This document shows positions 1 through 45,563 of a stretch of DNA of 45,563 bases, piece by piece. Source of the DNA: Caryophanales bacterium. Its GTDB lineage: Bacteria; Bacillota_I; Bacilli_A; RF39; UBA660. The translations under genes were made by a program, and so were the position numbers. A model generated the notes under the pieces. That model was not told the origin of the DNA and searched no databases. It saw nothing but the letters and a program-made list of their open reading frames with translations. How positions within the stretch are numbered: position 1 is the stretch's first letter; each line of letters starts with the position of its first letter. The stretch spans positions 1 through 45,563 of the forward strand of contig JAEEVN010000008.1 in NCBI GenBank assembly GCA_016290885.1. Reading direction: 5' to 3'.

Positions 1-6
1 GTTCAT
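1..6 (-). CDS. Start of a gene running off the left edge (two codons visible)
   Basis: Only ATG AAC lies inside the window, so no product can be named. The call rests on the upstream signals: a -10 TATAAT (24-29), six bases, AGGTGAT (11-17), four bases and the ATG. Five other gene starts in this window have exactly this geometry. Confidence 0.4.
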
Positions 7-10
7 TCTT

Positions 11-29
11 ATCACCTATATAAATTATA
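11..29 (-). promoter_or_regulatory. -10 box plus SD cassette for the left-edge gene
   Basis: TGT-TATAAT (extended -10), N6, AGGTGAT, N4, ATG. It follows directly on the U-run of the upstream terminator. The expected start point falls at or next to the SD, which would leave a leader of about 11 nt. Confidence 0.45.
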
Positions 30-32
30 ACA

Positions 33-58
33 TAAAAAAAGAACTTAAAGTTCTTTTT
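33..58 (-). terminator. Intrinsic terminator after the zinc-ribbon membrane protein
   Basis: Hairpin with arms AAGAACTT/AAGTTCTT followed on the minus strand by a run of T. It lies directly after the stop codon at 61. Confidence 0.7.
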
Positions 59-60
59 TA

Positions 61-459
61 TTATATTGTTATAGCAATTACTGGGATTAAATTTAATACA
101 TAAAGTATTACTAGTCCAATTATATTTCCAGTAGTAATTTTTTTCTTATTACCAGTCCATACAATTACTATTACTAAAAGAATTATAAATGTAGTAATAA
201 TAAAGAATGCTATTAATGGTATAGAAACAAACGCTGTAAACATATTTCCTAATCCTGTTTCTAGAGTATCATCTCCTTGAAGACTTAAATTTCCATTAAT
301 AAAAATTGTTGATACTATTTGAATTAGTTTTGCTACAAACACAAGTATCAATAATAACGCTCTATAATTGCCATATGTTTTTTCTACAACTTCAGTTCCG
401 CATCCAGTACAAAATTTTGAATTCCCCTCTATTTCTTTTCCACACTTATTACATTTCAT
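61..459 (-). CDS. Zinc-ribbon membrane protein
   Basis: This 132-residue protein starts with a Cys4 zinc ribbon (CNKCGK near residues 3-8 and CTGCG near 17-21). Hydrophobic segments follow, at about residues 32-55, 75-100 and 112-130. The layout suggests a cytoplasmic zinc ribbon anchored to the membrane; the family function is not known to me. Two further proteins with the same head lie at 11654-13285 and 17651-18490. It is a single-gene unit: a terminator follows its stop and the leuS terminator lies upstream. Start: ATG with AGGTG about 8 nt upstream. Confident as a gene, with no specific role. Confidence 0.75.
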   Translation of the reverse strand: MKCNKCGKEIEGNSKFCTGCGTEVVEKTYGNYRALLLILVFVAKLIQIVSTIFINGNLSLQGDDTLETGLGNMFTAFVSIPLIAFFIITTFIILLVIVIVWTGNKKKITTGNIIGLVILYVLNLIPVIAITI

Positions 460-528
460 ATATATACACCTCTATTATTATTATATAAGATTATAATCCT
501 ATAACAATAACTATTTTTATAAGCATGT

Positions 529-555
529 AAAAAGAACGTTTAATACGTTCTTTTA
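529..555 (-). terminator. leuS terminator
   Basis: Arms AAAAGAACGT and ACGTTCTTTT enclose a short loop, and T-rich sequence follows on the minus strand. The stem includes the leuS stop codon (553-555). Confidence 0.7.
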
Positions 556-3363
556 TTTTATAACTATACTTACTAATTTCTTAGGTATATATATTTCTTT
601 AACTATTTCTGATCCTTCAAGATATTTCTTAACGTTTTCTATTTCTCTAACTTTAACTTTAATATCTTCAGGAGAAATATCACTAGGTACAGTAACTTTA
701 CCTCTTACCTTACCATTAATTTGAACTACTACTTCGATGTTTTCATCTTCTTTAATATCAGTATTTATTTCTGGATATTTTTGATTATGGATACTAAATT
801 CATTACCTATCTTATTCCATAATTCTTCTGATATATGTGGTGCAAATGGTGCTAATACTAATAGTAATTGTTCTATATAATATCTAGGTATTTTATCTAA
901 TTTAGATAAAGCATTTGTATATTCCATAATTCTTGCTATACAAGTATTAAATTGGAATCTTTCAATATCTTCCCTAATAGATTTAATAGTATTATTTAAT
1001 ACTTTATCTATATCAGAATATCTAGTATCTTCTTCAGTAATTAAATCTACTACTCTACCAATTCTTTGATAGAATTTATCAATAGATTTAATTCCATCAT
1101 CAGACCATGGTCCACCTTCTACATAGTTAAATCCAAACATTAAGTATCCACGAAGTACATCTGCTCCATATTCATCCACATATTCATCTGGGGATACTGT
1201 ATTACCTTTAGATTTACTCATCTTTTCTCCATCAGGTCCTAAGATTAATCCTTGATGTACTAGACTTGTAAATGGTTCATCAAAGTTAAGATATCCCATA
1301 TCTCTTAATGCTTTAGTAAAGAATCTTGCATAAAGAAGATGCATACATGCATGTTCAATACCTCCGATATATTTATCTACTGGAAGCATTTTATTTATTA
1401 ATTCTTTATTAAATGGTTCATTACTATTTAAATTATCTGGATATCTTAAATAATACCAACTTGAACATACGAAAGTATCAAGTGTATCTACTTCTCTTTT
1501 AGCTTCTTTACCACATTTTGGACAAGTACATTTAACAAAACTTTCACATTTTTTAAGTGGACTTTCTCCATCTGGAGTAAATTCTACATCATCTGGTAGT
1601 ACTACTGGTAAATCTTTTTCAGGTACTGGTACTATACCACAATCATCACAGTATACAACAGGAATTGGAGCACCCCAATATCTTTGTCTAGATACTAACC
1701 AGTCTCTTAATTTATAAGTAGTTGTAAGTTCACCTAAATTATTTTCTTTTAGATATTCACCCATTTTCTTAATAGCATTTTCTTTATTAAGGCCATCAAG
1801 GAATCCTGAATTGATATGAACTCCATCACCTTCCATAGCAGTATCATTTAATGTATATGCAAATGTTTTAAGATGTAATTCATCTTTAATTTCGTTATCT
1901 ATAATATCCTTTGAAACCCATTCTACATCAAATACTTCATCTTCATCAAGATTTTGATCTATTCTATGATCTGATTTTAATTTAAATAATAATCCTGTAG
2001 ATTCTATTTCAAAATGTTTATCTTTATTATATGCATAATAATGATGATTAATTTTAAATGTTTCTCTAACAAATTCTATATCGTCATAACCTGTTTCTTC
2101 TCTTATTTCTCTAGTAGCACATTCTAATGGTGATTCACCATCTTTTCTTGTTCCACCAATAAATAATCTTCCACCCTTATCATGCCAATTAATAGTTAAA
2201 TATTTATCATTCTTTTCATCATAAACTACTGCAACTATACTATCTTTATGAGATTCATCTTCATGTGGAGTACCAGTTACTTCTTCAAGAACTTGAATTA
2301 TATCTATATTAAATTTCTTAGCAAATTCATAATCTCTTTCATCATGAGCAGGTACTGCCATAATAGCACCAGTTCCATAACTAGAAAGTACATAATCACT
2401 TATATAAATAGGAATCTTTTTATTATTAATAGGATTAATTGCATAAGCCCCTATAAATACACCAGTCTTTTCTTTAGTAGTACTAGTTCTTTCTATTTCG
2501 CTTTGTTTAGAAGCTTCTAATTTATATTTTTCTACTTCTTCTTTTTTATCAGGAGTAGTAATTTTATCTACTAATTCATGTTCTGGAGAAAGTACACAGT
2601 ATGTTGCTCCAAATAAAGTATCACATCTTGTTGTAAATACTGTAAATTTTTCATCAGTACCATCTACTTTAAAACCAACATAAGCTCCTTCACTTTTACC
2701 TATCCAATTTGTTTGAAGAATCTTAGTTTTTTCTGGCCAATCTAGTTTATCTAAATCTTGTAATAATTCTTCAGCATATTTAGTTATTTTAAAGAACCAT
2801 TGACTCATATTCTTTCTAATAACAGTAGTTCCACATCTTTCACATTCACCAGAAATAACTTGTTCATTAGCTAGAACTGTTTTACATTTATCGCACCAGT
2901 TTACTGGAGCTTCTTTCTTATATGCAAGCCCATTCTTATATAATTGTAAGAACATCCATTGAGTCCATTTATAATAATCTTCTCTACATGTAACTATTTC
3001 ATGACTCCAGTCAAACATAGCTCCCATTTTTCTTAATTGATGTTCCATAGTATCAATATTTTTTTCAGTAGATATTCTTGGATGAATACCAGTCTTAATA
3101 GCATAGTTTTCTGCAGGTAATCCAAATGCATCAAATCCCATTGGTTCAAATACATTATAACCTTGCATTCTTTTATATCTTGCCCAAGTATCTGCTACTC
3201 CAAAATTATACCAATGTCCTAAATGAAGTTTAGCTCCTGATGGATAACTAAACATCTCTAAGCAATATAATTTTTCTTTATTTGGATCATCTTTAAAATT
3301 ATATATTCCTTCTTCTTCCCATTTTTTTTGCCATTTTTCTTCTATATCTTTAAAATTATACAT
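553..3363 (-). CDS. leuS: Leucyl-tRNA synthetase with a Nudix domain inserted in the editing domain
   Basis: Class Ia synthetase that charges tRNA-Leu. Visible are the HIGH-type motif HLGH (residues 47-50), a Cys4 zinc-binding pair (CDKC...CERC, about 158-178), the CP1 editing motif AVPAHDERD (about 340-350), RQRYWG, and KMSKS near 714. At 936 residues it is about 130 longer than the roughly 800 usual in Bacilli. The excess is one block, about residues 363-505, just after the editing-site AHDERD segment and before the [11 protein letters not shown] segment. That block holds a full Nudix box (GTRKDGE, x7, REIREETGY; about 404-427). Removing it leaves a normal LeuRS length. The gene overlaps the preceding membrane-protein gene by 8 nt and shares its T-box leader. 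SD AAAGGAAG. LeuRS identity is certain; activity of the Nudix part is inference. Confidence 0.97.
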
Positions 3364-3739
3364 TGTCTATCTTCCTTTCTAAATGTTTTAAATATTTTGC
3401 TAATAAATAATATGATCCCCATATTACTGGGATTAATACTACTAAAACTATTAATAATTTTAACCAAACTTGACTTATACCAACTACTGCAATTACAAGT
3501 CCAGATATTAATATTGCATTCATAAAATTAACTATTCTTAATATTCTTATCTTTCCTACTTTTTCAATATCTATATGATAATAATCTCGTAAGAATATCA
3601 GTTCTGCAGATAATTCTTTCTTCTTTTTAGCTTTACCCCTTATAGTTTTAATTTGTCCATTTGTAACAAAAAAGTAATAAATAATATACGCTGCTACAAA
3701 TAATATAACGTATAAAATAACATATTTTAATATTTCCAT
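3356..3739 (-). CDS. Small membrane protein between T-box and leuS
   Basis: This 127-residue protein has one N-terminal hydrophobic segment (about 4-26), a basic cytoplasmic stretch rich in Lys (about 30-45), and two more hydrophobic segments (about 70-92 and 94-115). I do not recognise a family. It is the first gene behind the leucine T-box and overlaps leuS by 8 nt, so it should be co-expressed with LeuRS when leucyl-tRNA is uncharged. Start chosen at 3739 because AGGAGA lies 5 nt upstream. An upstream in-frame start at 3760 would put the ATG ahead of this SD, in the region just after the T-box terminator. Confidence 0.75.
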
Positions 3740-3758
3740 AAAACTCTCCTTTTTTAAC

Positions 3759-3952
3759 AAAAAAAATCCTAATATGTAAGGACGATTTCTCGCGGTACCA
3801 CCTTACTTCATAGGATTATGCTCTCTTATTTATATCGTAATAACACGTTTCTAGTTCCAAAACAAGTTCATAAACATTATTAGTTAATTTACACCAACCA
3901 TTAACTCTCTAAATAATAATTATTTACTACTACTTTTCTTCATCACTAAACA
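3759..3952 (-). ncRNA. T-box leader, probably leucine-specific
   Basis: The minus strand carries the conserved T-box sequence AAGGTGGTACCGCG (+ positions 3791-3804). It also carries a GGTTGGTG distal stem-I motif (about 3893-3900) and a competing terminator (ATCCTA...TAGGAT with a run of 8 T, ending near 3759). A candidate specifier codon, CTT (Leu), lies at 3864-3866 in the context TGAACTTG. Uncharged tRNA-Leu should stabilise the antiterminator and allow expression of the membrane protein and leuS. The T-box is clear; the exact specifier is inferred from position and the downstream gene. Confidence 0.92.
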
Positions 3953-3958
3953 ATATAA

Positions 3959-3987
3959 ATTATAATATAATTAATTATATATTTCAA
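3959..3987 (-). promoter_or_regulatory. Promoter of the T-box/leuS unit
   Basis: TTGAAA (3982-3987), 17-nt spacer, TATAAT (3959-3964) on the minus strand, with a start expected near 3952 at the head of the T-box RNA. Confidence 0.7.
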
Positions 3988-3995
3988 GTATTTAA

Positions 3996-4024
3996 TTGAC
4001 TTTTAATATAATAAATGATATATT
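3996..4024 (+). promoter_or_regulatory. Promoter of the 4048-6139 unit
   Basis: TTGACT (3996-4001), 17-nt spacer, TATATT (4019-4024). It is back-to-back with the T-box promoter. Because the -10 box lies at 4019-4024, the upstream in-frame ATG at 4015 would not be transcribed. This supports the start at 4048. Confidence 0.55.
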
Positions 4025-4047
4025 ATCACATACGAAAGTGTGAGATA

Positions 4048-5211
4048 ATGGATTCGGACAGTTTTAAAAAGAAGTATGAAGAAGAAGTATTATCAGAAGG
4101 TATGATTGCAAATGCGAAATTATTATCAAGTGATAAATATGAATTTGATAGTATAATGATGTTATTTGCAGATAGACTTAGAATTATACCTAATGGAACT
4201 TCTAAAATAAGTAAAAAGATCAAAGTATATAGTTTCAGCGATAATTATGTTTATCGTATTTTTAATTGGCCTATTAATTATGTTGAAAAAAAAGATGATC
4301 TTAGAGATTCTATTTTTGAATTATCTAATGTTACTACTTCCCTATTCTCACATAGTACTAATGAAAGAGATTATATTGGATTAGTACAAGCTATACATGA
4401 TGAAGATGGAGATAAATATATTGGTAAAGGTCTTAATATATTATTAAATACTCTTTATGCATTAATGGGATCTTATACTAAATATAAAGATGATCTTGCT
4501 ACTCCAAATGATATTATATATAAAGATATGAGAAATAATATGAAAAATGAATTATCTTTATATGACATAGATTTAAAAGCATTTAACTTAGTAAGATTAT
4601 TACTTGTAGCATCAGATAACTTCCCTAATACTAACTATAATAAATTATTATTTATGAAGAAATCTCCAATTAATTCTAGAGCATATAATGGTCGTGGAGA
4701 TAATGTTGTATTAAATGATTTATTATATGCAGGAAAATACGGTAAAGCTGCTAAAGAATACTCTGAAACATTTGATAGTTATGTATTCCCTAATGCATTT
4801 GAAAGATTATTAAAATTATATGATTATGTTTTATACATGACTAGATCTGGTCAAGAAATAGATAAAAATGTTATTAAAGAAATTATGAAATTAGTATATC
4901 TATATTATGGTTCTAAATATTTAAAAATGAAAGATAATAATATTATGGATCAAAAAGGACTTGATATTTATAGTAAAAAAGTTGAAGATGCTTTTTCTTC
5001 AGTAATGGCCCAATATAATATAGATTTAAGTTATGACGATTTAAGATATAAATTATTTTGTGAAAGAACAATAGAATTTATTCACTCTACTGATATAGCA
5101 TATAAACCATTATCTAGAGTAAAAGAATCTTTTGAACCACATGAAAAAGTACCTAAAGATACTACTAATAAAGTTAATGATATAAAGCTAAAATATAATT
5201 TGGTGAGTTAA
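4048..5211 (+). CDS. Unrecognised cytoplasmic protein
   Basis: The 387-residue protein is charged and mostly helical in appearance, without a signal peptide, membrane segment, or a motif that I can assign. It is rich in Tyr, Asp, Lys and Asn, as is common in this AT-rich genome. It shares a transcript with the YtqA-type radical SAM gene, which begins two bases after its stop, so a link to RNA modification or translation is conceivable but unproven. Start placed at ATG 4048, downstream of the predicted start point, with only a weak SD (GTGAG). The longer reading frame from 4015 would begin inside the promoter. Confidence 0.7.
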   Translation: MDSDSFKKKYEEEVLSEGMIANAKLLSSDKYEFDSIMMLFADRLRIIPNGTSKISKKIKVYSFSDNYVYRIFNWPINYVEKKDDLRDSIFELSNVTTSLFSHSTNERDYIGLVQAIHDEDGDKYIGKGLNILLNTLYALMGSYTKYKDDLATPNDIIYKDMRNNMKNELSLYDIDLKAFNLVRLLLVASDNFPNTNYNKLLFMKKSPINSRAYNGRGDNVVLNDLLYAGKYGKAAKEYSETFDSYVFPNAFERLLKLYDYVLYMTRSGQEIDKNVIKEIMKLVYLYYGSKYLKMKDNNIMDQKGLDIYSKKVEDAFSSVMAQYNIDLSYDDLRYKLFCERTIEFIHSTDIAYKPLSRVKESFEPHEKVPKDTTNKVNDIKLKYNLVS

Positions 5212-5212
5212 T

Positions 5213-6139
5213 ATGTTTAAATATAGTTTAGATAATAAAAGATATTATACTTTAAATTATTATAATAAAATGAAATATAATTCTAAAGTATTTAAAATAA
5301 GTTTAAATGCAGGATTTACATGTCCTAATATCGATGGCACTAAAGGAACTGGAGGATGTATATATTGTTTAAATGGATCTAAATCAATAGATAATTTAGA
5401 CTTATTAAAACAATTTATTACTCAGAAGAATATAGAAGAAAAGAAATGGCCTAATAGTAAATATATTGGTTATTTCCAAGCTAATACTAATACTTATGCA
5501 CCACTTGATGTATTAAAAGAAAAATATGAATTAATACTTAAACAAGATAATGTTATTGGCCTTAATATTGCTACTAGACCAGATTCAATTACAAAAGAAA
5601 CATATGATTACTTAGAAGAATTATCTAAAAGAACTAATCTAGTAGTAGAACTAGGTCTTCAAACAATTCATAGTAAAACTATGAAACTATTAAATCTATG
5701 TTATACATTAGAAGACTTTGAAGAAGCATTAAATGAACTTAATAAAAGAAATATAAATGTGGTAGTACACATTATTAATGGTCTTCCTTATGAAACTAAA
5801 GAAGATATGATTAATACAGTTAAATATTTATCTAATAAAAATATATTAGGTATTAAAATACATATGCTTCATATACTTAAAAATACTAAATTAAATGAAC
5901 TATATCAAAAAGAAAAATTCCATGTTCTTACTAAAGAAGAATATGTAGATATAGTATGTGATGAATTAGAATACTTAAGAGAAGATATAGTTATTAATAG
6001 AATTACTGGTGATCCAGTAAAAGAAGATTTAGTAGAACCAACATGGTTAATAAAAAAATTTGGTGTACTAAATGAAATAGATAAAGAAATGGCTAGAAGA
6101 GATTCTTACCAAGGAATAAAATATAAAAAGGAAGATTAA
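5213..6139 (+). CDS. ytqA: Radical SAM protein of the YtqA/YhcC type
   Basis: The 308-residue protein has the elongated iron-sulfur motif typical of the TIGR01212 group: a Cys followed by a glycine-rich stretch and CIYC (about residues 38-53). Further family-like segments are GYFQANTNTYAP (about 85), ATRPDSI (about 120) and ELGLQTIH (about 145). YtqA of Bacillus has been tied to the (c)mnm5U34 tRNA wobble modification pathway (name MnmL proposed). I state that from memory. The usual neighbour YtqB/MnmM, a methyltransferase, is not next to it. SD GGTGAG. It is the second gene of the plus-strand unit and ends in a terminator shared with the convergent VanY gene. Confidence 0.88.
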   Translation: MFKYSLDNKRYYTLNYYNKMKYNSKVFKISLNAGFTCPNIDGTKGTGGCIYCLNGSKSIDNLDLLKQFITQKNIEEKKWPNSKYIGYFQANTNTYAPLDVLKEKYELILKQDNVIGLNIATRPDSITKETYDYLEELSKRTNLVVELGLQTIHSKTMKLLNLCYTLEDFEEALNELNKRNINVVVHIINGLPYETKEDMINTVKYLSNKNILGIKIHMLHILKNTKLNELYQKEKFHVLTKEEYVDIVCDELEYLREDIVINRITGDPVKEDLVEPTWLIKKFGVLNEIDKEMARRDSYQGIKYKKED

Positions 6140-6151
6140 TCTTCCTTTTTT
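6126..6151. terminator. Bidirectional terminator between convergent genes
   Basis: Arms AAAAAGGAAGATT/AATCTTCCTTTTT form a near-perfect palindrome with A-run and T-run flanks. It includes the ytqA stop codon and reaches the stop codon of the carboxypeptidase gene. Confidence 0.75.
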
Positions 6152-7515
6152 TATTCATATCTACTTGTTATATTAAAATATTCTTCTACAGACTTACCTG
6201 ATTCAGTAATCTTTTTAGCCCATTCTTTACCAACATATCTTAGATGCCATGATTCATAGATATATCCTGTATATTCTTCTTTACCTTCAGGAAATCTTAC
6301 TATAAATCCATATTTCCAACAATTTTCTTTAAGCCATTCTGCTGCTTCTGTACCATTAAATGATTCATCAGGATTATTTATATCTGCAGCTAATCCACTT
6401 TGATGTTCTGAATGTCCTGGTCTTGATGAATAAGTATCTGCAACTTCTTGTCCATCCATAGCAACATAATTATTATAAATTGCTACTTGTGTACTATAAC
6501 TTCTATAACCGGATTGAATCCATAAATCTATACCATCTAGTTCCGCATGAGCTTGCATTTCATAAAATGCATCCATATATTCATCACTTAATCTACCTGG
6601 ATCATAATCTTCTGGTAATGGATATGTTTTATTAACAATTAAGATATCATCTATATAATATAATCCATCTCTATTAACTATTTCATATGTTTTTTCATCT
6701 TGCTTTTCTACTTTTTTCTTTTGTTTCTTTTTAATTGTTATCTTAACATCAGTACTAATATTATTCTTAGTATTTTTAATAGTTAATACAGTGTTCCCTT
6801 TCTTTTTAGCAGTTATCTTACTACCTTTTATTTCAAGTAAATCATTTGATGCTTTATATGTAATAGATTTATTAGTAGCGTTACTTGGTTTAAATTTTAA
6901 ATCTACATCTATTTCATCTCCTACATATACTGTTAATGTAGTTTTAGTATTAATACTTTCAAGTCCTACATATGTAATAAAATAATCATCATATTTTTTT
7001 GAAGTATCAAACGATATATATTTATCTTCTACTGTTACTCTTCTTTTATATAATTCATAATTACCATTTTTAACACCATATATATCTACTTCTTTATTCT
7101 TTCTTAAATAATATGGTAATTTTAATTTAATACTTATTGCTTCTTCAAGTATTTCATTATCTTTAATATATAGACCTTTTTGATTTTTAAATAAATCTTT
7201 ATTTATTTTAGTAGTATATTTATTTAAATCTAGATTAATATGATTCTTTATATAATTACCATTTAAAACTATATAATATCCATCATGTTTAAGGGTTATT
7301 TCATCAACATTCTCATTAATATAATTAATTGTTTTAGTCCATACTTTTAAATTAGTTCTATTAGTTTTTAAAACATTATCTTCTTTTACTGATTTAAAAA
7401 TATTATAATTAATAATCGCAGAAATACCTAGTATAATTAAATATACTAGCACTATAAGTATACCTAAACAATAAAGAATTCTATCGACTCTAAGTCTTTT
7501 CTTTCTTCTTTTCAT
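6151..7515 (-). CDS. Membrane-anchored D-alanyl-D-alanine carboxypeptidase (VanY type) with Ig-like domain
   Basis: The 454-residue protein has an N-terminal membrane anchor (about 10-32) after a very basic start, a linker domain, a bacterial Ig-like (BIG2) domain (about 190-265, LTVYVGDEIDVDL...GNTVLTIK), a Lys-rich linker, and a C-terminal LAS peptidase domain (about 300-445). The zinc ligands are visible in SEHQSGLAADI (about 370-380) and in WHLRY (about 423). The reaction should be removal of the terminal D-Ala from peptidoglycan stems outside the cell. No VanS/VanR genes are nearby, so this is ordinary wall maturation and not a resistance cluster. SD AGAGGG ahead of ATG 7515. Single-gene unit. 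Confidence 0.93.
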   Translation of the reverse strand: MKRRKKRLRVDRILYCLGILIVLVYLIILGISAIINYNIFKSVKEDNVLKTNRTNLKVWTKTINYINENVDEITLKHDGYYIVLNGNYIKNHINLDLNKYTTKINKDLFKNQKGLYIKDNEILEEAISIKLKLPYYLRKNKEVDIYGVKNGNYELYKRRVTVEDKYISFDTSKKYDDYFITYVGLESINTKTTLTVYVGDEIDVDLKFKPSNATNKSITYKASNDLLEIKGSKITAKKKGNTVLTIKNTKNNISTDVKITIKKKQKKKVEKQDEKTYEIVNRDGLYYIDDILIVNKTYPLPEDYDPGRLSDEYMDAFYEMQAHAELDGIDLWIQSGYRSYSTQVAIYNNYVAMDGQEVADTYSSRPGHSEHQSGLAADINNPDESFNGTEAAEWLKENCWKYGFIVRFPEGKEEYTGYIYESWHLRYVGKEWAKKITESGKSVEEYFNITSRYE

Positions 7516-7550
7516 ATACTACCCTCTAATAATAATATATCATATTTTAG

Positions 7551-7586
7551 ACAAAATAAAAAGTAGAATTACTTTTATAATTCTAC
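7551..7586 (-). terminator. yebC terminator
   Basis: Perfect 9-bp arms GTAGAATTA/TAATTCTAC, followed on the minus strand by CTTTTTATTTT. The stem overlaps the stop codon at 7575-7577. Confidence 0.75.
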
Positions 7587-8291
7587 GTTATGATATACAT
7601 TTTGAACGTCTTCTACTTCATCAAGCATATTTAAAAGTTTATTAAATTTCTCTAAATCTTCTCCTTCTAGAGTTACTTTTTGTAATGCTTCCATAGTTAC
7701 TTCATCTACTTCGAATGTAATATTTGGTTTAGCTTCTGTTAATGCTTTTCTAATATTTCCATAGTCTTTAGCATCACCAGTAATTATAACCATATCTTCG
7801 TCAGTTTCTATATCTTTAACATCTATACCTTCATTTAAAAGAATATCAAATGCTTCTTCTTCAGTTACATCTTTAGTAATAAAAATACATATATTTTCAT
7901 AGAAATGTGTAACAGAATTATTAACACCTAATTTTCCATCACATTTAGTAAAAGCAGGTCTAACAAAACCAACAGTTCTATTAACATTATCAGTTAAACA
8001 ATCAACGATTAATGTTGATGCTCCTGGGCCAAATCCTTCATATCTTTGGAATGTATAATCTTCTGAAGCACCTGAATTTACTTTATCAATTGCTCTATTA
8101 ATAATATCACTTGGCACTTCACTTCTTTTAGCTTTATCTACTAATTGTTTTAATTTTTCATTAGCTTCTAAACTAGTTCCACCGTTTTTAGCAGCTATAT
8201 ATATTTCTTTTGCAAAGTTACTATATAATTTAGCTTTTTGAGCTCCATTTTTTTGAATAGCAGCTTTTCTTACTTCATATGCTCTTCCCAT
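7575..8291 (-). CDS. yebC: YebC/TACO1-family protein, YeeN-like branch
   Basis: The 238-residue protein covers the whole family. The N-terminus (MGRAYEVRKAAIQK) and the segments RYEGFGPG and NVNRT match the YeeN/YebC2 branch more than classical YebC. Older annotation calls the family a transcriptional regulator. Work on TACO1 and YebC2 points to relief of ribosome stalling at proline-rich stretches, which is established knowledge for relatives and not visible here. Divergent from murT, with its own terminator. SD GGGAG ahead of ATG 8291. Confidence 0.93.
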   Translation of the reverse strand: MGRAYEVRKAAIQKNGAQKAKLYSNFAKEIYIAAKNGGTSLEANEKLKQLVDKAKRSEVPSDIINRAIDKVNSGASEDYTFQRYEGFGPGASTLIVDCLTDNVNRTVGFVRPAFTKCDGKLGVNNSVTHFYENICIFITKDVTEEEAFDILLNEGIDVKDIETDEDMVIITGDAKDYGNIRKALTEAKPNITFEVDEVTMEALQKVTLEGEDLEKFNKLLNMLDEVEDVQNVYHNVEL

Positions 8292-8364
8292 AATTATCTC
8301 CCTCTTTTTCTTAAATATTTTACTATAATTAATAAAAAAATTAAAGTATTTATTAAAAAAATGT

Positions 8365-8389
8365 TATAATTAAATTGGTGATTATTATG
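8365..8389 (+). promoter_or_regulatory. -10/SD cassette of murT
   Basis: TGT-TATAAT (8365-8370), N6, GGTGAT (8377-8382), N4, ATG 8387. The predicted start point lies at the SD, giving a leader of about 10 nt. No good -35 box is seen. Confidence 0.6.
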
Positions 8390-9700
8390 TTTGGAACTTT
8401 TGTAGGTAAAACAGTTTTTAAAATTACTAAAATTTTAAAACATGGTGGATCTACTTTCCCAGGGACAGTAGTATTAAAACTATTCCCAAATTATTTAAAA
8501 AAGATTAAATATCCTGATAATATAATTATGGTTACAGGGTCATGTGGAAAAGGATCTACTGCAAAGCTTATTACAAATATTTTAGAAGAAAATGGTACTT
8601 CAGTATGCACTAATAGTAATGGTGCAAATCTAACAGAAGGCATTGCTACTACTATTATTCTTAATGTTAAAGGAAAGAAATTAAAACAAGATGCATTAGT
8701 ACTTGAAGTAGATGAAAGATATTTAAAAATAATAACTAAATATATTAGACCTAAGTATTTAATTATAAATAATATAACTAGAGATCAACCACCTAGACAT
8801 GGAAACTTTGATATAGTATTTAATGAAATATTAAAAGGTATAACTAAGAGTACACATTTAATAGTTAATGGTGATGATCCTATTACCAAAAAATATAGTC
8901 TATATCATAAAGGAGAAATCGCATACTTTGGTATAGATAAATCAAAATATAGTTATAAATATCATGATGATGTAAAAGATTATAATTATTGCCCTAAATG
9001 TGGTTCTAAATTAAATTATGAATACTATAATTACGGATCTCTTGGTAATTTTAAATGTAGTAAATGTGATTATAAAAGAGAGGATATTAAATATGCTATA
9101 ACTAATATTGATTATGATACTAATGAAGTTACTATTAATAAAGAATATAAAATAAAAGTTAGTGCTAATGTATTATCTAATCTATATAATGTAGTAGCAG
9201 CTTTCTCTATCTCTGATATATTAAAAATTGATAGTAAAGTAATAGTATCTTCTCTATCTAAAGATATGATAGAAAATAAATTATATGAAGAATTTACAGT
9301 TAAAGATAGAAAATATACAATATTAAATTGTAAAGCAGAAAATAATTCTACTTATAACCTTGCTCTACTATATGCATCAAGAGATAAGAATCAAAAAACT
9401 ATAGTAATTGGTCATAGAGAAATATCAAGAAGATATAATCACTTTGATGTATCTTGGATGTATGATTGTTATTTTGAAATATTAAATAAAAATGATTATG
9501 TTATATGTGCTGGTCCTAATGCATATGACTTTGCAACAAGAATGAAACTAGCAGGTATTAAAAAAGAAAATATCATTGTATTAGAAGATTTAACAAATAT
9601 CAAAAAAATAGTAGAAGAACAAACAAAAGGAAATGTATATGGAGTACTTAACTTTGATTATGTAAAACCTTTTAAAGATAATATAAAGGAGGAAATATAA
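8387..9700 (+). CDS. murT: Lipid II isoglutaminyl synthase, MurT subunit
   Basis: The 437-residue Mur-ligase-like protein has P-loop GSCGKGST (about 51-58), a Cys4 zinc ribbon inserted in the ATP domain (YCPKCG...KCSKC, about 201-229) as in MurT, and a C-terminal domain with FDVSW near 353, where the MurT catalytic Asp is expected. With GatD it amidates alpha-carboxyl D-Glu of lipid II to D-iso-Gln on the cytoplasmic face of the membrane. Start set at ATG 8387. The in-frame TTG at 8375 lies inside the SD. Two bases separate it from gatD. The ligase residues look intact, in contrast to the partner. Confidence 0.95.
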   Translation: MFGTFVGKTVFKITKILKHGGSTFPGTVVLKLFPNYLKKIKYPDNIIMVTGSCGKGSTAKLITNILEENGTSVCTNSNGANLTEGIATTIILNVKGKKLKQDALVLEVDERYLKIITKYIRPKYLIINNITRDQPPRHGNFDIVFNEILKGITKSTHLIVNGDDPITKKYSLYHKGEIAYFGIDKSKYSYKYHDDVKDYNYCPKCGSKLNYEYYNYGSLGNFKCSKCDYKREDIKYAITNIDYDTNEVTINKEYKIKVSANVLSNLYNVVAAFSISDILKIDSKVIVSSLSKDMIENKLYEEFTVKDRKYTILNCKAENNSTYNLALLYASRDKNQKTIVIGHREISRRYNHFDVSWMYDCYFEILNKNDYVICAGPNAYDFATRMKLAGIKKENIIVLEDLTNIKKIVEEQTKGNVYGVLNFDYVKPFKDNIKEEI

Positions 9701-9701
9701 T

Positions 9702-10352
9702 ATGAAAATAACTATTGGATACCTTTATAGAGATCTATTAAACTTATATGGTGATGAAGGAAATATTAAAGCATTAAAATATCATTTAGAAGAACAAGGT
9801 GTTAATGTTGAAATAAAAGACATGACAATTGGAGATAAAAAGGATTTAAAAGATGTAGACTTCTTATATATTGGAAGTGGCACAGAACATAATATAAGTA
9901 TAGCATTAGATGATTTAATGAAAGATAAAGATGAAATAGAAAAATATATAAAAGATAATAAATTATTATTATCAACAGGAAACTCAATCGAATTATTTGG
10001 AAATTATATAATTACAAATAAAAAGATACAAGCACTTGGAATTATAGATTGTGTTTGTATGAGACAAGAAAGAATAGTAAAAGATGTAAAAGTAAAAACT
10101 GATATAGTAGAAAGTAATATTATTGGTTTTGAAAATCATGATGGAAAGAATATTTCTACAAATGATGATATAGTTAATGAGGGATCATTCTATGGTACAT
10201 ATATAGTTGGACCTATATTAGTAAGAAATCCTGAGTTATGTTCCCTATTCGTTCATAAACTTATTGATAGTAAAGATCCAAACTTTGAATATAAAGATGA
10301 AGATTATGAATTTGAAAATGAAGCATACAAAAAAGCAGTTAGAATTATCTAA
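9702..10352 (+). CDS. gatD: GatD-like amidotransferase subunit lacking catalytic Cys and His
   Basis: The 216-residue protein aligns with GatD along its length: RDLLNLYGDEGNIKAL at the N-terminus, YIGSGTEHN, GFENHDGKN (about 140) and GTYIVGPILVRNP (about 165-177). In GatD of Staphylococcus aureus the nucleophile is Cys94 in ICGGYQFLG and the base is His189 in YLHGP. Here the matching segments are STGNSIELFG (91-100, Gly93 in place of Cys) and YIVGP (Val169 in place of His). The oxyanion-side glycine pair and the Gln of the motif are also changed (N, S and E). As written, it could not hydrolyse glutamine. SD AGGAGG. Terminator inside its 3' end. Family membership is sure; enzymatic role is open. 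Confidence 0.9.
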   Translation: MKITIGYLYRDLLNLYGDEGNIKALKYHLEEQGVNVEIKDMTIGDKKDLKDVDFLYIGSGTEHNISIALDDLMKDKDEIEKYIKDNKLLLSTGNSIELFGNYIITNKKIQALGIIDCVCMRQERIVKDVKVKTDIVESNIIGFENHDGKNISTNDDIVNEGSFYGTYIVGPILVRNPELCSLFVHKLIDSKDPNFEYKDEDYEFENEAYKKAVRII

Positions 10353-10362
10353 CTGCTTTTTT
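10329..10362 (+). terminator. murT-gatD terminator
   Basis: Arms AAAAAAGCAGTTAG/CTAACTGCTTTTTT overlapping the last codons of gatD, ending in a run of 7 T. Confidence 0.85.
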
Positions 10363-10364
10363 TA

Positions 10365-10457
10365 TTAAAGATTCTTGTTAAATATCTTAATATTATACTT
10401 TGTTCTAATATAAAAATATGCAACATTCACTACACTTAGTATAGTATCTTGAATCAT
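10365..10457 (-). CDS. Possible 30-residue peptide gene
   Basis: ATG at 10457 is preceded by a strong SD (AGAGGGG, 7 nt spacing). The peptide begins MIQDTILSVVNVAYFYI, a short hydrophobic stretch, followed by a basic tail rich in Lys, Asn and Ile. Upstream on the same strand lie a TATAAT at 10490-10495 and a 10-bp inverted repeat. The size, hydrophobic core, basic tail and leader hairpin recall small membrane-active peptides such as type I toxins, but no family match is claimed. An overlapping 24-residue frame (10405-10479) lacks a usable SD. There is nothing else in this 213-bp gap. Confidence 0.35.
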   Translation of the reverse strand: MIQDTILSVVNVAYFYIRTKYNIKIFNKNL

Positions 10458-10476
10458 TTTTATTCCCCTCTTTATT

Positions 10477-10512
10477 CATCTTCAAATAATTATAATAACC
10501 CCTTTGAAGATG
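10477..10512. repeat. 10-bp inverted repeat in the leader of the small peptide
   Basis: CATCTTCAAA (10477-10486) and TTTGAAGATG (10503-10512) are exact reverse complements around a 16-nt loop that contains the minus-strand TATAAT. It could be an operator over the promoter, or an RNA hairpin if transcription starts further upstream. Confidence 0.5.
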
Positions 10513-10537
10513 CCGATTATTCTATCATAAAACTAAA

Positions 10538-10567
10538 AAAAATGCAAATTTTAAAAATTTGCATTTT
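10538..10567 (-). terminator. rpsP-khpA terminator
   Basis: Arms AAATGCAAATTT/AAATTTGCATTT followed on the minus strand by a run of T. It overlaps the khpA stop. Confidence 0.75.
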
Positions 10568-10811
10568 ATATACTTGTTACATTAACTTTAATTTTCTTAT
10601 TATCTTTTAAATAAGAACTAGCTTGTAAAAGTGTTCTAATAGAATTAATAGTCTTACCATTCTTTCCTATTATACTTCCAGCTTCAGCTTCTGAAACAAC
10701 TATTTCAATTGATATTTCATTTTCTTCAGTATCAAATGCTTTAACACTAACTGAATCAGCATCTTTAACTAAAGATTTAACAATTAATTCTGTTAATTCT
10801 ACTATACTCAT
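10566..10811 (-). CDS. khpA: KH-domain RNA-binding protein KhpA
   Basis: The 81-residue single KH domain has the GSIIGKNG loop (45-52). KhpA binds RNA, usually with KhpB/Jag, and affects division and small-RNA biology in Firmicutes. It directly follows rpsP, the normal order. The rpsP stop and khpA start share one base (TAATG), which implies translational coupling. The usual downstream genes rimM and trmD are not present; a terminator ends the unit here. Confidence 0.95.
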   Translation of the reverse strand: MSIVELTELIVKSLVKDADSVSVKAFDTEENEISIEIVVSEAEAGSIIGKNGKTINSIRTLLQASSYLKDNKKIKVNVTSI

Positions 10812-11077
10812 TATTTCACCTTCTTAGAATCAGCGAATTTCTTCATGATTCCAGCTTCTGATAATAAATTTCTAGCAGTATCAGTAGGAATAGCTCCAGT
10901 TCCTAGCCATTTTAAGATAGCTTCTTCATCTAATTTAGTTTCTCCATTTAATGGATTATGAGTTCCTAAATTTTCAATGAATTTTCCATCTCTTGGGCTT
11001 CTTGAATCAGCAGCTACTAATCTATAGAAAGGTTTCTTTTTAGCGCCCATTCTTTTTAATCTTATTTTAACAGCCAT
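10811..11077 (-). CDS. rpsP: 30S ribosomal protein S16
   Basis: The 88-residue protein matches S16 throughout ([19 protein letters not shown] at the start, [15 protein letters not shown] in the middle). S16 is needed for 30S assembly. SD AGGAGG ahead of ATG 11077. First gene of the rpsP-khpA operon. Confidence 0.98.
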
Positions 11078-11104
11078 AATGTCCTCCTTTTTTAATACAA
11101 CAAT

Positions 11105-11133
11105 ATATTACTACTAAAAAAAATAAATGTCAA
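11105..11133 (-). promoter_or_regulatory. Probable rpsP promoter
   Basis: TTGACA (11128-11133), 17-nt spacer, TAATAT (11105-11110). The -35 box sits in the 3' arm of the upstream lipoprotein terminator, so the two signals overlap. Confidence 0.4.
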
Positions 11134-11154
11134 CCTATTTAGTTGACATTTATT
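11118..11154 (-). terminator. Terminator of the small lipoprotein gene
   Basis: Arms AATAAATGTCAAC/GTTGACATTTATT with a 7-nt loop and eight T on the minus strand. Confidence 0.8.
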
Positions 11155-11156
11155 AA

Positions 11157-11573
11157 TTATTTTAAAGTACAAGTATAGCCTTGTTTTTCAAGAGCTTCTT
11201 TAGTAGCTGATGGTGAACCAGTTAAATCTGATTTTGACATTTTAGTAATATCAATACCAGAAGTTATAACCATTGATTTACCTTCTAAAGCTTGTTTACA
11301 ATCTACTAGAGTATATTGACTCATAGCATTTTGAACTGTTTTACAATAATCTTGATTTGAAACTGTACTAATTAATGAATCTGAATATTTAGATAAATCC
11401 ATAACATATTTCATAGACATTGAAGATACAGTATTTCCAGTGAAATTAGTTGTTAAGCTAACATCTACTATACTAACTTTTTGTGAACAAACTAATGTAC
11501 TTGGTTTATTACCACATCCAGCTAATAAGAAAACTGCACCTAATACTAATACTAAAGATAAAACTTTCTTCAT
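11157..11573 (-). CDS. Small secreted lipoprotein
   Basis: The 138-residue protein has a lipoprotein signal peptide: basic start MKK, hydrophobic core, lipobox LAGC (about 17-20). The mature part is small, has several Cys residues (TLVC, DYC, VDC, YTC) that could form disulfides, and recalls the short YehR/DUF1307-like lipoproteins. I do not assign a family. It sits in its own transcript between rpsP and the zinc-ribbon ectodomain gene. SD AGGAGG ahead of ATG 11573. Confidence 0.85.
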   Translation of the reverse strand: MKKVLSLVLVLGAVFLLAGCGNKPSTLVCSQKVSIVDVSLTTNFTGNTVSSMSMKYVMDLSKYSDSLISTVSNQDYCKTVQNAMSQYTLVDCKQALEGKSMVITSGIDITKMSKSDLTGSPSATKEALEKQGYTCTLK

Positions 11574-11623
11574 AAATAATCCTCCTTATTAATAGGATAC
11601 CAAATATTGCATTTAATTACAAT

Positions 11624-11650
11624 AAAAAAATAGTCAATTGACTATTTTTT
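11624..11650 (-). terminator. Terminator of the zinc-ribbon ectodomain gene
   Basis: Perfect palindrome of AAAAAATAGTCAA and its complement, with U-run on the minus strand. Confidence 0.75.
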
Positions 11651-11653
11651 ATA

Positions 11654-13285
11654 CTAATTATTCCTACATAAATTATTATAATAATCTTTCCAAGATAATG
11701 TAGTATTTATACTCTTTGGTTCTGAAGTATATAAACCATCAGCATTTTGACCATAAGTATACTCTGCCATATATGCATAATCATTTGATACTCCATACTT
11801 ATTTATTAATTCATCAAATGAACTACTACAAATATTTTGTTGTTCTAAATAAGAATTACCTATATATTCACCATACCTATTATCATGTCTAGTAAATACA
11901 ACTTTTAGATCACCATTTGTATCAATACTATAACTCTTTGTAATGAAACCAGCATCTGGTTCTAAAGCATCTAATACTTCATTACCTTGATAACTTAAAT
12001 TATATGCTTCACCATTTTTATTAATTAGATATACATGTGCTCCTAAATCTGTTGAATATTCACGTGTTATTAATGTATTTCCAACAACAGATATTTTTGG
12101 TGTTTCATAATATGCATCAACTAATGCACCATTTACATATAGAGTATAAATTTTATATCCCCCATACTCATTTATATCATACTTAACATTAAATTTATCT
12201 TCTAAATTATATGTTATACTACTACAACTATCATCAATTACCATTGAATATTCATATCCTGTTTTTCCCCATGTTCCGGTACATTCTTTTTTAGTAGTAT
12301 TATCAGTAGCATAACCAGCATCTAATAAACCAAATACTCTAAAGTATTCTTTTACTGTTAGACTTTGTTTTTCTGTAGAAATTTCCTTATTCTTTTTTTC
12401 ATAATTATATAGTTTTATGTAATCAAAATCTTCAAGGTTACTATCAGTTAAATCTTGTTCTAATTGTTCTATTGAAGTATAGAAGTTATTTTCAATTTTA
12501 AATGCTATGTCTTGTTTTGCAGTACCAAAAGCACTCCTATTTGCAGTATCATAGTGAGCATAGAATAGAATTACTGGATTATCTAAGTTAGCATAAAGAA
12601 TATTTGATATAGCAAATCCTTCGTTTTCTTTATCCTTATTAGAAAATACTTTAAATAATTCTTTACTATCATAATTATATAGATAATATTCTTCACTATC
12701 TGGATAACCATTATTATTAAAAATTAACATGTTATCAAAATAGTAAAAATCGAATGAATCAATTGGTTTCTTACCATCTAATAATACTGTTTCACCATTA
12801 TTTAATTTGATTGTAACGTCAGTATCTAAAAGGAATGTACTATTCTTACTAGGTACTGCATTCAATTCAAATAGTTTTGTTTTATTATCATCATATACAT
12901 TTACATTAAATTTAGTTTCTGTATAAACTTCAGTATCTTTCCATACAACTTGTTTATGGTACTCAGATAAGTCCTCAAAATCATCGTCAATTTCATCTTT
13001 GAAACTTGTGATTGTCAAATCAACTGTTTTTGTCTTATTAATTATATTAGGGAATACTGTTATAATTAATACGCCTACTCCCACTAATAAAAGCACTGCC
13101 GCTACCACTATGGCAATAATAATTGGTGTTTTATTCTTTTTTTGAATATTAACATTTGTTGGCCCTGAAACCACTTGATTAGCTTCAGTAAAAATTGGTT
13201 CTGATGATACTTCTACTTTTTCACCACAATTTGGGCAAAAAGCATCACCAGGTTTAATTTCTGAATTACATTTTTTACAATTCAT
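11654..13285 (-). CDS. Zinc-ribbon, single-pass membrane protein with large ectodomain
   Basis: The 543-residue protein has an N-terminal Cys4 zinc ribbon (CKKC...CPNCG, about 3-21), a linker, one strong membrane segment (about 53-77), and a long extracellular part of about 460 residues rich in Tyr, Asp and Asn with no motif I recognise. The topology places the ribbon inside and the ectodomain outside. No signal-peptide cleavage site is evident. SD AAGGAGAG ahead of ATG 13285. Single-gene unit bounded by terminators. The role is unknown; envelope sensing or wall contact is a guess based only on the layout. Confidence 0.8.
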   Translation of the reverse strand: MNCKKCNSEIKPGDAFCPNCGEKVEVSSEPIFTEANQVVSGPTNVNIQKKNKTPIIIAIVVAAVLLLVGVGVLIITVFPNIINKTKTVDLTITSFKDEIDDDFEDLSEYHKQVVWKDTEVYTETKFNVNVYDDNKTKLFELNAVPSKNSTFLLDTDVTIKLNNGETVLLDGKKPIDSFDFYYFDNMLIFNNNGYPDSEEYYLYNYDSKELFKVFSNKDKENEGFAISNILYANLDNPVILFYAHYDTANRSAFGTAKQDIAFKIENNFYTSIEQLEQDLTDSNLEDFDYIKLYNYEKKNKEISTEKQSLTVKEYFRVFGLLDAGYATDNTTKKECTGTWGKTGYEYSMVIDDSCSSITYNLEDKFNVKYDINEYGGYKIYTLYVNGALVDAYYETPKISVVGNTLITREYSTDLGAHVYLINKNGEAYNLSYQGNEVLDALEPDAGFITKSYSIDTNGDLKVVFTRHDNRYGEYIGNSYLEQQNICSSSFDELINKYGVSNDYAYMAEYTYGQNADGLYTSEPKSINTTLSWKDYYNNLCRNN

Positions 13286-13372
13286 AATATCTCTCCTTCT
13301 TATACTATAATTATATCTTAATAATTATGATTGAAAAGTTTCTGTATATCCAATTTACAATATTATACAAAA

Positions 13373-13398
13373 AACTAATGACTATATTGTCATTAGTT
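13373..13398 (-). terminator. frr terminator
   Basis: Arms AACTAATGAC/GTCATTAGTT with a 6-nt loop followed by T6 on the minus strand. The stop codon lies in the loop. Confidence 0.8.
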
Positions 13399-13924
13399 CT
13401 TCTTCTTTATCTTTTAATATATCTTCAACTATTTTATTATATTTGTTAATTAAATCTTGTACTTCTTGTTCTGCTCTTTTTTCTTCATCTTCAGATAGTT
13501 CTAATTTTTTGACATCACTTAAAGCATCTTGTCTAATATTTCTTAAAGCTACTTTTGCTTCTTCAGACATACCTTTGGCTTGTTTAACTAATTCTCTTCT
13601 TCTATCTTCAGTTAATTCTGGAATAGATATAAAAATCATATCTCCAGTATTATTAGGAGTTAAACCTAGATCTGCTTCATATATAGCTTTTTCAATATCA
13701 CTTAAGCATGATTTATCATATGGTTTAATTTGTAATTTTCTAGCTTCTGGTACAGAAACATTAGCTATTTGATTAAGTGGAGTTTCTGCTCCATAATATA
13801 ATACTTTAACAGGATCTAACATACTTGGGTTAGCTCTACCTGCTCTTATATTAGTTAATCTATCCTTTAAATTAGAAATTGTTTTTTCCATTGATTCTTC
13901 AGTCATTAATAAAATATCATCCAT
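13382..13924 (-). CDS. frr: Ribosome recycling factor
   Basis: The 180-residue protein is close to the usual 185 and matches RRF throughout (IRAGRANPSMLD at about 26-37, IRQDALSDVKKLE near the C-terminus). It splits post-termination ribosomes together with EF-G. It lies downstream of rpsB-tsf, but the usual pyrH between tsf and frr is missing. A terminator after tsf makes frr a separate unit. SD AAGGATG ahead of ATG 13924. Confidence 0.98.
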   Translation of the reverse strand: MDDILLMTEESMEKTISNLKDRLTNIRAGRANPSMLDPVKVLYYGAETPLNQIANVSVPEARKLQIKPYDKSCLSDIEKAIYEADLGLTPNNTGDMIFISIPELTEDRRRELVKQAKGMSEEAKVALRNIRQDALSDVKKLELSEDEEKRAEQEVQDLINKYNKIVEDILKDKEEELMTI

Positions 13925-13981
13925 TTACATCATCCTTTCTAATAGTTGATACCTCGAAATAATTATATCATAATATATTAT

Positions 13982-14006
13982 AAAAAAAAAGAGACATATG
14001 TCTCTT
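13982..14006 (-). terminator. rpsB-tsf terminator
   Basis: Perfect palindrome AAGAGACAT/ATGTCTCTT followed by a long T run on the minus strand. It overlaps the tsf stop. Confidence 0.8.
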
Positions 14007-14874
14007 ATTTCATTTGTTCCATAACTTCGCTAACGAAATCATCTTTTCTCTTTTCAATTCCTTCGCCAACTTCATATCTAATCATATCAACTAATTCACA
14101 GTTGTTATTTTTTAAATATGCTCCAACAGTTACATCAGGATTCTTAACAAATTCTTGTTCAGTTATAACTATATCTTTATAGAATTTATTAATTCTTCCA
14201 GCAACCATCTTTTCAGCTATTTCTTCAGGTTTTCCTTCATTCATAGCTTGTTCTTTAATTATTTTGCTTTCTTCTTCTATATCAGAAGCAGGAACTACAT
14301 CTCTAGATACATATTTAGGATTCATAGCTGCTAAATGCATTGCTACATCTGCTGCTACTTCTTCACTATTTCCATTAATTAATGTTAATGAAGATATTTT
14401 TCCACCCATATGAATATATCTACCAAAAGATTGATCATCAGTTTTAGTTAAAACATTAAATCTTCTAAAACTAATTTTTTCTCCTATAGTAGCAGTCATA
14501 TTAATAACATCATCTTTAATAGTTGTTCCATCTTCTTCTTTTAATGCTTCAGCTTCTTCCATAGTTTTAGCATCACCATTAATTAAAGTTTTGCAAAGTC
14601 TATCAATAAATGCAGAGAACTTTTCATTCTTAGCAACGAAATCTGTTTCACAGTTAACTTCAACGATAACTGCTTTATTTCCTTCAACTAAGATATTAGA
14701 TAATCCTTCAGCAGCTATTCTATCTTGTTTCTTAGCAGCTTTAGAAATACCTTTTTCTCTTAACCATTTAATTGCTTCATCAATGTCTCCATTGTTTTCT
14801 TCTAATGCTTTTTTACAATCCATTAATCCAGCATTAGTCATATCTTTTAATTTTTTAATTAAACTTGCATCCAT
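14005..14874 (-). CDS. tsf: Elongation factor Ts
   Basis: The 289-residue protein is of normal length. It has the N-terminal UBA-like region (LKDMTNAGLMDCKKAL) and the TDFVAKN nucleotide-exchange signature near residue 78. It exchanges GDP on EF-Tu. It follows rpsB by 18 nt in the classic operon. SD AAAGGGAT ahead of ATG 14874. Confidence 0.98.
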   Translation of the reverse strand: MDASLIKKLKDMTNAGLMDCKKALEENNGDIDEAIKWLREKGISKAAKKQDRIAAEGLSNILVEGNKAVIVEVNCETDFVAKNEKFSAFIDRLCKTLINGDAKTMEEAEALKEEDGTTIKDDVINMTATIGEKISFRRFNVLTKTDDQSFGRYIHMGGKISSLTLINGNSEEVAADVAMHLAAMNPKYVSRDVVPASDIEEESKIIKEQAMNEGKPEEIAEKMVAGRINKFYKDIVITEQEFVKNPDVTVGAYLKNNNCELVDMIRYEVGEGIEKRKDDFVSEVMEQMK

Positions 14875-14892
14875 TTTTATTATCCCTTTCTA

Positions 14893-15888
14893 TTATTTTA
14901 AAGCATCAATTAATTCTGCTTTTTTTAATTTAGTATATCCTTCGATACCTTTAGCTTTGGCCATTTCTTTTAATTCAGCTACTGTTTTAGTAGTTAAATC
15001 TTCTTTAACTTCTTTTTTAGTTTCTTTCTTAGCTGGTTTTTCTTCTTTAGTTTCTTCTTTCTTAGTTTCTTTTTTAGCTACTTTCTTTTCTTCTTTAACT
15101 TCTTCAACTTTTTCTTCTTTAGCAGCTTTTTTAGTTTCTTTAACTTCTTCTTTAGCTTCTACTGGAGCTTCAGCATTTTCATCTTCAGAAACATAATCAA
15201 CCATATCTTTACCAGTTGCTTCTGCAATAGCATTAGCAAGTACACCAAATACTAAGTTAATAGCTCTTACTGCATCATCATTTCCTGGGATTGGATAATC
15301 TAAATCATCTGGATCTGCATTAGTATCAACTATACCAAATACTGGAATATTTAATTTGTGTGCTTCTCTAATAGCATTGTATTCTTTCTTTGGATCAACA
15401 ATTACCATTGCATCTGGTAATTTTTTCATTTCTCTGATACCTTCAAAATATGTTAATAATTTATCATATTCCTTATTAATTTTTAGAACTTCTTTCTTAG
15501 GAAGAACTTCCATAGTACCATTTTCTCTCATCTTTTCGATTTGTTCTAGTCTAGAAATTCTCTTTCTAATTGTTCTAAAGTTAGTTAGTGTTCCACCTAA
15601 CCATCTTTCAGTTACATAGTAACTATCTGTTCTAGTTGCTGCTTCTTTAGCTGCTTCTTGTGCTTGTTTCTTTGTTCCTACAAAGACAACCTTTCCACCA
15701 TTTGCTGCAATATCTTTTAAAGCTGCATAAGCTTCTTCGATTTTTTCTGCAGTCTTATTTAAATCGATGATATAAATATCATCTCTTGAAGTATAGATAT
15801 ACTCCTTCATTTTTGGATTCCATCTCTTAGTTTGATGTCCGAAATGTACTCCAGCTTCTAATAAATAACTCATTGAAACTACTGACAT
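14893..15888 (-). CDS. rpsB: 30S ribosomal protein S2 with Lys/Glu linker and Rho_N/SAP-like tail
   Basis: The first 230 or so residues are standard S2 ([31 protein letters not shown]). After them comes a Lys/Glu/Ala-rich linker of about 60 residues (about 236-296) built of KEE/KKE-like units, and then a C-terminal motif of about 35 residues ([30 protein letters not shown]) of the Rho N-terminal/SAP-like helix-extended loop-helix type. At 331 residues it is about 80-90 longer than usual. Start fixed at 15888 by a perfect SD (AAAGGAGG). The longer frame to 15960 lies in the leader. First gene of rpsB-tsf. Confidence 0.97.
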
Positions 15889-15990
15889 AAAATTTTCCTC
15901 CTTTTGTTTCACTTCCAAATATCTCTTCTTTAATCCCCACCATAAAGGCACTAGGTTCATAAATCAATATTTGTGTCTTTTTTTAAAAAG
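15889..15990 (-). promoter_or_regulatory. rpsB leader, possible S2 autoregulatory RNA
   Basis: About 100 nt lie between the promoter and the rpsB SD. They contain CCTAGTGCC and GGTGGGG elements (about 15938-15956) that can pair partly, like the GGTGGGG feature known in S2-binding rpsB leaders. This match is from memory and needs a covariance check. Confidence 0.35.
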
Positions 15991-15997
15991 CAAATAT

Positions 15998-16026
15998 ATT
16001 GTATCACAAGAATTATTAGTTTTCAA
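15998..16026 (-). promoter_or_regulatory. rpsB-tsf promoter
   Basis: TTGAAA (16021-16026), 17-nt spacer with TGA just before the -10 (extended -10), TACAAT (15998-16003) on the minus strand. Confidence 0.75.
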
Positions 16027-16051
16027 TGTTTTTTCCTTATATTTACATAAA

Positions 16052-16074
16052 AAAAGAAGGTATTAAACCTTCTA
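16052..16074 (-). terminator. Terminator of the XRE-DUF4097 operon
   Basis: AGAAGGT/ACCTTCT stem followed by T7 on the minus strand, overlapping the stop codon at 16072. Confidence 0.75.
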
Positions 16075-16905
16075 ATAATTTACTTTGATATTACCTGTAT
16101 CTGTTTTAATATTTAATTCTATATCTGCTTTTCTATTACTATTATTTACTTTAGTATGTCCTACATCTGCTTTAGCATTAATATAAACATCATTTGTTTT
16201 TTTAATTTTAATGTTTCCTGTATCTGTTTTAATCTTAGAATCAGATTCTAAATATGCTTTTTCTATATTAATATTTCCTGTATCTGCTTCAAGTTTAAAG
16301 TTATTAACTTCATTTATTTTTATATTACCTGTATTAGTTTCAATAAATGCATATTTTACTTTTTCAATAGTAATATTACCTACATCTGCATCTGCTTCAA
16401 TAGTATTAATAGATTTAATCTTAGTATTACCTACATCTGCAGATAATTTTAATGAAGCATTATCAAATTCATCAATATGAATATTGCCTACATCTGAAGT
16501 TATATTAAATTCACCAACAAAGTTAGCAGGTAATTCAATATATACTACTGGAGTAACAAAATTAAATATACCTATATGATTTTTTTCTCTTACTTGAATA
16601 TCTAAGTTTGAACCTTCAAATTTTACTTCTTTTATTTTATTATTATCTGAATAAATTCTTACATGAGCAAATTCATCTTCACTATGTATAAATTTAATAC
16701 TATATATATCTGCATCAACTTTTATATTATGAAGTTCTGTTTCATAGTTTTCTTCAAATATTAAATTAGTTGATTCCCCACTCATGAATTTTATATTATC
16801 AAAATTTAATTTACCATTCATGAATAGAATCATTACTGCTACTAATCCAACAATTAATAATCCAATTAATGTTAATAATGTAATTAATAAACCTTTATTC
16901 TTCAT
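16072..16905 (-). CDS. DUF4097-type beta-helical envelope protein
   Basis: The 277-residue protein has an N-terminal membrane anchor (about 6-30) and an extracellular right-handed beta-repeat part. From about residue 137 to the end, eight repeats of the form D[V/T]GNIxI occur about every 20 residues, the hallmark of the DUF4097/LiaG-like group. Such proteins sit next to regulators of envelope stress in Firmicutes. The start codon lies inside the upstream XRE gene (11-nt overlap), so the two are translationally coupled. The repeats are regular to the C-terminus, which ends right after the last one. Function beyond an envelope role is unknown. Confidence 0.85.
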   Translation of the reverse strand: MKNKGLLITLLTLIGLLIVGLVAVMILFMNGKLNFDNIKFMSGESTNLIFEENYETELHNIKVDADIYSIKFIHSEDEFAHVRIYSDNNKIKEVKFEGSNLDIQVREKNHIGIFNFVTPVVYIELPANFVGEFNITSDVGNIHIDEFDNASLKLSADVGNTKIKSINTIEADADVGNITIEKVKYAFIETNTGNIKINEVNNFKLEADTGNINIEKAYLESDSKIKTDTGNIKIKKTNDVYINAKADVGHTKVNNSNRKADIELNIKTDTGNIKVNY

Positions 16906-17524
16906 CTTCTACCTCTACTTCTTCTTTTTTACTATAACTAAATATTAATTTAACTGCAGTATTTAATAATCCCATAACTAAGAATATTACCCAAGTAATA
17001 TACCAAGCACCAGTTAAGAATGAGATTACAAAATATGCTATTAAGCAAATAATGTCTAATATTTCACAAATTAATGTTACTTTTTCATTTTCTTTCTTTT
17101 GTACCTTTTCTTTTTTATCAGACTTATTAACTATAGCATTAAATATAATTAATCCTGTTGCTATAGCCACTGTAATTAGGAATAAGCATACTCCTATAAT
17201 AGGTTGTGCAAATACTGCTGCAAATAATACTACAAATATTATAGATATAATATAAAGTGCTATAGATATAGAAAGTAATGCTGCAAATGATGTTTTCTTA
17301 TCCTTTGTTTTCTCCTCTACATAGTTTTTCTTTCCTGTAAGTAATTCATCAGATGTAATTCCAAAATATTCACATAATGGAACTAACTTATCAAAGTCTG
17401 GAGTTGTTTGATCAAGTTCCCATTTACTAATAGTTTGTCTTGATACTCCAAGTATATCTGCAAGTTCTTCTTGAGATATATTTCTTTCTTTTCTTAAATT
17501 TAACAATCTTTCTCCAATTGTCAT
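16895..17524 (-). CDS. XRE-family regulator with four membrane segments
   Basis: The 209-residue protein has an N-terminal helix-turn-helix (about 3-60; ISQEELADILGVSRQTISKW is typical), a short charged linker, and about four hydrophobic segments (about 78-100, 103-127, 145-165, 170-192), then an acidic tail. A membrane-tethered DNA-binding protein coupled to a DUF4097 protein suggests a two-gene envelope-sensing unit, possibly autoregulatory. The promoter region carries inverted sequences (CCAACTAAAATTGG and neighbours) that could be its operator. SD AGAGGTG ahead of ATG 17524. Confidence 0.88.
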   Translation of the reverse strand: MTIGERLLNLRKERNISQEELADILGVSRQTISKWELDQTTPDFDKLVPLCEYFGITSDELLTGKKNYVEEKTKDKKTSFAALLSISIALYIISIIFVVLFAAVFAQPIIGVCLFLITVAIATGLIIFNAIVNKSDKKEKVQKKENEKVTLICEILDIICLIAYFVISFLTGAWYITWVIFLVMGLLNTAVKLIFSYSKKEEVEVEDEE

Positions 17525-17551
17525 AATTTCACCTCTTTCGTGATTAATTAT

Positions 17552-17580
17552 ATTATATCATATCGGTTGCGTGCCACCAA
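17552..17580 (-). promoter_or_regulatory. Promoter of the XRE-DUF4097 operon with possible operator
   Basis: TTGGTG (17575-17580), 17-nt spacer ending in TGA (extended -10), TATAAT (17552-17557). Just upstream lie TTAACTTCAGTTGA-like and CCAACTAAAATTGG imperfect dyads (about 17575-17612). Confidence 0.6.
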
Positions 17581-17620
17581 TTTTAGTTGGAAATTTGTCA
17601 ACTGAAGTTAACATTTAATA

Positions 17621-17650
17621 AAAAAATGTAGGTTTTTACCTACATTTTTA
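17621..17650 (-). terminator. Terminator after the DUF4190-type gene
   Basis: AAAATGTAGG/CCTACATTTT stem with a T5-A loop and U-run on the minus strand. Confidence 0.8.
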
Positions 17651-18490
17651 TTATTTTTCACATTTATATGTATTATATGTGTTATAGAAAATTATTAATG
17701 CTTCATCGTAATCATTTATGAATTCCATTTCCATGTTTAGATTCATATTATTACTAGTTGTTTGTTCTACACCATCTAATTTAAATCTTGTTACTGGTGC
17801 TTTGATATCAACAAATTCTCTATCAGTATATTCTTTATTCTTCTCATATTCTTTTTCATATGTCCAAGTTCCTGAATAGAAATTATTTGTTAGATCATCA
17901 GATGGTCCATATATGAATGTTCCATCATATTTTAAATTAAGTGTTGTTTCATCTTTATTTGTATAATCACTTGATGGATATGGTTTACATTTCCATTCAC
18001 CATATGGTGAAGCATATTTGTAACTAATACCATAGTTATCATTATCATAGTCATAATCATAGTCATAATCAAGTGATCTAATAACTTCTGTAAAGAATGA
18101 TGTGAATGCTAATGCAATAACTATCCAAATTATTTGAATAAAAATTCCTATAGCACTTGTAACTATACCTGCAATTTTATATCCACTCTTTTTAGAGCAA
18201 ATAGATAAGATTAAACCTAATAGAGTTAATAGGAATGCAAATGGTCCTATTGCAAATGATAATACTAGACCAATAATTCCTAATACCATTCCAGCAATTG
18301 CTAATCCATTTCCAGTTTTAGTTTCAGCTTCTTTTTTAACTGGTACTACTTTTACTTCTTCTTTCTTTTCTACAGTTTTAACTTCTTTTTTAGCTGTAGT
18401 CTTTTTTTCTGCTGCTTTTACTTCTGTTCCGCAGTATTGACAAAATTTGTCTGTTTCTTTTATGGTTTTACCACATTTTGTACATTTCAT
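17651..18490 (-). CDS. Zinc-ribbon membrane protein with DUF4190-like domain
   Basis: The 279-residue protein has an N-terminal Cys4 zinc ribbon (CTKCGK...CQYCG, about 3-21), a Lys/Glu/Val linker (about 24-60), a DUF4190-like pair of hydrophobic segments (GLAIAGMVLGIIGLVLSFA, about 63-98, and about 105-132), a short DYDYDYDYDND acidic tract near 143-153, and a soluble C-terminal domain of about 120 residues rich in Tyr, Lys and Thr. The last part looks extracellular and lipocalin-like in its strand pattern, but that is a guess. It follows priA by 40 nt without an obvious terminator and may be read from the priA transcript. Confidence 0.82.
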   Translation of the reverse strand: MKCTKCGKTIKETDKFCQYCGTEVKAAEKKTTAKKEVKTVEKKEEVKVVPVKKEAETKTGNGLAIAGMVLGIIGLVLSFAIGPFAFLLTLLGLILSICSKKSGYKIAGIVTSAIGIFIQIIWIVIALAFTSFFTEVIRSLDYDYDYDYDNDNYGISYKYASPYGEWKCKPYPSSDYTNKDETTLNLKYDGTFIYGPSDDLTNNFYSGTWTYEKEYEKNKEYTDREFVDIKAPVTRFKLDGVEQTTSNNMNLNMEMEFINDYDEALIIFYNTYNTYKCEK

Positions 18491-18530
18491 ATTTTTATTT
18501 CCTTTCTTTTTAATATTTTAACATATTTTA

Positions 18531-20696
18531 TTATAATGATATAGGGTTAATATCAAATTCAACATGAATTTTACTATTATTCTCTGTTAATAACTTAACT
18601 TCATTTAATAAACTTATCATATGTTCTTTATCTTTATATTTAATTATTATTTCAAAATAATAAATATTATTTATTTTAGATAAAGAAGCTACTGAAGGAC
18701 CAAGTACAGTTTCTTTATCTACTTTTCTTCTTAAATATTCTCCTATCTTATTAGCTTCTTTAATTGTATAATTAAAATCTCTTCCCCCTACTTTAACTAA
18801 AGATATAAAAGTAAATGGTGGATATATTAATTTCTTTCTAATAGCTATTTCTTCATTATAAAATTCTTCATAATTATGATTCTTAGACAACTTAATTGCA
18901 TAATTATCAGGATTAAATGTTTGAATAATTACTTTTCCTTGTAAATTAGATCTACCTGCTCTTCCTGATACTTGGCTAAGTAAATCATATGTTCTTTCAT
19001 TTGCCCTAAAATCAGGTAAATTAAGGATAGTATCAGCTTGTATTACTCCTACTAAGGTAACTAGTGGAAAATCTAATCCTTTAGCTATCATTTGGGTTCC
19101 TAAAAGGCAATCTGCTTCATGATTCATAAATTTCTCTATTATTTCTTTATGAGAACCTTTTTTACTAGTAGTATCCATATCCATTCTAAGTACTCTCATA
19201 TTAGGAAATAACTTATGTAATTCTTCTTCTACTTTTTCTGTCCCATATCCCATTAACTTCATAGATTCTTTTTTACATTCAGGACATATATTAGAATTAT
19301 TTTCTGCATATCCACAGTAATGACATCTATTCATATTACTAGTTTTATGATATGTAAGAGTTATATCACAATTAGGGCATTTTCTAACAGTACCACAGCT
19401 TTGACATGTTAAATAACTAGAGTATCCTCTTTTATTTAATAAAAGCATTATTTGTTCATTCTTATTTAATCTATCTTCAATATTAAGAAGTAATTCTTTA
19501 GAAAACATAGGATTATTTCTTTTAAATTCTTTAGACATATCTACTATATTTACTATTGGTAAACTAGCATCATTAGCTCTTTTTTCTAACTTAACTAAAT
19601 CATAATAACCATGTTTAGCCCTAGCATAACTCTCAATTGTTGGAGTTGCAGAACCAAGTATTACTTTAGCATGATTATGTTTTCCTCTTAGGAATGCTAC
19701 TTCTTTTGCATCATATCTTGGATTAGTTTCTTGTTTATATGTATCACTATGTTCTTCATCAATAATTATTATTCCAAGATTAGTAAAAGGAGCGAATATT
19801 GCAGATCTTGCTCCTACTACTATTTTTACTTCTTTACGTAGTATTTTCTTATATTCATCAAACTTTTCTCCATCAGAAAGTCCACTGTGTAAAATAGCTA
19901 TATCTTCGTTAAAATGAGCTTTAAACCTAGCTATTATTTGAGGTGTTAAACTTATTTCAGGTACAAGCATAATTGCTTCTTTACCAAGCTTTAATTGGTC
20001 ATCTATTAAAGTCATATAGATTTCGGTTTTACCGGATCCAGTTACTCCATTTAATACTATTATATCCTTGGTGGAGTTATTTATTTGATTATATGCTTCT
20101 TTTTGATATTCATTTAATTCATATACTTTTGAAGCAGTATATTCTTCTTTTAATCTATATTCTTCTACTTCATATTTTTCTATTAAGCCTTTATCTATTA
20201 ATATTTTAATATTAGAACTAAGTCCTATAGTAGTCTTTTCATCTTTAATAAGTAATTTTTCTATTATTTCTTTTTGCTTAGTACTCTTACTAGTTTTAAG
20301 AAATTCATTTGCTTTAATTCTATCTATTATTCTTACATAAGATACTTTTTTATCTTTAATAGTTTCTTTAGCTTTAGCTTTATATCCTCTTGGAAGCATA
20401 GCTTGATATACAGAAACTAAATTACATACATTAGAATCACTTATTTCTTTACCTAATTCTAATAATTCTTTATTAAGTATTTCTTCTTTATCTATAACCT
20501 TAATTATATCTTTTAATTCATAATCAGGTTTAGTATCATGTATCTTAAGAATAAAACCCTCTAATGTTTGTTTACCGAAAGGAACTAATACTCTTTTACC
20601 TAATTTAATTTCTGATTCTAATTCTTTAGGTACACTATAAGAGAATGTCTTATCTTTTTTATTAATATTTATTTCTACTAAAACATCTATTATCAT
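18531..20696 (-). CDS. priA: Primosomal replication restart helicase PriA
   Basis: The 721-residue protein has the N-terminal DNA-binding domain, helicase Walker A GVTGSGKTE (about 216-224), the DEEH box (about 310-313), and the eight-Cys double zinc-binding region (CQSCG, CPNC, CHYCG, CPEC; about 430-478). It reloads the replisome at stalled forks. Length is normal for Firmicutes (about 730-800). SD AAAGGAAT ahead of ATG 20696. It lies 23 nt after the kinase-like gene, probably in one transcript. The normal partners coaBC and def-fmt are not next to it. Confidence 0.97.
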   Translation of the reverse strand: MIIDVLVEININKKDKTFSYSVPKELESEIKLGKRVLVPFGKQTLEGFILKIHDTKPDYELKDIIKVIDKEEILNKELLELGKEISDSNVCNLVSVYQAMLPRGYKAKAKETIKDKKVSYVRIIDRIKANEFLKTSKSTKQKEIIEKLLIKDEKTTIGLSSNIKILIDKGLIEKYEVEEYRLKEEYTASKVYELNEYQKEAYNQINNSTKDIIVLNGVTGSGKTEIYMTLIDDQLKLGKEAIMLVPEISLTPQIIARFKAHFNEDIAILHSGLSDGEKFDEYKKILRKEVKIVVGARSAIFAPFTNLGIIIIDEEHSDTYKQETNPRYDAKEVAFLRGKHNHAKVILGSATPTIESYARAKHGYYDLVKLEKRANDASLPIVNIVDMSKEFKRNNPMFSKELLLNIEDRLNKNEQIMLLLNKRGYSSYLTCQSCGTVRKCPNCDITLTYHKTSNMNRCHYCGYAENNSNICPECKKESMKLMGYGTEKVEEELHKLFPNMRVLRMDMDTTSKKGSHKEIIEKFMNHEADCLLGTQMIAKGLDFPLVTLVGVIQADTILNLPDFRANERTYDLLSQVSGRAGRSNLQGKVIIQTFNPDNYAIKLSKNHNYEEFYNEEIAIRKKLIYPPFTFISLVKVGGRDFNYTIKEANKIGEYLRRKVDKETVLGPSVASLSKINNIYYFEIIIKYKDKEHMISLLNEVKLLTENNSKIHVEFDINPISL

Positions 20697-20719
20697 AATT
20701 AATTCCTTTCTATATATTT

Positions 20720-21349
20720 TTATCTATATTCTTCTGGTATATATTTATTATACTTTTCTTTATTAAATTCTAAATTTAATTTATCTAATAATACTTTATT
20801 ATATTTATCAGTTTTTAGATTATATGATAAACTCCATAGAAGCCATGAATAATCATACCATTTATCTCCAAGCCCTAAATTATCTAAATCTATAAAACCT
20901 GCAAAATCATAATTTTCATCTACATAAATATTAGGTAAACATAAATCTCCATGAACAAAATCATTACCTATATTATCAGTAGATTTAAATGGGCAATTAC
21001 TATTATCTAAACTTCTTAATACTTTAATGACTTTTACTAATACATCTATAAGTAATTCTGGATTATTAATAAATCTTTTATCTGTTAAACTATATCCTTT
21101 TAAATAAGTCATTAAACTATATGATTTATCTTTTTCTTCAAGAAATAATACACTTTTAATACTAGGTATATTACATTTATTTAAGAAATCCATTTTTTCT
21201 TTTTCTCTTAATATTCTTTCTTTATTATCTGATATTTTTAATACATATTTATCTTCAAAAATATATATAGTATCTCCACTTCTACCTTTAGTATCAATTT
21301 TATATTTAAGATTACCTACGATTTCTTTTATTTCTTTTGGAAAATCCAT
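20720..21349 (-). CDS. Aminoglycoside phosphotransferase/choline-kinase-like protein
   Basis: The 209-residue protein shows the phosphotransferase fold: a Lys in YVLKIS (about 36-41), a Glu-rich helix, the Brenner motif HGDLCLPN (133-140), and the metal site IDLD (153-156). The closest look is to short APH(3')-type enzymes, but it is some 50 residues shorter than those, and a general small-molecule kinase is just as likely. Start moved to ATG 21349: the upstream GTG at 21358 lies inside the SD AGGTGAT. It probably leads the priA transcript. Confidence 0.82.
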   Translation of the reverse strand: MDFPKEIKEIVGNLKYKIDTKGRSGDTIYIFEDKYVLKISDNKERILREKEKMDFLNKCNIPSIKSVLFLEEKDKSYSLMTYLKGYSLTDKRFINNPELLIDVLVKVIKVLRSLDNSNCPFKSTDNIGNDFVHGDLCLPNIYVDENYDFAGFIDLDNLGLGDKWYDYSWLLWSLSYNLKTDKYNKVLLDKLNLEFNKEKYNKYIPEEYR

Positions 21350-21372
21350 ATTGATCACCTAATTTAATTATA
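21347..21372 (-). promoter_or_regulatory. -10/SD cassette of the kinase-like gene
   Basis: TGT-TATAAT (21367-21372), N6, AGGTGAT (21354-21360), N4, ATG. It abuts the U-run of the upstream terminator. Confidence 0.6.
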
Positions 21373-21376
21373 ACAC

Positions 21377-21410
21377 AAAAAAATAAGGAATTATTAAATT
21401 CCTTATTTTT
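21377..21410 (-). terminator. Terminator of the repeat-built surface protein
   Basis: AAAAATAAGGAATT/AATTCCTTATTTTT stem plus T-run on the minus strand, overlapping the gene's stop codon. Confidence 0.8.
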
Positions 21411-23634
21411 GAACGTTTCTTCTATTTGGAATAAACTTAGTTCTACTTCTTCCAGTTGGTTCATAACCATCTGGTTTTTCAGTAGCCCAAGTATATTCTT
21501 CAGAACTTGAAGTTGTACGAGTTTTATATTTATATAATGTTCTTGTTTCAATATTATAAGTATATTCTCCTAAAGCTTCTTTAGAATCAACCCATTTACC
21601 TAAACTAATATATGTTGTATTAGTTGTAGTCTTTTCTTCAGTAGTTAATTCATATCCTTCATCAGCATGCTTTTCAGTTATCCACTTAGTATCTTTAATA
21701 TATCTTTCAGTTACTAAATGTTTATACTTATATTGAGTAACAGTTTGAATATTATATGTATATTCTCCTAAATCTGCTGTACTTTCTACCCATTTATTTA
21801 ATGGTTCATAAGTAACAGATGTAGTTGTATCTTCATTACCTGTTTTTTCATAGCCTTCTGGAGCTACATTTGATTCACTCCACATAATGTCTATAACATA
21901 TTTTTCAGGATTATTATATTTATATTTATATTGCATAACAGTTGTAATGTTATGTGTATATTCACCTAAATCTGCTTTATCAACAACCCATTTCATCATA
22001 TTTTCATATGTAGTTGTTCTAAGTGTAGATTTATTAGCGAATGTATAACCTTCTGGAATTTCTGATAATGGTTCATCAGTCCAGATTGTATCTTCAATAA
22101 ATTCTTCTACTTTTCTTACATTGTAGTTCCATTCAGTTTTAACTAGTGTATAACCTTTATCTAAGTATTCTTGTAAGTTAGTTACAACCTTAGTATCAGT
22201 TACTTTACCAGGTGTTGAATGTGGAACACAATATTCATATTGATATGTAGTAGCTTTTTTAGCTTTATAAACTCTATAGTAATATACATCTACTTTAGAT
22301 CTACCACCACAGTTAATTGTACATGGAGTTGATTCCATACTTAAGAAATCATATTTATAATCACCATCATATGTAGGCATTGTAGAACCAATTGATTTAT
22401 ATGAACTATCAACTAGTACCCAGTCTACTACATCAGTTTTAGCATTAACTGGTGATGAATTATATTTTCTACTTGCAGTATCTTTTGGAACACTTGAATA
22501 CCAATTATTATCTAATTGATAATTTGTACAAGTTATAGTTGGAGCATCAATTTCTTTAGTTACAGTATATCTAGTTTCTAATACTTTGATATCATCTGTT
22601 TCAGCTCTTTCAGCAGTTGTAAATCCTGTTTGAGTCCATGAAATCTTTTCACCAACTTTTACATATCTATATTTTTCTTCTTCTTTAACTATTTCTTTTT
22701 GACCAGTATAGATTTCTCTTTCTTGCCATTTTTTAACAGTTTCAGTTTCTTCTTTTGTATTAGTACTCCATTTTTCATCATATGTCCAGTTATCTCTGTA
22801 ACCATATTTTATATACTCATACATTTTAGTACCAGATTCAATTTTCTTTTCACCAGTATATAATGTTCTAGTATCTACTAATACATCTTCTTCAGTTTGT
22901 TTTTCTTCTGTAGTCCAGTTTTTATCAGTTTCCCAATAACTATTTGTACCATATGCTACTTCTTTGTATAAAGTAGTATTAGTATCAACTTTCTTTTGAC
23001 CAGTATATTCAGTTTTAGTATCAACTAATTTAATATCATCAGTTTCTTCTAACTTAGTTACTGTCCATTCACCAGTCTTCCATTGTTCATCTGATAATCT
23101 TTTAACGAACTCATATTCAGTTATATAAGTTCCATCTGGATTAGTTACTGTTATATTTCCATTATTATCAGTATTAGTTTTTACTTCTTCTTTTTTAGTT
23201 TCAGTACAACTAGCACCTTTACAGAAATCATAACATCCTATCTTTTCGATAATATACTTAGTTTCACCGTCACAAGTTAAAGATACCTTTAATTCGTATT
23301 CAGTATCACCTTTAGTAACTTTTACATATGACTTTTTAGTATCACATGCATTACCATCCTTATCAACAAATGGTAATAATAAATTTTGATCTAACATTTG
23401 TTGTAATGTCATCTTAGTTGAGCTACCAGTTTCACTAGGCATTCTTTCTACTGTATAGTAACTCTTAGCAGCATCTTTCATTGCATTAAGATTGTTGCTA
23501 AATACACCATCATAGAATGCAGTTAAATTTGGTATAGGTAATAATTTTATTAATAGAAATACGAAAATTGCTATTAATAATAACTTAACTAATAAATCTC
23601 TAATAAAAGTAGAATTATTATTGTTGTTCTTCAT
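21403..23634 (-). CDS. Large membrane-anchored surface protein with two repeat families
   Basis: The 743-residue protein has a short Asn-rich start, one membrane segment (about 13-33), and a small pilin-like head (about 45-150; MTLQQMLDQNLLLPFVDKDG then paired Cys residues). The body is two repeat series: units of about 45-50 residues with YTGQKK/YTGEKK and W-rich segments (about 180-350), and units of about 45 residues with KW-x6-LGEYTYNI-x4-QYKYK (about 540-720). The tail is basic (RTKFIPNRRNVQK) and has no sorting motif. The repeats suggest an extended stalk held by the N-terminal anchor. It has its own strong promoter and terminator. I do not know the ligand. Confidence 0.8.
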   Translation of the reverse strand: MKNNNNNSTFIRDLLVKLLLIAIFVFLLIKLLPIPNLTAFYDGVFSNNLNAMKDAAKSYYTVERMPSETGSSTKMTLQQMLDQNLLLPFVDKDGNACDTKKSYVKVTKGDTEYELKVSLTCDGETKYIIEKIGCYDFCKGASCTETKKEEVKTNTDNNGNITVTNPDGTYITEYEFVKRLSDEQWKTGEWTVTKLEETDDIKLVDTKTEYTGQKKVDTNTTLYKEVAYGTNSYWETDKNWTTEEKQTEEDVLVDTRTLYTGEKKIESGTKMYEYIKYGYRDNWTYDEKWSTNTKEETETVKKWQEREIYTGQKEIVKEEEKYRYVKVGEKISWTQTGFTTAERAETDDIKVLETRYTVTKEIDAPTITCTNYQLDNNWYSSVPKDTASRKYNSSPVNAKTDVVDWVLVDSSYKSIGSTMPTYDGDYKYDFLSMESTPCTINCGGRSKVDVYYYRVYKAKKATTYQYEYCVPHSTPGKVTDTKVVTNLQEYLDKGYTLVKTEWNYNVRKVEEFIEDTIWTDEPLSEIPEGYTFANKSTLRTTTYENMMKWVVDKADLGEYTHNITTVMQYKYKYNNPEKYVIDIMWSESNVAPEGYEKTGNEDTTTSVTYEPLNKWVESTADLGEYTYNIQTVTQYKYKHLVTERYIKDTKWITEKHADEGYELTTEEKTTTNTTYISLGKWVDSKEALGEYTYNIETRTLYKYKTRTTSSSEEYTWATEKPDGYEPTGRSRTKFIPNRRNVQK

Positions 23635-23670
23635 ATAAAAATCCCCCTTCTTTTTAAATGAATGCTGCTT

Positions 23671-23699
23671 ATTCTAACACAATAGGAAGTAAATGTCAA
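23671..23699 (-). promoter_or_regulatory. Promoter of the repeat-built surface protein
   Basis: TTGACA (23694-23699), 17-nt spacer ending in TGT (extended -10), TAGAAT (23671-23676). Confidence 0.75.
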
Positions 23700-23740
23700 A
23701 TCTTAACACCTATTTTTATTATATATATAATAAATATATA

Positions 23741-23767
23741 AAAAAACGAGTATTTTTACTCGTTTTT
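23741..23767 (-). terminator. fhs-smr terminator
   Basis: AAAACGAGTA/TACTCGTTTT stem with T-rich loop and U-run on the minus strand. Confidence 0.8.
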
Positions 23768-24025
23768 CTTTAATTCTACTATAGTTTGGCCTATATTTAA
23801 GTCTAAATAATAATTATCAATTCTTTTATCTCTTCTAAGATACTCATGAATAGCATTTTTTAAAATATTACCGCCTTTTCCATGAATAATAACTATCTTA
23901 TAATTTCTTAATTTTATATTATCTTTTATAAAATCATCCACTAAAACTAAAGCGCTATCTACATATTCTCCATGTAAATCTAAATGTGGAAGATTTACTA
24001 TAAAAGGATCTTCATATCTATTCAT
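23756..24025 (-). CDS. Stand-alone Smr-domain protein
   Basis: The 89-residue protein is one Smr domain with LDLHG (15-19) and the HGKGG loop (48-52). In MutS2 this domain is a nuclease that acts at stalled or collided ribosomes and on DNA. Stand-alone copies are common, with poorly known roles. It overlaps fhs by 8 nt (ATGAATAG) and is translated from the same mRNA. Confidence 0.9.
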   Translation of the reverse strand: MNRYEDPFIVNLPHLDLHGEYVDSALVLVDDFIKDNIKLRNYKIVIIHGKGGNILKNAIHEYLRRDKRIDNYYLDLNIGQTIVELKKNE

Positions 24026-25529
24026 ATTTATCCTTTAAATAATTAGATTCTTTAGCTAATCCTGGCATAGTCATAACATTACCCATATAAAGTACTATAT
24101 ACCCTGCTCCACTAAATACTTTAGCATCAGTAATAGTCATAGTATAATCCTTAGGGAAATTAAGTAACTTTTCATTATCACTAATAGAATAAGGAGTCTT
24201 ACATACACATATTGGTAATCCTTTATTATTCTCATTTAATAATTCAAGTTTAGCTTTAACTTCATCAGAATATACTATTTCCTTAGCATAGAACATATCT
24301 TTAATCTTATCTATCTTAGTAAATAAATCATCATTTAAATCATATATTTCATAATGTTTAGTATTATTTGGCATCTTTATTATTTCATTTGCTAAATCTA
24401 AGCATCCATCTTCACCATACTCAAACATAGTAGATAAACATACCTTTAAGTTATATTTATCTCCTAGAGTTTTTATGATATTGATATCATCTTCGGTATC
24501 ATCATTAAATTTATTAATAGATATAATTAAATTGCTAGTAAACTTAGACATATTTAATATATGATATTCTAAGTTTTTAATACCTTCATTTAAATCACCA
24601 TTACCATGATATTTAAGTGCTCTTATAGTACAATTAAGTACTATTACATCTGGATATAGATTACCTTTTCTGCATAACATATCTAAGAATTTCATAGCAC
24701 CTGTATCAGAACCAAATCCAGCTTCAGTAATACAGTAATCACTTAGACTAAGACCTAGTTTAATAGATTTAATACTACTTGATCCATAAGATATATTCGC
24801 AAATGGTCCAGTATGAACAATTACTGGATTATTATATAAAGTAGATACTATATTAGGTTTAAATGCATCTTCAAGCACATATAATAAAGAATCTACTAGT
24901 TTTAAATCTTTTACATATATCTCTTTATTATCTTTAGTATATCCTACTAATATATTACCTAGATTATATCTTAAATCTTCTATTGTTTCAGATAAACCTA
25001 CTACACTCATCATTTCTGATGCTGTAGTTATCATAAATGATGTTTCTTTTCCATTAATCATTACATGTCTTAGACTTCTATCATTAACATCTAAACATCT
25101 ATTAAATACTACTCTATCAATACCTAATTCATTTCCTTGATAAATACTATTATCTATTACTGCTGCTATTAAATTATTAGCATATGTAATAGCATGAAAA
25201 TCTCCAGTAAAGTTAAGATTAATCTTCTTTTCAGGTACTATTAATGCTTTCCCTCCACCAACAGCACCACCTTTTTTGCCAAATACTGGTCCCATAGATG
25301 GTTCTCTTAAACTAGCTATAGCATTAACACCTATTTTATTAAGTGAATCAACTAGTCCAATACTAGTAGTAGTCTTTCCTTCTCCATATGGAGTAGGATT
25401 AATACTAGTAACTAAAACTAATTTGCCTTTTGGTTTTTCTCCCTTGTAATCAATTTTAGCCATGTATTTACCATATAGTTCATAATCATTAATATTTAAC
25501 TTTTCAAGTATTTTAGTAATTTCTATCAT
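24018..25529 (-). CDS. fhs: Formate-tetrahydrofolate ligase (compact form)
   Basis: ATP-dependent synthesis of 10-formyl-THF from formate. Seen: P-loop TPYGEGKTTT (about 45-54), GPVFGKKGGAVGGG (about 83-96), LNFTGDFHAIT (about 107-117), EAGFGSDTGA (about 270) and a C-terminal PGLAKES. The length is 503 against about 556 usual, with losses at the N-terminus and between blocks, not a frameshift. Start at ATG 25529 behind GGTGAT; the frame begins upstream at 25547 inside the leader. Co-transcribed with the Smr gene. No folD nearby. Confidence 0.94.
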   Translation of the reverse strand: MIEITKILEKLNINDYELYGKYMAKIDYKGEKPKGKLVLVTSINPTPYGEGKTTTSIGLVDSLNKIGVNAIASLREPSMGPVFGKKGGAVGGGKALIVPEKKINLNFTGDFHAITYANNLIAAVIDNSIYQGNELGIDRVVFNRCLDVNDRSLRHVMINGKETSFMITTASEMMSVVGLSETIEDLRYNLGNILVGYTKDNKEIYVKDLKLVDSLLYVLEDAFKPNIVSTLYNNPVIVHTGPFANISYGSSSIKSIKLGLSLSDYCITEAGFGSDTGAMKFLDMLCRKGNLYPDVIVLNCTIRALKYHGNGDLNEGIKNLEYHILNMSKFTSNLIISINKFNDDTEDDINIIKTLGDKYNLKVCLSTMFEYGEDGCLDLANEIIKMPNNTKHYEIYDLNDDLFTKIDKIKDMFYAKEIVYSDEVKAKLELLNENNKGLPICVCKTPYSISDNEKLLNFPKDYTMTITDAKVFSGAGYIVLYMGNVMTMPGLAKESNYLKDKYE

Positions 25530-25551
25530 TTCGATCACCAATTTCATTATA
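25527..25551 (-). promoter_or_regulatory. -10/SD cassette of fhs
   Basis: TATAAT (25546-25551), N6, GGTGAT, N4, ATG 25529. Unlike the others, this one lacks the TGn before the -10. Confidence 0.55.
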
Positions 25552-25562
25552 CTACAAATAAT

Positions 25563-25591
25563 AAAAAAAAGAACTCTTTATTTGAGTTCTA
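25563..25591 (-). terminator. Terminator of the HAD/RluA/M15 cluster
   Basis: AGAACTC/GAGTTCT stem with an AT loop and a run of eight T on the minus strand, overlapping the HAD stop codon. Confidence 0.8.
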
Positions 25592-26089
25592 GAAATTCAT
25601 ATCAAGTAATTCTATTAAAGAAGTAATCTCTGTATACTTACCATTTTCTAAGTCTTTAACAAATTTAACTGCTATTCCCCCTGATTCTTGCCATTCTTTT
25701 AAATTACCAGAGAAATCATCTACAAGTATAGCACCTTTAGTTTGTGTCATCATAGTTTTAGAACATGCTTTAGGCACCGGAATAATAGTTAAATCATTAA
25801 ACAAACCATTTATAAATTCTATTTTAGCTTTAGCTTCTCTTAATGAATTAACATGAGTTAATATATTAATATTAAATTTTTTAGAATCTTTTAATTTCTT
25901 AATATTATTAATACTATCATTTAAAGCAGGACTTTCATCTATTAAAGCTTCCCAATCTATTTTTGAATAAAGAAGTCCTACTTCTTTAGTTTGTGTTTTA
26001 ACATCTAGATTAAGCTTTCTTGCTAAATCATATACTGGAGTTATAGTATCTAATATAACTCCATCAAAGTCTATATATAAATTCTTCAT
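25589..26089 (-). CDS. HAD-superfamily protein, 5'-nucleotidase-like
   Basis: The 166-residue protein has HAD motif I DFDGVILDT (8-16), a Thr in LTHV as motif II, a Lys in the PKACSKT region, and VDD as motif IV. It resembles the small 5'(3')-deoxynucleotidase (NT5C) group, though the substrate cannot be read from the sequence. Its ATG overlaps the TGA stop of the RluA-family gene (ATGA at 26086-26089). Confidence 0.82.
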   Translation of the reverse strand: MKNLYIDFDGVILDTITPVYDLARKLNLDVKTQTKEVGLLYSKIDWEALIDESPALNDSINNIKKLKDSKKFNINILTHVNSLREAKAKIEFINGLFNDLTIIPVPKACSKTMMTQTKGAILVDDFSGNLKEWQESGGIAVKFVKDLENGKYTEITSLIELLDMNF

Positions 26090-26745
26090 AAATTAACCTC
26101 CTTTAATATTTCCCAATCAGGTAAATATTTAAATTCCATTTCTTCTTTAGTAACTGGATGTATAAATTTAAGTTTATATGCAAATAATGCTATTTGTGCT
26201 TTTTCTCCTAAACCATATCTTTGATCACCATACAAAGGGAATCCTCTATTTGACATTTGTAATCTTATTTGATGATGTCTACCTGTCATAAGATCTACAT
26301 CTACTAAACTTAAATCTTTATCTTTATCATAATATAAAGTTTTATATATCAATTTACTTTCTTTACCATTTTCTAAATCTATATAAGAATTATTAGTTTT
26401 TTCATCTTTACTAATTTTATCTACTAATAATTCTTTATCTAGTGTTTTACCATGTACTATTGCTAAATAATTCTTATGAAGTGCTCCTATTCTAACAAGT
26501 TCACTTAGTCTTGAAGCAGCTTTAGAAGTCTTAGCAAATACCATTACTCCACCAACTGGTCTATCTAGCCTATGTACAAGTCCAAGATATACATTACCAG
26601 GTTTATTATATTTTTCTTTTAAATATTCTTTAATTATAGTAAGCATATCTTTATCATTAGTATCATCTCCTTGAGATAATACATTAAATGGTTTTACTAC
26701 TACTATTATATGATTATCTTCATACAATATGTTTAAATCTTTCAT
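26086..26745 (-). CDS. RluA-family pseudouridine synthase without S4 domain
   Basis: The 219-residue protein has the catalytic motif HRLDRPVGGVMVFAKT (about 57-72), MTGRHHQIR (about 155-163) and GDQRYG. It isomerises uridine to pseudouridine in rRNA or tRNA. It lacks an S4 domain and is like the short RluA/TruC forms. Start at ATG 26745 behind GAGGTGG, so the gene overlaps the M15 gene by 26 nt. Stop TGA. Substrate cannot be told from sequence. Confidence 0.92.
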   Translation of the reverse strand: MKDLNILYEDNHIIVVVKPFNVLSQGDDTNDKDMLTIIKEYLKEKYNKPGNVYLGLVHRLDRPVGGVMVFAKTSKAASRLSELVRIGALHKNYLAIVHGKTLDKELLVDKISKDEKTNNSYIDLENGKESKLIYKTLYYDKDKDLSLVDVDLMTGRHHQIRLQMSNRGFPLYGDQRYGLGEKAQIALFAYKLKFIHPVTKEEMEFKYLPDWEILKEVNL

Positions 26746-27400
26746 GGTCCACCTCGAAATGTTGATAGTCTTTAGTAGTGTCCCAATCTCCACCCCATTC
26801 AAAACCACTTTCATTGAATAGTCTATAAGCTAGGTCACTATGAACTATAACATGTTTCTTTCCATCTTCTCTATGTGTTAGATATTCTATTTCTTCAGGT
26901 GTTAAATTACTATAATCATATTTACCATTTCTAAATGGTAGATATGGATTTTCTCTAGGATTGATATCTATTGCATAACCACTAGAATGATTAGATAATC
27001 TATCAGTACCATATATCTTTCTATAAAAGAAAGCATATGAATTATTATCTGCGATAGATCTAGTATCTACTACATTTCTATCATCATCATCAGATTCAAA
27101 ATAATCATCTACTAATTTAAAACTTTTAACTTGATATCTTGCTTCAAATAGTCTTCCTAGCATTGATAAAACTACATCTTTTATTCTTTTATTAACAATC
27201 ATTTCTCCTACTCTTACTTTATCTTCATAATCATAATGTAAGAATTTAAGATATGATAAATCTTCTAACTTAATAAAATCATTTGGTACATAAGATTTAT
27301 TAATTATTCTATTATATACGTCATCTCCAACTACTATTTCTGATGATGTACATATAAAACTACTAGAATCATATAAGTCTCCTGCTTTATATTTTTCCAT
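26720..27400 (-). CDS. M15-family peptidase-like protein
   Basis: The 226-residue protein has a C-terminal half with the metal-binding pattern of M15/LAS peptidases: NHSSGYAIDINP (His and Asp ligands, about 145-156) and YQHFEVD (about 213-219), with GFEWGGDW before it. There is no signal peptide or membrane anchor, which is odd for a wall enzyme and suggests a cytoplasmic role or release by lysis. The gene sits inside a cluster of RNA-modification genes. Start at ATG 27400 behind AAGGAAT; the 27433 alternative lies inside the upstream gene. Confidence 0.8.
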   Translation of the reverse strand: MEKYKAGDLYDSSSFICTSSEIVVGDDVYNRIINKSYVPNDFIKLEDLSYLKFLHYDYEDKVRVGEMIVNKRIKDVVLSMLGRLFEARYQVKSFKLVDDYFESDDDDRNVVDTRSIADNNSYAFFYRKIYGTDRLSNHSSGYAIDINPRENPYLPFRNGKYDYSNLTPEEIEYLTHREDGKKHVIVHSDLAYRLFNESGFEWGGDWDTTKDYQHFEVDHERFKHIV

Positions 27401-27401
27401 A

Positions 27402-28271
27402 TTATTCCTTCTCCCATCTTCCATATATTCCACAAGGTAAATTCATTTTACTATTTTGCATAGGTAAACCTACTTCTCCATGTTGAATTATACCTTTATC
27501 TCCAAAATTAAGTAATAGTATATTTCTTAATACTTCAGAACTAATACCTGTAGTATAAGAATTAATTAAGAAGAATAATGGATCATCACTTAATACCTGC
27601 ATACATAATTTTACTAAGTCATAAAGATTTTCTTCAAATCTCCATACTTCTTTATTAGCTCCTCTTCCAAATGAAGGAGGATCCATTATAATTGCATCAT
27701 ATTTATGACCTCTTCTAATTTCTCTTTCAACAAACTTAACTACATCATCTACTATAAATCTAACATACTTATCTTCAAGTCCTGATGATTTAATATTTTC
27801 TTTAGCTACATCAACCATACCTCTTGAAGCATCAACATGTACTACATCAGCACCTGCATAAGCACAAGCAACAGTAGCGCCTCCAGTATATGCAAATAAA
27901 TTTAATACATTTATTTTTCTTCCAGAATTTTTAATTTTATTTATCATAAAATTCCAGTTATACGCTTGTTCTGGAAATAAACCTGTATGTTTAAATCCCA
28001 TTAATTTAAGATTAAATGTTAAATCTTTACAATGTATTTGCCATTCATCTTTAATATTATGTTTCTTTTCCCAAGCTCCTCCACCAGTAGAACTTCTATG
28101 ATATACTGCATCTGCTTTCTTCCATAGTTCTGGGAAAGTTTCATCTTTCCATATTACTTGTGGATCTGGTCTTCTAAGAATTACTCCATTCCAATCTTCT
28201 AATTTTTCTCCATGAGCCATATCTAATATCTTATATTCATCAAACTCATCAAAAATTTTTAAAGTACTCAT
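27402..28271 (-). CDS. Class I SAM-dependent methyltransferase, RlmI-like
   Basis: The 289-residue protein has a beta/WHLxF-like N-terminal part, SAM-binding motif I NLFAYTGGATVACAYAGA (about 125-142), VHVDASRG, and MDPPSFGRG (about 196-204), the DPPSF box of the RlmI/RlmK group of 23S rRNA methyltransferases. No PUA domain. The target base is unknown. Start at ATG 28271 behind AGGTGAT. It leads the cluster with the M15, RluA and HAD genes (overlaps or gaps of no more than one base). Confidence 0.88.
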   Translation of the reverse strand: MSTLKIFDEFDEYKILDMAHGEKLEDWNGVILRRPDPQVIWKDETFPELWKKADAVYHRSSTGGGAWEKKHNIKDEWQIHCKDLTFNLKLMGFKHTGLFPEQAYNWNFMINKIKNSGRKINVLNLFAYTGGATVACAYAGADVVHVDASRGMVDVAKENIKSSGLEDKYVRFIVDDVVKFVEREIRRGHKYDAIIMDPPSFGRGANKEVWRFEENLYDLVKLCMQVLSDDPLFFLINSYTTGISSEVLRNILLLNFGDKGIIQHGEVGLPMQNSKMNLPCGIYGRWEKE

Positions 28272-28294
28272 CTCGATCACCTAGATAAATTATA
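28269..28294 (-). promoter_or_regulatory. -10/SD cassette of the methyltransferase cluster
   Basis: TGA-TATAAT (28289-28294), N6, AGGTGAT, N4, ATG 28271, directly after the T-run of the RluA-gene terminator. Confidence 0.6.
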
Positions 28295-28303
28295 TCATAA
28301 ATT

Positions 28304-28335
28304 ATAAAAAAAGAAACTTTTCAAAGTTTCTTTTA
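28304..28335 (-). terminator. Terminator of the RluD-like gene
   Basis: AAAAGAAACTTT/AAAGTTTCTTTT stem followed by T7 on the minus strand. Confidence 0.8.
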
Positions 28336-29196
28336 TTTTATCAACTTTTTAAATGATGTAGGCATTTCAGTTCTAAATACTCTCTTCTTATTATCTCTTG
28401 GATCAATTAATTCTATCTTATATTGATGAAGAGCCATTCTCTTAATTAGAGATTTACCATCTCCATATTTCTTATCTCCTACTATTGGATTACCTAAATC
28501 TTTAAAACTCACTCTTATTTGATTCTTTCTACCTGTTCTTATATTTATATCAAGTAAAGAATAATCTTTATTTTCTTTTAATACTTTATATTCTGTAACA
28601 GATAATTTACCTTCTTTTTTATTATTAGTAGAATATACCATAAATGTTTTATCATTCTCTACTAAATAGTTTTTAATAGTACCTTCTTTTTCTTTTAGAT
28701 TACCATTAACTACTGCATAATATTTTCTCATCTTAACTATACTGTCCCAATTATTTTGGAACATGTTCTTAGTTTTTTGATTTTTAGCAAATATAACTAC
28801 TCCACTAGTATCTTTATCTAATCTATGAATAACAAATACTTTATTATTCTTATTTTTACTCTTTAAATAATCTGATACAAAGTGATATAAAGTATATTCT
28901 TTTTCATCTTTAGTAGCTATTGAAAGAAGTCCATATGGCTTATTAATAACTATTAAATCTTCATCTTCATATATTATATTTAAATTGCTTTTTATTTTAG
29001 ATACTTTAATCTTTGTTTCTCTTATCTCTATTTTATCTGTTTTATGTACTAAATAGTCATATCTAGTTTGAATATTATTATTTACTAATACCATTTCTTT
29101 AGATAAGAAAGATTTAATATTATTCTTAGAATATTTAGTTAAATTATTTCTTAAAACATTAATTAATATATCTTCTTCCTGACTAATAAATTCCAT
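28333..29196 (-). CDS. RluA-family pseudouridine synthase with S4-like N-terminus
   Basis: The 287-residue protein has an N-terminal S4-like RNA-binding region (about 15-60, LxxxLTKYSKNNIKSFLSKE and VNNNI), the catalytic motif HRLDKDTSGVVIFAKN (about 125-140) and RTGRKNQIR (about 220-228). It is of the RluD/RluB-like build and a second pseudouridine synthase in 3 kb. SD AAGGAGAT ahead of ATG 29196. It lies 38 nt after murE, with a palindrome between them. Confidence 0.92.
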   Translation of the reverse strand: MEFISQEEDILINVLRNNLTKYSKNNIKSFLSKEMVLVNNNIQTRYDYLVHKTDKIEIRETKIKVSKIKSNLNIIYEDEDLIVINKPYGLLSIATKDEKEYTLYHFVSDYLKSKNKNNKVFVIHRLDKDTSGVVIFAKNQKTKNMFQNNWDSIVKMRKYYAVVNGNLKEKEGTIKNYLVENDKTFMVYSTNNKKEGKLSVTEYKVLKENKDYSLLDINIRTGRKNQIRVSFKDLGNPIVGDKKYGDGKSLIKRMALHQYKIELIDPRDNKKRVFRTEMPTSFKKLIK

Positions 29197-29211
29197 ATTA
29201 TCTCCTTTCTT

Positions 29212-29239
29212 AAAATAAGTTAAGATATCTTAACTTATT
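29212..29239 (-). terminator. Palindrome between murE and the RluD-like gene, weak terminator
   Basis: Perfect 14-bp arms AAATAAGTTAAGAT/ATCTTAACTTATTT. On the minus strand only TTATTTT follows and the SD of the next gene is close, so partial termination with read-through is likely. Confidence 0.5.
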
Positions 29240-30698
29240 TATTTAAATAATTTATTACTATTTCCTTTTCACTAAAAGGAACTTTTTTATCTCCTACTAT
29301 TTGATATGTTTCATGACCTTTACCTGCAAGTAAAACCAAATCATCTTTCTTTGCCATATCAAGTGCATATTCAACTGCTTTCTTTCTATCAGTAATAATA
29401 ATATATTGATCTGTAACTTCTTTTACTCCCTTTTCTATTTCTTTAGCAATTTGCATTGGATCATCATATTTAGGATTATCTGATGATATTATTGTAAAGT
29501 CTGCTAAAGTACCAGATATTTTACCCATTTTAGGTCTTTTTCTAGCATCTCTATCTCCAGGAGCACCAAATACACATATTATTCTTCCTTTAGTATAAGA
29601 TTTAACTGCTCTTAATATATTATCTAAACTATCTTCTGAATGAGCATAATCTATCATTACTGTTAAACCTTTATCATTGTTTACAAGTTCACTTCTTCCA
29701 GGAACTCTAACTTCTTTTAAACCATCTAATATATATTTAGTATCTATATTTAATTCTTCACAAATAGAAATAGCACCTAAAGCATTATATACAGTAAATT
29801 CTCCAGGTATACTTATTTTTACTAATTCTTCTTTACCATTTATATTAACATTAAATGTAGTTAATTCATTTGTAATATTTATATTAGATGCTCTTTTATC
29901 AGAATCATTTTTAATACTATATGTCTTAAATTTACAATTAGGTTTTAAATCAATTAATTCTCTACCTTTTATATCATCAACATTAACTATACCTTTATTT
30001 GTCATATCAAATAAACCTGCTTTACATTCAAAGTATTCTTCCATATTAGCATGTTCATGTGGAGAAATATGATCTTCTGATAAATTAGTGAATAAACCTA
30101 AATAGAAATTACAACCATCTACTCTACCAAGTTTTATACTTTGAGAAGATACTTCCATAATTGCATATTCACATTTTTCATCAACCATTTTTCTAAACAT
30201 TTCTTGTAATTCTAAAGCTTCAGGAGTAGTTCTTCCAGAATCTGTTCTATCAGAACCTAACATTTCATCTCCTATATAGCACGCTACTGTACCAATTAAG
30301 CCTACTTTTTTACCAGAATCTTCTAATATCTTCTTTACCATGAAACTAGTTGTAGTTTTACCTTTAGTACCAGTAATACCTATTAATTTTATTTCTTTAG
30401 TAGGATTATCATAGAAGTTACATGCTAATTTACCCATAATACTTCTAGTATCTTTTGCAGTTAAAACTTCTACATCTAAATCTTTAAATTCATCATATCT
30501 ATTTTCATCTATTAATATTGCACTAGCTCCATTACTAATTGCACTAGATATAAATTTATGTCCATCTTTTTCAAATCCATTAATAGCAATAAACATATAA
30601 TCTTTTTCTACTTTTCTTGAATCAAATGTTATATGTTTAATATCTATATCGTTAGTTACTTTAACATCTGTTTCTTTAAATATTTTGCTTAATAACAT
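29235..30698 (-). CDS. murE: UDP-MurNAc-tripeptide synthetase MurE
   Basis: Adds the third amino acid of the stem peptide in the cytoplasm. Seen: P-loop GITGTKGKTTT (107-117), the carbamylated Lys region, YAHSEDSL (about 355) and DNPK (407-410). The length of 487 is normal. The substrate-selecting motif is DNPR for meso-diaminopimelate ligases and often DNPA or DDPN for Lys ligases. DNPK is neither, so the third residue cannot be named with confidence. SD AAGGAGAT. It has its own promoter and probably reads through to the RluD-like gene. Confidence 0.95.
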   Translation of the reverse strand: MLLSKIFKETDVKVTNDIDIKHITFDSRKVEKDYMFIAINGFEKDGHKFISSAISNGASAILIDENRYDEFKDLDVEVLTAKDTRSIMGKLACNFYDNPTKEIKLIGITGTKGKTTTSFMVKKILEDSGKKVGLIGTVACYIGDEMLGSDRTDSGRTTPEALELQEMFRKMVDEKCEYAIMEVSSQSIKLGRVDGCNFYLGLFTNLSEDHISPHEHANMEEYFECKAGLFDMTNKGIVNVDDIKGRELIDLKPNCKFKTYSIKNDSDKRASNINITNELTTFNVNINGKEELVKISIPGEFTVYNALGAISICEELNIDTKYILDGLKEVRVPGRSELVNNDKGLTVMIDYAHSEDSLDNILRAVKSYTKGRIICVFGAPGDRDARKRPKMGKISGTLADFTIISSDNPKYDDPMQIAKEIEKGVKEVTDQYIIITDRKKAVEYALDMAKKDDLVLLAGKGHETYQIVGDKKVPFSEKEIVINYLNK

Positions 30699-30725
30699 AA
30701 AAATATCTCCTTTTTAGTACTATTC

Positions 30726-30754
30726 ATTATATATAATTATACCATAAATAGCAA
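30726..30754 (-). promoter_or_regulatory. murE promoter
   Basis: TTGCTA (30749-30754), 17-nt spacer, TATAAT (30726-30731) on the minus strand. Confidence 0.6.
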
Positions 30755-30766
30755 TATATAAATAAT

Positions 30767-30801
30767 AAAAATAATTAGAGTTTAAAATACTCTAATTATT
30801 T
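30767..30801 (-). terminator. Terminator of the PgeF-like gene
   Basis: AAAATAATTAGAGT/ACTCTAATTATTTT stem and a T-run on the minus strand. It overlaps the stop codon. Confidence 0.75.
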
Positions 30802-31722
30802 TAATTTAATATTAACTTTAGGAGTTTCATTCTCTTCATATATTGGTAAAGAATCAAATGAAATACCAAACATATTTCTTCCTGCTCTATCAGGGTTTTC
30901 TTTACTTTTAATTCTAGTATTTGAGAAATAAGTAGTATCTTTAATAGTATTATCTTTATTAAAATAAATATTCTTTTCTAATAAGCCACTTTCTATTAAC
31001 TGATCATATATCTTATCTCCATATTTAACCATATAGTTTCCATCATCAAGTTTAACTACATAATCTCCCCATATTTCTGGATTCTTTTCTGCATATGGTG
31101 GTACTTTATCCCAAATCATTCCTTCATTTGCAAATGCAGACACAAATACTATTACATCATCCATATTAGAATGAAAATGGTCTCTCATATATTCAGCCAT
31201 ACTACCAATAACATTCTTAGTAGTATGTAATATTCCAGAATGTGATATACCTATTACATCATTCTTTTTATCATACATTCTAATTACTGCGCAATCCGCT
31301 GCAGGAAATACAAGAGCAACACTTCTACCTGTAGACTCTACTACATTGAAATGTGTTTCTCTAGTCATAAATAATGCATCATAATTTTGTATTTCATTCC
31401 ATATAGAACCCTGTGTATGTGCTATCATTCCTTTGTAATGTTGTAGTATTTCTTTATAAGTAAGTTCATGGCATACTTCTACTGGTTCTTCTGGTTGATC
31501 AGGCATCATTATTTCATCTATACCAACTTTTTTAACATTCTCTATTAATTCCTTTGTTACATATGAAGTGCTTCTCAAATGCTCAGGATAATAATTTTTG
31601 ACAGTATTCCATGTATATACATATTTATCAGTTAAAGAATCTTTCTTTAAAGTAAAGGGTATTACTCCTAATGTCTCTAATTCATTTAATCCATATTCAA
31701 ATTCTTTTATATCTTTAGTCAT
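30796..31722 (-). CDS. PgeF/YfiH-like (laccase-domain) protein
   Basis: The 308-residue protein matches the C-terminal order of the YfiH/PgeF family: YDALFMTRE (about 115), FPAADCAVI (the conserved TADC Cys, about 142), GISHSGILHTTKNVIGS (the HAGW His, about 158), and a VSAFANEG segment. PgeF acts in peptidoglycan editing and purine-nucleoside chemistry in relatives. HAGW has become HSGI and TADC has become AADC, so it is a divergent branch with an N-terminal extension of about 80 residues. Start at ATG 31722 (GGAGG upstream); the ATG at 31743 would lie before the expected transcription start. Confidence 0.8.
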   Translation of the reverse strand: MTKDIKEFEYGLNELETLGVIPFTLKKDSLTDKYVYTWNTVKNYYPEHLRSTSYVTKELIENVKKVGIDEIMMPDQPEEPVEVCHELTYKEILQHYKGMIAHTQGSIWNEIQNYDALFMTRETHFNVVESTGRSVALVFPAADCAVIRMYDKKNDVIGISHSGILHTTKNVIGSMAEYMRDHFHSNMDDVIVFVSAFANEGMIWDKVPPYAEKNPEIWGDYVVKLDDGNYMVKYGDKIYDQLIESGLLEKNIYFNKDNTIKDTTYFSNTRIKSKENPDRAGRNMFGISFDSLPIYEENETPKVNIKLK

Positions 31723-31743
31723 AACTCCTCCACATTTTTTCAT

Positions 31744-31772
31744 AGTATATGCTTTAACTATGAAAATGTCAA
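31744..31772 (-). promoter_or_regulatory. Promoter of the PgeF-like gene
   Basis: TTGACA (31767-31772), 17-nt spacer, TATACT (31744-31749) on the minus strand. It lies immediately downstream of the M29 stop codon and fixes the gene start at 31722. Confidence 0.8.
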
Positions 31773-31775
31773 TTT

Positions 31776-32987
31776 CTAATTAAACTCTTCAGTAAAATTA
31801 CCATTTATAAATATAGGTATTTCTTTATTATCTTTTGTTATACCTACTATATTTAAATCTTTAGTACCTATCATAAAATCTACATGAGAATCACATTTAT
31901 TTAAATGATATTCATTAAATAAAGTCTCTTTATCTATATTAGGGCCATTCTTTACACATTCTGGGAATGAATCTCCAAGTGCAATGTGACATGCAGCATT
32001 TTCATCAAATAAAGTTTCTAAGAATACTAGATTATTATTTGATATAGGAGAATCATATGGTACTAATGCTACTTCTCCTAAATAATTTGAGTTTTCACAA
32101 AGATTAATCATTTCTTTTAATACTTCTTCCCCTTTTTCAGCATGGAAATCTATTACTTTTCCATCTTTAAAACTAACATTAAAATTATCAATTATATTAT
32201 CTTGATAAGATAAAGGTTTAGAAGAATATACTATTCCTTCAACACTAGTATAATCTGGAGAAGTAAATACTTCTTCAGTAGGAAAATTAACTAATACTCT
32301 TTTTCCATTAGATAATTTTTGATAACCTGATTCCCATATACAATCTTTTGGTAAATTCACTTTAAAATCAGTTCCATTAGAACTAGAATATTTTAATGTT
32401 TTAAAATCATAATCAGTTAATTTTTTTGCTCTTATTCTAAGTAATTCATTTTTATCATCCCATATTTTAACAGGATCTTCTTTATCTATATTACATACTT
32501 TAAATATTTGATTCCATAACTCATCAGTAGTCATATTTAAAGCTTTAGCCCAGTCATCAGTAGGCACTGCTGCTATACACCAAGCAAGTATAGATTTATC
32601 TCTATAATCATCAAATACTTTTCTAGTACTTAATGCATATTTAGTCATCTCAGATAATTTTTTAGAATCTATATCTTTCATTAATCCTGGAGTTTCTGAT
32701 GTAAGCATTAAAAATGCTGCTTCTTTTTTAGCATATACATCCCACATTTCTTTATTCCAATATGGTAATTTTTTTAATTCTGCTACTTCTAAAGTTTTAA
32801 GTAAATCATGTTTTTTATACGGATCAGATTTATCATAATAAATATCACTTACTCCAAGTTCATGTGCTATATTAGTTATTATATCTACAAAGTCTTGTCT
32901 CTCTATATTATAAGCAATAAATAATGGTTGATCCTTCTCTACTTTTAAACAAGACTCTAATATTACTCTTGCATATTTCTCTTTCAT
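31776..32987 (-). CDS. M29-family metallo-aminopeptidase (AmpS/PepS type)
   Basis: The 403-residue protein matches the family length of about 410. Metal-ligand segments are visible: NFPTEEVFTSPD (about 238-249), GEVALVP (about 308), and HIALGDSFPE followed by SHVDFMIG (about 338 and 372). It cleaves N-terminal residues from peptides in the cytoplasm. The ATG overlaps the upstream AlkD-like stop codon (ATGA). SD AGGAGGGT ahead of ATG 32987. Confidence 0.95.
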   Translation of the reverse strand: MKEKYARVILESCLKVEKDQPLFIAYNIERQDFVDIITNIAHELGVSDIYYDKSDPYKKHDLLKTLEVAELKKLPYWNKEMWDVYAKKEAAFLMLTSETPGLMKDIDSKKLSEMTKYALSTRKVFDDYRDKSILAWCIAAVPTDDWAKALNMTTDELWNQIFKVCNIDKEDPVKIWDDKNELLRIRAKKLTDYDFKTLKYSSSNGTDFKVNLPKDCIWESGYQKLSNGKRVLVNFPTEEVFTSPDYTSVEGIVYSSKPLSYQDNIIDNFNVSFKDGKVIDFHAEKGEEVLKEMINLCENSNYLGEVALVPYDSPISNNNLVFLETLFDENAACHIALGDSFPECVKNGPNIDKETLFNEYHLNKCDSHVDFMIGTKDLNIVGITKDNKEIPIFINGNFTEEFN

Positions 32988-33664
32988 TTAACCCTCCTTA
33001 GACTTCTTAAATAATCTTTATGTTCATCAGTTACGCGATAACTCTCAACTGATTTTTGTATAGTTTTATTATGAACCCATATATCTAACTTATTATTTTC
33101 AATATATGGTATAGTACTTTCATATTGTTTAGCAAGTGCTGTAGCAAAAAACCATGCTATCATCATATTAACATAATATTCATTTGATTTAATATTAGAC
33201 ACTAATTCTAAATATTCTGGTTTAAAATCCTTATCTAAATAATTTCTCATAAGCATACCTATACCAAATCTAATAGTATATGTATTTTTTGATTTGATCC
33301 ATTTTTTTATTTCTTTTAATACTTTTTCTTTATTTACATTTTTATTAAATACTTTTGGTGATTGTTGATCACAAGTTGCCCAGTTATCTATATATGGTAA
33401 AAACTTATTAAAACAATCTAGACATTCATCATAATCTTTTATACCTGAAATTATAAATGCATGTAACTGATTTTCATCAAAATATTTATGTGGTAAATCT
33501 TCAATAAAAGATTTATAATCTCCCTTTAATAATTCTTTAGCTAATCTTCTTAAATCTGGAGTTCTTACTCCAATTATTGTATCTGGATTAACTGTAGGAA
33601 TTATTTTAATTTGCATATCTCTATATTTTTTATCTTGTAATTCAAATAATCTATCTTGTATCAT
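32984..33664 (-). CDS. AlkD-like DNA alkylation repair protein
   Basis: The 226-residue all-helical HEAT-repeat protein contains GVRTPDLRRLAKEL (about 32-45), NWATCDQ (about 93-99), and RFGIGMLM (about 130-137), which match the AlkC/AlkD family. It removes bulky alkylated bases. Translationally coupled to the M29 gene. SD TAGGAGAG ahead of ATG 33664. A structural role without glycosylase activity is possible for short homologues. Confidence 0.9.
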   Translation of the reverse strand: MIQDRLFELQDKKYRDMQIKIIPTVNPDTIIGVRTPDLRRLAKELLKGDYKSFIEDLPHKYFDENQLHAFIISGIKDYDECLDCFNKFLPYIDNWATCDQQSPKVFNKNVNKEKVLKEIKKWIKSKNTYTIRFGIGMLMRNYLDKDFKPEYLELVSNIKSNEYYVNMMIAWFFATALAKQYESTIPYIENNKLDIWVHNKTIQKSVESYRVTDEHKDYLRSLRRVK

Positions 33665-33691
33665 AATCTCTCCTAAAACAATTATATCATA

Positions 33692-33717
33692 GAAAAACTA
33701 GGATTTATCCTAGTTTA
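33692..33717 (-). terminator. Terminator of the first wall-associated protein
   Basis: AAACTAGGAT/ATCCTAGTTT stem with T-run on the minus strand. It includes the stop codon. Confidence 0.75.
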
Positions 33718-35959
33718 TTCTTTTCTTCATATATAGTCCTACTAATGTTAAACCTACAATACTTATTCCAAGTAATACTATACTCTTTATAATTCCATCA
33801 TATGTTTTTGGACTAGTAACATTACTTCCAGTTAACATATATGTACTTAAATGTGGAATAGTTCCTACCAAATAATCACCATCTACAGTTAAGTTATTAA
33901 CTTCACCTACAGTAAAATCATTCTTTAGATATAATAATTTAAATGTATTATAGTTTTTCATATCATCAGTAATTTTTATTTTTACTTTAAATGGTCCTTC
34001 ATGAAGTGATGTTGTATCTCCTGTAACATTATTATCTTCATATACTTCTATTTCATATAGTTTTAATAATGTTCCATATGGTTTTGCTATTTCATTTAAT
34101 AATGCCATCATTTCATTATATGTTTCCTCAGTTAAAGTTTCATCCATTGCCATTATTTCTTCTTTACTTAAAGAAAGTATATCAAACATTGTTAATTTAT
34201 AATTATGACCTTTTTCATCAGTAAATGAAATAGAGTTTCCATTTTCATCAGTTACTGTATAATCTTTTAAGTCATCATTATTTATCCATCTGGCATATAA
34301 AGTTAAGTCTCTATCTACTAAAGATTCGAAATTATATGAATAATTTAATTCTGGTTCAATATACCATCCACCAAATGTATAACCGTCCTTTGTTGGTGCT
34401 GCTGGTCTTTCTAATTCTTTTCCATCTTCTACTTCGACAGATTTTACTTCTGATCCACCATTAGTATCAAATTCTACTTTATGTTTACGAGCTATAACTT
34501 CTCCTTTAGTAGCTATTGCATAATTTGAGAATGAATCTGTATTAAATACAATTGCATTTTGATTTTCAATATATTCCGTTTCAATTATTTCATATTTTCC
34601 ATCATGTGTTTCATGGACAACAACTACATCTTGACCATTAACATTATCATCTAATTGTAAACTAATTTCTGCTTTATTATCTAATTCTTCTACTTTAGTA
34701 TCCCAACTTTGTGTTTCACTACCTTTATATACTGTATTAAATAAAGACATATCTAAATAATTCTTTACTTCATATCCATCAGCTGCTTTTTCAAAATTAC
34801 TAATTTGTTCATTAGATAATTCTACATCTTTTACATCTAATCTAGCAGTTCCAATAGACATAGATCTTTCGTTACCTAAAGTAATAGCTCCTGCAGTTAC
34901 TTTACTAGATCTTGTATTAACTTTATCATCAACTTTAGCTATTTCTGCTTGTAAGTGGAATGGTCCACTCTTAACTTCAAATGTATATGTTCCTATTTCT
35001 TCTTGTGGTTCAAATGGAGTACCATTTAATCCAAAATTTACTAATTGGTATCCTGAATCAGGAATAATTTTTACTGTTAACATTGTTCCTTTAGGAAATT
35101 GTGCTTCACCACAACCTTCTCTATCATCAGTATAACTATCTTTTCTTGGAGCATCTCTCCAGATATAAACACCACCTAAAGCATTTACTTGTTCTGGGGT
35201 TGTATATGTATGTCCATTATATTCTGCTTTTACAAATGTTAGAGTTCCGTGTAATATTTTATCATCTGGTCCTGTATACCCTTCTGGATTATAGTCCCAT
35301 AAAAAGTTACTCATAAATTCTTCATCAGAATTTGGATATCTAGCTTCAATTGCTATATCATAATGACTAGCTTTAGTTATACCATTTACTGGTATTTCTA
35401 ATGTATGATCAACATAACAATCCTCTAATTCTTCAGCTGTTTTTGGTAAATTTGTTATTTCTGTTCCATTAATTGTTAGTCCTGTCATTAATGTTCCAGG
35501 AGCCATACTAAATACAAAGTCTACTGTATCTCCAGTTGCATCATAACTAATAGTATCCCCAGTTATAGTAAGCGCTGTCTTTTCAGTTATTTGTTGACCT
35601 GTTTCTGGGTCTAATATAGGAATTGGTTGATTATTATCACCCATTATTGGATTTCCTTGATAATCCCTTTCAACTGCAGGTTCCTCAGTATATTGCATCT
35701 TAGATTCATTTGCTTTATATTTAAGACCATTTATTCTAAATGATATACCGTGATCATATCCACCACCTGATGTATATTCAATAGAGCCATTAATTTTATA
35801 GTTTAATGATGCAGTACTATTTCCGTGATAAGTACTAGTGTCATCACTAATTTCTGGCACAGCATGTACTTTGCCAAATGGTATAAATGGTATAATAACA
35901 AATAATAAAAGTGTTATTGTTCCAACTACCGATAAGAATTTTTTAGATATTTTATTCAT
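33710..35959 (-). CDS. Secreted surface protein with InlB-type repeat and PKTYDGI sorting-like tail
   Basis: The 749-residue protein has a signal peptide (about 1-33, ending ...KVHA), a long beta-rich body, one InlB B-repeat/Flg_new domain (about 493-560, VEFDTNGGSEVKSV ... GYTFGGWY), and a C-terminal membrane tail: SPKTYDGI (about 713-720), a hydrophobic segment of about 20 residues, then KKRIN. The tail has the build of a sortase signal without the LPXTG motif. The neighbour at 36040 ends in the same way. SD AGGAGGATAT fixes the start at 35959. Function is unknown; adhesion or wall display is inferred. Confidence 0.85.
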   Translation of the reverse strand: MNKISKKFLSVVGTITLLLFVIIPFIPFGKVHAVPEISDDTSTYHGNSTASLNYKINGSIEYTSGGGYDHGISFRINGLKYKANESKMQYTEEPAVERDYQGNPIMGDNNQPIPILDPETGQQITEKTALTITGDTISYDATGDTVDFVFSMAPGTLMTGLTINGTEITNLPKTAEELEDCYVDHTLEIPVNGITKASHYDIAIEARYPNSDEEFMSNFLWDYNPEGYTGPDDKILHGTLTFVKAEYNGHTYTTPEQVNALGGVYIWRDAPRKDSYTDDREGCGEAQFPKGTMLTVKIIPDSGYQLVNFGLNGTPFEPQEEIGTYTFEVKSGPFHLQAEIAKVDDKVNTRSSKVTAGAITLGNERSMSIGTARLDVKDVELSNEQISNFEKAADGYEVKNYLDMSLFNTVYKGSETQSWDTKVEELDNKAEISLQLDDNVNGQDVVVVHETHDGKYEIIETEYIENQNAIVFNTDSFSNYAIATKGEVIARKHKVEFDTNGGSEVKSVEVEDGKELERPAAPTKDGYTFGGWYIEPELNYSYNFESLVDRDLTLYARWINNDDLKDYTVTDENGNSISFTDEKGHNYKLTMFDILSLSKEEIMAMDETLTEETYNEMMALLNEIAKPYGTLLKLYEIEVYEDNNVTGDTTSLHEGPFKVKIKITDDMKNYNTFKLLYLKNDFTVGEVNNLTVDGDYLVGTIPHLSTYMLTGSNVTSPKTYDGIIKSIVLLGISIVGLTLVGLYMKKRIN

Positions 35960-35997
35960 ATATCCTCCTTTAGAATACACTTCTCTATTCTATTATC

Positions 35998-36024
35998 ATT
36001 ATAACATACTATTTACTGTTTCAA
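35998..36024 (-). promoter_or_regulatory. Promoter of the first wall-associated protein
   Basis: TTGAAA (36019-36024) and extended TATAAT (35998-36003, preceded by TGT). The spacer is only 15 nt, so the -35 part is doubtful. It lies just after the U-run of the upstream terminator. Confidence 0.45.
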
Positions 36025-36025
36025 T

Positions 36026-36052
36026 AAAAAAAGATGTCACTAGACATCTTTT
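36026..36052 (-). terminator. Terminator of the beta-helix surface protein
   Basis: Arms AAAGATGTC/GACATCTTT around TAGT, then T7 on the minus strand. The stop codon is in the loop. Nearly the same 27-nt element ends a methyltransferase-like fragment at 42157-42183. Confidence 0.85.
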
Positions 36053-38703
36053 CTTTTTACTTTGCATAATCCTATAGTAATTAAACCAATAGTACTAACT
36101 ATAAATAATAATGTACTTTCCATAATACCATCATATGTTTTTGGATTAATTGGTACAGGAACATATTTTTTATATGTAACTTTTATTGTTACATCACTAT
36201 CTGGCATCATAAATTTATTCCCATTTACATTTATTAAATTGCCATTAACATCTTTTATTTCAATAACTGTTTCATATCCTTTTTTGTTTTTTACAGTAAA
36301 ATCTACTGTAGACTTATAAGGATATCTATCATTATCTATTGTTATGTTATTAGTACTATCAGAATCAATAATTACATTATGTATCTTAGTAACTTCATAT
36401 AAATTATCTGCTAGTTTAACTACTCCATATCCATCTTGTACATAAATAACTGGATCATAAGTATAAATTCCTCCAGTTATTAATTGATTAATTGTCTGTG
36501 GATTTTCTGCATCAATTACAGTTGTTCCTGTTGATACAAAATTACCATTTGCTATTGTTATTTTTACTTTATCAATTGCATCATCTGGGTTACCTAATGG
36601 ATTAGCTTCACATATTGGTACTAATCCTTTTAAATTACCACCATTGATATAAACATTTATTGGTAATTGAGTAGAATGTTGTGTTACTGCAAGTGCTGAT
36701 CCTTTTGATGTAGTACCATTATAGTTTGGTCCTACTGAATATGTATCACTTGTTGCAGTAATATTACCACCATTGATATATAAATCACTTGCTCTTATTT
36801 CAACACCTGTTGGTCCTGAAATATTACCACCATTAATAATAGTAGTACTATTTCTTTGTGGTAAGTACATACCTACACCTTCAGTAGCATTTATATCTCC
36901 ACCATTAATAGTAATATTAGCATTACCACTATGTTCATTACCATTACCAGAAATTCCCATATCATAGCCTTTAATTGTTCCACCATTTACTTCAAGTGTA
37001 GTGTTTTCAAACATAGCAATACCTGCAGTATGAGTATTTAATCCTTCAATTGTTCCACCATTAATTGTTGCAGAACAATTTCCATATAGATTAACTGTTT
37101 GATCATTTACTGCATCTGATTTAACAAGTCCACCGTTCATAGTAAATGTTGAGTTTTCATATACTTGAATTGCACGACCATTACTAGAATAAACAGTTCC
37201 TGATTCCATGATTAAATTCTTTTGGTTATATATTACATTACCATTTTCAGTAGCAGTACCTTGTACTGTACCTCCATCTATTATAGTTGTTTCATAGTTT
37301 CTTATTGCACCATAAGCTCCAAGACCTTCAATTGTTCCACTCTTATGAATTAACTTTCCATTTAATGAACTATCTGGATATCCAACTAAAACAGTAAAAT
37401 CTGCATTAGAAGTTATCTTACCTGCTTTTGAATCAGTTGAATCTATTACAGTTACTTCTTCAGCAATTCTAAGTACTTTATTTCTTAAAGATAAAGTATG
37501 TCCATTTAAATCAAATGTTGCTGCTTTATTCATAAGTAATGATGAACCAACCATTACATCTCTTTCTAATTTTATATTACCACCAGTTGCAAATGCATCT
37601 TGTATTGACATTAATACACCATCAACTGAAGCAGCAGTATTAGGATCTACATAAGTCCAATGTGCATAATATGTTGCATCACCAGTTGGCACAGTATCTT
37701 CAGTTAATTTATCCCCACCAGTTGGCAAACTATACCATCCGTCAAAAGTATAATCAATTCTTAATGCTGTTGGTAATTCTCCAATTGTATTTCCTGTATA
37801 TACCTTTTTATAACTTACATCTGTTTCTCCACCAGTTGGATCAAATTTTATTATTGATCTAATAGAAGTATTTACTTCTAAGTATAGTGTTGAATATCCA
37901 CTAATAGTCTCTATTTTTTTTGTACTATCTTCTTCTATTCCTTCTGCTTTAGCAGCATTAGTATCGTTTTTATAACTTGGACTAAAACCTGTCTTAGTTA
38001 CTTCTCCTGTTGCGTATGTTTCTCCTCTTACAACACCATCATAGAAATTATATGGTGTATAAGCAATTATTCCATATTTTTTACCAGTTATAATTGGTGT
38101 TGAATCATTAAATTCATCATCTTTAGTACCTATATCTATAGAACCGTTCTCATTATATATTGCATATGAATTAGTAGCGATTATTTCTCCACCTGTAATT
38201 ATAATTTTACCATCATTTAAATTATGTACAGTTGCTCTTATTGAAGTTGATGCTTCTAATTTTGCAGTACCACCAATATAAACAGTTCCACCATTATTAT
38301 AAACAACTTGTTTTGTATCAGTAGCTTTATATAATCCATCATTTATAATAAGAGTTCCACCCTTATAAACATTAATCATACCTTCAGTTGCATTTGATGT
38401 AACTGTACCATTTGTAATTGTTAACTTTCCTTTTGTTTCAATCACAGTTTTTTTCTTACCATTATTATTTAATGTATGGTTATTTAAATCTAATATAATA
38501 CTTGTTCCATTAGGAATAGTTACATTTTCAGTTAAATCAGTTAATAAAGTTATTCTAGTATTAGCAGTAGTTGCATGTTCAATTGCTTCTGTTAAAGATT
38601 CATAAGTAGTATCTCCTATCTTAGCAACATCTATAGCAAATACCTTAGTAGGCATAATAAGAAACACAAAGATTAATAAATATAAAAATATTTTCTTTTT
38701 CAT
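36040..38703 (-). CDS. Large secreted beta-helix protein with InlB-type repeat and PKTYDGI sorting-like tail
   Basis: The 887-residue protein has a signal peptide (about 1-23), a first parallel beta-helix region with many NGG and INGG turns (about 45-270), an InlB-like repeat (about 288-350, GYTFDGWY-like core DYTFDGWY), a second and longer beta-helix (about 370-760, repeated GGTI/GGNI units), a small beta domain, and the tail NPKTYDGI (about 853-860), hydrophobic segment, and KVKRKDV. The repeats are typical of pectate-lyase-like adhesin shafts. No catalytic site is visible. Start at 38703 behind AAGGTG; ATG 38748 lies beyond the -10 box. Confidence 0.85.
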   Translation of the reverse strand: MKKKIFLYLLIFVFLIMPTKVFAIDVAKIGDTTYESLTEAIEHATTANTRITLLTDLTENVTIPNGTSIILDLNNHTLNNNGKKKTVIETKGKLTITNGTVTSNATEGMINVYKGGTLIINDGLYKATDTKQVVYNNGGTVYIGGTAKLEASTSIRATVHNLNDGKIIITGGEIIATNSYAIYNENGSIDIGTKDDEFNDSTPIITGKKYGIIAYTPYNFYDGVVRGETYATGEVTKTGFSPSYKNDTNAAKAEGIEEDSTKKIETISGYSTLYLEVNTSIRSIIKFDPTGGETDVSYKKVYTGNTIGELPTALRIDYTFDGWYSLPTGGDKLTEDTVPTGDATYYAHWTYVDPNTAASVDGVLMSIQDAFATGGNIKLERDVMVGSSLLMNKAATFDLNGHTLSLRNKVLRIAEEVTVIDSTDSKAGKITSNADFTVLVGYPDSSLNGKLIHKSGTIEGLGAYGAIRNYETTIIDGGTVQGTATENGNVIYNQKNLIMESGTVYSSNGRAIQVYENSTFTMNGGLVKSDAVNDQTVNLYGNCSATINGGTIEGLNTHTAGIAMFENTTLEVNGGTIKGYDMGISGNGNEHSGNANITINGGDINATEGVGMYLPQRNSTTIINGGNISGPTGVEIRASDLYINGGNITATSDTYSVGPNYNGTTSKGSALAVTQHSTQLPINVYINGGNLKGLVPICEANPLGNPDDAIDKVKITIANGNFVSTGTTVIDAENPQTINQLITGGIYTYDPVIYVQDGYGVVKLADNLYEVTKIHNVIIDSDSTNNITIDNDRYPYKSTVDFTVKNKKGYETVIEIKDVNGNLINVNGNKFMMPDSDVTIKVTYKKYVPVPINPKTYDGIMESTLLFIVSTIGLITIGLCKVKRKDV

Positions 38704-38738
38704 ACTACACCTTCCTTTACTATTTTTATTACATATTA

Positions 38739-38767
38739 ATATTATCACAAATTACTATTCATATCAA
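38739..38767 (-). promoter_or_regulatory. Promoter of the beta-helix surface protein
   Basis: TTGATA (38762-38767), 17-nt spacer ending in TGA (extended -10), TAATAT (38739-38744). Confidence 0.7.
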
Positions 38768-38793
38768 TTGTTTTCCACAGGTAAAAATATTTT

Positions 38794-39639
38794 TTATTGC
38801 TTTTGTAAATTAAATATTTCTATTTCTTCCGGATATATTTTGTAGAAAAAATTTCTGATTTTTTTATTAGGCATTGTTGTTTTAGAAAATTTACTTATTC
38901 CTCCAGAGATTAAAATAGTAGTATTTTCATCTTTAACTAATCCATATGAATATTTAGGAAAAATTTTCTTATATGGAGCGACTAATCCTCTTCCAAATTT
39001 CTTTCTAAATATTCTAGGAACTAATCCTGAATGCATATGTCCACATAATATTAAGTCATACTCTTTTAATACTTCAAATTCTTTTGATATAGATTTTTTA
39101 TCAATTATATTGATTGGAGTATGTAGTAATAATATATTATATTTTTTATGATCTACTTTACCAAGTAATTTTATATATTTCTTTAAAGATTCTTTTTTCT
39201 CATTATCCCAATAGTATTCTATTGGTAAGTTAAGTGCACTAATATCTATATCTTTTAATGACCACTTATTAAATGTAGCATTATTGTTTGGAAAACTAGA
39301 TACATTTACTATATCTCCTAATTCTTTCCAATATTTTGAATCATCTATTTTTAATTCTCTTTGAACATGATTAATTTTCTTATAATATATTAATTCATGA
39401 TTCCCTAATCCAATATATATTTTAACTTTTTTAGATAATTCTTTTAACATATCTTTTATTATTTCTTTTTCTTCATAATCTTTAGCACTATTTAATAAAT
39501 CTCCGCCAATTAAAAGAATATCTATATCTTTTATATTATTAAAAATAGATTTTAATTTATCTATATCGCTATGAATATCACTTATATAACACATTTTTAT
39601 ATCTTTAGATATTTTAGAATTATTAATATTATATTTCAT
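38794..39639 (-). CDS. Calcineurin-like metallophosphoesterase
   Basis: The 281-residue protein shows the five metallophosphoesterase motifs in order: ISDIHSD (about 20-26), GGDLL (about 46), GNHE (about 79-82), LLLHTP (about 168-173), and GHMHSG (about 203-208). It has no signal peptide, though a few hydrophobic stretches could sit at the membrane, as in the YkuE group. Substrate unknown. Start at ATG 39639 behind GAGGT; an in-frame ATG at 39654 lies just after the -10 box (39659-39664). Confidence 0.92.
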   Translation of the reverse strand: MKYNINNSKISKDIKMCYISDIHSDIDKLKSIFNNIKDIDILLIGGDLLNSAKDYEEKEIIKDMLKELSKKVKIYIGLGNHELIYYKKINHVQRELKIDDSKYWKELGDIVNVSSFPNNNATFNKWSLKDIDISALNLPIEYYWDNEKKESLKKYIKLLGKVDHKKYNILLLHTPINIIDKKSISKEFEVLKEYDLILCGHMHSGLVPRIFRKKFGRGLVAPYKKIFPKYSYGLVKDENTTILISGGISKFSKTTMPNKKIRNFFYKIYPEEIEIFNLQKQ

Positions 39640-39668
39640 GTTAACCTCAATCATAACAATTATAACAT

Positions 39669-39694
39669 AAAAAAAGATATCTAATTGATATCTT
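39669..39694 (-). terminator. Terminator of the PHP-domain gene
   Basis: AAGATATC/GATATCTT stem followed by T7 on the minus strand. It directly abuts the -10 box of the phosphoesterase gene. Confidence 0.75.
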
Positions 39695-40580
39695 ATTTTA
39701 TATTATTTAATATTTCTTCTACTTCTTTAGTAGTTAAATCTATATCCCAATTTATAAATCCTATTTCAGGTCTTATACCATCTTTTTTATGGAAATCAGA
39801 TCCTATAGTCATAAACTTATTATTTTTAATAGCAAATTCTTTCCATTTAGCTACTTCATCTACTCTATTATTATATCTATCCACATAATGATAATATGCT
39901 TCTATTCCATCAGGATTCATATCATCTACTATTTTTTGTACATCTTCTATTTCTAAATTATTTTCATATTTATATCCAACTGGATGAGCTAAAACTGCTT
40001 TACCTCCAGCTTTTCTTATTACTTCTGCTGCTTCTTTAGGTGTAATTGTATTTTTCTTAACATATGCTGGGCATCCTTCGTTCATAATAGTTTCTATGAA
40101 TTCTCCCATATTAGGAATATGTCCAAATGTCTTAAGTAATAATTCTTCATTAGCTTTATTTGTAACTATATCAGTTGCAATATGAGCTTTAGTAACTGCT
40201 TCAACTTTATCTAATTCTTCTACATTTACTTTATATCCAAATTCTTCTAATTTTTTAGCAACATCATGTAAATATATATGTCTAGAATTTTTTAATCTAT
40301 ATAAAGCATCTAATAAATCTTTATTATTTAAATCAAAATTATAACCAAGAACATGAACACCTACTTCACCTTGAGTAGATATTTCTACACCTTTTATTAA
40401 ATTAATATTATTCTTTCTAGCATATTCAAATAATTCTTCAGTATATGCATCTAAACTATCATGATCACAAATACTAATTGTGTCTACTCCATTTTTTACT
40501 GCTTCATCTATTATTTCTTTAGGAGTTAAAGTACCATCAGAAATAGTTGAATGCATATGTAAATCTATTCTTCTTTCCAT
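39693..40580 (-). CDS. PHP-domain phosphoesterase (TrpH/YciV-like)
   Basis: The 295-residue protein has the PHP metal-binding motifs DLHMHSTISDG (about 6-16), CDHDSLDAY (about 38-46), KGVEIS (about 63), AHPVGY (about 195), and GSDFHK (about 259). Relatives are 3',5'-nucleotide bisphosphate phosphatases and 5'-3' exoribonucleases (RNase AM). The start lies inside the upstream gene (16-nt overlap), SD AAAGGAT. Same transcript as the Cys-rich unknown upstream. Confidence 0.92.
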   Translation of the reverse strand: MERRIDLHMHSTISDGTLTPKEIIDEAVKNGVDTISICDHDSLDAYTEELFEYARKNNINLIKGVEISTQGEVGVHVLGYNFDLNNKDLLDALYRLKNSRHIYLHDVAKKLEEFGYKVNVEELDKVEAVTKAHIATDIVTNKANEELLLKTFGHIPNMGEFIETIMNEGCPAYVKKNTITPKEAAEVIRKAGGKAVLAHPVGYKYENNLEIEDVQKIVDDMNPDGIEAYYHYVDRYNNRVDEVAKWKEFAIKNNKFMTIGSDFHKKDGIRPEIGFINWDIDLTTKEVEEILNNIK

Positions 40581-41521
40581 GAATTAATCCTTTCATTAAA
40601 TCTTAATTTTAAAGTTGGGCATGAATAGTATCTTCTCTTTTGCGAATCAATAGAAGCCCCTAGTACCATTCTTTCTATTTGGTTATTCGTATATTTGCTA
40701 GCAATTATTTTTCTAGTTTCAGTTAGTGTTTCTTTCATCTCTTGATCAAAATCATAATCCGTAAATGAATATAAGAAATCATAGGCAAAGTTAATTGCAG
40801 TATCATCTTTTTGCCAAGTTTTTCTTAGTGAATCAGGAGTTGTTGCTAAATATGGTGGTTTTCCTGACTCCAATGATTTAGCCATTTCTGGTTCTACTTT
40901 ATGCATTAATTCCATTAATTCATTATATGGGAATAAGTGTGTATCTAATGGTACCCATTCTGTTGGAAGTTTACCCATTTTTAAACTAGAAGCTATTCTA
41001 TATACTTTGTCAATGGCACCTATTGGATCTATGTCAGATGTTGTTAACCCATTTTCAGGTAATGTATACATTAATTCTTCTTTAGCTTGTTCTACTTTTG
41101 AATCATCTACTACTAAACATAAATCCATGTCTGGTAATCTATTTATTACTTTTCTTGGACTTATTTCTTTAGAAACTGTAGGACATCTATAGCATATTGA
41201 TTTTAAATTTGGCATATTTCCTAAGTTTTCTTTTAAACATTGTTCACATGGCCAAACTGAATTTTCAAACTGATCATGAAACTGTTCAAACAAATCAGAA
41301 TTATATCTAAATTGTTCTTGTATTATTGGCAAATCTCCATAAAACTTATTCCCTAACGCATAAAAAGGATATCCTAATCCAAAGAAACCTTTATACCCTT
41401 CTAATTTTTTTACTACTCTATGATAAGCTCTTACATATTCTTTTAAATATATTTTCTTTAATTCACCGTTTTCTTTTTCATATATTCCTGATGCTATTAC
41501 TGTTTTATCTATTATGTTCAT
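40565..41521 (-). CDS. Unrecognised protein with paired CxxC motifs
   Basis: The 318-residue protein is soluble. Two CxxC pairs, PCEQC (about 91-95) and CYRC (about 110-113), are spaced like a structural zinc or iron-sulfur site. A later segment RLPDMDLCLVVDD (about 126-138) recalls the DxD strand of nucleotidyltransferases, but no upstream GS motif is seen, so I do not claim it. The C-terminus is helical. Co-transcribed with the PHP phosphoesterase (16-nt overlap), which suggests a nucleotide or RNA substrate, as inference only. Start at 41521 (GGAGGGG upstream). Confidence 0.72.
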   Translation of the reverse strand: MNIIDKTVIASGIYEKENGELKKIYLKEYVRAYHRVVKKLEGYKGFFGLGYPFYALGNKFYGDLPIIQEQFRYNSDLFEQFHDQFENSVWPCEQCLKENLGNMPNLKSICYRCPTVSKEISPRKVINRLPDMDLCLVVDDSKVEQAKEELMYTLPENGLTTSDIDPIGAIDKVYRIASSLKMGKLPTEWVPLDTHLFPYNELMELMHKVEPEMAKSLESGKPPYLATTPDSLRKTWQKDDTAINFAYDFLYSFTDYDFDQEMKETLTETRKIIASKYTNNQIERMVLGASIDSQKRRYYSCPTLKLRFNERINSWKEE

Positions 41522-41547
41522 AAATATCCCCTCCAATCAATAAAAAT

Positions 41548-41575
41548 ATTATATACTTTTATAAATCTTTGTCAA
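41548..41575 (-). promoter_or_regulatory. Promoter of the CxxC-PHP operon
   Basis: TTGACA (41570-41575), 16-nt spacer, TATAAT (41548-41553) on the minus strand. Confidence 0.7.
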
Positions 41576-41586
41576 TTTGATAGAGG

Positions 41587-42129
41587 TTATTTTTTCATTG
41601 GTTTTCTTACTGAACTTGATTGTTCCTCTTTTAATCTAAAGTAATCTTCTTTTCTCATATAGCCATTTTCATCAAAACCTAGTTTTTCTGCAACCCTTTG
41701 GCTTGGAATATTATAGTGATCAATATTTACTACCATTAACTCAATACTCGTTACAGGTCCATCACGTGTGATTCTCACCCCATCTAGTAAACCTTTTTCA
41801 AAAACATCTCTTATAGCTTCTCTCGCAAGAAGTGTAACATTGCCTTTATTTTGATATTCAATCTCTGTTCCATATTCAAGTTTTACTCTATCTGGTCTAC
41901 TACCCACCTTTACTAAGACTCTTGATACGTTATTACCTTCTTCATCAAATGCATAATACATAACAGCATTATAAAGTTTCGGTGAAAATGTTACTTTTTC
42001 GATTTCTTTAGCTTTAATATAATATAAATGTTCTCCATCATTATTAGTACCAGAAGTCTTATGTATTTTACTAAGTCTTGCTCCAACATTATATATTAAA
42101 TTCTGCATTATTTTTTCTTCAATTGTCAT
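41587..42129 (-). CDS. GNAT-like (RimL-type) acetyltransferase, divergent
   Basis: The 180-residue protein is recognised by its C-terminal part: SIELMVVNIDHYNIPSQRVA followed by EKLGFDENG (about 128-160), the N-x-x-S-x-R-x-A-x-K-L-G-F motif of RimJ/RimL-type acetyltransferases. The acetyl-CoA loop is weak (YQNKGNVT, near 92-99), and the N-terminal third matches nothing I know, so catalysis is uncertain. Single gene behind the SD AGGTGAT (start 42129). Confidence 0.75.
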   Translation of the reverse strand: MTIEEKIMQNLIYNVGARLSKIHKTSGTNNDGEHLYYIKAKEIEKVTFSPKLYNAVMYYAFDEEGNNVSRVLVKVGSRPDRVKLEYGTEIEYQNKGNVTLLAREAIRDVFEKGLLDGVRITRDGPVTSIELMVVNIDHYNIPSQRVAEKLGFDENGYMRKEDYFRLKEEQSSSVRKPMKK

Positions 42130-42152
42130 ATTAATCACCTAGTATAATTATA
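42127..42152 (-). promoter_or_regulatory. -10/SD cassette of the GNAT-like gene
   Basis: TGT-TATAAT (42147-42152), N6, AGGTGAT, N4, ATG 42129, following directly on the U-run of the terminator at 42157-42183. Confidence 0.6.
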
Positions 42153-42156
42153 ACAC

Positions 42157-42183
42157 AAAAAAAGATGCCACTAGACATCTTTC
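42157..42183 (-). terminator. Terminator shared by the GNAT gene and the methyltransferase-like scar
   Basis: AAAGATGTC/GGCATCTTT stem around TAGT with T7. It is 27 nt long and differs at one base from the terminator at 36026-36052. Confidence 0.8.
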
Positions 42184-42241
42184 TTTTCTAAAACCATAAC
42201 TGTTTCAACATGCTTAGTATGCGGTGAACAAACATATCGTA
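42170..42241 (-). pseudogene. 3'-end remnant resembling a uracil-methyltransferase (RlmD/TrmA-type) gene
   Basis: Read on the minus strand, this stretch encodes YVCSPHTKHVETVMVLEKKDV and a TAG stop. That matches the usual C-terminal HxxHVETVxxL ending of RlmD/RlmCD-type RNA uracil-5 methyltransferases. A stop codon precedes it within 30 bases, and no gene body is present. It is therefore a scar and not a gene. The same stretch, degraded, recurs at 42764-42820. Confidence 0.5.
42185..42241 (-). repeat. 57-bp direct repeat, copy A
   Basis: Ungapped match to 42764-42820 with 50 of 57 positions identical by eye count. It lies between the GNAT gene (42269) and its terminator. Confidence 0.8.
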
Positions 42242-42268
42242 TTTATATATACTCACCAAAAGAACATA

Positions 42269-42751
42269 TCATAGTTTCTTAATATCTGTATACATTCTGT
42301 GGTGATATCCATTTTTATTATAAAAATCGATCCCTATTTTATTATAGGCAAACACATCTACTATAACATATTCACATCCAACTGATTTAAAATATTCTTC
42401 CATTTTATTTATTAGTGCCTGCCCTACACCTTTACTTCTTGTTTTGGAAGTCACAATAAGTTCAGTAATTTCTCCCCTTTTTGGGCATTTGTAATCTAAA
42501 TAATCATTTTCATCATATGGGGGAATAGTTCCCATTATTAAACCAATTGCTTTATTTTCATCAACAGCTAGATAGCATTTTCCATTATTAGTATTTACTT
42601 TTTCTAAATCTAACAAAGCCATTTTATCTCTATAATCAGGATGTAATTGATCAAGTTTATCTTCATCGATAGAAAGAATATATTCTTCTAATTCAACTAA
42701 TAAATCTTTTACATCTTCAAGATATTTTTTCTCATACTCTATTATTTGCAT
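42269..42751 (-). CDS. GNAT-family N-acetyltransferase
   Basis: The 160-residue protein has the GNAT core: ITELIVTSKTRSKGVGQALI (about 94-113) with the acetyl-CoA loop SKGVGQA, then YVIVDVFAYNKIGIDFYNKN (about 130-149) and GYHHRMY at the end. The acceptor is unknown. It lies between the two 57-bp repeats. The second repeat is also its leader and provides the SD AAAGGAAG ahead of ATG 42751. It may be read from the XRE promoter, because no terminator lies between them. Confidence 0.92.
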   Translation of the reverse strand: MQIIEYEKKYLEDVKDLLVELEEYILSIDEDKLDQLHPDYRDKMALLDLEKVNTNNGKCYLAVDENKAIGLIMGTIPPYDENDYLDYKCPKRGEITELIVTSKTRSKGVGQALINKMEEYFKSVGCEYVIVDVFAYNKIGIDFYNKNGYHHRMYTDIKKL

Positions 42752-42763
42752 ATTAATTCTTCC

Positions 42764-42820
42764 TTTCTAAAACCATAACTATTTCCACATAGCTAGTATG
42801 CTGTCAACAAACATATCGTA
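42764..42820 (-). repeat. 57-bp direct repeat, copy B (leader of the GNAT gene)
   Basis: Equal length and about 88 percent identical to copy A. In the frame that gives HVETVMVL in copy A it reads SYVEIVMVLERKN with a stop codon upstream, i.e. a degraded copy of the same methyltransferase-like tail. Confidence 0.8.
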
Positions 42821-42853
42821 ACATCTTAATAGTGCGATCATTTTAATTATATA

Positions 42854-43840
42854 TTAATACCATTCTATTATAACCGATTCATTATGATCCATTAATTGTG
42901 TTGATAATTCTACTTTCTTATTTTTTTCTATAATAAATTCTTTTTCTTTTGATTTAATATCAATTCCATCTTCTTTTATTTTGGTTAATCCGTATTTTGA
43001 AGTAGTTACTACAATATTGTCTTTATTAATACTTTTGATTTTAAAAGTATATTCATCATCTAAAATAAAACAAGAAAATGAGTTACCCTTTTTTAAAGTT
43101 GTTCGAAATGTGTTATCAGTATGACATTTAACGTCAACACTTTTGTATTTAGATATTGGTCTTATGATACATTCATTTTTAGAAATAGCTATTTCATAAC
43201 TTTCATATCTTAGTATTTCAGTGTCATCTTTTTTAAAAATATACCATGCGCCTTTTCTCCAATCTTCTATAGATGTCTTTTTTTTATCCAAAGCATCTTT
43301 GAACATTATATATTTTTCATTAAATGTCCTATAGTTAAGTTCCTCAACTCTTAAGTTTTCTACATATATTTCATATCCATCTAATTCACCAACATATTCT
43401 TTTTCTCTATCTTCATCTATATATACAGACAATATATTGCTTATTCCTTTTAAGTTATATTGTTTACTATATACATGTAGTATTACACCAAAAATACAAA
43501 TTAATATACTAATGGATACAACACAAATTGAAATATATTTAAATATGTTTCTTTGTTTCTTCATCTTATAATATTCTTTTAGAATCAAATCTAGATTTTC
43601 AATACTATGTGATTGAATTTCATTCTTTCGCAATTTTTCGCCACTTAAAAATTCATTAACATCAATATCTAATATATTACATAGTTCTTTTAAAATAGAA
43701 TAATCGGGCATGTTCACACCATTTTCCCATCTACTAACACTTTTATTAGTAACACCAAGTTTTTCTGCAAGTTGCTCTTGAGTAATATTCCTATCTTTTC
43801 TACACTTTGCAATAAATTTACCAATCTTTTCTTGATTCAT
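42854..43840 (-). CDS. XRE-family protein with membrane segment and extracellular domain
   Basis: The 328-residue protein has an N-terminal helix-turn-helix (about 5-60; ITQEQLAEKLGVTNKSVSRW), a linker helix, one membrane segment (about 100-122, ISICVVSISILICIFGVILH), and an extracellular C-terminal half of about 200 residues rich in Lys, Asp and Ile. This is the build of a transmembrane transcription regulator, with sensing outside and DNA binding inside. It differs from the shorter four-segment XRE protein at 16895. SD AAGGAGAA ahead of ATG 43840. A TG-TATAAT-type -10 lies near 43870. Confidence 0.87.
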   Translation of the reverse strand: MNQEKIGKFIAKCRKDRNITQEQLAEKLGVTNKSVSRWENGVNMPDYSILKELCNILDIDVNEFLSGEKLRKNEIQSHSIENLDLILKEYYKMKKQRNIFKYISICVVSISILICIFGVILHVYSKQYNLKGISNILSVYIDEDREKEYVGELDGYEIYVENLRVEELNYRTFNEKYIMFKDALDKKKTSIEDWRKGAWYIFKKDDTEILRYESYEIAISKNECIIRPISKYKSVDVKCHTDNTFRTTLKKGNSFSCFILDDEYTFKIKSINKDNIVVTTSKYGLTKIKEDGIDIKSKEKEFIIEKNKKVELSTQLMDHNESVIIEWY

Positions 43841-43981
43841 AAAATTTCTCCTTTCTGTAATAAATTATATAATTATATCAGTTTTATGTAGAGGACACAA
43901 AACGAGAATTTAATAATTACATATCTATTTTACCATAAAAATAGTGAATATTTTTATTTACTAATGAACACAATATTACTA

Positions 43982-44009
43982 AAAAAAGATGAGATTTTTC
44001 TCTCATCTT
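43982..44009 (-). terminator. Terminator downstream of the lipoprotein gene
   Basis: AAGATGAGA/TCTCATCTT stem followed by T7 on the minus strand, 50 nt after the stop codon. Confidence 0.75.
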
Positions 44010-44059
44010 AATGTATGGTAATATCTTAATTTTCCGATAATTTGATAAATTGTAATTTA

Positions 44060-44524
44060 TTACTTCCAATAATTGTAATCTAAACTATCAATAAATTTTG
44101 GAATATTTATATCCTTATTTTTTGTATCAATTGCTCTATAAAAACTTGGCTGATTCATCAAATCTGTTCCTATATAATATTCCATAAGAAAGATATTTTC
44201 CTTATCATCAATAAGTGTATATATTCTAGTGTCTTTATTATCTTTATTAATTATTGATGAACTATTTTCATTTTGAATTATATATCCAATGCATTTATCA
44301 ATATCTTTTTCTTTTAATGATCCTTTTAGCGTTCCATAAGGCATATAAGTTCTTCCATTATATTCAATAGTTAAATATCCTGCACCATCATCATTTTCAT
44401 CAATATAATTACCTGTTTGAAATCCAATAGCATCTTTTTCTAAATCTGGATATTTAATACCACACCCCGTTAAACTTAAAACTAAAACTCCCATTAACAA
44501 AATTCCTAATATTTTCTTTTTCAT
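44060..44524 (-). CDS. Small lipoprotein
   Basis: The 154-residue protein has a lipoprotein signal peptide (MKKK, hydrophobic core, lipobox LTGC at about 18-21). The mature part is acidic, with an IGFQTGNYIDENDDGAGYLT segment and YEYIG-like turns. I recognise no family with certainty, but such proteins often act with regulators of bacteriocin or antibiotic response in Firmicutes. Start at ATG 44524 behind GGAG; the TTG at 44536 lies before the SD. Its neighbour is the membrane-bound XRE protein. Confidence 0.83.
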   Translation of the reverse strand: MKKKILGILLMGVLVLSLTGCGIKYPDLEKDAIGFQTGNYIDENDDGAGYLTIEYNGRTYMPYGTLKGSLKEKDIDKCIGYIIQNENSSSIINKDNKDTRIYTLIDDKENIFLMEYYIGTDLMNQPSFYRAIDTKNKDINIPKFIDSLDYNYWK

Positions 44525-44630
44525 TATTTTCTCCAATTCAAATTACTATTTATCTGTCTATTTAATTATACCATAAAATCTGGCAATTTTTTGATAATCG
44601 GAATATTACTATATTCCGTTCCAAGGCATT

Positions 44631-44656
44631 AAAAAACTCTGACGTGGTGTCAGAGT
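44631..44656 (-). terminator. Orphan intrinsic terminator
   Basis: ACTCTGAC/GTCAGAGT perfect 8-bp GC-richer stem with a 5-nt loop and six T on the minus strand. No coding gene ends nearby (the next one upstream ends 300 bp away). Confidence 0.75.
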
Positions 44657-44725
44657 AATTATCTATTTGGTATATTAGTAATCATGCAGTTTGACTAGGT
44701 GTATCATAAAAAGGATTCGAGTTCC
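44631..44725 (-). ncRNA. Candidate small RNA
   Basis: A promoter-like pair (TTGACT 44754-44759, 16-nt spacer, TATATT 44732-44737) lies about 95 nt upstream of an orphan intrinsic terminator on the same strand. Only a 10-codon frame lies between. No known RNA family recognised. Confidence 0.35.
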
Positions 44726-44746
44726 ACACTAAATATAGCACAAATT

Positions 44747-44801
44747 TCTAAAAAGTCAAAATCTCTTTGTTTGAATTAGTAATAGTTCTTGACTTTTTAG
44801 A
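44747..44801. repeat. 13-bp perfect inverted repeat, 29-bp spacer
   Basis: TCTAAAAAGTCAA (44747-44759) and TTGACTTTTTAGA (44789-44801) are exact reverse complements. Each arm includes a TTGACT that could serve as a -35 box, directed leftward for the first arm and rightward for the second. Confidence 0.7.
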
Positions 44802-44957
44802 TACTATTATTGGAATTAAATTATACACTTTTTTGTTTATCATTCAATCTAAAATATGTATATACATAAATATTTTTTTAATATCTAAGTAGCTTTCATT
44901 AAACTATTTAATAACTAAATTCAATTATATTTTAAATAAAAAAATTATAATGATGTT

Positions 44958-45563
44958 TTATTTGTCAAATAATATAAGTCCAATTTCAGTAGGATGATCA
45001 TAATACAATTTTTCTTTTTTAGTTGATTTATTTTTTAAAATGAAGCTAAGTACTAATAAGTCTCCACCTGCAAATGATATTTGAAAAGCACCATATACTA
45101 ATAAAGAAGGAGAGTTAAGAATTATTGATATTATTATTGGAATTACACCTAATATCATGCATGGCATAACGCTTCCCATAATATATTGATATTTCTTTAG
45201 TGGCTTTTGGCAAGTACAATAAGGAGTAAAGTTTTTCCAAATAACACCAAAATAAATATCCTTAAAATGATTTTCTGAAAATAATCCCCAAGTAAATCCA
45301 TGTATACCTTCATGAACTACTGTTCCTGTTATTATTAGTATCAACAAGAATAATGGTGTAAGTACTGTTCCTTCACCTTTAAATACATCAAAACTGTTTA
45401 TTAAATAGAATATAATTACAAATATTGCTGCTACAAATGCACCTAATCCAGATCCGATAACTAATCCTTTATTAGCATTAACTGTTAAGTTATGTTTTTC
45501 ATATCCTTTATTAATTAAATTTTCACACTCAATATTGTGTTTTTCTAAACGTTCCGTTTCACT
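44958..45563 (-). CDS. DUF3267-type membrane metalloprotease-like protein (N-terminus beyond the window)
   Basis: The frame is open from 44958 to the right edge (at least 201 residues). The visible order is a soluble acidic N-terminal part, a membrane segment near the GLVIGSGLGAF region, a second one leading into VVHEGIHGF (zinc-binding HExxH), WGLF, and two more hydrophobic segments near the C-terminus. HExxH in a hydrophobic context fits the DUF3267/M50-like putative zinc metalloproteases. The TTG at 45345-45347 is not the start, since the frame continues to the right with typical membrane sequence. Confidence 0.82.
   Translation of the reverse strand, partial: SETERLEKHNIECENLINKGYEKHNLTVNANKGLVIGSGLGAFVAAIFVIIFYLINSFDVFKGEGTVLTPLFLLILIITGTVVHEGIHGFTWGLFSENHFKDIYFGVIWKNFTPYCTCQKPLKKYQYIMGSVMPCMILGVIPIIISIILNSPSLLVYGAFQISFAGGDLLVLSFILKNKSTKKEKLYYDHPTEIGLILFDK

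Follow-up and report, generated by a model that had tools for sequence, protein, structure and literature searches.

Proteins of a GatD subfamily that lacks both the catalytic cysteine and the catalytic histidine, encoded beside murT and hosted mostly by gut or rumen bacteria, are co-inherited with an ATP-grasp ligase which does not accompany the canonical pair. This partner gene is the new finding of the analysis. In major Gram-positive pathogens MurT-GatD is essential and serves as a drug target. Its annotation by homology as a D-iso-glutamine (D-iso-Gln) synthase cannot hold by the known mechanism in a large gut lineage, to which the bacterium studied here belongs. That the pair joins an amino acid or a diamine, instead of glutamine-derived ammonia, to the α-carboxyl of D-Glu in the cell wall precursor is a reading we hold with about as much confidence as doubt. 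A fuller proposal, in which the Cys/His-less GatD-MurT and the ATP-grasp enzyme together build a group B-like bridge on lipid II in gut Bacilli, Erysipelotrichia and Clostridia, with the glutaminase converted into an amine-presenting subunit, is put forward more tentatively and could well be wrong. The features discussed are collected in Table 1; the window is the whole stretch of 45,563 nucleotides that was analysed, from the genome of an RF39-like member of the Bacilli.

Table 1. Position of the features in the window and, where a locus is named, in other contigs.
Feature	Position	Strand	Basis
gatD homologue without catalytic Cys and His (type I)	9702..10352	+	alignment, AlphaFold2, Foldseek
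Rewritten nucleophile elbow T-G-N-S-I-E, codons 92-97 (canonical [IV]-C-G-G-Y-Q)	9975..9992	+	
Arg124 = SaGatD Arg128 (glutamine-capturing), retained	10071..10073	+	
Val169 at SaGatD His189	10206..10208	+	alignment
murT (alternative upstream start TTG at 8375)	8387..9700	+	Mur ligase middle domain, Zn-ribbon cysteines, MurT C-terminal domain
MurT loop CKAEN = canonical K-N-P loop with 2-residue insertion	9329..9343	+	
MurT loop ISRRYNHFD, replacing canonical D-N-x-x-D-D-G-x-D; last Asp = SaMurT Asp349	9422..9448	+	
murE; binding motif DNPK	29235..30698	-	
VanY-type D-Ala-D-Ala carboxypeptidase near the pair, a further peptidoglycan sign	6151..7515	-	
Five-gene type II operon: ectB-like, murT, gatD, ornithine-racemase-like, ATP-grasp	L034 5925-11353 (G000 contig C4, about 23924-29352)		
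G444 operon (Erysipelotrichaceae, water buffalo rumen): CHAP/Ig-like wall protein, SpoVB/MurJ-like flippase, ATP-grasp, murT, type II gatD	L259 4056-10128		

The gatD homologue of the window begins 1 nt past the murT stop and encodes 216 residues, whose full set of cysteines is Cys117, Cys119 and Cys180 and whose full set of histidines is His28, His63, His146 and His185. It matches the GATase_3 family (PF07685) with 55 bits against a Pfam cut-off of 27. Pairwise alignment to the solved GatDs of S. aureus (5n9m, 6gs2), S. pneumoniae (6fqb) and S. pyogenes (9sq9), together with a 37-row MAFFT alignment, bears out the original prediction: Gly93 aligns with Cys94 of S. aureus GatD and Val169 with His189, and the CGGYQ motif is rewritten as GNSIE. 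The gene had also been described as not degraded, in agreement with the present data: the AlphaFold2 model has a mean pLDDT of 96.2, Foldseek ranks S. aureus GatD, free and in its complex, first among PDB entries (TM 0.90 to 5n9m), and the GatD-specific C-terminal helix is present at residues 203-215. Moreover, dN/dS between close pairs is 0.08-0.21, and gatD is under purifying selection.

Relatives were gathered by a same-genus search, a class-wide search and one scan of genome contigs, the searched genomes being drafts. The variant occurs beside murT in every same-genus genome examined, and the contig scan recovered 418 relatives, the nearest 80 of which all lack both catalytic residues. Hosts among these nearest 80 are Erysipelotrichaceae, Oscillospiraceae, other Clostridia, Mogibacterium and RF39-like Bacilli, mostly from gut or rumen. 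Ruminococcus bromii ATCC 27255 and 5AMG are also hosts, and the Cys/His-less type is the sole GatD in both of these genomes and in most of the 16 genomes searched whole; gatD adjoins murT in nearly all loci examined. The original prediction was right about the oddity of the window gene, which belongs to an ancient and widespread subfamily that could not be seen from a single sequence. An isolated mutation, a pseudogene and a contaminant are ruled out by the same-genus relatives, by dN/dS and by the flanks of a second operon on contig C4, which are the same in the same-genus genome G006. Furthermore, no canonical GatD was found elsewhere in the window genome: the one further GatD homologue, encoded on contig C4, likewise lacks Cys and His, and the remaining GATase_3 matches, on contigs C47 and C40, are weak. 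A search of the literature library used here returned nothing on Cys-less GatD.

A comparison of 129 distinct GatDs without Cys and His, taken from RF39-like Bacilli, Erysipelotrichaceae and Clostridia, shows the nucleophile elbow replaced by a new, strict motif, T-G-N-[S/A]-x-E (T 100%, G 100%, N 95%, S/A 98%, E 84%, D 6%). At Cys94 all of them have Gly (100%) and at His189 Ile, Thr, Leu, Val or Ser, while the equivalent of Arg128 is Arg in 96% and the interface residue Pro191 is kept. A displaced catalytic Cys or His is ruled out by the column statistics of the same 129 sequences: there is no other conserved Cys column, and the only His columns above 40% are position 8 (75%) and position 187 (46%). 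In a MurT tree, built without GatD sequence and repeated with 152 rows, the partners of Cys/His-less, canonical and Glu/Arg-type GatDs separate, and the split by GatD type requires the fewest possible changes. The loss is ancient, and MurT has evolved along with it. The Glu/Arg type is a third kind of GatD adjoining murT, seen at L046 5848-6630 (G085) and L094 3897-4664 (G096), in which Glu stands in for the Cys and Arg for the His (AIEQxYKYLG, QLRGPIL), and its MurT partners form their own branch.

The description of the MurT partner as intact-looking was accurate. The window protein scores above the Pfam cut-offs for PF08245 and PF08353, and its catalytic residues are kept along with the Mur ligase, Zn-ribbon and C-terminal domains, including the P-loop Lys, the acidic D-E Mg site, the acceptor Asn, and the K/N and D/R loop residues. 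ATP, metal and acceptor are bound in the structure from S. pneumoniae by Glu110, Asp112, Glu113, Asn132, Asn85, Asp136, Arg140 and Lys321 (PMC6085368), and these residues are invariant in the partners of Cys/His-less GatDs; K55, E107, D109, E110, N129, N81, C202, C205, C224 and K316 of MurT are invariant. Judged from these positions, the MurT of Cys/His-less GatDs is predicted still to be a ligase. Conserved insertions fall in the two loops that lie closest to the acceptor and to GatD. The K-N-P loop becomes K-x-E-N, in which the Glu is present in 96% of the partners of Cys/His-less GatDs and in 0 canonical MurT, and the loop ahead of Asp349 becomes ISR[RK]Y, with the new Tyr in 95% of the group. 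The equivalent of Asp349, which faces GatD, is Asp in the window (9446-9448) and Glu, Thr or Ala in some relatives.

The pair therefore resembles MurT/GatD of S. aureus and S. pneumoniae (NF045635/NF045636) in gene order, in the ATP and acceptor residues and Zn-ribbon of MurT, and in the fold, interface Pro and Arg128 of GatD. It departs from them in the absence of the GatD Cys and His, the TGN[SA]xE motif, the 2-residue insertions in two MurT loops and the co-inherited ATP-grasp gene, and both proteins lie far under the NCBIfam equivalog cut-offs (GatD 100.7 bits against 400 for NF045636, MurT 207.6 bits against 800 for NF045635).

The original proposal that glutamine could not supply the ammonia by the known mechanism is well supported by biochemistry from S. 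aureus. The substitutions C94A, H189A and R128A abolish the glutaminase activity of GatD (PMC5871853), and C94G, the same Cys to Gly change as in the natural proteins, abolishes glutamine-dependent amidation (PMC3266927). By analogy with these mutants, the window GatD is predicted not to hydrolyse glutamine. The likeness to C94G is partial, since the natural proteins also lack His189, their pocket is rebuilt and their lineage is old.

The association with the ATP-grasp ligase was established by running a profile of its family, that of the type II operon described below, over genomes of known GatD state. Of 40 variant genomes in the class, 36 carry the gene and four do not, against 0 of 28 canonical ones (p = 4e-15). 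Within the family of the window's host it is found in 33/37 genomes which carry the pair and in 2/30 without MurT-GatD (p = 2e-12), or in 24/28 versus 2/28 when counted by genus (p = 2e-9), all three values being Fisher tests, which ignore shared ancestry. One genus (g32) has a genome with both the pair and the ATP-grasp gene and another with neither. Outside the class, nine of 13 further variant genomes have it (one duplicate removed), and the four of 14 without it include Massiliimalia and two others; the two Glu/Arg-type genomes both lack it. Most family genomes devoid of MurT-GatD keep several Mur ligases, so the association does not simply oppose walled to wall-less bacteria.

Operon structure connects the ATP-grasp gene to wall synthesis. 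In G049 the order is murF-ddl-dinD-ATP-grasp-trpS-murT-gatD, murA lies near the gene at six loci, and an Erysipelotrichaceae operon unites it with a wall protein, a flippase and a type II pair (Table 1). In Mogibacterium gatD is followed directly by the ATP-grasp gene, in Alloscillospira the latter adjoins murT, and its R. bromii counterpart overlaps a gene for alanine racemase (TIGR00492, 236 bits, above cut-off); the same-genus genome G009 has the order flippase-racemase (Alr)-ATP-grasp. Among the nearest ~80 loci, type I pairs share no conserved cell-wall neighbour except the ATP-grasp gene in a few, and in the window the immediate neighbours, yebC and rpsP, give no pointer to the amine used. 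A search of the PDB by sequence found no relative of the ATP-grasp protein.

The window genome (G000, 1.11 Mb) contains, on contig C4 (L034), a second Cys/His-less MurT-GatD pair belonging to a separate branch, type II. The pair is part of a five-gene operon with gaps of 2-11 nt, together with an ectB-like (diaminobutyrate) transaminase gene (TIGR02407, 565 bits, above cut-off), an ornithine-racemase-like gene (NF040742, 345 bits, below the cut-off of 480) and the ATP-grasp gene (PF14397, "sugar-transfer associated ATP-grasp", 170 bits). Same-genus G006 has the same operon and flanking genes. EctB occurs in 4/98 relatives and strong type II MurT matches also in 4/98, with three genomes common to both; in G056, which has a type I pair only, ectB adjoins a gene of this ATP-grasp family. 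By gene neighbourhood, the link to a diamino acid supply is clear for the type II pair and indirect for the type I pair of the window. B2γ walls contain diaminobutyrate as their diamino acid (PMC5945732), and from the operon this RF39-like bacterium is predicted to have D-diaminobutyrate in its wall. The genome has a peptidoglycan precursor pathway, as murE is in the window and MurC, MurD and MurF are on other contigs. The binding motif of this MurE is DNPK, where meso-diaminopimelate enzymes usually have DNPR, and the third residue of the stem may be another diamino acid.

Since the glutamine-cutting site is lost and a second ligase gene travels with the pair, a nucleophile other than glutamine-derived ammonia is probable. 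The glutaminase half would have been permanently off since an ancestor, leaving the complex to serve a different precursor modification system; the simplest account is one that ligates amines to carboxylates of the peptidoglycan precursor. By analogy with canonical MurT, we infer that MurT still activates a carboxylate with ATP, the likeliest being the α-carboxyl of D-Glu in the lipid-linked precursor, and joins to it what is most likely an amino acid or a diamine; for the type II pair this would be diaminobutyrate, probably in the D-form. GatD would remain an obligatory subunit, and its old glutamine pocket, with Arg128 kept and Glu98 gained, may bind the incoming amine. The co-inherited ATP-grasp enzyme probably acts on the same bridge by adding or processing a further residue, e.g. 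by attaching a second one to the first at its carboxyl. The resulting wall would be like group B (or A2) peptidoglycan, where an amino acid is attached to the α-carboxyl of D-Glu, and established wall chemistry suggests that a group B bridge would require a chain of ligases acting on carboxyl ends. The type II operon, with its predicted D-Glu carboxylate-amine ligase, diaminobutyrate transaminase, racemase and second ligase, would suit bridge formation of this kind.

Two other systems offer partial parallels. In Cyanophora, N-acetylputrescine is carried on D-Glu and is attached during the lipid stage, as cited in PMC3266927, which is a precedent for an amine other than NH3 on lipid-linked D-Glu, albeit in another group of organisms and with no enzyme named in the citing passage. 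Pseudomurein Mur ligases accompanied by MurT/GatD show that homologues occur in a wall of non-standard murein, the archaeal MurT/GatD being a clade of their own (PMC11915815).

Three options had been left side by side in the original prediction, i.e. use of free ammonia, a different role, and GatD as a structural partner of MurT. The different role is now favoured because of the ATP-grasp gene, the diaminobutyrate/racemase operon, the strict new motif and the matched MurT loop insertions, while free ammonia is less likely and a structural GatD fits either.

The main rival is continued synthesis of D-iso-Gln on lipid II, with free ammonia as the nitrogen source and GatD kept as an activator of MurT. 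Ammonia in gut and rumen, where most hosts live, would make a glutaminase dispensable, and both the MurT catalytic residues and Pro191 at the GatD interface are retained. C94G GatD with MurT performs amidation with NH3 at pH 8.5, and MurT requires GatD in every case, even with NH3 (PMC3266927), so that use of ammonia and retention of a GatD without glutaminase are both conceivable. However, the same paper reports no such activity seen at pH 7.5, and free ammonia leaves unexplained why the ATP-grasp gene is inherited with variant and not with canonical pairs, why ectB, orr and alr are neighbours, why MurT has matched loop insertions, and why a dead pocket should strictly conserve a new motif with Glu. 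We regard it as unlikely, while taking it seriously.

It is less probable still that the pair and the ATP-grasp enzyme act outside peptidoglycan, on another envelope polymer or a cofactor. This explanation draws on four draft genomes of the window's family (G011, G032, G053 and G229) that keep both the Cys/His-less pair and the ATP-grasp gene and in which no MurC-F was found, G229 lacking MurG above cut-off as well, and on the Pfam name of the ATP-grasp family, which refers to sugar transfer. MurG is nevertheless present in G011, G032 and G053, the genomes are drafts, and elsewhere the ATP-grasp gene sits in operons with murF-ddl, murA and flippases. The draft genome G045 also has MurG and no detected MurC-F. 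Scavenged precursors, missing bins or another pathway could account for such absences, and the idea of a pair kept without any wall, raised by four genomes with one Mur ligase domain each, is weakened by MurG in three of them.

Production of D-iso-Gln with ammonia supplied in trans, by another glutaminase or an ammonia-producing enzyme, is very improbable. In principle another subunit can feed a class I synthase, and the GatD fold and MurT interface remain, but no glutaminase recurs near the nearest ~80 loci of the contig scan, and the sole co-occurring gene, the ATP-grasp ligase, has no glutaminase domain. Finally, the loss of both catalytic residues might suggest a functionless, decaying remnant, which is refuted by purifying selection, a strict motif across many families, adjacency to murT and an intact fold.

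If an amino acid is indeed attached by MurT-GatD, an enzyme would be supplied for walls with a bridge on D-Glu, the group B walls, for which we know of no identified ligase; the same literature library yielded nothing on group B bridge ligases and no biochemistry or muropeptide data for the hosts of Cys/His-less pairs. It would also imply an unusual wall chemistry, and perhaps altered recognition by NOD receptors, in commensals such as R. bromii, and would clearly exemplify an amidotransferase that has lost its glutaminase and kept the subunit. The question is directly testable in cultured R. bromii strains.

Two further observations concern the window itself. A protein of 743 residues without a Pfam family is encoded amid conserved housekeeping genes (21403-23634, minus strand). 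In addition, two large Listeria-Bacteroides (Flg_new) repeat proteins, probably surface proteins, are encoded side by side on the minus strand at 33710-35980 and 36040-38748.
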